From Tenrec ecaudatus (Eukaryota; Chordata; Mammalia; Afrosoricida; Tenrecidae): DNA of 64,000 nt. Numbering within the stretch: the stretch's first letter is position 1; every line of letters begins with the position of its first letter. The position numbers were made by a program, and so were the translations under genes. The notes beneath the pieces are model-generated. The model had not been told where the DNA came from and searched no databases. It saw only the letters and a program-made list of their open reading frames with translations. Below, piece by piece: positions 1-64,000 of this stretch. The stretch is from the NCBI RefSeq assembly GCF_050624435.1, contig NC_134539.1:123177525-123241524 (forward strand), written 5' to 3'.

Positions 1-154
1 CCACTATGCCACTAGGCCCAGTTGGGGAGGAGGCAAGGGCTGGGGATAGGCTATGCAGCTCTGAATGGAGCAGAGTGGGCTTCCAAAGCTCATGAAAAAA
101 TCTCCATCTTAATCCACTTTTCCACAAACGTTTCCAAGTTCCCTGGTATATGAC

Positions 155-642
155 AATTTTTTAAATTAAACTTAAAAAAATCATTACATTAGGCGCTCAT
201 ACCATTCTTATCACAATCCAATCTTATCACAAACCAATTGTGTAAAGTACATTTGTACATTCATTGCCCTCATCATTCTCAAAACATTTGCTCTCCACTA
301 AAGCCCCTGGCATCAGCTCATTTTTCCCCTCCCTCCCCACTCCCCTCTCACTCATGAACCCTTGTTAATTTATAAATTATTTTGTCATTATCTTGACCTG
401 TCTGACGTCTCCCTTCACCCACTTTTCTGTTGTCTGTCCCCCAGGGAGAAGGTCACATGTAGATCCTTGTAATCGGTTCCCCCTTTCCATCCCACCCTCC
501 CTATGCCCTCCCAGTATCGCCTCTCACACCACTGGTCCTGAGGGGTCATCCGCCCTGGATTCCCTGTGTTTCCAGTTCCCATCTGTACCAGTGTACATCC
601 TCTAGTCTAACCAGACTTGCAAGGTAGGATTCGGATGATTGT

Positions 643-673
<31 letters not shown>

Positions 674-1147
674 CGCACGCGGCAGGGGAAGGGGGGAGGA
701 AGCATTTAGGAACTAGAGTAAAGTTGTACTTTTCATCATTGCTACATCATACCCTGACTGGCTCGTCTCCTCCCGAAGACCCTTCTGTAAGGGGATGTCC
801 AGTGGCCTACAAATGGGCTTTGGGTCTCCATTCCACACTGCCTCCCATCATTCACTATGGTAAGATTTTTTTGTTCTGATACCTCATGATCACACAGGCT
901 GGTGTGCTTCTTCCATGTGGGCTTTGTTGCTTCTGAGCTAGATGGCCGCTTGTTTACCTTCAAGCCTTTAAGACCCCAGATGCTATATCTTTTGATAGCT
1001 GGCACCATCAGCTTTCTTCTCCACATTTGATTGTTCACCCTCTATGTCTTCAGCGGTTTTGTTGGGAAGGTGAGCATCACAGAATGCCAATTTAACAGAA
1101 GAAAAGTATTCTTGCACTGGAAAACACTCCTAAAGGCCAACAAACAA
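155..1147 (-). repeat. L1 3'-UTR-type repeat, 3' part, minus orientation
   Basis: The left edge reads as the reverse complement of the tail seen in many copies here (AATAAAATGATTT followed by A). It runs 5'-ward through the shared modules: the stretch that reads TCTTAAAGGC-TTGAAGG on the minus strand, the segment with CTTCTTCCATGTGGGC, and the part ending in a CTTCCCAAC-type motif. The family is assigned to the L1 3' UTR because the copy starting near 10480 joins the same tail to recognisable L1 3' sequence. No coding capacity is seen; the small open frames are chance. A head-to-head partner follows at 1148-1765. Confidence 0.75.
641..674. repeat. (TG)n microsatellite
   Basis: About 34 bases of nearly pure TG with one interruption, inside an L1-type repeat. 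It ends in a short GCGC-rich stretch. Confidence 0.9.
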
Positions 1148-1765
1148 TCCTAACTACAAGCTTCTCTTTCTTGTGTGTTGTTTTTTATCATTGGTTTGTT
1201 GTTTTCTTGTTGTATCTTGTTGCGTGGTTTTGCTCTGTCTTGTTTTTGTGCATGTTATTATCTCCGCAGGTCTGTCTAAATATGATAGGCTGGATGAACA
1301 ATTGGAGGATAAAGCAACGGGACAGACAGTTCCGGGGTCACATGAGAGAGGGGGAGGTGGGGTGAACGGTAGTGGTGTTAATAAACCCAGGGACAAGGGA
1401 ACAAGTGACCCAAATCGGTGGTGAGGAGGGTGTGGGAGGCCTGGCTGGGCATAATGAAGGGTAATGTAACCAAGAGGAATTGATGAAACCCTGGTGGGGA
1501 CTGAGCATGATAGTGGGACAGGAGGAAAGTCAAAGGAAGTAGATGAAAGAGCTGGGAGGCAAAGGGCATTTATAGAGGTCTAGATAAAGACATGAACATA
1601 TGCAAATATCTTTATGAGGATGGGGATATAGATCAATGTGCATAGATTAGTATTAAGGTAGCAGAAGGACACTGGGCCTCTACTCACGTCCTGCCTCAAT
1701 GCAAGAACACCTTCTTCTATTAAGTTGGCATTCCATGATGCTCCTGAGATAAACTTCATTGCATC
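1148..1765 (+). repeat. L1 3'-UTR-type repeat, 5' part, inverted
   Basis: This stretch is in plus orientation. It carries the upstream modules of the same family (AAACCCAGGGACAAGGGAAC, GACTGAGCATGATAG, GGCATTTATAGAGG) and ends with the module containing ATTCCATGATGCTC. That last module overlaps by some tens of bases the 5' end of the minus-oriented piece at 155-1147. The arrangement, 3' part minus then 5' part plus, is what a 5'-inverted (twin-primed) L1 insertion would leave. Two separate insertions are the alternative. Confidence 0.65.
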
Positions 1766-1824
1766 AAAGCACCACAGACAAGCCTAAAGGAACCATCTAG
1801 ACTAGAGCTGGACCCCTTCACATC

Positions 1825-2346
1825 TTATTTATCAGTCTGAACTGTTCCTTTCTCAGAAACCACCCCAATTTTTTCAGATATCCTTGTTTTTAACTGTCAT
1901 GACTTGCTGAATTACAGCAGCTGAATTCGATACAAGCTCAATGTCATTTCCTTCAAGAAACCATTCATCTTTCTGGGCTTGAGTAATGGAACAAGTAACA
2001 CCTGTCCTCATGCAACCCCTCCGGGTGTATTTTTCACGCAAGAAATTACAGGCCCATCCTCCTGATGTGAGTGGGCACACACAGAGCTCCTCTTGTATCA
2101 GAACCCAGTGTAAGCGCCCTGATCCTGCTCTGTACATGACTACAGGCAGTGTGGGCTGGAGCCAGTTCCTATTTCCCCACCATTTGCCAACTCGAAGCGT
2201 CTTCCTTTTCTTTTCAAGGAGACTGAATTTCTATGCTGATGTGATTGAAGCCCCTCTGCAGGGTTCTTCTGGTGACCTTCACAATGATTGTGAAGAGAAA
2301 ATGTCCGCATTCCAGAGAATATCTGGCTGTTGAGAATGGCCTTCAT
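1825..2346 (-). pseudogene. RPL9: Processed pseudogene of ribosomal protein L9
   Basis: On the minus strand an ATG at 2346 opens MKAILNSQ, like the start of RPL9. The same strand then carries, in shifted frames, GGEIGTG-like and [16 protein letters not shown]-like segments, [20 protein letters not shown] and TVKNKDI, and finally EKGTVQ before a stop at 1825-1827. RPL9 is a large-subunit ribosomal protein and a prolific source of retropseudogenes. There are no introns and several frameshifts, including one after the start region and one after TVKNKDI, so this is a dead copy. The source-like 5' leader continues to about 2365 and the 3' untranslated part to about 1770. It lies downstream of GDPD1 and is unrelated to it. 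Confidence 0.9.
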
Positions 2347-2482
2347 TCTTACAATAAATGCAGCAAAGAGGCCTCGCACCTAACATTTATGTAAGCATTT
2401 GGACTTGATTTCACTTTTACCTACATTCTCAAGTGTTCATCACAGCATGGTAAGTTAGCTGATCATATCCCATGCCCATTTT

Positions 2483-3312
2483 AAAAAATAATTTTATTTG
2501 AGGCTTGTACAACTCATCACAATCCATCCATCCATCCACTGTATGTTAAGCACATTTGTAGCCCTCATCATTCTCAAAACATTTGCTTTCTACTTGAACA
2601 CTTGGTATCAGCTCATTTTCCCCTCCTTATGAACCCAAAATAATTTACAAATTATTTTGTCATGTCTTACACTGTCCAATGTGCCCCTTCATCCACTTTT
2701 CTGTTGTCCATACCCCCAGTGAAGTTATGTGTAGATCCCTGTAGTAAGTTCCCCCTTTCTACCCAACCTTCCCTCCACCCTCCAGTATTGCCACTCTCAC
2801 CACTCGTCCTGAAGGGATCATCTGTCCTGGATTCCCTGTGTTTCCAGTTCCTTTCTGTACGAGTGCACATCCTTTGGTCTAGCCAGATGTGTAAGGTAGA
2901 ATTGGGATCATGATACTGAGGGGGGGAGGGCAGAGAAAGCATTTAAGAACTAGAGGAAAGTTGTATGTTTCATCATTGCTATACTGAACCCTGACTGGCT
3001 TGTCTCCTCCCTGAGACCCTTCTGTAAGGGGATGTCCAGTTGCGTACAGATGGGCTTTGGGTCCCCAATCTGTACTCCCCCTCATTTACAATGATATGAT
3101 TTTTTGTTCTTTGATGGCTGATAACCTGATCCCTTCAACACCTCGTGGTCACACAAGCTGGTGTGCTTCTTCCATGTCAGCTTTGTTGCTTCTGAGCTAG
3201 ATGAACGCTTGTTTACCTTCAAGCCTTAAGACCTCAATGCAGTATCTTTTGATAGCTAGGCACCATCAGCTTTCTTCACATTTGTCTTCAGCGATCGTAT
3301 AGGGAAGGTGCT
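2483..3312 (-). mobile_element. 5'-truncated L1-type insertion with target-site duplication
   Basis: The minus-oriented L1 3'-UTR module set starts at a T-rich edge (the A tail on the other strand) and ends near 3312. It is flanked by a direct repeat of at least 12 bases, CATGCCCATTTT, at 2471-2482 and 3313-3324. That is the signature of target-primed reverse transcription by L1 machinery. No ORF remains. Confidence 0.85.
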
Positions 3313-5542
3313 CATGCCCATTTTTTAAGATGAAACTCAAATTCAGAAAATGTTACCATGTGACCTTACTAGCAACTGGCATGGTAGGATCTTCTTACCT
3401 TTCCCGCCCACTCTGGTTTTTCTCAGTGGTCTTCAATTGACTCTTCAATGCTGAAACATTTAAAAGTAAGTAGAGGAAGAGGTTCCCTATTTTTACATTA
3501 GGAAAACCTCAGGTATGTAGGTAGGTAGGTAAAAAAGTATTGCTATTCAGGTTCCAGTTAATACATGCATGGGTTTATTCCAAACACAACGTGTTTAAAC
3601 ATTTACCTTCTAAATAAATGTTGTGGCACAGTTTTCCATAAGCAACAGTTTCAGTCGCTGATGGAATTATCAATGGTTGATTCCCATCTCTACAAAAGTT
3701 AATAACAGTTTAAACAAGGTCAGAGAATACTAAATACAATACATTGGACAATTGAGTATTTTCTCTTATGAAAAAAAGATCACTATAGCCTACTCTTCAA
3801 ATTGGTTTTTAATGTTTCTCTTATCATTGACTGTTGAACTGAGGACAAATTCGAAAAATCAGTGTGTTGGATGGCTAAGAGACACCGTATTAGCCAGTGA
3901 TCCTGTCAATCGCTGAATCTGAGTTTCATCTAAAAACACTGGAGATGTGTAACATCAACTGACCTGCCAGATTGTTTTAACAAGCACACAAGAGCGCAAG
4001 CACTTGATTTCCTCTTTTGTTCTAGCCCCTCTGTGGTTGGCCACTTCCAGTACCTCCTTCTCCAATTCTCAGACTTAAACTTACCCACCTAATCTCTAAC
4101 TCCTCCCATGACCACCCCACCCCTTATCACCTCTGTTCTCTTCTAAGTGGAAAACACCGGACTCTTTTTTTAAACAAGGTTACTTAGCTGTTTTTCTAAC
4201 ACTTGAGTTTCCCATTCTGCCTAGAGCCTGAGAAAAAAGCAACCTATCCTGCCCCTCCTTTCAGTTTTGGTTTACCACCTAAACATCTATAAAGTATACT
4301 TGGAATTACAGCTGCAAAAACACAATCAAGAACCCTCATCTTGCTCTTGGAAAACTTTATTTCCATTTAAACAAATAAGAAAATGTTATCTATGTCATCA
4401 AGGGACAGAAGGAAACTGTGATCATCTTCACAGCTATTTAGCTGTCAAACTCCAAGCAAGAGATATAATCTAGATGAAAGATACTTATTATTCTAGATTA
4501 TATTTAACTCTCAAATTGAAATTATAGAAATTATTTTAAAATATTAACAAACCAGATTTTTATCAAATCACATCAGAAAGGCTAAGGGAGTGATGTCTGG
4601 AGCCGTGGAAAATCCCCTTTCCACCAAATACTCGGAAAAAGAAACGTAGACGTAAAGATCAGGAACAGCTGGCTTACACCAGTCACATTAGAAATAGTGA
4701 TGCACACTTTTATCCATTCAATATGATTACTAAGATCAGTTATTTAAAATCTAGATGTGGGTCCAAAACAGTTAGCCATTGCCAACATTGGAAATCTGAC
4801 ATTCCTTTTGAGGAACAAAAATGTAACTATTTAGAGCTTGTCTTAATTTACATTTGATTAAACCCATTTCTGTTACCAAAATATATTGAAACATGGTAGC
4901 ATTGCTACACATCTGAAAAAGATTTCACAAAGAATACTCCTAAATAACATTGACAACCAAGAAATCTAATCTTGGTCTACACTCTACAGATTTATTTGAC
5001 CAAGTTATTTCTCTGAGCCTGTCTTCTATTAACAATGTACAACACACCAGAGAACTACACCACCAGCTTCCCAACTCCACCTGCACTCGGTTTGTTTTCT
5101 TCTGTTTCTTTAAGTAAGACGTATTTAGAGAAGAAACAGTTCAGAATAGTCGTAAAGTCCTTCAATATTTTGTTTTCCAAAATAGTTGCCCTTATTCCAA
5201 TAAAGGTTAATGTCAAATTTACCCACTAGTCTTTGATTTCAGAATTACTTATAATAGAATACTGCATCATGTGTTGAAATCTTGATTCATAATCTATTTA
5301 CAGCTCATAACCAGTTAACTGTCTAAAGAAACTTTTTACAAATGTAAAACAGGCAACATTGTTTAAAATAAATATACCATACATAGTTTCTATGTTCTCA
5401 GACATCCTTAAAAATGAGGTAATAAAATTTAGCCGATTAAGCCTTTTCCCATCCTGGAAATGGCTTAGGAAAATGATGGTGAAATATTTTTTTCTTAGAT
5501 CTTCTCATGTTTTCTTCTAATGCTTTTCTGGACCCCTTTTTT
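3313..5542. other. GDPD1 3' UTR and downstream flank
   Basis: This is largely single-copy, AT-rich sequence downstream of the GDPD1 stop codon on the minus strand. The first 250 or so bases after the stop are certainly gene-proximal, because the GDPD1 partial duplicate at about 60680-60940 contains a recognisable copy of them. The end of the transcript cannot be fixed from sequence alone. No other gene is recognised; open frames of about 65 codons at 4267-4473 and 5035-5229 show no family motif. Confidence 0.6.
4991..4996 (-). terminator. Candidate GDPD1 polyadenylation signal
   Basis: A canonical AATAAA on the minus strand about 550 bases downstream of the stop codon. It is the first such hexamer I find after the stop; another lies at 4356-4361. 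Whether either is used cannot be told without transcript data. Confidence 0.25.
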
Positions 5543-5668
5543 CTATGCTGCTGAGCAATTAATCAAAAAATCCTTAAGTTTTGTTGGATAGTCTGTCATC
5601 ACTCCAGTTGCTCCCAGATCAAAAGCTCTTTTGTATTCTTGCTCTTCGTTTAATACCCAAATATACAC
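5543..5668 (-). CDS. GDPD1: GDPD1 coding exon 10 (C-terminal, residues 275-315)
   Basis: The acceptor AG is at 5669-5670 (minus-strand reading TTTTCAG). The exon begins VYIWVLNEEQEYKRAFDLG, the family's conserved C-terminal strand with the VxxWVLN pattern, and continues through the ATGVMTDYPTKL motif. It ends ...LINCSAA then TAG at 5545-5543. The human protein, as I recall it, ends one residue earlier. A diverged copy of this exon on the opposite strand lies at about 60607-60735. Confidence 0.96.
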   Translation of the reverse strand: MYIWVLNEEQEYKRAFDLGATGVMTDYPTKLKDFLINCSAA

Positions 5669-8600
5669 CTGAAAATTAGAAGCACGAGAAGTATGAAAAA
5701 AATATTAAGAGAGAAAATTCACTTTTTATAATAGCATTTATTCATTATACTCTCTGCACTCTTTGGAAATAACCTCTTAAACTTGCACTTATTATTAACT
5801 GTGAGGCGGAGCTCAGTTTGTGAGTCAGAAAGGCAGCATAACTGGAGCCAGGGACCAAGTTAAGTCAATCAAAAGTCCCTGCCCTTCACACTTGTGCTGC
5901 ACTGGTGCACTGTGCTGCTGCCAAAGAGCATCCCTCATTCTAGAACGTTACCTGAATGCCTCGGGCAGTAAGGTGGTCAAACAGAGCTTTTCGCATTAGT
6001 AATCTAGAACAGAAAAGCAAAACATACATTAGTGCTAACTGCCTTTTTTAGAGTATAGTAATTCCTGGTCGAATTTAAATCCTAGAATTAGCACTACAAG
6101 CAATGGCCTTGTGCAGAAATGGCTGCCATGGATAATATTCACATCAGGACCTCTTTTCACTACTTGTTGTTGACAGTCCACCTGAATGTCCTTTCTACTC
6201 GTGGATGCCACCAGATCATCAAGATTCCCATTCTTTTTGTAGCAGCATAATGGAGAATTGGCCGCACTTTCTTTGCTGGATCCATAATGAGAATGAGACA
6301 GAGGTGGGAAGTGTTACTAATTCCCCAGGTTAAAATGGGCACCAAACTCTGGCCAAGTTCTATAACATCACAGTGCAGCTACATAATAAATTAGATATTG
6401 TATTTTGTGAGCTATCTTGGAAACTTAATGTCCACTATTCATAGTTTCTTTTTTTCCCATTTTTTTCTTTTTTTCATAGTTTCTTATATATAAAAAGTGA
6501 GCAGTTTTTCAGTTTCATATAACTAACCAATAACCTTTTATTTTAAATTAAATTATTATTTAAAAAAATAATTTTGGGGGCTCTACAGCTCTTATAACAA
6601 TCCATACATGAATTGTATCAAGAATATTTGTAGATGGTGAACTTTTAGATTACAAATCATTTGAGAAAGATGAGAACTAAATGTTCTGGAAATTTGTACA
6701 TATTATTTCTATTCTATTCAAACCTATTAAAAAGTAAAATCCACTCCAAATTGTGTCCTTGAAAATTCGGAACTAAATTGGCAATGACAAGAAAGAATAA
6801 ACCTTATGGTATAGAGAAAAGATTTACATACTGAAACTTTCTGAAAGAAGAGGTAATAAGTAATAAAGGACTGTGAATTAAGACTATTACATTTAAATAT
6901 TGAAGATTACATTTTAAAGCAAAATACAGCATAATTAAAGTTTTTACCTAAAAATAAATTCAGCATGTCATAGAAATGAAAGCATTTTTCTTTAAATCAA
7001 TATCCATCCTTACAGATGGGTTCTCCATCTTGTTAGAGATTCTTCTGAGAAATGTGTCTTTAAATAACATGTGCTTTTTACATATACTGTACTTCAAACC
7101 ACCCTCCACCCCACCCCATGCTCTTGACTTAGGCTGGTGGAAACAGCAAAGAGAAGAAAATGGGTTCTTAGCTCAGATCTGCCGCAAATAAGCTAGATAA
7201 CCCCAAGCAAATCAGTTTTCTCTTGAAGTTGGATGAGATCATCTCTTAAGATTACTCTCAAGCTTTTGTGATTAGTGATTACACTAATTTGGATGCACAC
7301 AATTCCATTTACAGTGGATGTCCTCAACAGGTCCTTGTCAAAATTACATGTGGAACACTTGTACTAATTTAGTATAAAACCCAAAGATACCCCACTGTCT
7401 TCCGGCCCATTCTGACTCAGATTGACTCTACAACACAGGGTAGAACTGCTTCACAGGGTTTCCAAGGCTATAAATCTTTTTTTTATCTTTTTCTTTAAGG
7501 CTATAAATCTTTACAGAAGCCAACTGCCTTATCTTTCTACCAAGGAGTGGCTTCTAGATTCAAACCATGGAACCTTTTAGTTAACACAGCCAACTGCTTA
7601 ACAACTGCAACACCAAGGCTCCTTAAACTATAAGGGGCTTCCAAAAGTTCTTAGGAAATTGCAATTGAAAGAGAATGGATTTTTCCTACAAATTTTCTGA
7701 AACTCTTATTTGTATGTAAAAAATACACCAAAGCAATACATTTTCTACCAAGAAACAAAAATTCTTACATATCAGAAAGCCAGATGAGAAACTTCTGACA
7801 TCTTGACATGGTATGTGGTTCTTTTAATCTGAGGCAAAATAAAATTAAAAATATTTGTGAAAGGGCAGAAATAAAGTATGATCCAGTTGAGTTCTTTGTT
7901 TCCATGGCTCTTTAGCTTATTTTCTGCTACCACTATTCAAAGGTCAAAGGAATCAGTTACCTTTGCAAAGATTCTTGGTGAGCTGACCTCATGTTTTTTT
8001 TCTATCTTCTTTTCTGATAAAACCTCTTTTACTGTTATCATTTAGTATATAGTAGTTTTAAGCTCACAGCCAAGCATTACTATACTTTAAAAGGCATTTG
8101 GGATAAAAGTGGAACTTATGTAAACATGGCTCTTCCCCTTTCTCCAGGGACCTTTTTCCTTGTCTGCAAGCGGACCGTGAACGTTTAGCTCGACCTGAGC
8201 TCCTTCCGTTCTTGGATGCCTACTGCTCACAAGCACTGGAGTTTGTGCCCCTAGGAAATCTGTTCCCCTCTCCTTTAATGGCCTCAAGGAAAAACGGTTC
8301 TACTATGCAGACGGATCCACTTCTAAGTTTGTCAACACATACTGATTTCAATTCTCCCCAGATCTTCATTTCTTACTTCTTTTTTAATATGCAGGCAGCC
8401 CCTGAATTATAAAAAAGTTCTGTGTCCAGGTCTGTCTTAAAATCAACTCTGTGTGTCTGTTGGATGTACATATTTAAATATAGACACAGTTTATATAAAT
8501 GATCTCTGCCCTTTTCTTTCTCTTATCTGCTGAGAGTTGTTGTTGCTGTTACAGTGATGTCAATTGTTGTTAATCTTCCTAACTAATTCTAAAGGTACAT

Positions 8601-11600
8601 TTGGAGTTTAATGGAATTTCATCTAGATGTAGTTGCCAGTGAATCAGAAAGAAAAAAAAAGAGGTTGACGCAAATTGCTATTTGATGTCTAAATAAATGA
8701 TTATTATTATCTTTTAATTAAAATACCATTTTTTCTTGAAAATAATTGATTTGAAAATATGACAGTTCAGAACATGAAATCATTTTTTAAATCATTTTAT
8801 CAGGGACTCATAACTCTTAATAATCCATACATCAATTTTATTATGCATATTTATACTTATGTTGCCATCAATCTTTTCTAGACATTTACTTTCTCTTGAG
8901 CCCTTAGTATCAGCTCCTCATCCCCCCGTGACCCCTTGATAAATTATAAATTATTATTTTCATATCTTAATAAAGAACTACTAAGTATCTACAATTAAGC
9001 TAAATTATTTTTCCATTACTTCAGAATATACAAACATGAAGATTCATGGATGGATGTATATTAAGTACTTTTAATTCTTTAATATTCATTTTAGAAAATG
9101 TATAGTATCAAAAACATTATTAATAGAGGCCACCCAACAGACAATAAAAATAAGTATAGAAACCTTTTCTTTATCACTGCTACTGATACTAATAAACCTT
9201 TAGCTTTCTTCTCCTATAAAGGATAACTGATCAAACACAGGGACACCACTTACTTCAGTATGATGGAAGGCATCGGGATTTCAAAGAACTGTTCTCGAAT
9301 GGGCACAAAAGGCAAGAGGCCAGTGAAAAACAGCCCAAGAATGAGTAGAACACGTTGTAGACTGAAGAGTATAGGGATGTCCGAATTCTGCAAAACACAA
9401 GCAATAGTATGTCACTTTATAACTGCTCAAAGAGGATCACTTCAGAATTCTCAAATTTTCTCAAATTTATAGCTTAGCATGACAACATCAGGATTTAGTA
9501 ACTATTACATCTCCTTCAAATACAGCAAATGAAGGCTTTGACAGTACAACTTTTAATCGTGATAAAGAAAAAATTAATTCCACACATACTCGATTATAAA
9601 CTGACCCAAATATCAGCCAAGGGCACCTAATTGTCCCACAAAAACTGTGTTAAAAATGTGCTGAAAAGCTCGGCTTACATACGAGTATATACGGTACCTA
9701 GAAATTGAATTGTGGCCTAAAGAGCGTGGGCATTTTAAAAAGCATTTCATGTGTATTCGGAAACATGCTTGCCTCAATCCATGTATGAGAATAGCACAAA
9801 TCTTTGCCCACATTAAATATTAACATTAAAGAATGCATTCTGTGGATGCATTTGGCTTTTGCTACAGTGCATCTTTCCACTGGTAATAGCTATTATCACT
9901 AGTGACTAAACATACCAAAATTGAATGGGGTAAGGCAGAGATAACAACAGTATGAAATATTCAGTAGCTTATTCTTTTTAAAAGTATAGTAAAGTTAAAT
10001 TTTTCCATAAAAATATCTTTTAAAATAATGCAAAAAAATAGAATTCATTTAATAATGCATGAAAAATGATTTGTATTTAGTTGGATGGTTGCTTTTTATC
10101 ACACACATTTTTTGAAAATCATTTTATTGGGGGCTTGTACAATTCTTATCACAATCCATACATACATCCATTGTGTCAAGACATGTGTACATTTGTTGCC
10201 ATCATCATTCTCAAAACATGTGCTTTCTACTGAACCCTTAATATCAGCTCCTCATTTCCCCCCCTCCCTCTCACACACATTTTTATAATGGTGGACAAAT
10301 ACAGAATTTGTCCCTTTGTGGTTGACTTATTTCACTCAGTATTATATCCTCCAGGTTCATCCACATTATGAGTTTTTTGAATATGACTTGTTATTCTTAA
10401 AATTTACATATATTCTACTGTGTTCATGTGCCATATAATGCAATCTCAATCTAGATTCCATTAGCATTTCTTAAAGAGATAGAAAACAAGCAATCAAAAA
10501 AAAGTATCAACTGTATATGGAAAGGAGAGTGACAATAGATAAGCAAGCATCACCAAAGAATAAAGTAGTAGGCCTCAGTTCCCAATCTCAAAACCTACTA
10601 CACAGTCATAGCAGTCAAAACAGCCTGCTACTATTCAACGACAGACACACTGGCCAGTGGAATCAGATTTGAGAAACCAAAAGTAAATCCATCCACCTAT
10701 GGACAGCTGATCTTCAACAAAGGGCTAAAATCCATTAAATGAAGACAAGCTAGTTCTCTTTGACAAAAAATGCTGACACTCTGGTTAACTGTTTCAGAAA
10801 AATTAAGCAAGATCCATATTTCATACTATATTAAAAAAAAAACTAAAAACGGATCAAAGACCTAAATGTAGAACCTAAAGCTATAAAGATTGCCAAAGAA
10901 AAAATGGAGTAAATTTCCCCCTGAAGAACTAAATCATTGAGTCCTGGTCAAGATGGCGCCAAGTGCAATTCGCAATCTCAGAGCTGGAAACGATCTAAAT
11001 TTCCATTGGTGGACGAGTAGATCAGTGAACTCTGGCACGTACACACAATGGAGTACTATGCATCACTAAAAAGCACTGATGAGCACTTGAAGCATGTCTT
11101 TTCATGGGAAGAGTTGGGGGAAATTATGTTAAGCAAAGTCAGCCAATCACAAAAGGAGAAATACAGCATGAGTCCCCTGAGAACCTAGAATGGGCATGGA
11201 GACTCTACCATGAAGCACCAAATCATGAGGACAGCATGGTCACATGGAAGGATGCATGAAAACAGAGAGCTAGAGGGCTGGCCCCAACCAGAGCCAAACT
11301 GACACCCTCCCTGGAAGGGGGTGTGGTGGAAAACAGGTTGGGGAGAAGGGCCAGCTTGCAACACCAGCATGGAGGCAGGCCAGGAGGGAGAAAGAGAAAG
11401 AGAGTCAGACTGGGCCCCACGCTGGGAGTTAATGAGACACAGAGGGGAATGGGCAAATGACAACAACACGTATGACACCGTCCCCTTACTGGAGCAGAGT
11501 GAGACAGAGGACATTTCTGGGGTCACATGGATGGAAGTAGTGTGGTCTGAACCCTCCAAAACAGAGTGAATCAAGAAGGGAGCATACCTGGATAAACAAT

Positions 11601-14600
11601 CTGGAGGAGAAAACAATCAGGTTGACTGTTCCAGGGGGACAAGAGAGAGGAGAGTGGGGGAAGGAAGTGGTGTTAACAAACCCAGGGACAAGGGAACAAA
11701 TGATCCAAATTGGTGGTTAGGAGGGTGTAGGAAGCCTGGCAGGGCGTAATCAAAGGTAATATAACCAAGAAATACTGAAGCCCAAATGAAGGAAGACTGA
11801 GCATGATAGGAGGAAAAGAGGAAAGTCTAAGGAAATAGAGGAAAGAGCAAGGAGGCAAATGGCATTTATAGAGGCCTAAGTAAAGGCAAGTATATATGTA
11901 AATATATTTATATATGAGGATGGGGAAATAGATCTATGTGCATATATTTGTAGGTTTAGTATTAAGGTAGCAGATGGCCTCCACTTAAGTACTCCCTCAA
12001 TGCAAGAATATATTCTCCTATTAAATTGTAATTCTATGGTGCTCACCTTCCCAACACAATCGCTAAAGACAAATGGGTGCATAAGCAAATGTGGCAAAGA
12101 AAGCTGATGGTGCCCAGCTATCAAAAGATATAGCATCTGGAGTCTTAAAGGCTTGAAGGTAAACAAGCGGCCATCTACCTCAGAAGCAACAAAGCCTACA
12201 GGGAAGAAGCATACCAGCCTGTGCAATCACGAGGTGTCAAAGGGATCAGGTATTAGACATCATCAGAACAAAAAAATCCTATCATTGTGAATGAGAGGGG
12301 AAGTGCAGAGTGGAGACCCAAAGCCCATGTGTAGGCCACTGGACATTCCCTTACAGAAGGGTCTTGGGGAGGAGACGAGACAGTTGGTGCAATGTAGCAG
12401 CAATGCAAAATACAACTTTCCTCTAGTTCCTAAATGCTTCCTCCTCCCCCGCTATCATGATCCCAATTCTACCTTACAAATCTGACTAGACCAGAGGATG
12501 TACACTGGTACAGATAGGAACTGGAAACACAGAGAATCCAGGGTGGATGATCCCTTCAGGACCAGTGGTGTGAGTGGTGATACTGGGAGGGTGGGCTGGA
12601 ATGGGGGGACCGATTACAAGGATCTACATGTGACCTCCTCCCTGGGGGGACGGACAACAGAAAAGTGGGTGAAGAGAGATGTCAGACAGAGCAAGATATG
12701 ACAAAATAATAATTTATAAATTATCAAGGGTTTATGAGGGAGGAGGGGAGGGGAAAAATGAGCTGATGCCAGGGACTTAGGTGGACAGCAAATGCTTTGA
12801 GAATGATGAGGGAAAAAAAATGTACAAATGTGTACATAATTGGTATATGTATGGATTGTGATAAGGGTTGTATGAGCCCCTAAGAAAACGATTAAAAAAA
12901 AAGATATAGTGTCTGAGGTCTTAAAGGCTTGAAGATAAACCAGTGGCCATCTAGCACAGAGGAACCAAGTCCACACGGAAGAAGCACACCAGTTTGTTTG
13001 ATCATGAGATATTGAAGGGATCAGGTTTCAGGATCACAGAAGGAAAATTCATATCACTGTGTGCTCGCCTTCCCTATACAATCGCTGAGGAAAAATGGGG
13101 GCATAAGCAAGTGAAGAAAGCTAATGGTGCCTGGCTATCAAAAGATATAGCGTCTGGGTCTTAAAAGCTTGAAGGTAAACAAGCGGCCATCTAACACAGA
13201 AGCATCAAAGCCCACCAGCCTGTGTGATCACAAGGTGTAGAAGGGATCAGGTATCAAGCATCAAGGAACAAAAATTACATCATTGTGAATGAGGAGGAGT
13301 GCAGAGCAGGGACCTGAGTTAGCTTTTGTGCCAACCTGGCTGATGTGGGGTTAATTGAAGGGAGTAGGGATAAATGGCTCGGTGAGCCTTGGCTTTCTAG
13401 TTCTCAGGTCTCTTGCTTTCTGATGGTCGCACCAGGGTGCAGTTGCCTTAGCAGTTCCCTGCTTTAGCTGTCAAGGCTCACTTCCTGCAAGACATCCCCC
13501 AGAAGCCACATGGACCTACCCTGATACAGCCTTGGGTGCTGGAGCAGCAGTGTAGAGACCCCTGCCAGTGCATTCACTGATTCGGCTTTCCTCCTGCAGT
13601 CAGCATCATAGTGTGTGTTTTATGAGATGGAGGAGGACTTTGTGGAGTGGTGATGGACACATGGGTTAATGTTGGACTTGTGGGCTTAGGCAACACTGGG
13701 TTGGGATGTTTTCTTGATGCGCACGTAACCTTTATATAAAACTCTCTCTTATATATGAGTTTCTGAGGATTTGCTTCTCTACAGTACCCAGACTAACACA
13801 GGACCCAAAGGTCCTTTGTGGGCAACCGGATATCCCCCTACAGAAGGGTCACAGGGAGGAGATGAGCTGGTCAGGGTGCAGTGTAGCAACGATGAAACAT
13901 ACAACTTTCCTCTAGTTCTTAAATGCTTCCTCCCCCAACTATCATGATCCCAATTCTACCTTACAAATCCGGCTGGACCGGAGGATGTACGCTGGTAAAT
14001 ATAGGACTGGAAACACAGGGAATACAGGACCGATGAACCCCCCCAGGAACAGTGTGAGAGTGGCGATACCAGGAGGGTCAGGCGAAGGTGGGGTAGAAAG
14101 GGGGAACCGATTACAAGGACCTACATATAACCTCCTTTCTGGTGGTCGGACAACAGAAAAGTGGTGAAGGGAGAAGTTGGGCAGTGTAAGATAAGACAAA
14201 ATAATAATGACTTGTAAATTATCAAGGGTTCATGAGGGAGGGGACAATGGGGAGGGAGGCGAAAAAATGAGCTGATGCCAGGGTCTCAAGTGGAAAGTAG
14301 ATGTTTTGTGAATGACGTTGGCAACAAATATGCAAATGTGCTTTACACAATGGATGTATGTATTGATTGTGATAAGCATTGTATGAGCCCCCCAATAAAA
14401 TGATTTAAAAAAACAAACAAAAACTAAATCATTGCCATTGAGTAAATTATGACTCATAACAACCCTAAAGGGGTAAACTTAACTCATCTACTGCTACCCA
14501 GTCAAATCTGACTCATAACAAGTGTCCCTGTGACTTTTCAAGACAACAACACTTAAGGTGAGAAAAAAGCTTCATCTTTCTTCTGCAGAGCTGGCTAGCA

Positions 14601-17600
14601 GTTTCGAGCTTGCTAACTGCAAGGCCAGCAGCCTAGTGAATAACCACTACACCGTCAGGGCTCCCAGAGGTAAACTTAGGGGCTATGAATTATGGTATAA
14701 ATAGACTATCAAGCCAAAAAAAATTATATGCATCAAACACTTCTCTCTCTTCTTTTTAAAAATCATTTTACTGGGGATTCTTAGAGCTCTCTTCACATTC
14801 CATACATCTCATCAATTGTATCAAGCATATTTGTATATATGTTGCCCTCATTTTCTAAACATTTATTTTCTATTTTGAGCCCTTGGTATAAACTCCTCCC
14901 CCAAAGACTTCTCTTTAAAGAGTCAAAAGAGAACCTATAATTGGGAAAAGTATATATGCTAATAACCTATCTGAAAAGAGACTAATTTCTAAATTTATAG
15001 AAAACTTCAACATTTCAACAACAACAAAAAGAAAGAAAACAACCAAACTAAAAAATAGAAGACACGAAGACACTTGCCAAAAACGTTCAGGTGGCCAACA
15101 AACACACAATCTTCAGCCATTAGAGAGATGCAAACTGAAACTACAATGAGAACCATCACATACCAGCATAACAGCAAAGTTCAGTAAGACAGAAAGCAAC
15201 AATGCTATCAGGTGTGGAGAGAATGGAACTCATACACTGCTGGTAGAAATATGAAATGGCTTAACCATTGTAGAAAGCAGACTGCTACCTCCTGAAAGGA
15301 AATGGAAAGACCATTTCATCCAGAAATCCCGCCACTGAATATACATCCTACAGAAATATACTGGGATGTGAGCAAACACATGTGGATCCACGTTCACTGC
15401 ACAATTAGTCACACTAGCACCCATGAACGGAGGAATGTATAAATAAAGTATAATACACACACATAATAAAACACTAGGCAACACTGAAGTACCAGAAATT
15501 TATTTTCAATATTTAGCTTTAAATCACAAATTTTAAAATTAAACAAGTTAGATGATTTATTTTGTGCTTTGTGGTCACATGCCACTTTGTAAAGTCTTCT
15601 AGTCATTTACATACAGGTGTTTTAGTTTTAACACAGTCCATGAAAAACCCTGAATTATTTAAAATCACATACTAACAAAAGTTATAGAAAAAGAGAATTA
15701 AGGTTTGACTATTCAAAACGTATGCAACTTTGGAACCAGGGCACTAAAAACAATAATCAGTACTTTTGGAAAGCCATTCAAGGCTGGGGTGTGGGAGCAG
15801 AAGGAATGCTTAAAAACTGGCTGGTTGTTAACAATTGATGAGATCGAGGCATCGGTTTTGGGGCTTTCTTTTTTAAATAGTTCAGTGAATTGATATCCAG
15901 CCAACTTTAAAAACCACTGCACTGGCATGGATAAATAAAAAGTCACTAAATATGTCTTCCATGCCTATTGTATATCTTCTTCATTTGTTTTTGTTTTTTT
16001 AATTTCTAACATCTAAAAATTAAAAGGAAACATGCTCAGTATAATTAAAAGATTAAAGAATACATTTAAGGCTTGAGTTAGAATACTGAAAGACACTGTG
16101 GACAAAATACTGAAGGATGCACCAAAAGAACATGGAAAGAACAGAGTCACTGTCCCCAAAAGAACCTGTTGACACATTCAACCAATTCAATAAGTAGCAT
16201 ATGAGCAAGAACCAATGGTGCTGAAGGACAAGCCCAGGCTGAACCAAAAGCAGTCGCCAAAAACAAGGGTCCAGGAATTGACAGAATACCAGCTGAAAGG
16301 TTTCAACAAACTGGAAGTACTCACTCAGCTATGCCAGGAAATTTAGAAGACATCTACTTGGCCAGCTGACTGAAAAAATCCATATTTGTACTCATTCCAA
16401 TGAAAGGTGACCCAACAAAATGCTCAAATAAGGGAACAGGATCATTCATTTCACATGCAGCTACAATTGTGCTGAAGATCATCCAAGAGTATTTGCAGCA
16501 GGCCACTGAGAGGGCGATATCAAGTAGTAGACTGAATTCAGTAGAGGATATAGAAAAGGGGCTACCACTGCTGATGTCAGATGATCTTGGCTGAAAGCAG
16601 AGACTACCAGAAAGATCTTTATTTGTGTTTCATTGACTATGCAAAGTCTTTCGACTGCGTAGATCATAACCAACTGTAAAGTACTGAGAAGAATGGGAAT
16701 GTCCAGAACATCTGATTGTGCCATGTGGAACCTGCACATGGATAGAGAAGCAGCTGTGCAAACAGAGCAAGGGAAAACGGCATGGTTTAAAATCAGGAGA
16801 GCTGTGTATCAATGTTGTTATCTGATCACTTTACTTATTCCATCAATGCTGAGCAAATAATCAGAGAAGCTGAATTATATGAAGAAGAATGTGGCATCAG
16901 GATAGGAAGGATTATTAAAAACCTTTAGTATGAAAATGACAAAATTTTGGTTGCTTAAAGAGTATTCACTCTGTGAATTCCCAAACACAATTGGTGAAGA
17001 CAAAATGGATGCATAAGCAAATGTGGTAAAGAAAGCTGATGGTGCCCAGCAATCAAAAGATATAGCATCTGGGGTCTTAAAGGTTTGAAGATAAACAAGT
17101 GGCCATCTAACTGAGAAGCAACAAAGCCCACATAAAAGAAGTACACCAGCCTGTGCGATCATGGAGGTGTTAATGGGATCAGGTATCAGGCAACAAAAAC
17201 CCAAAACAAAACAAAATCATATTGATGTGAATGAGGGGGAGGGCAGAGTGGAGACCCAAAGCACACCAGTAATCAATTGGACATCCCCTGTCAGAAGGGT
17301 CAAAAGGAAGAGACAAGCCAGGCAGGGTGCAGAATAGCATTGATGAAACACACAACTTTCCCTCTAGTTTTTAATGCTTCTTCCCCCACCTCCCCATCCC
17401 CACCCCCACTATCATAACCGCAATTCTACCTTACAAATCTGGCTAGACCAGAATATGTACACTGGTACAGATCAGAAAGAGCTCGCAACAAAGGGAATCC
17501 AGAACAGATAAACTCAGGACCAATAAAGGGAGTAAAGAAATTAGGAGGGGAAGGGAGTCTTGGGCTGGGGGAGGGGGGAGTAATGGGGAACTGCTCACAA

Positions 17601-20600
17601 TGATGGACATATGGCCCCTGCCAGAGGGACAGACAACAGATAAGTGGGTGAAGGGAGACAGCGATTGGTATAAGACATGAAAAAAATTAATAACTTATCA
17701 AGGGTTCATGGGGGAGGGAGGAAAAATATGAGGAGCTGATACCAAGGGTTCCAAGTAGAAAGAAAATGTTTTGAAAAGGATAATAGCAACATATGTACAG
17801 ATGTGCTTGACACAGTGAATATATGTATGGATTGTGATAAGAGCTGTAAGAATCCCCAATAAAATTAAAAAAAAGAGAACTTGAAGCACTTGCTGATGAA
17901 GATCAAAGACTGCAGCCCTTAGATTAGATTACAACTCAATGTTAAGAAAATGAAAATTATTACAATGGAACCAGTAGGTAGCATCATGATAAAGTGAGAA
18001 GACATTGAAGTTGTCAAGTATTTCACCTTGCTTGGATCTACTATGAATGCTCATGGAAGCAGCAGTCAAGGAATCAAACGACATATTGCACTAGGCAAAT
18101 CTGCTACACATGGCCTCTTTCCGAAAATGCTGGAAAGTAAGGATGCTACTTACTTTTGAGCACTAAGGTTTGCCTGACCCATGCTTCATATGTATGTGAA
18201 AGTTGGATATTGAATAATGAAGATCAGGGAAAAAACAATTAATTTGAACTATGATGTTGGCAAAGAATATTTAAAATTCCACAGACTGATAAAAGAACAA
18301 ACAGCTCTTGGGAGGAAGAGAGCCAGAATGCAACCTAGTGGTAAGGCTGGTGAGACTGCATCTCTAGTACCCTGGACATGTTATCAGGAGAGAACAGTCC
18401 CTGGAGAGCAGCATCATGCTTGAGAAGTGGAGAGACAGTGAAAAAGAGGAAGGTTGTCAATGAGATGAATTGACAATGGGCTCAAGCATAAGAACAAATG
18501 TGAGGATGGCGCAAGCCCAGGCAGTGCTTTGTTCTGTTGTACAGAGTCGCTCTGAATCGGACCTGATGGGGCTGCCCCCAACAAGAACATGTTCGGCTCT
18601 GCACAGTCTACTGTATGTAATAAAACTTACTTTAATGAGGACCTTAATGGTTCTTTAAACTGAAATGGTGCTGACCTTACAACTGTTTTGCCTTCTTTGC
18701 TAGGAAAGGCCTTACTAAAAAATGTTCTGTGTTTGAGAACCGCTATTTCTTCTGCATTATCATTTGTACTCTAAGGAGTCATCAATGCTTTAGATTTTTA
18801 ACATTCTGAATTTCAAGTTCGCTAGCTGATCATATAGCTAAATTTATTTTATGGAGGTTCAGTAAACCATTTCAAAATAGATGAAGGTTTTTGGTCGTTT
18901 TTTTTCTTCCTTTTTTTTGTTTGTTTGTTTGCTTTCCTTGGTTGTTTTTTAATGCTCCTGATTTTCTTGTTGAAGATATACACAGCAAAACATGTATCAA
19001 TTCAATCATTTAGTGACACTGATAACATTCTTCAAGTTGTGTAAACATTCTCCTCTCTGTTTCTGAGTTGCTCCTTCTCCATTAACATATATTCACTAAG
19101 CTTCTTATCTAATCTCTGAATTGCTGTTGCCAGTTTGACCCTATAGAGAGAGTTCTTCTCAGAAGAGCATCATACTCATGGCAGACATTTTTTACTAGTT
19201 AAGCTAAACTATGGAGCCTTTGTGGTTGTAGTGGGCTTCGAATCTCAAAGCAGTTTGAAACCACCAGCAGCTCCAGAAGAGAAAGAATGCTTTCTACTTC
19301 CATAAAGATTCATAGTCTTGGAAACCTACAGAGATAGTTTTACTTTGTCCTATAGGTCATTATGACTCTAAATGATCTAGATCGGTGGTTCTCAACCTTC
19401 CTAATGCTGCGACCCTTTAATACAGTGCCTCGTGTTGTGGTGACCCCCCAACCATAAAATTATTTTCATTGTTACTTCATAACTGTAATTTTGCTACTGT
19501 TATGAATCATCATGTAATTATCTGATATGCAAGATGTATTTCCATGGTTATAAACTTAATATAATTAAAGCATAGTGATTCATCAAAAAACAATATGTAA
19601 TTATATATTGTGAAATGTTTGTTTCTAATTAGAAATAAATGAAATTTTGCCTTGAAGCATGGTGTAGCATGGGTAACAGTCTTCATGCTGGGTACTTGTA
19701 TGTGGATGTGTCTGCATGTGGGTGGACCTTCCTGAAGGCGGATAGAGAAGCAGTGTCTTGGTTCCTAAGACCATTGGAAATATGTGTTTTCCGATGGTCT
19801 TAGGCGACCCCTATGAAATGGTCATTCGAACCCCCAAAGGGGTTGTGACCCACAGGTTGAGAACTGCTGATCTAGATGGCAGTGAGTGAGTAAAGCTAAA
19901 CTACTTGTTTTACAGAAGGCGTCAGCAAACACTGTTTGGTTTAAGTATCAAGATGGTCTCAGGGCAATACTTTCAGGGGTTCATCCAACTTCTACAGTTA
20001 AGAATGTGAAATTCTGTTCTGCATTTTCCCCAAATTAATATTTTATGTACATATTTTCTTGAACTAGAAAGTTTTCAGTGAGAGGACAGCCTTGTTTTTA
20101 TATCCTACTGACTGTCATGATTTTGGCTTACTTTGATTAGGTATATTTGGGGAACAAGGTAAAAAGATTCTTGTGTTAAAGAGTTGAGGGACTAAACACA
20201 CATTTGCACAAGAAATTCTGATTACCTAACAAGAAATAAATACTAAAAGATAGAAATATTTTGTTTTATAATGTACATAACAAACTCCTGGTAAACAGTT
20301 TATAAATATTCATAATTCTGTGAATGAACCCAATTACAGTAAATGTAAATTACAAAGTTAAACTCTTCATTTCTATTAGTATCTTTCTGGCTAGTTAATT
20401 CCACCTAGTACCATCTGTCTTTGCATCAAGGCTGTAAAATAGATTTTTAAAATTATTATAATAATCTACCCTGTACAGAGAAGAAATGATAACAAAGAAA
20501 TTATTGTGTGTGTTTTGAAGCTTACCTCTTTGTAGCACTTCTTTACAATTTCATAACTGGCATTACCCCACACTGTTATATGTTCCCGTTTATACTGCTT

Positions 20601-23600
20601 TACCAATTCTGAAACCTACAAATGGAAATTTAAAATGTCAAATGTTTGTTTGTTAATCCACTTACATTTCACTTTAAAAATGAATCACAAGTGACCATCC
20701 ACCGGTGGACAGTATAAAATTTTAGAAAAACCTGTATGCAAATTTAATTACTTTTATAAAATACAAGAAATTATTTACATTTTACCATTATACAATTTAT
20801 CAAGGAGCATATATGCAACTATTTTGGAATTCTACATAAACTATAAATGAAACAAACAAGAAGTTAATTGAAACCCAAGGACAAGGGAACAATAAGAGAT
20901 CTAAAATCTATAGCAAGGAGAGCCTGACTGGGTGTGTTCCAGTGTAATGAAGCCAAGAGAAAGTACTGAGAGTCAAAGTGGGACAGGAGGAAAGTTAAAA
21001 AAAATAGAGAAAAAAACCAGGAAGCAAAAGATATTTATAGAAGCATAAATGTAGGCATGCACATATGTAAATACAAAATATACATTGATAGAGATATAGG
21101 TCTATGTACATATATTCATATGTTAAGCATTAAGGTAGCAGATGGGCATTGGGTCTCTACTCAAATACTCCCTCAATGCACGAAGATTTGTTCTAACAAC
21201 CTAGCATTCTGTGATGCTCACCTTCCCAATGCGATCACTGACGTCAAAATGGGTGTATAAGCAAAAGTGATGAAGTAAGCTGATGGTGCTCAGCTGTTAA
21301 AAGATATAGTGCTTGGGTCTTAAAGGCTTGAAGCTAAACAAGCAGCCACCTAGCAGGGAAGTAACAAAGCCCACATGGAAGAAGCACACCAGCCTGTGTG
21401 ATCACAGGATGACCATGGGATAAAGTATTAGGCATCAGAAGACCTAAAACAAACGAACATATAGATGCAAATGATACGGGTCATAGGAGACCCAAAGCCC
21501 ATTTGTAGATAATTGGACATTTCCTCACAGAAGGGTCAGAAGGAAAGAACGAGACAGCCAGGGTGCAGCACAGCACAGATGGAACACACAACAGTCCTCT
21601 AGCTCTTTAATGCTTCCTCCTCCCCACTATCATTGACCCCAGTTCCATACAGATAAGAGTTCTCAACACATGGAATCCAGGACAGATAAACCCCTCAGGC
21701 ACAGCAACGGGAGTAGCAAGGCCATGAGGGGAAGTGTCAAGGGGGGTGGGGTGGGGTGCAACGACGCACAATTCCCCCTCCCTCCCTAGGGAGACGAACA
21801 ATAACATGGAGAAAGGGAGACAGCAGGCGGTATAAGATATGATAATATTAATAATTTATCAGGGATCCATGAGAATGAGAGGAAAGGAGGGAGGGAAAAA
21901 AGGAGCTGATACTAAGGGCTCAAGTAGAAAGAAAATATTTTGAAATTGATGAAGGTAACATTTGTACAAATGTGCTTGATACAACTGATGTTTCGATTGT
22001 TATAAGACCTGTAAGGGTCTGAAGATAAACAAGTGGTCATCTAGCCGAGAAGTAGCAAAGCCCACATGGAAGAAGCACACCAGCCTGTGTGACCACGAGG
22101 TGTTGATGGGATCAGGTATCAGGCATCAAAGATCCAGAACAAAAAATCATATCAATGTGAATGAGGGGGAGTGAGGAGCGGGGACCCAAAGCCCATCTGT
22201 AGACAATTGGACATCCCCTTACAGAAGGGTCACAAGGAAGAGATGAGCCAGTCAGGGTGCAGTACAGCACCAATGAAACATAAAACTTTCCTCTACTTCT
22301 TTAATGCTCCTTTTGTTCCGCTATCATGACCCCAATTCTACCTTACAAATCCAGCTAGACCAGAGGATGTACACTGGTACAAATAAGAGCTCAAGACACA
22401 GGGAATCCAGGACAGATAAACCACGCAGGACCAATAATTAGAGTAGTGATACCAGGAGGATAAAGGGTAGGTAGGCAGCGGGGAGGGAAGGGGAAACTGA
22501 TCACAATGATCTATATATAACACCCTCCCAGGGGGATGGACAACAGAAAAGTGAGTGAAGGGAGACATTGGTCAGTGTAAGACAAGAAAAAAATAATTTC
22601 TAAATTATCAAGGGTTCATGAAGGAGGGAGTGGGCAGGGGGAGAAATGAACTGTACACCAAGGGCTCAAGTAGAAAGGAAATGTTTTGAGAATGATGATG
22701 GCAACATATGTACAAATGTGCTTGACACAGTGGATGTATCTAACAATTGTGATGAGCTGTAATAAAATTATTTATAAAACACAAAAATCAAGAAGTTAAT
22801 TGAATTAATGCCAGTATGACTGGTTCACCAGCGTTAACTTTTCTCCACAACTGAGACCTGACAACTTTCTGAAAAGACGGTCTTCTTCCAGGATATCATT
22901 TATAACAAGGAGGGAGTTCGCCAGTATCACATTTCCTCCAACACGGTCAATCTGTGCAGTCACTTATTGCAGCCCTGTTTGTGAAGACTGAAGCCTTAAA
23001 TACCTTCTTAATCAGCATATTGTTGTTGACTTTGATGTCGATGTTAATAGGAGTGTTGGGGAAGGCCTCAAAAACTTCCTTCAGTAATGGAATTCGGTTA
23101 TCTTTTCCTTCACAGTGGCATTCTAAGAAAGCAAAAATTTTAAATTTTAAATGTAGTGTTAAGATAGAAAATTTTTGATGATTAAAAATGGTATAGGTCA
23201 TTTAGACTTGTCTAAATCTCTAAGTTGTAAGACATTTTCAAAATGGGGAAAAAATAGAGAAAAGAAAAATAATCCCACATCTCACAATTTGGTCATAACC
23301 ATGTGACCTCTATTATTTTTCTTTCATGAATTTAATGTAGATATAATATAGTACCACATATACTAGTGTATAAGCCTAATTTTCAGCACATTTTAATGCA
23401 TTTTTGGTGGTAAAATTTGGTGCCTTGGCTGTTATTCGGGTTGGCTTATACTCGAGTATATATGGTACATATAGCAAAATGGAACTGCACCCGTGGTTCC
23501 GAGGAAGAAAGATGTGGCTTTCTCCTCCCATAAAAACTTACAGCCCCAGAATGCCAGAGAGGCAGTTCTACTCTGTCCTATGGGGTCACTATGAGTCAGA

Positions 23601-26600
23601 ATTGACTCAATGGCAGTTGGATATCTGGTTTATAATACAATGTATCTACACATTTTAACCTGATCTTTTCATGTACATAAAAAAATATTTTCCTGGCGAT
23701 ACACTGGCTCCTGTCATTTATAAACTAAAAAGTCTAAATATATGGGAAGTTCATGTTGATTAGAACTGTGCTCCATAGTGTTTTCAATGGCTGATTTTTC
23801 AGAATTAGATGTATCAGTAGGTCTTTCTTCCAAGGCACTTCTGGGTAGGCATTAAGTTCCAACCTTCCATGCAACGTTTAATGCAGCCAAGTGCATTAAT
23901 GTTTGAACTACTAGGGAAGTGTCAAATACTCACATGGGTCTCTTTAAATTGAAATTAATTAAAATGAAATAAAACTTAAAATTCAATTCCTTAATTGTAC
24001 ACATGTGGCTATAGGGTATTGCATTGGATGGTCCAGATGCAGAACATTCCCATTACTACAGAAAATTATTTTGGACAATACAGCTCTAATGAAGGGGAAA
24101 TTTTTGTTAGCATCTAAGTGTGAATAAAAAATTAATATAGCAGTCAAAGAGTCTTAGATGTATGCAAGGATCAACCAAGAAAAAGGTAAAATAGAACAGA
24201 CACAGCTAAGGAATAGTGAAACGACACATTATGCAATAACTAACTTTACTGCCTTTAGCAGTGGGGGAACAAGGAAATTAAAATGTGTGCTGGGTGGTGG
24301 GGGGAGTACGCTAAGGAGATGTGAAGATATCTAAATTAGATGACTGAACTCCCTGGCGTACAGAAAAGGAGTTGGGAGGGTGGGGAAAGCTTGTGTCCTG
24401 TATTGTTCTGGGCAGAGAATAACCAGCTGAGAAATAGGGAGTACAAAATGGTAAATATTAAAAGATAGGAGGTGAAAAATCAAGGAGCATGTGATAGAAA
24501 TCACTGGATGATGGAATGTTGAAATGGCTCCCAGTACACACTAGAACTTTAAAACTGATGGTTACCTCTAGGTTATTCAAATTATATTTTCCATGAGAAA
24601 AAGGCTACTTCCCAGTAAAATCAATGATAAGTGTTTAGGTCATGTATTTTTGTTTCATTTTTAATGTACCCTGTAGCCCACCAAACGGTCTTTTCAGAGA
24701 GAGCACTTACTTCTCTATTAGAGTTGGGAACCACAAGCAAAGCAAGAGGTCTGAATTTGGTATTCTTCCAAAACGTGATGCTCTCTCTCAGAATTAAAAT
24801 AAATTAAAATAAAAGTAGGAAGAATTCTGAGCAGGGGAAAACAGCAAAAACAACCCAAAAGACTGAACAATGTCCTCACTTGAGTGGAGTTTTTACAGTA
24901 TATGTATCAGTCTGTCTCAAATACAGTAAACTATATTGGAGACACATTTATGAGCTAAAAGCAATATGAGTTTATTACATGTTGCAGTTGTCTAAAACTT
25001 GAAAAGTGCAAGGCCTTGCTATTAATGTAGCCTTCGGGAACTCTTCAGATGGAGAAGTAGTGTGGTACTGCTAAGGAGGAAGTCTGGTTTCAAGTCCGAG
25101 CTCTGTCCGAGCTCTAGTACCACCTTGATCAAGTGATTTACATCTGTAGGCCTCCCTCAGTTACCTGATCTACAACAGGAAGAGACAGGAATCCATGGTC
25201 TCAAAGGTCTCTTCCCATTTTAAAGTTTTATGATGTTAGGAGGAAGATATAAAACTAGCAACAAACTGCTTTCGTTGTTCAGTACCACTGAGTCCACTCC
25301 CACTCATTGTGACCCCAGCAGAATTAAACATTCCCCATCTTCATAAATGCTTGAGTCCATCTTTGCAGGAGCCACTGTGTCAATCATCTTGTTGAGGGCT
25401 TTCCTCTTTTTTGTTGTCCCTCCACTTTAGCAAGCATGATGTCACTCTCCAGGGACTGGTCTCTCCTGACAACATGTCTAAAGTACATATGATAAAGTCC
25501 ACCAGCCTTGTCTCTAAGGAGCATTCTGGCTGTACTTCTTCCAAGACAGATATGTGCATTCTTTTGTTAGTCCATGGTACTTTCAAAACAAATCAGCACA
25601 TAATTCAAACACATAGATCCTTCTTCAGTCTTTCTTATTCAATGTCCAACTTTCATATGTACATGAGGCGATGGAAAACACTATGGCTTGGATCAGGCGC
25701 CTCTTAATCTTCCTTCCAATACTTGTGCAACAAATTTGTGCAACAAATTTGATCTCTTGACTGTTTCCATGAGTATTGATTATGAATCCAAACAAGACAA
25801 AATCCTTTATCCATTTATCATGATGCTACCTTATTTGGTTCACTTGTAAGGATTTTAGTTTTCTTTACATTGAGTTGCAATCTATACTGAAGGCTGCAAT
25901 TCTTGATTTTCATCAGCAAGAGCTTCAAGTCCTCCTTACTCTTTCAGCAAGCAAGGTGTGTTATCTGCATATCGCAGGTTATTAATAAGCCTTCCTCCAA
26001 TTAGGATGTCTCATTCTTCTTCATATAATCCAGCTTCTCTGATGATTTGCTTAGTATACAGATTAAATAATTATGGTGAGAAGATACAAACCTGATTCAC
26101 ACCTTTCCTGATTTGATTTTATTTGTTTTTGAGGTTTAAGGCTATTTAATGAACCAAAGAATCAAAACTCCCATCAAACTTGAATAACCAGAAAAATATG
26201 GTACACTTCACGAATTTGCATGTGATCCTTATGCATTCCTATCATTCCAATTTTAGTCTATGTGCTGCTGAAGCAAGCACCTCTCCTGGTTTTAAGCCAT
26301 GTTATACACCCCCCCTCCCCCCGTTGTTCCCACAATTGCTTCTCGATCGAAGTACAAGCTCTGCATGAGCACAATGAAGTGTTCTGGAACTTCCATTCTT
26401 CTCAAGGCTGCCCACAGTTTGCTGGGAGCCACACAGTTGAATGTCTTGGCATAGTTAAATAAAACACAAGTAAACATATTTCTGGTATTCTCTGCTTTCA
26501 GCCAAGATCCATCTGACACCAGCAATGATATCCCTTATTCCATGGTCTCTCCTGAATCCAGGATGAATCTCTGGCAGTTTCCTGTTAATGTACTGCTGCT

Positions 26601-29600
26601 GCAACCATTGTTGGATGATGCTTAACATGATTTTACTTGCTTGTGATACTGAACTGTTCTATAATTTGAGCATTCTGTTGGGTCACCTTTCACTGGAATG
26701 GGTACACATATGGATTTCTTCCAGTCAGGTACCCAAGAAGCTGACTCCAAATTTCTTGACATAGACAAGTGAGTACTTCCGGTGATTCATCAGTTTGTTG
26801 AAACATTTCCATTGGTATTTTATCAATTCCTGGAGGCTTTTTCTGGCTACTGCTTTCAGTATAGGTTAGACTTCTTCCTTCAGTGCCATTGTTTCGTGCT
26901 CATCTGCTACCTTCTGAAATGGTGAAATGTTCATGAGTTCCTTTGGGGACAGTGACTCTGTGCATTCTTTCCATCTTCTTTTGATGTTTCCTGCATCAAC
27001 ATTCTCAAGACAAAGCAAAATACTATAATGAAATGTGCACAGCCCTAGAGTTAGAAAAGCAAAAAACACACTCAAGAGTGTCTTAAACTGAAAGAATTTA
27101 ATAAAAAGTCAAGCACTGAGTTCCAATATTGAAAGAGTCTCTGGGCAAAGCAACAAATTAAAACATGTTTTCCTCAAAGGACATTTTAATCTTCACAGGC
27201 TTTGGTTCTACTGCACAAAGAAAAATAAAGTGAAGTGAAGATTTCCACAATTTATACAAATCTCAAGATTTTTTAACAATGGGTTTTACATTGGGACCAA
27301 AAGGTCAGCATGACGCCACCAGCAGTTCTGTTAGAGAAAAATCAAACTTTCTGCTCCCATAAAGATTTATAGCTCCAGAAACCTTTCAGAGTTGTAATAT
27401 TCTGTTCGATAGAGTCCTATGAGTCAGAATCAAATTGGTGGCAGTGGGTTTGCTTGTTTTTTTCTCTTGGATTTATAATCCTGTTTATTACAATAATTAA
27501 AACAATGTTTCCTCAAACCAACACAGCTTAATGATACTTATCTAAAAGGTATAATAAAACACCTTAAACAGCATTTAGAGACAGCTATTTTAAACAATTT
27601 TCTGATCTTTATTTGGCTTTCTAAAGCTTCAATTATTTGCAAGCCACAATAAAGCCTATGTTGTGTATACTTTTGAATTATTCAGAATATTAGCTGATTT
27701 GTGATCATGACACAAATATATCTACATACTTGCTCAGCACCTGCTCTCAAGATGATGTATTTTCTAATCTAATCTGTAATAACTGGAGTTCAGGTTAGCC
27801 ACATTATCTTTGTGAGAAATATTCCCAGAAAAGAAAAACATTGTTATGCTGGTTATTAAAAAGTGAAGATGCAAAAAAAAGTGAAGATAACTACAAAATG
27901 GATTGTTTACTTGACTTATAGACTTAGCCATTTAAAATACAGAGCAGTGAATGTCGTAAAATCAAATATTATAAAATCATTGGAAAGGGGTCATTTTAGT
28001 TTTTTCCATTTCTCTTATTTTTATGAGGGAATTATATACATTGTAGTTGTCTTAGAGCTGAGAAAACAAGCACTGAGTACAGTACTTTGGACCAGAACTT
28101 ACTATATGAGAAACACATGTATATCTGCTTCATTCCATAAATAAATCCCATGTAAACTATTGCACTAAAAATGAAAACCTTTACCTCTTTGAAATGTGAC
28201 ATCCAATTTGCCAAGGTAAGGTGGGAGTTCCTTAAAAAGATATGATTAAAAGAAAGTTAGCTCTTAAAAAATAAAAATACTTTACCCCAGCCATTACTGA
28301 ATTATCTTTGACATTAATGAAAACCAGAAATTATAGCATCTCAAGTCTCAACCTATGGCAGTTCAATGTTGTCATAAAAGCAGCTTTTTCATAGGCAGAC
28401 AGACCTTTGCCAACGAGAGTGAGATTAAATGATGAAATTTTAGTTTCTTGAGTGGTTTTTGGGAGAGTTACATGATTTCATGTCAACTTGAAGATATATA
28501 AAAGTATAGGGGTGGTGTTCAACCTATCAGTCTGGTCACAGCTTGATGGTGCCTCCTTGTGAGTGTGACTTTCTCATAAGGAGGGTCCTGGGACAACCCC
28601 CCACCTCCCTTCTCTCTCTGCCTTCACCTTCCTGATGGCTGACCCTGATTGCTGCCAGAGCTCTGCCACTGCCACTGGATTCACAAGACCCTGCACCCAC
28701 CAACCAATGATCTTCCTGCATTCTGCATCAGTGCTTGTGACTGCGTGAGTCTGAAGAGGGCCTCATGGACTAGCACTGGACTTACAGACTTGAGCTGGAC
28801 TGTGCTGGTATGTTGTCTTGATAGACAACTACTCCTCGATAAAAATCTCTTTCTCACACATAACAAAAATTAAATAAAAGTGCTTTACTAGCTTACATTT
28901 AGAAAATAAAGATTTGCTTCCTCAAAACATAAAAGAAAAAACACTACATGTTTACATACAACACCCTTTAGAGAAACCTCTTCTACCCACCCTCTATTGC
29001 CCTTGAGTTGACTCCAACTCAGAGTGACCCATAGGACAGAGCAGAACTGCCCCATAGGATTTCCAAGGCTATATATCTTTATAAATAGTAGACTGCCACA
29101 ACTTTCTCCTATGGAGTGGCTGATGGGTCCAAACTACCAATCTTTCAGTTAGTAACTAAACTACAGCACTATGAGGACTCCTTACAACCTTCTGACTAGT
29201 AAATTATTCCCCATAATGACCTTCCTTTTATTGCCTACGAAAAAGAAACTCTGTTCTTTAAATATTTTAATAGGCAAATATACAGAATCAACCATTTAAA
29301 GAAAAATGTACTATCACAGAGAAATATCCTTAAACTTACTAGTACTCAAAAAAATCATAATAAAATTTCATCTAGCAAATTAGTAAAATTTTGATATTAT
29401 AATGTCCAGTAATGGCAAAGGTACAGCACAATTGGAATTATTCTGACATCTTTTAAACTCTTAAAAAAACAAACTGACAATAAGAATTCACTGCCATTAA
29501 GGTGATGCCGACCCCTAGCGACCCTATAGGATAGGTCCGAACTGCCCCCTGTGGATTTCTGAGACTGTAATTCTTTACAGGAGTAGAAATCCCATCTTTC

Positions 29601-32600
29601 TCCTGAAGAGCAGCTGGTGTTTCAAACTGCTGATCTTTCAGAAAAGATCACAGCCCAAAGCATAACCACTACGCCATTAGAGCTCAAGCTAACAATAGCA
29701 AATTGCAGTATATATTGTTGTTAGGTGTTTTTATAGTATTACAATAGATACTAAGACACTATATTCGCAACTTTTTACTCAATAATTTCCCTTCTGTGAG
29801 TTTAATAAGGAATTAATTTTAAATACTGTACAGAGAAAATTTATCTTTGGGTAAATACCTTTAATAAATAAAGTATTTTATAAATGTATTTATAATTATA
29901 TTTTAAGATTAACTGTATACAAGGTTTTTTTTTCAATCGCCATTAAGTCAATTCTGATTCATTGCAATCCTGTAGGAATAACAGAATTGCACCTTTGGGT
30001 TTCCAAGGCTGTAAATCTTCATAGCACCGGTTCTCAACCTGTGGGTAGTGACCCCTTTGGGAGTTGAACGACTCTTTCACAGGGGTCGCCCGATTCATAA
30101 CAGTAGCAATATGACAGGAATGAAGTAGCAACAAAAATAATTTTATGGTTGGGGGGTTCACCACAACATGAGGAACTGCATTAGAAAGGTTGAGAGCCAC
30201 TGCCTTATAGGAACAGAAAGCCTCACCTTTCTCCTGCAGAGCAGCTGCAGTTAGCAACCCAATGCTGCTAATCCACTGCACCACCAGGGCTCCTTAAGCA
30301 GTACGCTGCTAACTACAAGGTCAGATGTTCAAAGCTACCACCTGCTCGTTAGGAAAAAGATGAGGCTTTCTACTCTAAACTTAGAGGAAACTTAGAGGTG
30401 CAACTCTATCCTCTCCGTTGGGTTACTATGAGTCAAAATGATTTGATGGCAATGAGTTTGGTTTTTTACATAAGCTGCAAGGTCAGCAGTTTGTAACTAC
30501 CAGCCAGAGGGTCCGTAGAAGAAAGACAGGGCTTTTTACTCTTGTAAAGAGTTAAGTTTTTGGAAATTCATAGGATCGGTATGATTTGGTATCAACTCGG
30601 TGGCAATGAGTTTGGTTTTAGTATATTAAAGTAAATAATAGAAAAAAATTTACACGTAAAGATGCTCAGTATAGTACATGATAGTGAAAATCCACAATCC
30701 CCAAATGTTCAACAAAAGAATGGTTAAAAACAACAATATATCTACTCAATGAGATAATTTATAGTGATTTTCAATGTTTATGAAAAATACCCTTCAGACT
30801 ATAATATTAATGTGTTTAAAAAACAATATGCATAATACACAGTGAGATTACAACTCAAACAAACACAAAGTGTATTCTATTAAAACAATGTTTTCTCTGT
30901 GTTTAAATTAAGTATTACTTTTCCTTATTTTTTCAGTATTTACTATAATTAGCATATAACACATTACAATCAGATTTTTTAAAGGGTCCGTTCTTATACT
31001 TGGACTCATACGAATTTATATCATTATTCTGAACCAAATAAACTGTCACCTATTTCAAACAAGTACTTACACAGTACTTGATGTCAGAGATGTTTACATT
31101 GACTCCAGTTGATCTCTTTAGATTTTCATCATGTGATACTACAACTTGTTCATCTTTTGTGATATGGCAGTCCAATTCCAGCATATCAGTTCCAATTGTA
31201 ACTGCACTGAGAAGATAAAAAGTAGAATAATGATAAGCATACTAATAATTCTGAAATATAAGTAAGCACTTAGGTTACATTGTTGTTGTGTGTTATCAGG
31301 TTAATTCAAACTCATAAGACTTTTTGTGTCAGAGTACAACTATCCCATTGAGTTTCCTAAACTGTGGTCTTTAAGGAGATACTGCGTTAGTCTGGGTACA
31401 TTAGAGAAACAAATCCACAAAAAACTCCTATGTATGAGAGAGTTTTATATAAAAGGTAAGTGTACACATGAAAACATCCCAACCCAGTGCTGTCCAGGCC
31501 CACAAGTCGAGTATTAGCCCATATGCCTGACACCAATCCACAAAGTCCTCCTCCATTTCACAAAACACACACTATGACACCGCCTGCAGGAGGAAAGCCG
31601 AATCAGTGAACGTGTAAGCATCTCAGTGCTGGCAGGGGTCTCCATGCGGCTGCTCCAGCACCCAGGGTTGCATCGGGATAGGTCCATGTGGCTTCTCCTC
31701 AAGGTTGGTTTGCAGGAAGTGAGCCTTGCCAGCTGAAGCAGGGAACTGGCTAAGGCAGCTGCACCCAGGTCCAACCATCAGAAAGCAAGAGACCTAGGAA
31801 CTAGAAAGGTGAGGCTCACCGAGCCATTTATCCCTCCGCCCTCCAATTAACCCCACATGTGGTTTATCAGCCAAGTTGGCACAATAAACTTTAACTATCT
31901 CAGATACGTTCCCACATCTTTTTTCCTCAGAGCCCCTAGGTAGGTCATGAGTTGTAGTTTGCCTGTAATTTGTCCCAAATGGGACAAATGTATCTTCTGT
32001 TTTGTGTTAACTTAAAATTGATATAAAAAGAATACTACACCTCTATTACATATATATTTTGTAATTACTAGTAAAAGTTTCTTAATGGTTTCTCAAATGT
32101 GTGGTGACACATTTGGTTGAAAAAGAAAGTGGTTTGAGGGAAATGCACAAAACCAATGATGGGAGCCTGGCCATTCCAGAGCTAAAGATTATAAAATTAC
32201 AAAGCTGGAAAAATTGCCTTTGGAGTAAATAACTTCCCCATTTTCTAACACTTTACCTACTTCTGATAGTCTAATCCAGACATCCTCAACTACGGCCCAC
32301 AGGCTACATGTGGTCCCACCGAGAACATTTATCCGGCCCACTGGGTGTTTTTGCCCCATTTGTTTTTTTACTTCAAAATAAGATATGTACAGTGTGCATA
32401 GGAATTTGTTCATAGTTTTTTAAAAAAACTATAGTCAGGCCCTCCAACAGGTCTGAGGGACAGTGAACTGGCCCCCTGTTTAAAAAGTTTGAGGACCCCT
32501 GGTCTAATCCCATCAGCCACCCCACCCTCTAAATCCTGATGGCCATCTGCTATCTAAAGTCTCATATTCTGATACCTCACAGAGGTCCATCTGTGTGTAT

Positions 32601-34101
32601 TTTCATACCCCACCGGTCAGTATCCTAATCTCTACCAGTTAGAGGAAAACAAAGAAAAAGCATGGGTCCTCAATATAAAATGTAAAATTTTCTTCTAAGG
32701 ATATTTATCTTTAACAAAGAACATTTTTGCCAATTTTGTGTTTATTGAAGTCATAATTGAGTAAAAATAAAGTCTAAAATAAAATATTCAAACAAAAAGT
32801 TTAATTGGTAGAATTTTTCTGTATTTTTATATTGTCTCAATTATTGTTAATTGAGACTATTTTTAGAATGTTTAAGAATTACATGAAAGGGAGGAAGGGG
32901 GAAAAATGAGGACCTGATGCCAGGGGCTTAAGTGGAGAGCAAATGTTTTGAGAATGATGAGGGCAATGAATGTACAAATGTGCTTTACACAATTGATGTA
33001 TGCATGGACTGTGATAAGAGTTATATGAGCCCCTAATAAAATGATTTAAAAAAAAGAATTACATGAAAAATGTTGTCCACTTATTGTATATTTCTCTTGG
33101 TAACAATGAAATTTTTAAAAATGTCCAGCATCTGTAAATGAATCAATGAGCAAGATATAAATTACCCTACTAAAATTATCTGTAATTTGCTATGTAAATA
33201 ACTAGAACTGAATAATTTTGTATCACTTTGGCCTTCAAAATTTCTATAATATGCAGGTACTGCAATTAAAACAGCAGGTATTTTATAGCTGAGTTTCTGA
33301 CACACAAATTGTAGACACAAGAAAAAATTTAGGGAAGCCAAGGTTTCTACATTTCCAGAAATAACAAAACAAAAAAAAGTCATACTCTAAAGAGAGTATA
33401 GACAATTACACATAAATAGACCCTAACAATTTACAATGGACCCTTTGCTGAAGAATTTGAGTCTCATTAAATTCTCATAACAGTGAGGTTGAATTATTTT
33501 TTTCTATTCCACAGATAAGAAAGTTCGGATTGTATAAGTATACCTCAGAGATACTGCAGGTTCGTTTCCAAACCATTGCAAATAAGGTTGATTATCCCAA
33601 TAAAACAAGCCATTTAAACTTTTTTGTTTCCCCAAGCATATAAAAGTGATGTTTACAGTGTGGCAAATTAAGTGTGCAACAGCATTATGAAAAAGTTTGA
33701 GTCATTGTGAGAATTACCAAATAAGACACACAGTAAACACTTGCTGTTGAACACTGGTGCATGCCAACAGACTTACTCACTGCAGGGTTGCTACAAACCT
33801 TCAATATAGTAAAAATGTGTATCTGTGAGGTACACTAAAGCAGTATGCAATAAAACAAGAAGTGCCTATATGAACCACATTTTTTTAAATTATGAAAACC
33901 AGGTCACTGATTAATTACTTTGACTGTCTGCCAACTTACCCTTCCAGCTATTGTTAATATAATTTGTTTCTTTCTCTTAACTACGCATGTTAATACCACA
34001 GGGACTTAATTGTCCTATGGGTATTTACAAAAGCAGCGTGTTTTAATAACCTAGTTCTATTAGCCCTTAAGAACCAGATTTTAAGTACTCAAGGCCTTAG
34101 C

Positions 34102-34143
<42 letters not shown>

Positions 34144-37100
34144 CGTGTTTTAGGATTCCTAATTGTAGCTCCATGCTTACTATGGAGAGGGTTCATCTCT
34201 CTTCTGTTACTATCTTGCTTTGTTCTTGAGTGCCCATTCTACATCTCACTCAATAAGCCACTTGTGAAGTCCTACTAGTAACAGACCCTGGGTCAGGTAC
34301 CCAAAATTGAGACATGAAAAGTTTCCTGATTCTGTGGCGTAAAAGAGCCACATTCATGATCTAAAGGAGATGATGTTTGTGAAAGCATTTTATAAACCAC
34401 ATCAAACCACTTTTTATTTCATTATGAGATACAGCTCTCCTTATCAGTCTTAATTATTCTTTAGCCACACTCTAACATGATGAAGTCATTTTCCATTTAT
34501 TTCTTTTTAAAATAGTTTTATATTAGTACTTCATCCACACGTCATACAATTCAATAGTTCAATCATAACAAGAAGAATGGTACAATTATCACCATATTTC
34601 CATTTATTTCTAAGGTCCTTTTGTTTTCCTGTACATACCTTGGCCATATAGCAATCACATTTCCCTTTGGTAAATATTTAAGTCCCAAAATATCTGTCGT
34701 TTCAACTTTCTTCACATGTACAATTTAGTGACACAGTGCATGAAGCTTCTATCTTAAATTCAAATATTTCATTTTTTAAAATGGCTTTTTTTTCCTTCTA
34801 TCAAATGTTTCCTGGTATGGAATGAATTGCATCTCCAAAAATATCTATTAAAGTCTTGGTCCTTGAGGGAAAACTCAAGAGAAGAGCGTAACTGACCAGT
34901 GATGGGAGCGAGACCATGAAGTCCCCAAAGAATCTCGATTGTCGACTTCTGATTAGGGGGCAGCACTTGGCAACCCATGTGAACTGGTTGGGGATTACTC
35001 ACAAGGGGCCACACTGATAGTCTAAAGGTGTAACACTAGACTGCTCCGTCCCTGACTGCAGGAATAGCAATGGTGACTTTTAGGATGCTCGCCTTTCAGA
35101 AGGAATGCTGAAGATTAAAAAGGGTGTACGTGTTGTTAGGTATGCAGGACCCGGGATATGTAGGCCTGAAAGAAAGAGAGACTGGACTGATGCTTTATAA
35201 CATGTCCTTCTCTTTATTTAACAGAGAGATATTCATCTGCTCTGTGTCAGGATCCCTGCTAGACTTGTGGCTATCTTATATAATTCATTCATTCATTTAT
35301 GCATTTATCTATACAAGACAGGCAGGTTAAGCAATCTAGGAGAAGCAGCAACTGGATCAATGGTTCCTGGGGGCAGTGGAGGGGAGACAGGGAGAAGTAA
35401 GCAGTGAACCAATAATGATGGGTACAAGCGAATAGTAAGTGTTCTAAAATTGATGGTGAGGAGAATGTATCTTTTCTGGTCATGTTTGATTAATCAAATT
35501 GTATCTGAGAGGAATTACTGAGAGGTGAACGATGGGGAAACATAATAGTGGGGTAAGAGGGAGAAAAAAAGAAGAAAGCATATATATGTAACATGTGTAT
35601 TTGTTTATATACGTATATATATGCAAAATGCAACAAAGAAGCAGATGGACTTTGGGCCTCTTACCTCAGTACAAGAATGGTTTGTTCTAATAATATGGCA
35701 TTCTATGATACTCACCTTCCTGACACGATTGCTGAAGACAAAATAGGTACATTAAGTAAATGTGGTGAAGAAAGCTGATAGTAGCCAGCTACTATGTTAT
35801 GGCATCTGTGGTCTTAAGGGAAGCAACAAAGCCCACATGGAAGAAGCACACCAGCCAGTGTGATCATGAGGTGTCCACGGGATGGGAAGAGGTATCAGAA
35901 GTTTAAAACCAAGCAACCAAATTGATGTGAAGGGGCCTGGATGTAGTGAAGACCCAAAACCCACCTATGAGATAATTGGATAGTCTCTCTCAGAAGGGCC
36001 ACATGGAAGGGTTGATAAATCCAGGGTGCAGTACAGTACTGGTGAACCAAATAACTATCCTCTAGTTCTTTAACATTTCCTTCACTTACTATTATGATTT
36101 TTATTTGTTTTACACCTCATTAATCATGTTAGATTTGCATATGTTCATTTTATATGTATCGTTTGGTACATTAAAGTCAAGATAGATAACCCTTCAGAAA
36201 TAGTAACAGGAGTAATGGTTACGTGAGAGTAGAAAATGGTGGGGAAATGGGGAGCTGATAGCATTTATGACCCTATAACCCCACTCAATGGGATTGAACA
36301 GAATTATATGTGAATGGATATATCGGATTGTGTAAGATATAGGAGGGAAAAAAAACTATTATAGAAAAAAACAAGAAGGATTCCTGGGAGAATGGTGGGG
36401 GAGGGAGGGGACAAAGGAGAGTTGATATCAAGGAGTTCAAGAAGAAATTGTTTTGAAATTGCTTGTGGTAGCACTGCTCAATGTGATTGAACTATGGAAT
36501 GTCATATCTGTAAGAGCTCCCAAGAAAATGATTTTTTAAAATAATAAAAATAAGGCTTTAGACATGTAGTTGAGATCTTGGCTAGAAACAGAGGGTTTCC
36601 TTTATTACGTGCATGGAGTTGCAGGGTATAAAACCCCTTTGCAGTGAATGATTTGGCCTATGGTCTTGGTTCTGAGAGTAGAACCACAGCTGAGGCATGT
36701 GAGTGAGGTTGACTCAACTAAGAGGAATGGCCTGGAAGTTGATCTTAACTAAGCCTCGGGGGTTGTGATGAAGACTGACTGCCTGCCCACGAGGCATGTC
36801 ACGTGAGCTTTGGCATATAAAAATGGTCAGCTAAGGGATCTTGTGCTTTCCTCAGCTATGATGTTTGGTGGGATTACTTAGCATAAATTTTCAGCCCAAC
36901 TAATTAGGGCAACCTGGCCAAGGAGGCTGGCAGAGGTAGGTCCACATATTAAGACCTTCACCCGCAGCACAAATTGGGAAGCCTGTGAAAGATTCATCTT
37001 TTCCATGCAATTTTTTCTAGTTCAGGAGATGTGCAAATGAACCCCCACTTGTTCTGGTATCTTTCTGCTGCTTGCTAAAAGCAGCAAAAACTACTCTCAT

Positions 37101-40100
37101 GTGTTAACATTGGAGACCATCTGATGTATTTAGACTTTGATCAAAAGGACCCATAGCACCCGGTAGGTCCCAAATGTAATCACATCTGAATTATAAAAAG
37201 TACAGGGGAAAAAGTACAGAACAGACATAGAGATGAACATGGCAAAGACAAACACAAGGAAATGCCAGAGAATTTTCCCTAGAGCCATGCCCTGAATTTG
37301 GGCTTCTGGTTTCCCAAACTGTGTAAAAATCAATCTCTGCTTTTTAAAGCCACCCACTTGTGGGATCATTTTTATGACAGCAGCATTAGGTGACTAAAAC
37401 AATAGTGTCTCAATTTCCAAATAACCATGCTTCCCAATTTCTTAGCCACTACTCCCCACACACATTATTTACATACTCTCTAGTCTTTCACTTCTCCATT
37501 GCAAAATACATGCTTTGTGATATCTAAATATTTATAAAAGATCAAGTTTTAGCTTGTGATATTTTTACGTATCTTTCCCTCAACTACTCATTCTACAAAA
37601 GTTAAACCATACTTAAGCATAGTATCTGTCTTCTATAGTGGATTTGTGGTTCAGTGACTTACTTAATATGGTTTTCCTATAGCGTCAACCTTTGTATTTC
37701 CTCCTCTCTTGAGTGGTCTGCGAAGAGAAGATGGAGGTAGATGCTGATAGGATTATATGATTCAGTTAGGAGTGAAAGATTTAGAGCTCTTAGCATGGGG
37801 ATTGGCTGATTTTGTCATGTCCTGGGTGTAATCAGAATAAGGAAATGGTGGGGGGTTCTCACCATTACTAGGAAAAATGAACCAAGTTGGCCAAAATCAC
37901 CTTTTGTGGATCCCTTGATCCTGATGTTGAACGCTCTTGAACCTGGAGACAGAACTACTGCACCAAAGGAACGGTAGCAGCATCAAGAACATGAGACATA
38001 GTGTTGGATTTCCTGGTCCAGAGAGCAAGTAAAGCTGAGTGCAAGGCGCTTACTTACAAAATGGGCTGCCTCCAGCCACTTAACTGGAGGAGCTAAGTTT
38101 GTGTACCTACAGAGCTAGTGCCTCCAGGCTCAAGTTTATGGTGGGTTGGCTGCCCTTTGGGCAGTTATTGGCAGTACTAAAGGAGCTTTGTAACATTTCC
38201 CTGAGCAGGGCACAGGCTAAGGTCCCACCACTCCGCTGAGAGGCCAGTACCAGAGGTGTGCTAGCTGGCATGGCTGAGAAGAGGTGTTCCTGACCAAAAG
38301 AATGGTATACTGAGCATTTCTAATACTAAATTGTAACCTGTTAACTTCTTCATTAAACCCCTTAACTCTGAGTTTGGTCTCTGAGTTCTGTGTGGCCATT
38401 GCAATGAATTCATGAACCCAGCAGAGGCGTAGATAAAGAATCGGCTTCACAATGCTCTGTCTGATAACAAAGCTATTCACACCCCTCAACTATGGTCAGA
38501 GGGGATTCACCCAGCAAATGGACTCTGGGCTCCCACTGTGCCTTCTGCACATCACAATTTAAGCTCTGATACTTTTCCTCCTTCAGATTTTTATTATTTA
38601 CAATCCTTGGATTTGAGACAGCACACAGGCTGGTACGCTTCTTCCATGTAGACTTAGTTGATGTTTCACTAATCTTGAATTTGATTCTCATTTCCCTTTG
38701 TGAAGTCAGAGGAGGTCAGACACAGTCACCACACTATTCTTACAGTATAATATTTGTATTTGTACTTTTATATCTGTACCTTAAAAACTATATATTTAAA
38801 CATTTTTTATTATTCATGAAGCAGATATTTAAAAGCAAGCGACAACAATAAACTTCTGCATAATTTGACTAGTATCAAATTCTAGCAATGAAAAAGATAG
38901 AAATATTTACTCTTATTCTTAGCAAATTAAATCAGGAATAAAGAAGAATGCCATTTCATTTCTTTTCCCCTACATCTTGACACTACTCTCATTTCTGCTG
39001 ATAAAGGAAATCATACTTTATAGGTAGACCCTGATTTGCAGCATGTTTGAGTCACCATGAAATGTACTTGAGACTGTCTATTTTTCATTCATCTTACCAT
39101 TAGAAATTTGTTCTACATGAAATGTTGCTGAACATATTTACTAATATTATTCTCTGATGTAATATTTGCAACCCCAATGACAAAAAAAGATCAGATTTAC
39201 AAAACTACTACTAATAAAAGACATTAATAATGAAATGAGGTATTCCATTTACAGAACAGTTGTCAGAATAGAGTCCTATTCCAAGTCAGGGATTACCTAT
39301 ATATTCTTCTAAGGTCTTTAAAATAAAATGTAAGGCAATGATCTCATCATATGAAAAGCAAATTTAAAAATAAGTAAAAAGAGAGCTCACAGAACAATAA
39401 GTTATGACTAAAAAATCAAACAAAAACAAAACCCACCACATTACTAACAAAAAAAAACGTTTAAGAGGTTAAAATGAAAACATTATTGATTTTCCTTTTA
39501 AATAATTTTGGTCAACTAACAAGCAAGCTTATAAATAAATATATCTAATAAACATTTGCAATAACATGAGTTTTCATCTGAAGTATCAAAAAACTTGCAC
39601 ACATACAAAAATACAAAATTTTTTAAGTTATTGACAGCTACCATACGGTAGCTAAAGAAGACTGGCACTCTCCAGTAGTTGCTGTTTGAATACAACAGGT
39701 TCAGAACTGATGATGATAGGGAAGAGTCCCTGGATAGTGCAAATGGTTAAGTGCTTGCCTACTAACTGAAAGGTTAGCAGTTTGAACCCACCTAGTAGCA
39801 CCTCTGAATTCAGGCCAGGGCATTTGCTTCCAAGAGAACACAGCCTTCAAACCCTACTGAGCAATTCTATTCTGCACATGTTGGGTTACCATGAGTTAGA
39901 ATCAGCTTGATGGCAACTATCAATATAATAACAAAAATGAAAAATACAATGTTGTATTTAGCAAGTAAAATTTATATAAATTAACTATTATTCTTTGAAA
40001 AGAAACGTATTTCAAGGAAAAAATTTGTGATCTATTCAAATGTACCATCTACAGACCTACAGAAAAGGACAGTTGGTAAAAATTTAACAAAAAATATGGA

Positions 40101-41913
40101 GAAAAGCCTACAAAATAACACATAGTTGATCTGCACTGATTCCATACTGCAAATTTGCTTACTGCCGAGATGTTAAATGTATACAACCCCAAAATATGCA
40201 GCACCACTGTAGTAATTTATAGACATATGAGGGGGTACCCCCAAAACTGGAAAAAACCGCCCCCAAAAGCTATGTAAATTTTTTTTTACAAAACCACGTT
40301 ATCACCTTCAAAGTACTCTCCATTACACGTAATACATTTGTCAAATCTGTGATTCCATTTTTGGAAATATTTTTCAAACTTTTGTTTGCATGGCTGACAG
40401 CACCTCCCATGTTTTTTTCCTTTACCTCTTCCACATTGATAAACCGCTGTCCTCTCAGGTCCCTCTTCATTCACAAAACAAAAAGAAGTCACAAGGAGAG
40501 AGGTCAGGTGAGTAAGGTGTGTGGAGCAAGAGAGGAACTTTGTTTGTTTTGCCAAAATCCGGCACACTGAAATGTCTGCCTGAACCGGAGCATTGTCGTG
40601 GTAGCAAGTTCTCCGTCTGCCACAAATCAGGCCTGTTTTTTATTGCACATGATGTTTTCAGAACCTTTAAATAGAAAGCTTGAACAACAGTCTAACCTGG
40701 TGGTACAGCTTCAAACACACGACAAGTCAACATTTTCTTCTGTCCGTGAAGTTGATGGAAGTCTAGCGCGCGGACTGTCATCAATTGACATTTCACCTTT
40801 TTTGAAACAATAAAACCACCCTTAATACTTGAATCTTTCCCAGAGCACTGTTCTTGTAAGTTATGTTCAACATTACAAGTTTCTGTGGCATTTTTTGTGA
40901 GCAGGAAACAAAATTTCACAGCTGCGCGCTGTTCTCTTAAATTGGCCATCCAAAAAAATGAGGTTTGAGGGAAACTTTTTATGAAAAATTCACTATGACT
41001 AGAGAGAACCTTCCCAGAAGATGCCACTGAGTGCACTAGAATCAAGTTGCTTGATGCTGGCAGAGTGAGAAAAATGCACACGACAAAAGCTCTGTCCAGA
41101 GGGGCTTTTTCCATTTGGGGGGAAGTAGTAGACCTGCAGAAAATGTGAATTTTTTGAAAAGCAGATTCCCAGCTATGGTTGAACAAAGAGATGCTATGCC
41201 TTCTTATTTTAGCTTCACGTTGCAGTGTCCTTTTCATGGTCTACTTAGTGTGGTTTGTATTTGTACTTTTTTGTTGTTAATCTTGCTATTCCAAATGTCC
41301 CCAAAGCACAGTACTGAAGAGCTGTCTACTGTCCCTAAGTGCAAGAAGGTCATCATGCGCCTTACAGAGAAATTAAGTATGTTAGGTAAATTTTTTATCA
41401 TGAGCAAATCCACAAGGTTAATGTTAATGAATCAACTATATTAAATAAAGTATCTCTAAACAGAGACACACATACAATTCTGTATTGATTGGCTGGTGAA
41501 CCTAACCCTATATTTCCACTAGGAGTCCTAGTCAATATTCATTAACTTTGTGTTTACTGAGAATTTCTAGAACATTAACAGACTCTTGAACCCTGTGAGA
41601 GAGAATTGTGCTCCATGGGGCTTCCAGTGGGTGATTTTTCAGAAGTCGATTTACCAGGTCATTCTTCTAACGCATCTGTGGGTGAAGCCAAACTTCCCAC
41701 CTTTCGGTTATCAGTTGAGCATTTTAATGGTTTGTACCACACAGGGACTCCATTATAAATTGGGGAACTACCCAATTAAAAATTTAAAAATTTATGGTTA
41801 AAAAATTGTATTGTACTTTAAGCACACCCCAAAATTCTAAAATCATTTAAAGTTATGAGGAGTTTTTTCCCTTGTCATAATTTCCCTTCTAGCCCAGCCA
41901 ACAGGTAACTGAC

Positions 41914-41953
<40 letters not shown>

Positions 41954-43839
41954 TGAGTGGAAACTGTATGTGTGTGGTTTATCTCCACATTTAGCTATAG
42001 ATACCTAAACATATAAAAGCTCAGTATAGAAAAGAATTAAAAGCAACTTAAATTAAAGCATTCTATTACAGTCTGTGACAAAAAGAAAGATTTTTAAATT
42101 TTTAAACCTGTAAGAGACATTTGCAATCACTGTCAAAAGGCATCCTATGAAAGCACTGGTAAAGGATGAAAAATACAAACAGGATAGGGCTTAAGACAGA
42201 ATGAGAATATGGAGTAGAGCCTTTGGATTTCTTAGCCTCAATTATTTGTATATAACAATGAGTTAAAAACTAAATAAGGAATTATTTTTCTTACTAACGT
42301 GGATAAGTAGTATTGTTCATTGGGTTGAAATTTTCATATTCCCTATTTTATTTCTCAAGGATAAGAAATCAACATTCTCACCATTACCACATACCAATCA
42401 TAATCACTACTCTGAGACACAAAAGACACAAAAAAACAGTCTCTCCTACTGTTGCTCTCTGAGTGTTCTAAAAAATTTCTAAATGAAATAGCAATAATTT
42501 ATACATAAAGCACTTTCACTTTACCTTCTTTTTAAAAATAAGAACAATGTTCTTGAGGCCATAAAGGAAAACGACCAGTTTTCAAGGCTGTATAAAAAGT
42601 ACAGGGTGGAACACATATTCTTGTTCATAAACAACAGCTAATGTAACAGTTGTTTCAATTTCTCCTTTTTCCTCTTCTCTCCAAGACTAATTAGCATTAT
42701 AAACAGTATGTTCCTTGTTTAAAATGCCTTCTTTCAACATTGGAACTATAGTATCTTTTGACAATCTAAAACTCTGGTCTAGGTTTGTTTGTGTGTTTTT
42801 TCCAAGTATATAGGAGGCAAGCACTTTTTATAACACTTCACACTATCTTAAAAAAAAGTTATTTTAATAAAATGGAAACAAGTATCTAGCATGGATGTTT
42901 CATGTATACTATTCTTACTTTGCAAATCATTATCTTAAAAATAAATGATTTTTAAGTACCTTTTTACATACTTACTGCTGAAAGGCTGTCATTGTGTTCT
43001 CCAAATTTTCTCCAGCACCTGTAAAAATATTAAACTTCCTTTACTTAGCTATTCTGAACATTTTATTTTAGTAAGAAATTTAGTAAGATACACCTACTGG
43101 ACCTGATACCCTGGTGCTTATTATATATTACATAGTTTGGTAGTTACATAATCTGGTGTGAACTTGAGACTATTAGGAGTGGAGGGGTGGAGTTTAGGCT
43201 GTCAATTGGTTTGCAGCTTGATGACCTCATTTGGAAGCACAATGGAGATAAGTAGCTCACTGGAGGGCAGACATACCCCCCTGTGAGACATTCCTGTTGA
43301 CAAGCCACATGGAGCTATACTGATGGAACCAGAGCCCTAAAGCTGGAAGAACCACAGAGACTCATGCCAGCACTGAGATGCTTCCACTGCCACTGGATCC
43401 ACAAGACTTTCCATCCACTGGCCTGTGATTCTCCTGCATTTGGCATTATTGCCTGGCTGCATGAGTCTGAAGAAGAATTTATAGACTGGTATCGGACATA
43501 TGGGCTATTATCAAACTTATAGACTTGATCTGACTGGGCTGGGATGTTTTCTTAATATACAATTACTCTGTAATATAAAGGTTTCTATTACACACATATG
43601 AGTGTCTCTGAATTTGTTTCTCTAGTTAACTTGGACTGACACAGATACACATTAAAATAAAAGTGTTTTAAAGAGTGTGATGGTATTTTGATTTTTTTCC
43701 CCTTTTCTTTTTAATCAACAACAGGAAGAATCAAAGATCAAAAAATAGCCACAGATTGGAGAGGGGGTGGTTAGAAGACTTAAATATGATTTTTTAAATC
43801 TACACTACCTGATTATCATAAAGACTTGGTATATTCATG

Positions 43840-43870
<31 letters not shown>

Positions 43871-46800
43871 CCTCAAAGAATTAAAACCATCTCTCCTCTG
43901 CATTCCCACAGTATCTTGTGCATACCTCTACTAGTTTACTATGGTTACAGTGCTGGTGAAGAATACTTAAAGTACCATGGGCTGCCAAAAGAACAAACAA
44001 ATCTTTCTGACAGAAAGCACAGCCAGAATGTTCCTTAGAAGAAGCAAGAATGACAAAACTTTGGGGATGTTATCAAGGATATCATGGTTGGTAAAGTGGA
44101 GGGCCAGCAAAAGCAAGGAAGACCCTTCAGCTGGATTGATGCAATGGCTGAAAGGATGGGCTCAAGCATAACAACCGAGGAGGGTGCTTTGTTGCTGTAC
44201 AACCCTCATAGGGTGATTATGAGTGGAACCAACTCGATGCCACCCAACCACAAACAACTACAGCATTATTACATTAGAGCACAAATTATGTACTTGCTTC
44301 CTTCATCCCATACATTCCTTAAAAGTAGCCATTGTTTGTCACTTCTGCCTACAGGCAGGGGAGTGAAATGGTTAAAAGTAGGACTCTGGACTCAGGAGGC
44401 CTGGTCTCAAATCTACCTGATGTCTGTGTGACCTTGGACAAGTTATCTCTCTGTGGCTGAGCTTCTTTATCTAGATGAATGAGGATAATGACAGCAGCTA
44501 TCACGTAGGCAGGGGTTATGCAAATGGATTAACTCATAAAGTGCCATGCTTCATCACCTAAGTAATTGCTAACTGTTGAACACTTCTTAATTCAGGGAGT
44601 ATTTTACAATGAATGGTGCATCATAGTTTAATTGGCTATATTTTCTCTTTCTTGATAGTACACAGAAAGTTGTGTCTCCTCACACATGATATTAGATTCA
44701 ATGAAATATTACAATGAGCAATGAACATTACGGATTATTATTACTGCTGCCATTCCTATAGTACTAGGTAAAGAGTAAGTAATTTGTGAACATCCACTGA
44801 CCACAGTAATAATACTGTAATAAAAATTAAAATAATACAGATCCAGATGTGATAATACTGAATGATAAAATTACCTAATACTATAGACTAGAGGAAAGCA
44901 TCGGTAGCTGACTCACCACAAGGGAGACCTGGCTAGATTGATGGCCAGTGTACATCATGTGCAGTCACTACCCACCTGTTAGTGGAGGTTTGCATGATGC
45001 TAGGGTGCTATATAGGTTTCAGTGGAGTTTACAGACTAAAAAGTCTAGGCAGAATGGCCTGACACTCTATTTATGAGAATCAGCCAATGAAAACCATGTA
45101 GATCGCAAAGCAACTAATCACGGGGCTGGTGCAGGACTGAGCGGTGTTTCACTCAGTTGCGTACTGGGCCACATTATCTTCCACCACTGCTGTTCTGCGT
45201 GGTGAAGGAAAACACTACTCTGGTCCTTAGCAACGGAGGACAATGGAAGGAATGCTCCTCACCTTCTCCCTACTGGGCCAGAAATGATCTAAGAGAAAGA
45301 GTTTGTGATTTAACTCTCTGCGGTCCTTTTAATTTGGAATAGCTCATCTTCAGAAGGAACAAATTTACTGCTCAGCTTGCCAGGGCAGGCCTTGCCAATG
45401 TAAGGAAAGGCCTCCAGTTTCAGAGTTAAGAACATCTAGGAATAGCATTATAGTCTAAATTTAGCACCACTGGTGTTAAAGCTGATGTTCTGACTATCCC
45501 ATGCCCGCGTCTTACTTGTACATTGGTTTCCAACTTGGGAAAAGTCTGTAAACAATGTTGTTTTCTAGCCTTCTCAAGTTCCAATGTTAAGGACTCTATC
45601 TTATCCATCTCTTATCACTCCATGAAAGTGATCAGAGCACCCAATAAAATTATTTATTTTTAAAAGGGGGAGGGGAGAGGAGCTGATACCAAGGGCTCAA
45701 AAGAACCTAATTGTCTAAAAAAGAATGACGGCAACATATGTACAAATATGCCTGATACAACTGATATACGGATTGTAGTAAGAATTGTAAGAGCCTTCAA
45801 TAAAATGATCCAAATTAAAAAAGAGAAAAGAAAAAGTTATCAGTTAGAAAGTTTGAAATGATAGTTTATCTGAAGTATGATTCACAATAATCTTAGGATT
45901 GATTTGGTCAAGAGTCAACAACTGTTTGCAGCTGGATGGTAGGTTCTTAGAAGTGTACTACTTCCACAATATGTTTGAAATGCACATAATAAGAAATTTG
46001 AAAGATAGTTTTTGTTTGATCTTTTACACTAATAGAAAGAAATGAGAGAGAAAATAGAAATTCACTAATATGTATATTCAGTCTGCCTAACATATCTTTT
46101 GTCTGTATTATATATTTTAACTGTAATGCATTTAAACCGAATGGCTTAAACATATACACATCATTACTCAAAATCTGTCATCTGTTTTATAAGATAAGTG
46201 TAGAGCCACCACTAAATAGAATAAAAATGAAAAAGGTGGTCAAGTTATTTACAACTAATATGAGCCAGATAGTATGATGAGCATTTCGTATATTATTTCA
46301 TTATCAAAAGTCTCATTATCGCATTATGAGGTACTATTATCCCAAGATCAAATTTAGCTTACGTAGGTCACAAAACCAATATGGAGAACTGGGACTCAAG
46401 CACAAGCAGTATGACTTGAGAGTCCACTTCAGTTTTTGACCAGTAAATACACTATAGTTCTGCTACGGTATCATCTACCTGTCACCTTTATTTTAGCCTT
46501 ACAGATAAGGCTTACATTGGGCCCTTACTTCATATCTATCTCCTATTGTTCATATCAAGCTTAAAAATAAATTTCACAAGGATAATAACTGCAAATTACT
46601 TGTTAGATTCATATGGCGAACAGCTAGAGAGTAGTTAAGGGACTAATTAAGAATTATGTCATTCCTCCCAAAGGAATTATTTGGTGGTAGCTCTTCTCTC
46701 ATGGGATGGTCTGAATTCTCTTGCTCTCTAATTATAAGATCATTCATAAAACCAGGTTTTTTTCTTATTCCTACCGCCTTTCTATAAGCAGCTTAAATAA

Positions 46801-49800
46801 TGTCTGACTTATGGAAATAGCCATCCCACATTCACACAAAAGTCTCATTTTTAATTAGTATTGTGTTAGTCTGCGTAAACTAGGGAAACCATCTACAGAA
46901 ACTCATCTGTATAAAGGGTAAGTGTACATTAAGAAAGCATCCCAACTGAGTGCTGTCCAAGCCCATAAGTCCAACATTAGCCTCTATGGCCAACACCAAT
47001 CCACAAAGTCCTCCTCAATCTCACAAAGCACACGCAATGGCGCCGAAAGCAGAAGGAAACCCGAATCAGTGAGCATGTAAGCATCTCAGCATTGGCAGGG
47101 GTCGCCACACGGCTGCTCCAGCACCCAGGGCTACATCAGGGTAGGTCCATGTGGCTTCTCCTCAGGGATGTCTTGCAGGAAGTGAGCTTCCTCAGGTGCA
47201 GCAGGGAACTGGCTAAGGCAGCTGCACCCTGGTCTGACCATCAGAAAGCAAGAGACCCAAGAACCAGAAAGGCAAGGCTCACCGAGCCATTTATCTCTCT
47301 GCCCTTCAATTAACCCCACATGTGTTTATCAGCCAGGTTGGCACAGGAAACCTAACTATCTCAAGTATGAAATATGGAGGAGAGGAAGGTCCTAGTGTAG
47401 AATTTCCATACTATCCTAGTATAATTCTCTTATAATTTCTCTGCATATCTCTATCTCACCAGTTTTCATTTTTCACTTCACAAGTCTCTGAATATATCAG
47501 TTCATTTTATTTATTCCTTCATTATATATTCTCCCAGTTTTCATTTTATAATAACTTTTTCTTCTTTTCATAGTGTTTTGTAATGACTTTGTTATTGATT
47601 AGTTTCTGGTAGAGTAGGAAATGTAAGGAAAACATCCTCTTTTATACCTTTAACTAGATTAAATGTTGTAAATGAAAGAAATATGTCTAATTTTCTTTTT
47701 AATGTTCTAATGTTTTATATTCCAAAAGATGTTCAACAAACACTGTATATTTGTTTTATAGATATGCTCCAACCACCATTATCATTAATATCACAGGGGC
47801 AGTTCTAGCCTGTGGTACAGGATCATGCACGATGAGTCAACATCAACTCAATGGCAGTGAATTTGATTTTGGTTTTGGAGGAATGACTTGGCCAACTGAA
47901 AAAAGTCCTCACTGTTAACAAATGAGAGAGTCCTTGATTATAGGAATAAGGAAACAAAAAGAGAGTTGATACCCTTACATGGGGCATGTTTCAAAATATA
48001 GTAGTAGAATGTTACCTCAGAGACACATTTGAGTCTCAATTTCCTACTTGAACAACTAATTAAAAGTTTAAGGCTCAGAAGCAGCCAAACACATTCCAAG
48101 AACAATCTTTTCCTTCAATCTTATCAAATCAACCAAAAGATGCTATTTGTGACAGTACTCTGCTTTGACGCTAAAGGTGAAAGACTAGTAGGGAACATGG
48201 TGATTTGACCAGTTGTGCTTTTGTTTTGTTTTTTCCTGATTCTTAAAAAATCATTTTATTGGTGACTCATACAACTCTTATCACAATCCACACATACATC
48301 CATTTTGTGTCAAGCACATTTGTACCAAAAAATCATATGATTGTGTACTCACCTTCCTGATACGATTGCTGAAGACAAGTGGGTGCATAAGCAAATATAG
48401 TGAAGAAAGCTGATGGTGCCCAGCTATCAAAAGATAGAGCATCTGGGGTCTTAAAGGCCTGAAGGTAAATAAGCGGCCATCTAGCTCAGAAGCAACAAAG
48501 TCCACATGGAAGAAGCACACCAGCCTGTGCGATCACGAGGTGTTGAAGGGATCAGGTATTAGGCTTTTGTTTTTTTAATCTTTGGCCACAGAATATAAAT
48601 AAACAGGCCTCTTTTTACAAAGCTCAATTCAATTGGCCTATCCAAATAAATTAGAAAGGATGATCAAAATAATTTTTTCCTCTGTTACCCTTATTTCTCT
48701 AGCTAACTCAGTAGGTATCTGGGAGAAATGCATATTCAATTATTCCAAATGCAGAAAAAACATGTACTTCAAAACATTAACAGAAATCATCTCCAGGTGG
48801 CAATATTTTACCTATTGCCACGGAGGTTCTTCCAACTCACAGCAACCCCAAAGGTCAGGGCTATTTATCTCTACAAAAACCAACTGCCCCCATCTTTCTC
48901 TTGAGGAGCAGGCTGGTGAGATTGAACTGCTGACCAACTGGCTGGTAACTGAGGACTTTAATCACTCACTGTGCAAGCAAGATTTCTACTAATATTTTAT
49001 AAACTTATTTTTGTTTTTTCATTTCTGTATTTTCCAAATGTTCTATAATGGACACAAGTTACTAATGTAAACGGAAATATATTAAACAAAATTAATACTT
49101 TTATACAATAATTAAGATGGGCTTAGAAACCATTTCTTGCTTTCCATTAAACCCAAAAGATTTAGTCCTATTGGTATTTTATCAATGCAATGTAAGTGTT
49201 CTTTGGTCAAATAAATCTGGGAAACATATGGAAGGCACCTAACATGCAGTGGATCAGTAAGAGTAAACAAGCTATTATTATTATTATTATTATACATTGG
49301 GATCTGTGCCTTAGGCTAAAGCCACAAGAATTCATAAAACCAGTTCTCTGCTTTGAGGAATGTATAGCTCAGTAAAGCAAGCAGATGAATTAACAAATCT
49401 TATAATCCAATAAAATGTATGCTTTAACGCATCTGTAAGAACAAAGCCTACAGCATTTAGTTTTGAAATACTTAAGTATTTTCTATTTTTAAGGACAATT
49501 AATCTTAGTAAAAGGCAAAATTATTACATTTTTTGAAACATTAATATAAAATGATCGAATTCTTTCTCAACCAGCTTAAAAGTTTTATTGCTAAATATAA
49601 CTAAGGAAGGATCCTTTATATCATACTTGTACTTCTAAGCAACTTTATAGTCTCCTAAACACCTGATCCTCCTAACAGCTCAGATAGGTAAAAGCCCAGC
49701 AAACAGTCCCCATTTATAGATAAGGAAACTAAGGCTTACTCCAAGGCTAATGACTACTAGCAGATCTCAAATTTGACTCAGGTCACATAAGTCTTTCTAA

Positions 49801-52800
49801 TGCTTCTGTAGCAGACATAATACATATAGTGGACATTTAGTTTAAGTTACACTGAACATTGAACCAGGTGTATACACTTCATCCACAAATCACTGTAATG
49901 TTTCAATCTTAGAATGGTCTTATATCTGGTTTACATAGAATCTCCACTACTTCAGGCAAGAGGGAAAGGTCAAATGGCAATAATTTGCGCACAGAAACAA
50001 GTGTGGTTGCAGTTATCAGCATGCAAGGCAAAATGAAAAGCAAGAGTTGACTCTGGCCTGGTCATTCATGTCTCTTATTTTCCAGATACAAGTATCTTCT
50101 TCTTGTTGTTGTTGTTTTTAAAATATCTCCTTCGTAACTCTGGACTCAATTGTATTATCTGAAGAGAGAGGTTCAATGGGTCCAGTGGGAAAATTCTCCC
50201 CCTTCTTGAAGGAGTCCGATTCAATTCCTAGTCAGGACATCTCATGTGCGGTCACCACGACCCTGTCAGAGAAGGTGTGCATGCTGTTATGAGGCTGAAC
50301 AGGTTTCAGAGGCACTCTCAAACCAAGACACACTAGAAAGAAATCTATTTGTGAAATTCAGCCCATGAAAAATATTAATCACAAGGATCCAATCTGCTAT
50401 TGACTGTGAAGATGGCATAAGGCTGGACAATCTTTAGTTGTTGGGTAGCCAAGAATGGGGTGGGAATAGAGAGGGACTTGATAGCAGCTAACAACATTTG
50501 GTGAGCATTTTGAACAGAAGTTACTATGGTGCTGACTTTTCCATGGAAGGTCTGGGGCAGGCACCATGTTGGGCGCAAAAGTAGCAAGAAGAAAAGAAGC
50601 CCCTGAAACCACCTACGAAAGAGACCACAGAAATGGATGAGGAGGAGAAAGCTTTCAAGCAGAAACAGAAAAGTAGAAGAAATTGGAACAGATAAAAGCA
50701 AAGGCTGCAGGGAAGGGTGTCCTGGCCACAGGGAGAATTAAAAAATCTGGCAAAAAGTAAGCTGACTGAGGCAAAGATGACCCTGATTCCATTGCTATTT
50801 AAACATCTGGACTCCCTGTTACCTGTTGCCACCTATAGTTAGAATGAAGTCTTGTCTTGGAGCCTGCTGTCCACTCAAGAATAAACTTTATAAAAAGAGG
50901 AAGAAGAAGAAGAATTCAGGTAATGTTTCATCTCTTTAGCTCTTCTCACTCAGGCATCCCTATCTTAGCTGTGAGGTTGGAGTGAGCCAGGCCCAGAAAC
51001 CTGGCAGAGCTGCTCTCCGTCTCGGTTATGCCCTGAATTCTGGACTACCTGGACTTAAAGCAGCTCGGTTTTTTTTCTGTTTTGTTTTTCCCCCTCAAAA
51101 AAAGGTACTGCAGTGTTTTTATACAGAGCAAGAGATTTTAAGTCAACGGATATTTGTCAAAGTTCTTTTGAAAGGTTTAGTCACATCACTGAATACAGAA
51201 ATAATGATGCCACTTGTACAAATAATGAGTGAAATTTTTATATCAACAGTTAAATTAAAACCATTATTATCTAGGGAGAGAAAGTATTTTAAATGTATTT
51301 CTAACAGTAAATGAAAATTGGAACCTAGCTTATCCTGTCTTTGACATTGTTGTATTAACCTAGAACTCCTATTTTATTCTCTGTGGTTGTTGAGAATATA
51401 CACAGTAGTGCATTTATCAATTCAACAATTTCGACAGTTAACAGTTCAGTGGCACTGATTACACTCTTTAAGCTGTGCAACTATTTTCACCATCCCTTTT
51501 CAAATTGTTCCTCACCCACTAACATAAACTCGCTGCTCCTTAAATCTGTTACTCTTTTGAACTGCTATTGTCAGTCTGATCCTCTATCACCAGTTCTTTT
51601 AAAAGTACAGTGCTCAAAGTCAACTTTCCTAACTAAACAGCTAATTAGTATTTAATTAACTACATCTGTGGACACAGACAATGTAGACGCTCAATGTCAT
51701 CCAACAAAACAAGGTCAAGGAGTGACTACGGAACAGACCATTAATTTCTCATATACAACTTTAGATTGAAACTGAAGAAAATAAAAATAAGTCTACAAGA
51801 GCCAAAATACAACCTTGCATTTAGTGACCCACAGAATTTTGTGACCATCTCAAGAACAGACTTGAAACATTGAACACAAATCACTACAGACTAGAAGAAC
51901 TGTTGGATGATGACATCAACATCATCATCTGGGAAGAAAGCAAAGGATCATTAAAAATACAGGAAAGGAAGAAAAGACTAATGTGGATGTCAGAAGAGAC
52001 ACTGAAACTTGCTTTTGGACAGAGTAGCTAGAGTGAATGAAAGAAATTTATAAGTAAAAGAGAGAAAAGTGATTCTATAGGGCAGCTTAAGAAAACAAAG
52101 TATTATAATGACATGTGTAAAGGCCTGGAATTGTAAAATCAAAAGGGATGAATACAAACAGCATATCTCAAGCTAAAAGAACTGAATAAAAAATTCAAGT
52201 CTCTAGTTGGAGTATTGAAAGATTCTGAATCCTGATGGTACAGTGGGATATGCATTAGGCTGCTAACTGCAAAGTCCGCAGTTTGAAACCACCAGCTACT
52301 CCACAGGAAAAAGATGAGGCTTTATTCTCCTGTGAAATACTCGTCTTAGAAACCCACAGGGGTAGTTCTGCTCTGACCTGTAGCTTACTATGAGTAGATA
52401 TTGACTTGAAAGCAATGCATATAGGCCAAACATAGAATGATGTGGAAGCATCAAGGAAGTTGGAAGGAATACAAAGGTTCACTGGTACCAAAAAGAACTC
52501 GTTGGCATTCAACCATTTTCAAGAGGTAGCATACCATCAAGAATGTATAGTACAAAAGGAGGACGTCCAAGCTGGACTAACATTATTGGTGAAAAAAAAT
52601 CTCCTGGAATTGACCGAATCAATAATTTAAATATTTCCACAAAATGATGCAGCACTGAAAGCATTCATTCACTAGTCAATGCAAGAAATTTGGAAGACTA
52701 ATTCCTGGCCAACTGCCTAGAATTGTACCCAATCCAAAGAAAGGCGACCCAACACAATACAGAAATTATTTAACAATATAATTAATATCACATGCAAGTA

Positions 52801-55800
52801 AAGTTTTCCTGAAGATAATTAAAAACAGTTTCAGCAACTGCCAAAAATTAAACCTGGATTTGTTAGGTAGCTAGATTCAGGGACAGAGGGGTTGCCCCTC
52901 CCATGCCTGCAAAGGCCCCCATAAAGGAGGCTGGACAGCACTCAGGCGAGCATTAGACCCACCTATGAAGAACCCCAAACTGAGCTTGCTCAAACTCAAG
53001 CACCCAGCCAGGTGGGAGCTACACCTGGGTGGTCCAAACTAGGTCCATGCCTCTCCAGCCAGAGGCTTGAAATAGCCTGCCTGTGGGAAGACCATCCGCT
53101 ATCTTGCTCCTGGTCAGCAGCAGGTCAGAGGGTCTGGGCCTACTCAGGGCCACAGCCTTTCCCTTGTCCTCACTCCTGCCACAGCCTCTCTGGCCCCCTG
53201 GCTCTCTGGCCCCCATTGTGCATGTAGGGGTGCTCTTTTCCATGAGGTTGTTTGTGCTCAGGTGTGAACTCTAGCGTGGTTTGGCATGCTTCCCAAGGAT
53301 AGTGGGTACACTTTGCGACTGTAAAACCTGAAACTTGATTGTACTTCATAAAAGCCCACTTGAATTACAAAATGGGCTTCAGCATGAGTTCTTTCATTGT
53401 GCAAAGCCAAGAACTGAGGTATTGCCCACTCCAGAAACCTTACAGATTCAGAACAGGATATGAATAAGGGCTATTACTGCTGATGGCAGATGGATCTTGA
53501 CTGAATGCAAAGAATACCAGAAAGATGTTTACTTGTGTTTTATTAACTATGTAAGGCCTTCAACTATGTGAGCCATAACGACAAACTATCAATAACATAG
53601 CAAAGAATTCCAGAACTTTTAACTGTTCATGCAGAACCTGTACACAGGCCAAAGGACAGTCATTCAAACTCAACAAGAGAGCACTGAATGGTTTAAAAGC
53701 AGGAAAGGTGTTTGTCAGGGTTGTTTCCTTTCACCATACATATTCCATGTATACCCCAGAAGCTGGACTATCTGAAGAAGATTGCAGCATCAACGCTGGA
53801 GGAAGGGTCATTCACAATCTTTGATATGAGGATGATACACTCTTGTTTGCTAAAGCAAGAAAGACTTGAGACACGTGCTGATGAAGATCAAAGCCTTCAG
53901 TCTCCAATATGGATTGCAACTCAAAGAAAACAAAAATCCTCACAACTGGACTAACAGACATTATGATGAATGGAGAAACTACTGAAGTTATCAATGATTT
54001 CATTTTACTTATCTCCAAAAAACTCAAAACAGCATATTGCATTGGGCAAGTCTGCGGCAAAAGACCCCCTTAAAGTAAAAATGTCGACTTGAGAATAAGA
54101 TGTAAAGATGTCTCCTGGAGAATTAAAATGTGCCTGACCCAAGGTATGATATTTTCTTTTTTTAAGGTATGATATTTTCATTCACCTCATATGCATGTGA
54201 AAGCTAGACATTAAATAAGGAAGACAGAAGAATCGATATATTGGAATTATGGTAGTGAAGAATATTAAAGATATCATGTACTACCAGAAGAACAAACAAA
54301 TCTGTATAACAGGAAATAGGGTCAGAATGCTCCTTAAATGTATAGAATGTTATACGAGCTGTAAGAGACCCCAATAAAATGATTGTTTTTTTTAAGTGAG
54401 GATGGAGCTAATTCCCAGAGATACCTGCAGGGCAAACCTCAGCTCCAGGTGTGGCATCCTCTCCCTAGATGACAGCTCTGAAGATACAGTTTTGGGAGAG
54501 CAGCTGGTCTGACCTGCCCACGTAGAGGCAAACCAAGAGGGGAGTGCAACAGACCAGGGAGTGAGCCATGAAGTCTCCAAGAATCCCGATTGCAGACTTC
54601 TGACTGGAGGGCAGCACTTGCACCCCATCTCAACTGGTTGGGGGTTATTCACAAGGGGGCCACACTGATCATCTACAGGGGTAAAGGGAATGGTGGCCTG
54701 CGGAAGGGGGGGGGGAGCTCCATCCCTTACTGTAGGAATAGCAATGAGGACTTTCAGGATGCTCAACTTTCAGACAGGAATGCTGAAGGCTAAAAGGGTA
54801 TATGTGTTGTTAGGTATGCAAGACCCAGGATATGTCATCTTGAAAGAAATGGAGACTGGACTGATGATTTATAACCTGTCCTTCTCTATTTAAAAAAGAG
54901 ATATTCATCTGCTCTATGTTAGACTTGTGACTGTATGTTCTTTTTTTTTTTTTTTTGGTGTTTATTTAAGATTGTCAGGCTAGACAATCTTGGAAAGCCA
55001 GTGACTATACCAACGGTTCCTGGGGGCATTGGAGGGGAGGCATGGGGAGGTGAGCAGTGAGCCAATAATGTTGGGTACAAAGGAATAGTAAGTGTTCTAA
55101 AATTGATGAGGAGGAGGGTGTAGCTTTTCTGGTCATGTTTGATTAATCGAACTGTATCTGAGAGGAATTACTGAGAGGTAAACAATGGGGAAACATAATA
55201 GTGGGATAGGAGGGGAAAATATATAAATATATGTGTATTTGTTTATACACATATATAATGTGTGTGTGTGTATATATATATGTATGTATGCAAATGCAAC
55301 AAGGAAGCAGATGGACTTTGGGCCTCTACTTAAGTCTTACCTCAGTACAAGAACAGTTAGTTCTAATAATGTGGCACTGTAGGATTCTTACCTTCCTGAC
55401 CAGTCACTGGAAAAGGACAGGAAGCTTGGTAAGGTATTAAAATAAAAAAACTAAGTGGAGAGCAAATGCCTTGAGAATGATTGGGGCAGGGAATGTATGG
55501 ATGTGCTTTATACAATTGATGTATGTATATGCATGGATGGTGATAAGAGTTGTATGGGTCCCTAATAAAATGTAAAAAAAGAAAAGAGGAGAAAAAAATG
55601 ATTAGGGCAAAGACTGTACAGATGTGCTTTATACAATTGAAGTATGTATATGTATGAACTGTGAAAAGAATTGTATGAGCCCCTAATAAATTGTTAAAAT
55701 TTTTAAAAAAAGAGAATAGAATTTATCTTTTAAAAGTCCATGGGAAAAAAATTTTAAAAAATAAAATAAAAAAACTAACAAAACTCATTGCCATAGTGCT

Positions 55801-58800
55801 GTTTCCAACTCATAGTAACCCTATCGGGCAGAGTTGAACTGCCTCTTTTGAGTTTCAAACTGCAACTCCTTATGGGAGTAGAAAGTCTCGAACTTTTCCC
55901 CAGAGTCGCTGGTAGTTGAGAACCGCTGATCTTACTGTCAGCAGCCCAATGCATAACCACTAAGCCACAAAGGTTCCTTCCGATTGGATCACTGAGAGAG
56001 AAATATATCCTTAAGGAGATGGCTTGACACAGTCACTGCAACAACCAACTCAAATATAACAGGACTGAAAATTATTTCATCTGGCTGTACATGGATCATT
56101 ATGAATCTAAATGGACTTATGGCACATTTAGAGCACATTTTAAACTTATTTAGGCTTCACTGTTTTTTCACTTATGTAGTACTACAAATTTTTTAATATA
56201 AACATATTTATTCTAATACAAAATTTAGATGATCCATAATGATGGCTGAAATTATTTTAAAGAGGAACTAGCTTTATTTGGTAAGCACTCGTTTCTGTTT
56301 TAAATTTGTAATACAACTGCAGTATGAACTATCTATCCTCAGACTAATATTACTACCATTGAAAGCTGTTTCCAAGACAACTGAGACACAAAACGCTGGC
56401 CTCTAGTTCTAATGGATGGAGACAAATTAGTAGTCTTGTCATCCAACAGCTTAATCGTGTATCTATTAAAACAGATATTAACTTTATAAGTAACAGTGCA
56501 TTTTATGGCTGGTGACCCTTTAAAATCTTTGCTTTTTAAGAGTAAAAGGCTAAGATAACTGAAGTTACTCTTTGCGTTTGTGTTTAATTGATAAACCTTT
56601 GCCAAAACCACTGGAATGAGTGGATTCTGACTCATGGGAACCTGTAGTCTCCTGAGTTTAAGAGGAGAACTGCTCATTAGGGTTTTCTTAGTTGTAATCT
56701 TTAAACAACTAAGCTTTCTTCTATGGCTAGGCTTTCTTCCCAGTTAATGAGTGGATTCAGAACTACCAACCTTTAGGGTAAGAGGGTGGATTCAGATCTA
56801 CCAACCTTTAGGGTAAGAGGGTGGATACTAATCACCAATTTTAAGTTAACAGCTCAACACAAACCAGCTTGTGTCACCACAAGTCATAAAGTTATATGAA
56901 AGTATGCTCATCTATTTCTGTGACATTTTAAATTTTAGTACTTGCTAATTCCTTTCACGATACTTATTCAATGTGCATGCTGAACAAATACTTTGAGAAA
57001 CTATACTACATAAAGGAAGATGCTGATCAGGAGAGGAAGGAGACTCATTAACAAACTAATATTCAGATGATGCAACTTTGCTTGCTCAAAGTACAGAAGA
57101 CTTGATGAAGATCAAAACCTACAGGGCTCAGTATGGATTACACCTCAACATAAAGGAAACGAAAACCCTCACAATATGCAGCATCATGAGGGATGTTGTC
57201 ATGGATTTCAGGATCCACAGATTTGCTTCGATCCACAATCGATGCCCATGAAAACACTAAGACGTCAAAAAATATCTATCAGAACGTATTGCACTGGGCA
57301 CATCAGCTGCAGAAGACCTCTTTAAGGTATTAAGACGTAAAGATGTCACCTTGAGGACTCAAACCACAGTATTTTCAATGACCTCATATGGATGCAAAAG
57401 CTCGACCATATATAAAGAACAACTGGTGCGTTGGCATTATGGTGTTGGCAATTACTGTGCCTACCATGAGCTGCCAGAACAAACAAACCTGTCTTGGAGG
57501 AAGCACAGCTAAAACGCTCGTTAGAAAGAGGATGGCGACACTTTGCCTCTGTACTTCGGACTATCACGGGAGACCAGCCCTGCAGAAGGGCCATCATGCT
57601 GAGGAAGAGGGTCATCCAAAGAGGAAGATGCTCCCACACTGGGACGACGCGGTGGCTGCAACGGTGGGCCCCAAACACAGCAACAATTGCGAGGACGGCA
57701 CGGGGCTGGGCAGGGTTTCCTTCTGTTGCGCACATGAGCCGCACCCACTCGGCGGCACCTGCACAGCGACAACTTAGCCAGTTCTTAGGAAAAAAGGTAT
57801 CGGTGTTCCATCAAGGTTGAGACTGCAAATTCCAAGCAAGTCCCACTCTAGTTTAGCATTCCTCTCTGAAGACTGACTGAAGGAAGCCTATTTCACACCA
57901 TACATGAAGGACATGCATATTGGGAAAGATTTGGCCCGTGACCTGGGAAATCAGTGAGCACCCGGATCCTTTCAGCAAGACCTTTGCCAAAAGAAACGTA
58001 TCTCTTTTCTTTACACAATTCAGTCCCGGCATAAATTTAACCGTTTGCAAATCTACTTATCACGGCTGGGGAGACGGGTGGGCTCAATGAAACAGGAGCA
58101 AGATTTGCAGCCTGCGGGTGGAGGGGCGCGCCGGTTCTCCCCCCAGTCCTGCCCACGGTGACCTTGGGCTCCGTCCCTGGCGCTCGGCCTCGGTTTCCCG
58201 CTCTTCCCATTAGCATGCTCACAGCGTGGCAGTGGGACCGGCGGCCAGGACCGCAGATCCCGGGGCTGCGGCGCGGCTCGCGCTTCCCGCGGCGGCTCAG
58301 CCCGCGAAAGCCGGCAGGTGCCCGAGCTCCGCGCCCCCTCATCCAAGGGCTCCCTTGGAGCCGCCGCTCCCGGTTCCCCGGGGCGGGGGACCCCCACCCG
58401 CCCGGCGCACCCCTCGAGTGCCTGGCCACCATCCAGCCGTCCGCCGGGAAACGCTCCGCCCACCCCTCACTCGCATCCAGGTCTTTCTTCCCTCAGGGGA
58501 CCCCGACAGCGCCGCCGCCGCACTCGAGACGACCCCCACCGCCGCCTTCCTCAGGAGCGCCCCCTTCACCTTCGGCGGAGCCCAGGGCGCACACAGCCCG
58601 CCGCCCGCAACGCCTGTGGCGGACCTCCGGGGGCCCCGCAGCGCTCGTCTGGGCCCGCCGGGCAGCCTGCCCCCACTCACCTCCGCGGTGAGAGATGTGC
58701 TTACTCAGGAATCGCTGCTTCTTTCTCTGGTGGAGCAGCGTCGGGTATTTGAGCAGCAAGAACGAGGTGACCAGGTATCCTCCCAGGGTGGAGAGAAGGT

Positions 58801-58822
58801 AAAACGCCACCGCGGACGACAT
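5543..58822 (-). CDS. GDPD1: GDPD1: glycerophosphodiester phosphodiesterase domain-containing protein 1 (GDE4), ten exons
   Basis: The enzyme hydrolyses lysophospholipids such as lysophosphatidylcholine and N-acyl lysophosphatidylethanolamine, releasing the head group (lysophospholipase D activity, giving lysophosphatidic acid or N-acylethanolamine). It is a membrane protein of the ER and perinuclear region; this is family knowledge. The coding join, written low to high for the minus strand, is 5543-5668, 5952-6003, 7769-7828, 9254-9387, 20526-20615, 23004-23122, 28185-28230, 31071-31206, 42976-43018, 58681-58822. All introns are GT-AG, all phases fit, and the product is 315 residues. Residues 5-30 form a membrane segment. 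The catalytic domain starts at about residue 42 with HRGG (45-48) and ENT (54-56), followed by the metal-binding ELD (72-74) and HD (87-88). A second hydrophobic stretch lies at 205-221. All key residues are intact and there is no frameshift, so the gene looks functional. Exon boundaries were set by homology and splice consensus. Confidence 0.96.
5952..6003 (-). CDS. GDPD1: GDPD1 coding exon 9 (residues 257-274)
   Basis: A 52-base exon, phase 2 in and phase 0 out. It completes Ile257 and encodes LLMRKALFDHLTARGIQ. The acceptor is TTCTAG just above 6003 and the donor is GTAACG at 5951-5946. Intron 9 is only 283 bases long. A copy of this exon on the plus strand (from about 59753) has a one-base deletion and an LTR inserted in it. 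Confidence 0.95.
6438..6485. repeat. T-rich micro-insertion between 13-bp direct repeats
   Basis: TTCATAGTTTCTT occurs at 6438-6450 and again at 6473-6485. Between them lie 22 bases that are almost all T with three C and one A (6451-6472). The form matches an L1-type target-site duplication around an A tail with no element body, in minus orientation. It is in GDPD1 intron 8. Confidence 0.5.
6558..6640 (-). repeat. Short L1 3'-end fragment
   Basis: This is a diverged copy of the last 80 or so bases of the L1 tail, recognised by the reverse complement of TGTATGGATTGT and the GGGGGCT stretch next to the A-rich edge. Confidence 0.6.
7388..7625 (-). repeat. AfroSINE-like SINE, minus orientation
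   Basis: From left to right it carries the reverse complement of the SINE tail (CTGACTCAGATTGACTC), then TTTCCAAGGCTATAAATCTTT, CAACTGCCTTATCTTTCTACC, and the tRNA-derived head next to CAAGGCTCCTT. The family is the afrotherian tRNA-derived SINE. It is split by a small T-rich insertion at 7464-7512. Confidence 0.8.
7464..7512. repeat. T-rich micro-insertion between 16-bp direct repeats, inside a SINE
   Basis: AAGGCTATAAATCTTT is at 7464-7479 and 7497-7512, exactly flanking 17 T-rich bases (7480-7496). The host SINE is otherwise continuous, so the empty site can be inferred. This looks like a target-site duplication around a bare A tail, read on the minus strand. Confidence 0.6.
7769..7828 (-). 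CDS. GDPD1: GDPD1 coding exon 8 (residues 237-257)
   Basis: A 60-base exon, phase 2 in and out. It encodes LKEPHTMSRCQKFLIWLSD between the split codons for Lys237 and Ile257. The acceptor is GCCTCAG above 7828 and the donor is GTAAGAAT at 7768-7761. At the SRCQ position I recall Ser rather than Cys in the human protein. Confidence 0.95.
8787..8968 (-). repeat. L1 3'-end fragment, minus orientation
   Basis: An AT-rich, diverged copy of the terminal 180 bases of the L1 tail: ATCATTTTATCAGGG edge, AATCCATACATC, then AGTATCAGCTCCTCATCCCC. Confidence 0.75.
9254..9387 (-). CDS. GDPD1: GDPD1 coding exon 7 (residues 193-237), second hydrophobic segment
   Basis: A 134-base exon, phase 0 in and phase 2 out. 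It starts NSDIPILFSLQRV after the acceptor TTTTGCAG and contains the hydrophobic run VLLILGLFFTGLLPFVP (about residues 205-221), which interrupts the catalytic domain in GDE4-type enzymes and is a predicted membrane segment or hairpin. It ends FFEIPMPSIIL plus two bases of Lys237. The donor is GTAAGT at 9253-9248. Confidence 0.96.
9578..9697. mobile_element. Short palindromic MITE-like element, copy 1
   Basis: This is about 120 bases with terminal inverted repeats: the right end reads ATACGAGTATATACGGTACC and the left end is an imperfect reverse complement. The centre (CACCTAATTGTCCCACAAAA) is shared with the element at 23351-23468 on the other strand. I do not recognise the named family. It is non-coding. 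Confidence 0.6.
10113..10270 (-). mobile_element. L1 3'-end insertion with 14-bp target-site duplication
   Basis: The last 160 bases of the L1 tail in minus orientation, flanked by the perfect direct repeat TCACACACATTTTT at 10099-10112 and 10271-10284. It inserted next to an older L1 3'-UTR fragment (10285-10450). Confidence 0.88.
10285..10450 (-). repeat. Older L1 3'-UTR fragment
   Basis: The reverse complement carries the mammalian L1 3'-UTR phrase that includes TGAGTGAAATAAGTCAACCAC and GGACAAAT near the end, seen on the plus strand as GTCCCTTTGTGGTTGACTTA. Confidence 0.65.
10480..12905 (+). mobile_element. Longest L1 3' copy: L1 3' region joined to the lineage-specific tail
   Basis: From 10600 to 10910 the sequence reads like the old mammalian L1 3' region (CAGTCATAGCAGTCAAAACAG, AAATCCATCCACCTATGGAC). 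Around 11030-11160 it has the L1 3'-UTR block with GTACTATGCATCACT and AGTCAGCCAATCACAAAAGG. It then runs without a visible break into the long module set found in all the tail fragments here, ending with AAAACGATTAAAAAAA near 12900. This join is the main evidence that the abundant tail is an L1 3' UTR. The open frame of 143 codons at 11185-11616 (minus) is chance. Confidence 0.7.
12906..13063 (+). repeat. L1 tail fragment
   Basis: A partial copy beginning in the GATATAGTGTCTGAGGTC module and ending near TATCACTGTGTGCTCG. It lies directly between two other copies in the same orientation. Confidence 0.6.
13064..14412 (+). mobile_element. L1 tail copy interrupted by a solo LTR
   Basis: The module order is normal from the CTCGCCTTCCC module to the final CCCCCCAATAAAATGATTT plus A tail, except for the insertion at 13315-13800. 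Removing that insertion rejoins GCAGGGACC with CAAAG as in other copies. Confidence 0.75.
13315..13800 (+). mobile_element. Solo LTR with 5-bp target-site duplication
   Basis: The 486-base element begins TGAGTTAGC and ends CTAACACA, so it has the LTR TG...CA termini. It is flanked by GGACC at 13310-13314 and 13801-13805. A 5-bp duplication is typical of ERVL/MaLR-type elements; the family is inferred, not identified. Related copies lie at 28460, 31383, 43136, 46862 and 59784. No internal retroviral genes are present. Confidence 0.85.
14430..14668 (-). repeat. AfroSINE-like SINE, minus orientation
   Basis: It carries the SINE tail complement (GCCATTGAGTAAATTATGACTC) and ends with the tRNA-like head complement (TAACCACTAC-ACCGTCAGGGCTCCC). 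The internal part is degraded. Confidence 0.7.
14755..14900 (-). repeat. L1 3'-end fragment, minus orientation
   Basis: A diverged terminal piece with AAAATCATTTTACTGGGG at the tail edge and GAGCCCTTGGTATAAACTCCTCCC at the truncated side. Confidence 0.7.
14915..15480 (+). repeat. Old L1 3' region fragment
   Basis: It carries typical L1 ORF2-end and 3'-UTR phrases, including GGCCAACAAACACACAATC, GATGCAAACTGAAACTACAATGAG, TGTGGAGAGAATGGAACTC and AGAAATCCCGCCACTGAATA. Stops are frequent. It is 5'- and 3'-truncated. Confidence 0.75.
16080..16975 (+). mobile_element. BovB-like RTE LINE, reverse transcriptase part (first half)
   Basis: Translating in shifting frames shows RTE reverse-transcriptase motifs: a CVPIPMKGDP-like block and CFIDYAKSFDCVDHNQL (near 16640-16670), whose F-D belongs to the RT catalytic site. 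Stop codons and frameshifts are many, so the copy is dead. An L1 tail copy (16976-17880) splits it, and the second half resumes at 17881. Confidence 0.85.
16976..17880 (+). mobile_element. L1 tail insertion nested in an RTE copy
   Basis: The module order is intact from TTCCCAAACACAATTGG to CCCCAATAAAATTAAAAAAA. The RTE reading on the left (GTTGCTTAAAGAG) resumes on the right with AGAGAACTTGAAGCACTTGC, so the L1 copy is younger than the RTE copy. Confidence 0.8.
17881..18620 (+). mobile_element. BovB-like RTE LINE, 3' half
   Basis: This continues the RTE copy with CTTGCTGATGAAGATCAAAG and GGATCTACTATGAATGCTCATG. It ends with the 3' terminal module ATGTGAGGATGGCGCA...GAGTCGCTCTGAATCGGAC, which resembles the SINE tail. 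Confidence 0.85.
18955..19180 (-). repeat. Dispersed repeat shared with 51376-51600
   Basis: Both loci contain AATATACACAG/GATATACACAG, TTCAAT/TTCAAC, a GTGACACTGAT/GTGGCACTGAT block, CTCCCTC-type pyrimidine tracts and CATTAACATA/CACTAACATA. The orientation is provisional and the family is not identified. Confidence 0.5.
19195..19895 (+). repeat. AfroSINE-like SINE split by a SPIN transposon
   Basis: The head GGAGCCTTTGTGGTTGTAGT, the middle GTTTGAAACCACCAGCAGCTCC and the region TGTCCTATAGGTCATTATGAC are left of the transposon. The SINE end GGCAGTGAGTGAG follows directly after its right duplication. Removing 19383-19869 and one duplication restores a continuous SINE. Confidence 0.85.
19383..19869 (+). 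mobile_element. SPIN-type non-autonomous hAT transposon, 487 bp
   Basis: Termini are inverted repeats: CGGTGGTTCTCAACC on the left and GGTTGAGAACTGCTG on the right. The target duplication is ATCTAGAT (19375-19382 and 19870-19877), which fits the NTCTAGAN target preference of this hAT group. The body has the SPIN phrases AATTATTTTCATTGTTACTTC and TCCGATGGTCTTAGGCGACC near the right end. SPIN elements are known as horizontally transferred DNA transposons in a patchy set of tetrapods including tenrec, bush baby, murine rodents and some bats. No transposase is encoded; this form depends on one supplied in trans. Confidence 0.93.
20526..20615 (-). CDS. GDPD1: GDPD1 coding exon 6 (residues 163-192)
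   Basis: A 90-base exon with both ends in phase 0. It encodes VSELVKQYKREHITVWGNAS followed by YEIVKKCYKE. The TVWGN motif is a conserved part of the GDE4 barrel. The acceptor is TTTGTAG at the high end and the donor is GTAAG at 20525-20521. Confidence 0.96.
20873..22789 (+). mobile_element. 1.9-kb L1 3' insertion with internal direct duplication and 15-bp target-site duplication
   Basis: AAGAAGTTAATTGAA flanks the element at 20858-20872 and 22790-22804. Inside, the block from GTCTTAAAGGCTTGAAG to the terminal TTGTTATAAGACCTGTAAG (about 21311-22017) is followed at once by a second copy of the same block (about 22018-22760), which alone ends with AATAAAATTATTT. One outer duplication around two 3' blocks implies a single rearranged insertion, or a very exact nested event. 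Confidence 0.8.
23004..23122 (-). CDS. GDPD1: GDPD1 coding exon 5 (residues 123-162)
   Basis: A 119-base exon, phase 1 in and phase 0 out. It completes residue 123 and encodes CHCEGKDNRIPLLKEVFEAF then PNTPINIDIKVNNNMLIKK. The IPLLKEVFE and NIDIK blocks are classic for the family, and the acidic and lysine residues of IDIK line the active-site barrel. The junction codon is GAA (Glu123) where I recall Ala in human. The acceptor is TTTCTTAG and the donor GTATTT. Confidence 0.96.
23351..23468. mobile_element. Short palindromic MITE-like element, copy 2
   Basis: GTACCACATATACTAGTGTA at the left and the near-exact reverse complement ending in GAGTATATATGGTAC at the right bound 118 bases. It is related to 9578-9697, inverted relative to it. 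A SINE follows directly. The family is not identified. Confidence 0.65.
23470..23630 (+). repeat. AfroSINE-like SINE, 3' half
   Basis: It contains TGGCTTTCTCCTCCCATAAA, GGCAGTTCTACTCTGTCCTA and the tail GGTCACTATGAGTCAGAATT, with GACTCAATGGCAGTTGG. The head is missing or was replaced at the junction with the MITE. Confidence 0.8.
23755..23930 (-). repeat. Old, diverged SINE-like repeat (partner at 41575-41760)
   Basis: It shares AATTGTGCTCCAT/AACTGTGCTCCAT, GGCTGATTTTTCAGAA/GGTGATTTTTCAGAA, a TCTTCCAA block and a loosely tRNA-like right end with the copy at 41575. It is probably an old subfamily related to the SINE tail; confidence is limited. Confidence 0.45.
23931..25049. other. Intron 4 sequence without recognised elements
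   Basis: AT-rich sequence with no exon, open frame of note, or repeat that I can assign. Confidence 0.5.
25050..25240 (+). repeat. MIR element
   Basis: It matches the ancient mammalian-wide MIR SINE: TCTGGTTTCAAGTCC, a CACCTTGATCAAGTGATTTAC core, then CCTCCCTCAGTTACCTGATC. A small direct repeat (TCCGAGCTCTG) is present in it. Confidence 0.75.
25265..27085 (-). mobile_element. BovB-like RTE LINE, minus orientation
   Basis: The left end holds the 3'-terminal module in reverse complement. The frame near 26292-26525 (minus) shows an FNYAKTFNCV-like remnant of the RT catalytic block and KLWAALRRMEVPEHFIVLM, which follows it in RTE proteins. The far end near 27000-27085 carries the segment read on the minus strand as ATGAAATGTG...CACAG. 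The copy spans about 1.8 kb of the RT and C-terminal region and is disabled by many stops. Confidence 0.85.
27305..27460 (+). repeat. AfroSINE-like SINE, 3' half
   Basis: It carries ACGCCACCAGCAGTTC, TTTCTGCTCCCATAAAGATT, and the tail GTCCTATGAGTCAGAATC with GGTGGCAGTGGGTTT. Confidence 0.8.
27858..27888. repeat. A-rich micro-insertion between 13-bp direct repeats
   Basis: AAAAAGTGAAGAT occurs at 27858-27870 and 27876-27888, separated by GCAAA. The repeat starts with a run of A as expected for L1-endonuclease target-site duplications in plus orientation. Replication slippage is the alternative. Confidence 0.35.
28185..28230 (-). CDS. GDPD1: GDPD1 coding exon 4 (residues 108-123)
   Basis: A 46-base micro-exon encoding ELPPYLGKLDVTFQR plus the first base of codon 123. 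The acceptor TTTTTAAG is weak in pyrimidine content close to the AG, and the donor is GTAAAGG. Its identity rests on the exact fit of frame and protein between exons 3 and 5. Confidence 0.95.
28460..28858 (+). repeat. Diverged solo LTR of the 13315-13800 group
   Basis: It shares GCCACTGCCACTGGATTCAC, TCTTCCTGCATTCTGCATCA, GTGAGTCTGAAGAGG, and a TTGTCTTGATA...CTCTTTCTCACACAT end with the copies at 43136 and 59784. The exact ends and any target duplication are blurred. Confidence 0.6.
28985..29190 (-). repeat. AfroSINE-like SINE, minus orientation
   Basis: It reads TTGAGTTGACTCCAACTCAG, ATAGGATTTCCAAGGCTATA, CTTTCTCCTATGGAGTGGC and ends ACAGCACTATGAGGACTCCTT, the complement of the tRNA-like head. 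Confidence 0.85.
29485..29688 (-). repeat. AfroSINE-like SINE, minus orientation
   Basis: It carries GCGACCCTATAGGATAGGTC, TCTTTCTCCTGAAGAGCAGC and CATAACCACTACGCCATTAG in the expected order for a full-length reversed copy. Confidence 0.85.
29938..30295 (-). repeat. AfroSINE-like SINE split by a SPIN element
   Basis: The left part ends TTTCCAAGGCTGTAAATCTT and the right part resumes GGAACAGAAAGCCTCACC through CACTGCACCACCAGGGCTCC. The two join normally if 30025-30202 is removed. The head abuts a plus-oriented SINE at 30296. Confidence 0.85.
30025..30202 (-). mobile_element. SPIN-type hAT MITE, 178 bp
   Basis: The ends are CACCGGTTCTCAACC and GGTTGAGAGCCACTG, inverted repeats of the SPIN type. 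It carries CCCCTTTGGGAGTTGAACGA and GGGTTCACCACAACATGAGG, the two outer parts of the longer SPIN copy at 19383 with the middle deleted. Flanking 8-mers are CTTCATAG (30017-30024) and CCTTATAG (30203-30210), a decayed target duplication. Confidence 0.9.
30296..30455 (+). repeat. AfroSINE-like SINE
   Basis: It carries GTACGCTGCTAACTACAAGG, AAAAAGATGAGGCTTTCTAC and GGTTACTATGAGTCAAAATG, ending GGCAATGAGTTTGG. It is head-to-head with the preceding SINE. Confidence 0.8.
30470..30620 (+). repeat. AfroSINE-like SINE
   Basis: A second plus copy: AAGCTGCAAGGTCAGCAGTT, AGAAAGACAGGGCTTTTTAC, and the tail GGCAATGAGTTTGGTTT. It follows the previous SINE closely, so the pair may be a tandem array or two insertions. 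Confidence 0.75.
31071..31206 (-). CDS. GDPD1: GDPD1 coding exon 3 (residues 62-107), metal-binding core
   Basis: A 136-base exon, phase 2 in and phase 0 out. It completes His62, then encodes AVTIGTDMLELDCHITKDEQ followed by VVVSHDENLKRSTG and ending ISDIKYC. ELD (72-74) holds metal-binding acidic residues and HD (87-88) the second catalytic histidine of the GDPD family. The acceptor is TTCTCAG and the donor GTAAGT. Confidence 0.97.
31275..31377 (-). repeat. Partial SINE
   Basis: A remnant with GTGTTATCAGGTTAATTCAA and a TTTCCTAAACTGTGGTCTTT stretch, like the left part of reversed AfroSINE copies. The LTR at 31383 follows. Confidence 0.45.
31383..31902 (-). mobile_element. Solo LTR with 5-bp target-site duplication
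   Basis: This 520-base reversed LTR has TGCGTTAGTCTGGGT at one end and AACTATCTCA at the other. GATAC flanks it at 31378-31382 and 31903-31907. It belongs to the group at 13315 and 46862, sharing CAATCCACAAAGTCCTCCTC and AGAAAGCAAGAGACC. Confidence 0.88.
32277..32501. mobile_element. hAT-type MITE with 8-bp target-site duplication
   Basis: A 225-base element with inverted ends CAGACATCCTCAACTACGG and AAGTTTGAGGACCCCTG. It is flanked by GTCTAATC at 32269-32276 and 32502-32509. Inside are TATCCGGCCCACTGGGTG and GGTCTGAGGGACAGTGAACT. It is distinct in sequence from SPIN. No transposase is encoded. I recognise it as a hAT non-autonomous element but not the exact family name. Confidence 0.88.
32889..33053 (+). 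mobile_element. Extreme 5'-truncated L1 insertion with 15-bp target-site duplication
   Basis: Only the last 165 bases of the L1 tail are present, ending CCCCTAATAAAATGATTT plus A. AAGAATTACATGAAA flanks it at 32874-32888 and 33054-33068. Confidence 0.9.
33534..33872 (+). mobile_element. Tigger1-like pogo-type DNA transposon fossil
   Basis: It matches the remembered Tigger1 end: GTATACCTCAGAGATACTGC, CCAAACCATTGCAAATAA, GCATATAAAAGTGATGTTTAC, and a right end TATGCAATAAAACAAG...TGCCTATAT. It is an internal-deletion derivative with no transposase. Confidence 0.7.
33873..34839. other. Intron 2 sequence with one microsatellite
   Basis: Apart from the (TG)n tract at 34106-34146 and a weak repeat near 34505-34600 (TCATACAATTCAATAGTTC), I recognise nothing here. 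Confidence 0.5.
34106..34146. repeat. (TG)n / (CG)n microsatellite
   Basis: A TG run that passes into GCGCGCGC and GTGCGTG. Confidence 0.9.
34845..36545 (+). mobile_element. L1 3'-UTR copy, second subfamily
   Basis: The first 450 bases (GGGGGCAGCACTTGG, GGAATAGCAATGGTGACTTT, GTGTTGTTAGGTATGCAGGA) are shared only with 54395-54950. The later part (GCATTCTATGATACTCACC, GGAAGAAGCACACCAGCC) is the common L1 tail. It ends near GAGCTCCCAAGAAAATGATT. It probably represents an older 3'-UTR variant of the same L1 lineage. Confidence 0.65.
36546..38470. other. Unclassified repeat-like tract in intron 2
   Basis: Segments such as GAAACAGAGGGTTTCC (near 36590) and AAGCCACCCACTTGTGGGAT near 37350 look like ends of old mammalian LINE or LTR elements, and 37700-38450 resembles a degraded LTR element. 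I cannot assign a family. No exon or durable reading frame is seen. Confidence 0.4.
38471..38700 (-). repeat. Diverged L1 tail fragment
   Basis: The block CACAGGCTGGTACGCTTCTT with CCATGTAGACTTAGTTG matches the internal L1 tail module in reverse; the remainder has decayed. Confidence 0.5.
38701..39727. other. Intron 2 sequence without recognised elements
   Basis: AT-rich, no assignable repeat and no splice-bounded coding sequence seen. Confidence 0.5.
39728..39925 (+). repeat. AfroSINE-like SINE, full length, plus orientation
   Basis: It begins with the tRNA-like head TCCCTGGATAGTGCAAATGG and continues TAAGTGCTTGCCTACTAACT, GTTAGCAGTTTGAACCCACC and GGTTACCATGAGTTAGAATC, ending TGATGGCAACT. 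An A-rich tail follows. Confidence 0.85.
40207..41130 (-). mobile_element. Mariner transposon with internally deleted transposase
   Basis: On the minus strand an ATG at 40949 begins MANLREQRAAVKFCFLLTKN, the N-terminal helix-turn-helix region of a mariner transposase. After an internal deletion the frame-shifted 3' part has YHDNAP (near 40590-40610) and PYSPDLSPCDFFLF (near 40485-40530). That motif holds the last catalytic aspartate of the DD34D triad. The C-terminus KYFQKWNHRFDKC...GEYFEGD follows. Candidate inverted ends are TGAGGGGGTACCCCCAAAAC near 40207 and an imperfect partner near 41110-41130. The central catalytic region is missing, so the element is dead. Its 181-codon minus-strand frame is not a host gene. 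Confidence 0.85.
41575..41760 (-). repeat. Old, diverged SINE-like repeat
   Basis: It carries AGAATTGTGCTCCATGGGGC, TTTTTCAGAAGTCGATTTAC and CCCACCTTTCGGTTATCAG, ending GTACCACACAGGGACTCC. It is paired with 23755-23930. Confidence 0.55.
41915..41952. repeat. (TG)n microsatellite
   Basis: About 38 bases of uninterrupted TG. Confidence 0.93.
41953..42975. other. Intron 2 sequence next to exon 2, no recognised elements
   Basis: Single-copy-looking AT-rich DNA. Apart from the donor of exon 2 at its edge I see no feature. Confidence 0.5.
42976..43018 (-). CDS. GDPD1: GDPD1 coding exon 2 (residues 48-62), catalytic ENT motif
   Basis: A 43-base micro-exon, phase 1 in and phase 2 out. It completes Gly48 and encodes AGENLENTMTAFQ, then the first two bases of His62. 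ENT (54-56) together with HRGG from exon 1 forms the catalytic loop of the GDPD fold. The acceptor is TTTTACAG and the donor GTAAGT. It is too short for any ORF finder and was located by protein continuity. Confidence 0.96.
43136..43643 (+). repeat. Solo LTR, diverged, of the 59784-60300 group
   Basis: The left edge TTTGGTAGTTACATAATCTGG aligns with the start of the LTR at 59784. It continues CCACTGGATCCACAAGACTT, ACTGGCCTGTGATTCTCCTG and GGGATGTTTTCTTAATATAC, ending TGGACTGACACA. The flanking 5-mers CATAG and GATAC no longer match well. Confidence 0.75.
43840..43868. repeat. (CA)n microsatellite
   Basis: About 29 bases of CA. Confidence 0.9.
43940..44265 (+). mobile_element. BovB-like RTE LINE, 3'-end fragment
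   Basis: It carries GGTGAAGAATACTTAAAGTA, CAAAAGAACAAACAAATCT, GTGGAGGGCCAGCAAAAG, and the terminal module GGCTCAAGCATAACAAC followed by GTGATTATGAGTGGAACCAAC. This is the last 300 or so bases of the element. Confidence 0.85.
44350..44560 (+). repeat. MIR element
   Basis: GGACTCTGGACTCAGGAGGC, the core GTGTGACCTTGGACAAGTTA and AGGATAATGACAGCAGC match the MIR consensus order. Confidence 0.88.
44895..45160 (+). repeat. RTE-derived SINE-like repeat
   Basis: It has a module CAGTCACTACCCACCTGTTA, GTTTCAGTGGAGTTTACAGA and ATCAGCCAATGAAAACCATG. It ends in the RTE-like 3' module GGGGCTGGTGCAGGACTGAG with TTTCACTCAGTTGCG. A weaker copy lies at 50165-50420. Confidence 0.6.
45640..45820 (+). repeat. 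L1 tail fragment
   Basis: GGAGCTGATACCAAGGGCTC to TTCAATAAAATGATCC is the L1 end. A second remnant of the terminal AATAAAATTATTT lies just left of it. Confidence 0.75.
46305..46440 (-). repeat. MIR fragment, minus orientation
   Basis: It carries TATTATCCCAAGATCAAATT and AACTGGGACTCAAGCACAAG in the order of a reversed MIR. Confidence 0.6.
46862..47363 (-). mobile_element. Solo LTR with 5-bp target-site duplication
   Basis: A 502-base reversed LTR, TGTGTTAGTCTGCGT to CTAACTATCTCA. AGTAT flanks it at 46857-46861 and 47364-47368. It is the closest relative of the copy at 31383-31902 in this window. Confidence 0.88.
47369..48216. other. Intron 1 sequence, mostly unassigned
   Basis: Only a short SINE end (GATGAGTCAACATCAACTCA with ATGGCAGTGAATTTG, about 47830-47875) is recognised. 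Confidence 0.5.
48227..48562. mobile_element. Small 5'-inverted L1 insertion
   Basis: 48245-48330 is the L1 3' end in minus orientation (AAATCATTTTATTGGTGACT). 48336-48562 is an internal L1 tail segment in plus orientation (CACCTTCCTGATACGATTGC to GATCAGGTATTAG). The unit is flanked by GCTTTTGTTT at 48217-48226 and 48563-48572. A 3' piece and an inverted 5' piece within one target-site duplication is the twin-priming pattern. Confidence 0.7.
48815..48985 (-). repeat. AfroSINE-like SINE, minus orientation
   Basis: It carries CTTCCAACTCACAGCAACCC, CAACTGCCCCCATCTTTCTC and GAACTGCTGACCAACTGGC. Confidence 0.75.
49000..50160. other. Intron 1 sequence with an (ATT)n tract and a MIR
   Basis: (ATT)n lies at 49273-49293. 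A reversed MIR is at about 49650-49800 (CCCATTTATAGATAAGGAAA, AAATTTGACTCAGGTCACA). The rest is unassigned. Confidence 0.6.
50566..50895 (+). pseudogene. TMA7: Processed pseudogene of TMA7 (translation machinery-associated 7, CCDC72)
   Basis: An ATG at 50566 is followed by a frameshifted version of the short lysine-rich TMA7 protein. EMDEEEKAFKQKQK, IKAKAAGKGVLATGRIKKSG and KK then a stop at 50758-50760 are readable in two frames. The 3' UTR continues to AATAAACTTTATAAAAAG and an A/G-rich tail ending about 50915. There are no introns, and a change early in the gene breaks the frame, so it is a retrocopy. Confidence 0.88.
51376..51600 (-). repeat. Dispersed repeat shared with 18955-19180
   Basis: GAATATACACAGTAGTGCAT, AGTTCAGTGGCACTGATTAC, CCCACTAACATAAACTCGC and GAACTGCTATTGTCAGTCTG recur in the other copy. 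The orientation is provisional and the family is unnamed. Confidence 0.5.
52231..52425 (+). repeat. AfroSINE-like SINE inside RTE
   Basis: TCCTGATGGTACAGTGGGAT, GCTGCTAACTGCAAAGTCCG, AAACCACCAGCTACTCCACA and TAGCTTACTATGAGTAGATA give a complete copy. Confidence 0.85.
52861..53444 (+). mobile_element. Solo LTR with 4-bp target-site duplication, inside RTE
   Basis: The 584-base element begins TGTTAGG and ends CCTTACA, near-perfect short inverted repeats of the LTR type. GATT flanks it at 52857-52860 and 53445-53448. Removing it rejoins AACCTGGATT with CAGAACAGG, the normal RTE reading. It is more GC-rich than its surroundings and unrelated to the other LTR group. A 4-bp duplication is typical of gammaretrovirus-like (class I) ERVs. 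No viral genes are present. Confidence 0.88.
54141..54179. repeat. Oligo-T between 16-bp direct repeats, inside RTE
   Basis: AAGGTATGATATTTTC occurs at 54141-54156 and 54164-54179, separated by seven T. It has the same layout as 6438 and 7464. Confidence 0.5.
54346..55720 (+). repeat. Cluster of L1 tail fragments, including the second subfamily
   Basis: 54346-54392 is a terminal remnant with GACCCCAATAAAATGATTG. 54395-55440 matches the 34845 copy (GGGCAGCACTTGCACCCC, GTGTTGTTAGGTATGCAAGA). Two further short tails follow, ending CCCTAATAAAATG near 55572 and CCCCTAATAAATTG near 55695. Confidence 0.7.
55780..55982 (-). repeat. AfroSINE-like SINE, minus orientation
   Basis: It carries CTCATTGCCATAGTGCTGTT, GGGCAGAGTTGAACTGCCTC and CATAACCACTAAGCCACAAA in order. 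Confidence 0.82.
56590..56870 (-). repeat. Old SINE with a 35-bp tandem duplication
   Basis: The SINE-like order is degraded: ATTCTGACTCATGGGAACC, TAGGGTTTTCTTAGTTGTAA. At 56751-56785 and 56786-56820 a 35-base unit is repeated (GTGGATTCAGA/TCTACCAACC), and a third partial start follows. Confidence 0.55.
57035..57780 (+). mobile_element. BovB-like RTE LINE, 3' third
   Basis: CAGATGATGCAACTTTGCTT (a relic of the RT YADD box), GACTTGATGAAGATCAAAAC, TCAATGACCTCATATGGATG and GCCATCATGCTGAGGAAGAG follow the RTE order. The last 150 bases are unusually CpG-rich next to the GDPD1 CpG island. Confidence 0.82.
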
Positions 58823-59160
58823 CGTAGCCGCCGTGTGGGAAGCCCCCACCTCTGGGCCCGCGGAACTCCGCTGTGGCGGTCGCAACGGCGGCGGCTGAGG
58901 CGGCTGAGGCGGCGGCGGCGGCGGCGGCGGCGGCTTCAAGTCGCTCGCCCCCAGCCGGTGCCCGCGGCGCAGCGCACTCGTGCGCGCCGGCCCAGCACGC
59001 AGGCGCAGTCGGACGCCCGCGCCCGCGCAACAAAGGGGCGCTGCACGCAGGCGCGCTCCGACTCCTGCGGTGGAGCCCTCGGCCGTGCGGCGCGCAGGCT
59101 GCGTTTGCACCTCGCTCTGTGGTCGCACCTGCAGCTAAAGCACAAGCTGAGCTGAGAGCT
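58060..59160. promoter_or_regulatory. CpG island promoter of GDPD1
   Basis: The base composition changes sharply to GC- and CpG-rich, in contrast to the AT-rich surroundings, and contains GDPD1 exon 1. A GCC triplet run (minus strand, about 58909-58933) lies 90 bases upstream of the ATG, in the presumed 5' UTR. No TATA box is evident. The exact transcription start cannot be set. Long open frames on both strands here (up to 309 codons on plus) are by-products of low stop-codon density. Confidence 0.85.
58681..58822 (-). CDS. GDPD1: GDPD1 coding exon 1 (residues 1-48), membrane anchor and HRG motif
   Basis: The ATG at 58822-58820 begins MSSAVAFYLLSTLGGYLVTS and continues FLLLKYPTLLHQRKKQRFLS KHISHRG, with one base of Gly48 before the donor GTGAGT at 58680-58675. 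Hydrophobic residues 5-30 followed by RKKQR give an N-terminal membrane anchor with positive residues on the cytosolic side. HRGG starts the catalytic site. The start is chosen by homology; position -3 is A, a good context. The reading frame stays open upstream to 59128 without a stop, but that is outside family homology. Confidence 0.96.
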
Positions 59161-59639
59161 TGGAAACCTGCCAGGGCCCAGCCCTCGGGAGCGTCTGACA
59201 TAATGGCCAAATCCACGTCAAGAAGGAAAGGTTCCAGGCTGACTTAACCCCTACCCTAGAAAATGCAAAGGATTGTTAGGGATGGAGGTGTAGAAACAAG
59301 CAATAAAGGTCGTCATTTGTTTGACCGAGAGAAAATGTCCCATTGTGTCACACAGGCCATTAAAGGTTCATCAGTCAAATGATCGAGTGAGAAAATGCAG
59401 TTCCCATTGCTTGTACCGAGGGCGTCTCAAGAAATATGTTGAATAAAACAGTTTAAAATAAGGAACTATAAACAAGGTTATAGGCTATCACTTAACTGTT
59501 CTAGGAGACTGAGGACTAAATTCCAGAAGACTCTGTGTTTCTTCTTCATCTCACATGTCCCAAACTACGAACACATTAAGAGATACAATTACCTGCCAAG
59601 GAATTAAGCCAGAATTGAGGGAGAATTGGGGACAAGAAT
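59161..59639. other. Upstream flank of the GDPD1 CpG island
   Basis: Single-copy-looking sequence with no recognised gene or repeat. Confidence 0.5.
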
Positions 59640-60940
59640 TACTTTTATTGCTACCACACTACGATTTAAATTCAACCAGAAATTACTAAACTCTAAAAAA
59701 GCCAGTTAGATATAAAAAACATTTGTCGATGTGTTTTACTTTTCTGTTCTAGATTACTGATGGAAAAACTCTGTTTGACCACCTGTGGTACTTACATCCT
59801 CTGATGTCAATTGAAGGATTCAGAGTGAAGGGATGGATCAGGATATAGCCAATGAGGCCTCGGTGTGGGCATGGCCTTCTCCTGAGGATTCTGGGAACTC
59901 CAGGATTTCCTCCTTGGAGGCTGGAGACACACTTTCTCACTCTGCTCACTCCCTGAGAGACGCTCTACTGACAAGGCACATGGCACTAAGCTGACTGACC
60001 CCGTGCTCTGGGAACTGGAGCAGCCACATGGAGACCCCTCCCAGCCCTGAGATGCTTAGAACGCCACTGGATCCACAAGACTTCCCACCCACTGGCCTGT
60101 GGTCTTCCTACATTCAGCGTCATTGCATGTGTTTTGTGAGTCTGCAAAGGACTTTATAGATTGGTATCAGGCTTATGGACTTGATCTGGACTGGACTGGG
60201 ATATTTTCTCAATATTCAATTGCTCTTGTATATAAAGCTCTTTCTTATACACATATGAATGTCCACGAATTTGTTTCTCTAGTCTACCTGGACTAACACA
60301 CCACCTTACCGCCCGAGGCATTCAGGTAATTTTGTAGAATGAGGGATGCTCTTTGGCAGCAGCATAGCTCACCAGTGCAGCTCAAGTGTGAAGGGCAGGG
60401 ACTTTTGATTAACTTAACTTGGTCCTTGGCTCCAATTAAGCTCCCTTGCTTACTCACAAACTAAATTCTGCCTCATAGTTAATAATAAGTACAAGTTTAA
60501 AAGGTTATTTCCAAGGGTGCTGAGAATCTAGCGGATAAAGGCTATTATAAAAAATAATTTTCTCTCAACATATTTCTCATACTTCTCATGCTTCAATTTT
60601 CAGGTGTATATTTGTGTACTAAATGGAGAACAAGAATACCAAAGAACATTTGATCTGGGAGCAACTGGAGTGATGACAGACTATTCAACAAAACTTAGGA
60701 TTTTTTTGCTTAATTTCTCAGCAGCAGAGTAAAAAGAGATCCACAAAGTCAGTTTTCTCTCATTTTCCTAAGCCATTTCCAGTATGGGAAAAAGTTTCAT
60801 TGGTTAAGTTTTATTACCTCATATGTAAGGCTGAATGAGAATGTAGACATATTGCACATTTATTTTAAACAATCTTATTTTACATTTATAAATTGCTTAG
60901 AAAGATACCTGGTTGTTGATACCTAAACAGCATGTGGAAA
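59640..60940 (+). pseudogene. Inverted partial duplicate of GDPD1 (intron 8 - exon 9 - intron 9 - exon 10 - 3' UTR)
   Basis: The plus strand here aligns with the GDPD1 minus strand from about 6100 down to about 5300. Retained pieces are the end of intron 8 with its acceptor (TTTCTGTTCTAG at about 59742-59752), exon 9 (CTCTGTTTGACCACC then TTACCGCCCGAGGCATTCAG), the donor region, most of intron 9 including GAATGAGGGATGCTCTTTGG, the exon 10 acceptor (ATTTTCAG), exon 10 (frame VYICVLNGEQEYQRTFDLGA, then TGVMTDYSTKL, ending SAAE and a stop) and about 200 bases of 3' UTR (ATTTTCCTAAGCCATTTCC). Introns are present, so it arose by DNA duplication, not retroposition. A one-base deletion in exon 9 (GAAAAACTC against CGAAAAGCTC) shifts the frame, and an LTR splits that exon. 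Exon 10 is still open. Confidence 0.92.
59784..60300 (+). mobile_element. Solo LTR with 5-bp target-site duplication in the duplicated exon 9
   Basis: The 517-base element runs from TGTGGTACTT to GACTAACACA. CCACC flanks it at 59779-59783 and 60301-60305; both are exon 9 sequence (the GACCACCTTA stretch). Removing it restores exon 9. It is closely related to 43136-43643. Confidence 0.92.
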
Positions 60941-61569
60941 GCAAAGGAAACTGACACAAAATAATTATTGGTGGCAGATCAATTCATCATAGTCACAGTC
61001 TGGGCTACAGAACTGTGAAAGGGACTAGGGTTGAGATACACACTACTGCAATTTAGAAAAATTGACAAGATTAGCTCAGGGATAAGGTGGTCTGGGTATG
61101 ACTCATGACAATGTACCTTAAGACCCAATTTCCATCAAGGGAAAAGTCTTGAGGGTGAGACCACACCCCTGCCCAGGTAACCAGGGAAGTAACTGCAAAT
61201 ACAATCGACTGGAGGGCAACTCTTTTACATTGCCAATCAACAGTGCCACCACTGGTCTGGGAGTTTATGGTATGTAGTGGCTTTTGTGTTTCTGTGATGC
61301 TAGAAACTATGTCACTGGTATTTTCAGATACCAGCAGAGGCACCCAAAGTGAACAGATTTCAGCAAAGCTTACAGACTCAGAGCAGACCGTGAAGAAGGA
61401 ACAGGCTGTCCATTGCAGAGGAATTAACCACTGAAAGCCTTATGAGTAGCACTGAAACATTGCCACATGCTGGCAGCTTCATGAATAGCAGCAGAACATT
61501 ATCAGAGAGTGTGCAGAAGGATGAGCCCCTCAGATCTGAAGGCATCCAAAATATGGCCAAGGGGGAGCT
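60941..61569. other. Upstream intergenic sequence and possible RTE 5' part
   Basis: 60941-61200 has no recognised element. 61225-61569 (GTGCCACCACTGGTCTGGG, GTGAACAGATTTCAGC) precedes the RTE copy and probably belongs to it or to a fused SINE, but I cannot confirm that. Confidence 0.4.
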
Positions 61570-63295
61570 GCCTTCTCAAAGTAGAGGCAACCATAATGAC
61601 ATGGATGGAGTAAAAGAGCTAAGCAGAAAACGCCAAAGGACACTTCAAGAAGACCAAGTAAAATACTGTAATGAAATGTGCAAAGACCTAGAGTTAGAAA
61701 ACCAAAAGGGAAGAACACACTCAGTATATCTTAAACTGAAAGAACTCAAGAAAAAACTCAAGGGGGGAAAAAATTCAAGAACTAGCATATGATCAAGAAC
61801 CAATGGTACTGAGGAAGAAGTCCCATTTCACTGAAGGCATTAACCAAAAACAATGCTCCAGAAATTGGTGTAATGTCAATCGAAATGTTTCAATGAATTA
61901 ATGAAGCACAGGGAGTACTTACTCATCTATGCCAAGAAATTTGGAAAACAGCTATCTGGCCAACTGATTGGAAGGGATACATATTTGTGAAAAAATGACC
62001 CAACAAAATCCTCAAATCATTGAACAATAGTAATACCACATGCAAGTAAAATTTTGCTGAAAATCATCCAACAACAGTTGCAGCAGTACATTGACAGGGA
62101 GCTGCCAAGAGGTTCAGGAAAGATTCCAAAGAGAACATGGGACAAGGAATGTCATTGCTGTTGTCAGATGGATCTTAGCTGAAAGCAAAGAGTGCCAGAA
62201 AGATGTCTATCTGTGTTTCATTGACTATGCAAACTCATTTGACTGGGTAGATCATAACAAACTGTAGAGTCTTGAGAACGGTGAGAATTCCAGAACATTT
62301 GATTTGTGCTCATGTGGAACCTATACACAGATGGAGAGGCAGCTGTGCAACTAGAACAAGGGAATACTGCCTGGTTTAAAATCAGGAGATGTGTGCATCG
62401 GGGTTGTGTCTTCTCGTTATACTTACTCTATCTATGCTAAACAAATAATCAGAGAAGTTGGATTATATGAAGAAGAATCAGGCATCAGGATTGAAGGGAA
62501 GTTTATTAACAATATACAGAGGACACAACATTGCTAGCTGAAAGTGAGGAGGAAATGGAGCACTTGCTGATGAAGATCAAGGATTTAGACTTCAGTAGGG
62601 ATTATAGCTCAATGTAAAGAAGAGACAAAGCCTCACAACTGGCCCAGTAGCAAACACCCTGATAAATGGAGAAAAGATTGAAATTGTCAAGGACTTTATC
62701 TTGCTTGGAGCAACAATTAATGCTCATGGAAGGAGCAGTCAATAGGTCAAATAGCACATTGCATTGGGTAAATCTGTTGCACAAGACCTCTTTAAAGTGT
62801 TTAACGGCAATAATGTCACTTTGACGACTAAAGTGTGCATGACCCAAGCCATGGTATTTCCAATGGCCTCATATGCATGTGAAAGTTGAACACGGAATAA
62901 GGAAGAACAAAGAACCCATGCATCTGAATTATGGTACTGGTGACGAAAACGGAAAGTCCTTCGGACTGCCAAAAGACAAACAGATCTGTTTTGGGAAGAA
63001 GTACACGAAGAACACTCCTTAGAGGCAAGGATGATAAGACTTCACCTCACAATCTTCGGACATGTTGTCATAAGTCACCGATGCCTGGAAAGGACATCCT
63101 ACTTGGTAAAGTAGAGGGACAGAAAAAAAAGACCCTCAACAAGATGAATTTACATAGCAACTTCAACAATGAGCTAAAACATAAGAACAATTGTGAGAAT
63201 GGCATAGGGTAGGGTGGAGTGTTGTTCTGTTGTTTGTAGGGTGTCTGTGAGTCTGAGCAGACTTGAAAGCACCTAACAGCAACAACCGGCAACAA
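61570..63295 (+). mobile_element. BovB-like RTE LINE, RT to 3' end
   Basis: CAACCATAATGACATGGATG and GAAATGTGCAAAGACCTAGA open the conserved part. CFIDYANSFDWVDHNKL (near 62215-62265) is the RT catalytic block. CTTGCTGATGAAGATCAAGG, ACGAAAACGGAAAGTCCTTC and the terminal GGTGTCTGTGAGTCTGAGCA with ACCTAACAGCAACAACC complete it. The largest open frame is 116 codons (61442-61792), so it is inactive. It is the most contiguous RTE copy here (about 1.7 kb). Confidence 0.88.
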
Positions 63296-63499
63296 TAAGA
63301 AGGACTCACTTGAGACTGAGTTTATGTAGAGACTCAAAATATACTTAGGACTCTTACTGTAAACCAGAACCTCCTGCAAACCTAGTCCTCGGAATTCAAA
63401 TGTTTATATGGATATAGATCAACTGTTCGATAAAGCAAAATTATTAAAGGCCATTACAACTCTTCTGAGTTGTATATTTTTAGGTACATCTTACTTAAA

Positions 63500-63635
63500 G
63501 GAACTAATGGAGAGCAAATGTTTTGAGAATGATGAGGGCAATGAATGTACAAATGTGCTTTACACAATTGATGTATGTATGGATTGTGATAAGAGTTGTA
63601 TGAGCCCCTAATAAAACGATTTAAAAAATGAAAAG
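63500..63635 (+). mobile_element. Extreme 5'-truncated L1 insertion
   Basis: About 120 bases of the L1 end (GGAGAGCAAATGTTTTGAGA to CCCCTAATAAAACGATTT plus A). It is flanked by AAAGGAACTAA on the left and AAAGGAACTTA on the right, a probable target-site duplication with one mismatch. Confidence 0.8.
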
Positions 63636-63659
63636 GAACTTAAACAAAAAGAGTGAAAC

Positions 63660-64000
63660 TGGAACTTAGAAATCAGTGGTGTATGATGATGAGCAAGGGG
63701 TAATGCCTGCTGGGGCTGATCAAGTTCAATGTTTCCAAGAGAAATTGCTGAGAACTGAATGGAGAGTGAGCATGATAGTGGGACAGGAAGAAGGTGAAAG
63801 AAAATGAAAGAAAAAAGTAGGAGACAAAAGCTATTTGTATCTATAGGCATGTATTTATGTGAATATATTAACTTATAACAAAAGGAATAGAGGCCCATGT
63901 ACATATATTTATATATTAAGTATTAAGATAGCAGATGGACTTTGGGCCTCTATTCAAGGCCTCTCTAAACACAAGAAAACTTTGCACTGATAACCTGGCA
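63660..64000 (+). repeat. L1 tail copy running off the window end
   Basis: GAGTGAGCATGATAGTGGGA, GGAGACAAAAGCTATTTG, AGCAGATGGACTTTGGGCCT and the start of the next module are present in order; the 3' end lies beyond 64000. Confidence 0.8.

What the first reader, a model, noticed from the sequence alone, without database searches (positions are those of the whole stretch)
59640..60940. Inverted DNA-level duplicate of the 3' end of GDPD1 placed just upstream of its own promoter, with an LTR in the duplicated exon 9
The plus strand carries intron 8 (end), exon 9, intron 9, exon 10 and 3' UTR of GDPD1, whose parental copies lie on the minus strand about 54 kb away. Introns are kept, so this is a segmental duplication. 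Exon 9 has a one-base deletion and is split by a 517-bp solo LTR with CCACC on both sides. Exon 10 is still open with an intact acceptor. An inverted pair of this kind flanking a gene could mediate inversion by recombination, or give antisense transcripts able to pair with GDPD1 mRNA.
Basis: seen in the sequence. Interest (0 to 1): 0.78.

Follow-up and report, generated by a model that had tools for sequence, protein, structure and literature searches.

The report
Inverted pseudogene fragment of GDPD1's end
A stretch of DNA holding the last two exons of the mammalian gene GDPD1 was copied, flipped, beside the gene's own promoter and has since decayed, broken up by mobile elements; it looks like an ordinary relic, though it could also mark an old inversion of the gene.

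Summary
59632-60943 (+), without the LTR, aligns to the reverse complement of 6112-5281: intron 8 end, exon 9, intron 9, exon 10, 3' UTR (773 columns, 112 differences; score 472.5, best of 50 shuffles 19). The 517-bp solo LTR (59784-60300) between CCACC copies and the one-base exon 9 deletion are as described. The parent GDPD1 is complete (10 exons, 315 aa). New: the duplication goes on at 63403-63504 (parent 5204-5104) behind an insertion with an RTE-like element, and further repeats hide its right end.

The copy is a decayed fragment: dN/dS 0.68-0.99 in exon 10, and 3 of 9 replacements hit positions invariant in 98 of 98 orthologues. The functional claims are weak: the longest identical run is 36 bp, below usual recombination minima, and divergent transcription from the GDPD1 promoter would read the copy in sense, not antisense. 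Most likely it is a local inverted DNA duplication of a known kind. Not excluded: the scar of a staggered-break inversion of GDPD1. Interest is low to moderate.

The parts
5543..58822 (-). GDPD1 coding region: 10 exons (58822-58681, 43018-42976, 31206-31071, 28230-28185, 23122-23004, 20615-20526, 9387-9254, 7828-7769, 6003-5952, 5668-5543), 948 nt with stop, 315 aa, intact
   Evidence: exon chain with AG/GT at every intron and one open frame; Pfam GDPD 120.5 bits; 96% identical to the best orthologue cluster
5104..6112 (-). Parental stretch of the duplication: intron 8 end, exon 9, intron 9, exon 10, 3' UTR and further downstream (no counterpart found in the copy for about 5298-5205)
59632..59783 (+). 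Copy, first piece: intron 8 end and 5' part of exon 9 (exon from 59753, one-base deletion), ending with CCACC
59784..60300 (+). Solo LTR, 517 bp, TG...CA, CCACC on both sides (5-bp target duplication; ERVL-like by recalled features only); partial relatives at 43279-43643, 31383-31724 and elsewhere in the window
60301..60930 (+). Copy, second piece: second CCACC, rest of exon 9 (to 60325), intron 9, exon 10 (60604-60732 with TAA), 3' UTR; the end is approximate (BLASTN match to 60914, longer alignment to about 60943)
60931..63402 (.). Insertion dividing the copy; 61650-63203 is similar to several other places in the window (RTE/BovB-like, name recalled); the edges 60931-61649 and 63204-63402 are unassigned
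63403..63504 (+).
   Evidence: 73% identity, score 41 against maximum 17 of 200 shuffles
63506..63640 (+). SINE copy with its second target copy (relatives in the window up to 97% identical); AAAGGAACT at 63497-63505 and 63632-63640, read by eye from the printed sequence, as target duplication
63642..63683 (+). Possible fourth piece of the copy (parent 5097-5056), supported only by its colinear place
   Evidence: score 16, maximum 18 of 200 shuffles
63687..64000 (+). Another repeat (similar to 1419-1730), reaching the window's end and hiding the right end of the duplication

Best explanation
A piece of genomic DNA of at least about 1 kb, from the end of intron 8 to beyond the 3' UTR piece of GDPD1, was copied at DNA level in inverted orientation into the DNA just upstream of the GDPD1 promoter, most plausibly by replication template switching or break repair within the locus. 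No exons 1-8 were found with it, and it has decayed as a pseudogene fragment. It lost a base in exon 9, took up a solo LTR in exon 9, an RTE-like element, a SINE and a further repeat, and changed invariant residues in exon 10. Shown: the inverted copy, its kept introns, its insertions, its decay and the intact parent gene. Inferred: the DNA-level mechanism, the direction of copying, the age and the lack of function.
For: Colinear inverted alignment through intron 9 and 107 aligned columns of intron 8. Extension past the 3' UTR piece to parent 5104. Intact 10-exon parent. dN/dS 0.68 (NG86) and 0.99 (YN00) between the two exons 10. Of 9 amino-acid differences, 7 are changed on the copy side as judged by dugong (3 of them at positions invariant in 98 of 98 orthologues) and 2 on the parent side, where the copy keeps dugong's Leu and Phe. 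Both copies read Ser-Ala-Ala up to the parental stop, an ending that none of 98 orthologues has (dugong ends in Ser-Ala), so the duplication is probably younger than that extra codon. Precedent: of 143 young human same-chromosome duplicate pairs 77 are inverted, and human duplicates arise mainly by DNA-mediated events (PMC4546093, passages).
Against: The right end is hidden under a repeat at the window's edge, so junctions, microhomology and target duplications of the event itself cannot be read. Divergence is uneven: 12.3% up to parent 5443, 23.7% beyond (maximum chi-square permutation p 0.0025; an earlier test on 75-column windows without the third piece gave p 0.775). A single event with even neutral decay does not predict that; past gene conversion, constraint, alignment quality or chance may explain it.
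Confidence: 0.68

Rival explanations
1. Scar of an inversion: staggered breaks around exon 9 to the 3' UTR and upstream of the promoter flipped exons 1-8 with the promoter, and repair duplicated the stretch between the breaks, so inverted copies flank the flipped segment. The 'copy' at 59.6 kb would then be the piece left in the original place.
For: The pair lies in inverted orientation at both ends of exons 1-8 plus promoter, which is the pattern described for staggered-break inversions in Drosophila (PMC5080602, passages). Human duplications and duplication-inversions at the GDPD1-YPEL2 locus are known (PMC7675008, PMC11537883, passages).
Against: No direct evidence of an inversion. No neighbour gene was recognised in either flank in the 20 of 110 reading frames scanned, so orientation is untested. 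The place that would match the parent's AATAAA (4996) is not visible on the copy side, so poly(A) signals do not tell which copy is original.
Confidence: 0.14
2. Retrocopy: a 5'-truncated, unspliced or intron-retaining GDPD1 transcript was reverse-transcribed and inserted upstream of the gene.
For: The copy is truncated in intron 8, is in transcript sense from 59632 on, and its similarity comes to 108 bp (perhaps 60 bp) from the parent's AATAAA at 4996; a poly(A) tail could lie under the repeat at the window edge.
Against: Intron 9 and the intron 8 end are present; insertion only 810 bp from the parent's own start codon would be a coincidence.
Confidence: 0.1
3. The copy does something: it supplies an alternative last exon or a divergent noncoding RNA from the GDPD1 CpG island, or pairs with GDPD1 RNA.
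For: Acceptors of both copied exons and the exon 9 donor are kept; a donor-like site lies at 59387 between CpG-rich stretch and copy; the LTR carries a TATAAA at 60231.
Against: Exon 10 changes show no clear constraint; there is no AATAAA or ATTAAA on the + strand from 59601 to 61500; one site of the form GTRAG in about 910 bp is no more than chance gives (about 1.8 at equal base frequencies, my arithmetic, no control run). Antisense pairing needs minus-strand transcription from beyond 60.9 kb. No RNA data.
Confidence: 0.05
4. Assembly artefact.
For: None found.
Against: 112 differences in 773 columns, 16 gap openings and an LTR, an RTE-like element and a SINE in the copy only cannot come from misjoining reads of one sequence.
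Confidence: 0.02

Closest known systems
Unprocessed (duplicated) pseudogene fragments from local inverted DNA duplications
   Same: Introns kept, same chromosome, inverse orientation, partial gene, no clear constraint
   Different: Lies beside the parent's own promoter and is split by several transposable elements; nothing in principle new
Staggered-break inversion duplications (Drosophila subobscura inversions O4, O8; PMC5080602, passages)
   Same: Gene pieces duplicated in inverted orientation at the ends of one segment
   Different: Not shown here that the segment is inverted relative to relatives
Inverted low-copy repeats that mediate inversions by non-allelic homologous recombination (reviewed in PMC2583991, passages; the haemophilia A F8 case is recalled)
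   Same: Inverted pair flanking a gene
   Different: Here the pair is about 1 kb, about 14% diverged, with a longest identical run of 36 bp
Human RP17 structural variants at GDPD1-SMG8-YPEL2 (PMC7675008, PMC11537883, passages)
   Same: Duplication and inversion in the same gene neighbourhood
   Different: Human disease variants, for example a 226-kb duplication, with unique breakpoints in the YPEL2 to LINC01476 region; no relation to this old 1-kb copy was shown

Membership tests
Unprocessed (DNA-duplicated) pseudogene | Similarity runs through introns | tested here: met
   intron 9: 34 differences in 279 columns (278); intron 8 end: 16 in 107
Unprocessed (DNA-duplicated) pseudogene | Disabled relative to an intact parent | tested here: met
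   one-base deletion and LTR in exon 9; no second copy of exons 1-8 in the window at E below 0.6 with a recalled human-type probe; parent intact
Unprocessed (DNA-duplicated) pseudogene | No constraint on the coding part | tested here: met
   dN/dS 0.68 and 0.99 over 41 codons; few sites, no significance test
Retrocopy (processed pseudogene) | Introns removed | tested here: not met
   intron 9 and intron 8 end present
Retrocopy (processed pseudogene) | Poly(A) tail and target duplication at the ends | tested here: inconclusive
   longest shared word around 59632 and 60930 is 6, reached by 162 of 200 shuffles, but 60930 proved not to be the right end
Staggered-break inversion scar | Inverted duplication at both ends of one segment | tested here: met
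Staggered-break inversion scar | Segment inverted relative to the ancestral order | not testable with these tools
   no neighbouring gene recognised in the window flanks; whole-genome search not answered
Recombination-competent inverted repeat | Long run of near identity between the arms | tested here: not met
   longest identical run 36 bp; the review gives a 20-fold drop from 232 to 134 bp and 300-500 bp for human meiosis, with exceptions under 114 and under 50 bp
Solo LTR | One LTR, TG...CA, between short target duplications, no internal sequence | tested here: met
   59784-60300, CCACC on both sides
ERVL-type LTR | Match to the family consensus | not tested
   no library of repeats at hand; 5-bp duplication and end motif recalled

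The most novel reading that the evidence does not exclude
GDPD1 itself was flipped in this lineage by a staggered-break inversion whose only scar is this inverted duplicate; the 'copy' is the original 3' end, and the gene now uses the duplicated one. The lower divergence from intron 8 to the early 3' UTR would mark later gene conversion between the two arms.
Probability: 0.1. Interest if true: 0.5.

Novelty: new member of a known kind. Interest (0 to 1): 0.25.

Why it matters
Mostly as a correct annotation: an old inverted partial duplicate explains stray GDPD1 exons upstream of the gene and could mislead gene prediction or read mapping. If synteny showed that GDPD1 is reversed here, it would be a compact mammalian example of a gene flipped with its promoter while its last exons were supplied by the duplication made in the same event, at a locus (RP17) whose human rearrangements cause a blinding disease (PMC7675008, abstract start and passages).

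Tried and rejected
Assembly artefact: rejected on divergence and private insertions. Antisense control of GDPD1: not supported by the orientation of the copy relative to the promoter. Present-day recombination: longest identical run 36 bp. Constraint on exon 10: dN/dS 0.68 and 0.99. Homologues of the copy's exon 10 peptide as a protein of its own: none found, since no candidate shared three words with the 42-residue query, which also misses true GDPD1 relatives because of the length limits. Target-duplication and poly(A) test of a retrocopy at 59632/60930: made with what turned out to be the wrong right end, so inconclusive. Poly(A) signals as a hint to which copy is original: dropped, because the place matching the parent's AATAAA is not visible in the copy and the copy's third piece has an ATTAAA at 63443. 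Mammalian DNA relatives in viral and prokaryote collections: 0 matches of a degenerate exon 10 pattern. Neighbour genes SMG8/YPEL2 in the flanks: 20 of 110 listed reading frames were scanned against Pfam at E up to 0.1; the only hits were Ribosomal_L6 (E 0.0022) and Anillin (E 0.054), both under their cut-offs. Rfam at gathering threshold: one U6 copy only, not related. Literature: GDPD1 with tenrec 0 papers; GDPD1 with inverted duplication 1 paper, on RP17; GDPD1 with pseudogene 12 papers, 10 listed, none on this by title; Echinops telfairi with segmental duplication 6 papers, none on this by title; one search listed 3 papers on retinitis pigmentosa variants at the locus; two searches gave 0 papers; some searches listed the mechanism papers. 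Papers seen in passages only: PMC11537883, PMC7675008, PMC2583991, PMC4546093, PMC5080602; all others in search listings only.

Full report
Observation. The stated region carries an inverted copy of the 3' part of GDPD1. BLASTN inside the window pairs 59638-59784 (+) with 6104-5971 (minus) and 60300-60914 with 5977-5309. With the LTR left out, a global alignment of 59632-60943 to the reverse complement of 6112-5281 has 773 ungapped columns with 112 differences and 76 gap columns. Its local score is 472.5, against a shuffle mean of 14.4 and maximum of 19.0 in 50 shuffles, and 15.5 for the parent in the other orientation. By part, in the local alignment (differences/columns): intron 8 end 16/107, exon 9 3/50 with one gap, intron 9 34/279, exon 10 15/126, 3' UTR 44/212; K2P 0.167, 0.064, 0.135, 0.130, 0.244 (exon 9's last base was counted with intron 9). 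The LTR is exactly 59784-60300, 517 bp, TG...CA, with CCACC on both sides.

The parent. The window holds a complete GDPD1 on the minus strand: ten exons from 58822 to 5543, all introns with AG/GT, 315 codons and a stop, no stop inside. It has the Pfam GDPD domain (120.5 bits) and is 96% identical to the best orthologue cluster, 90% to a dugong form. The copy starts 810 bp upstream of its ATG, beyond a CpG-rich stretch that ends near 59200. The host species was not established; the copy's Leu at exon 10 position 36 is shared only with dugong among 98 orthologues, which fits Afrotheria.

The copy is longer than reported. A sensitive search of the flanks paired 5204-5104, downstream of GDPD1, with 63403-63504 (+), colinear and in the same inverted sense (73%; score 41 against a maximum of 17 in 200 shuffles). 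Between 60930 and 63403 lies an insertion whose middle (61650-63203) is similar to several other places in the window and reads as RTE/BovB-like (name recalled). After 63504 comes a SINE with AAAGGAACT at both ends, then a possible further piece 63642-63683 (score 16, shuffle maximum 18, so not significant alone), then another repeat from 63687 to the window's end. For parent 5298-5205 no counterpart was found in 60920-61150 or 63230-63410. On the left, nothing above chance was found in intron 8 beyond 59632. The true right end is therefore not visible.

Decay. Exon 10 of the copy is open for 42 codons and then TAA; the parental stop codon reads GAG. This means little: between the two exons dN/dS is 0.68 (NG86) or 0.99 (YN00). 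Of nine amino-acid differences, seven are on the copy side as judged by dugong, three of them (W4, A15, P28) at positions invariant in 98 of 98 orthologues with a readable exon 10 end (98 of the 120 listed of 1240 hits). Two differences are on the parent side: the copy keeps dugong's Leu36 and Phe38. Both copies read Ser-Ala-Ala up to the parental stop, an ending that none of the 98 has, so the duplication is probably younger than that extra codon, barring conversion. With recalled neutral rates of 2-4 x 10^-9 per year, intron 9 gives very roughly 17-34 million years and the downstream part more; this is an inference only.

Uneven divergence. Along 857 ungapped columns including the third piece, divergence is 12.3% up to parent 5443 and 23.7% beyond; a maximum chi-square permutation (2000 shuffles) gives p 0.0025, and intron 9 (34 of 278) against downstream noncoding columns (64 of 295) gives Fisher p 0.0027. 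A coarser test without the third piece gave p 0.775. The tests were made after seeing the pattern. Past gene conversion between the arms is possible; chance, constraint or alignment quality are not excluded.

Function. The copy is on the + strand and GDPD1 on the minus strand, with the promoter between. A transcript leaving the GDPD1 promoter in the other direction would read the copy in sense. Antisense RNA would need minus-strand transcription from beyond 60.9 kb, and a GDPD1 pre-mRNA starting in the CpG-rich stretch (inferred) would not contain the copy. Acceptors of both exons and the donor of exon 9 are kept, one donor-like site lies at 59387, and no AATAAA or ATTAAA lies on the + strand from 59601 to 61500. 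Recombination between the arms today is unlikely: the longest identical run is 36 bp, whereas the review PMC2583991 (passages) tells of a 20-fold drop when the run was cut from 232 to 134 bp and of 300-500 bp for human meiosis; it also cites somatic events with less than 114 bp and events with less than 50 bp between repeats 5 kb apart.

Origin. Kept introns favour a DNA-level event. Of 143 young human same-chromosome duplicate pairs, 77 are inverted (PMC4546093, passages), so an inverted local copy is ordinary. Template switching can insert an inverted segment (PMC2583991, passages). Because the pair flanks exons 1-8 with the promoter, the alternative is a staggered-break inversion, which leaves such inverted duplicates at the ends of the inverted segment (PMC5080602, passages). 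In the 20 of 110 listed reading frames scanned, the flanks showed no neighbour gene that would tell the orientation, and the genome search did not complete. Poly(A) signals do not help: the parent has an AATAAA at 4996, but the matching place is not visible on the copy side, whose third piece has an ATTAAA at 63443. In humans the same neighbourhood suffers duplications and duplication-inversions that cause RP17 (PMC7675008, PMC11537883, passages); no link to this copy is shown.

Verdict. The feature is most likely an ordinary decayed inverted partial duplicate; the inversion-scar reading is the one worth a cheap synteny check.

Noticed in passing
window 63403-63504 and 5104-5204: Unreported continuation of the inverted duplication beyond an RTE-like insertion and up to a SINE; the duplication may leave the window on the right.
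   Followed up: yes
window 59632-60930, 63403-63504 against 6112-5104: Divergence between the arms is about twice as high downstream of parent 5443 as before it (p 0.0025, but p 0.775 in the coarser test), a possible trace of old gene conversion.
   Followed up: partly
window 1874-2227 (-): Reading frame with a weak Ribosomal_L6 match (19.2 bits, cut-off 27), likely a ribosomal protein L9 processed pseudogene (name recalled).
   Followed up: no
window 26192-26280 (-): U6 snRNA copy (Rfam RF00026, 47.2 bits), gene or pseudogene not decided.
   Followed up: no
window 63506-63640: SINE copy 97% identical to the one at 32933-33053, flanked by AAAGGAACT.
   Followed up: partly
window 5554-5543 and 60718-60729: Both GDPD1 copies read Ser-Ala-Ala up to the parental stop position; none of 98 orthologues ends in Ser-Ala-Ala.
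   Followed up: yes
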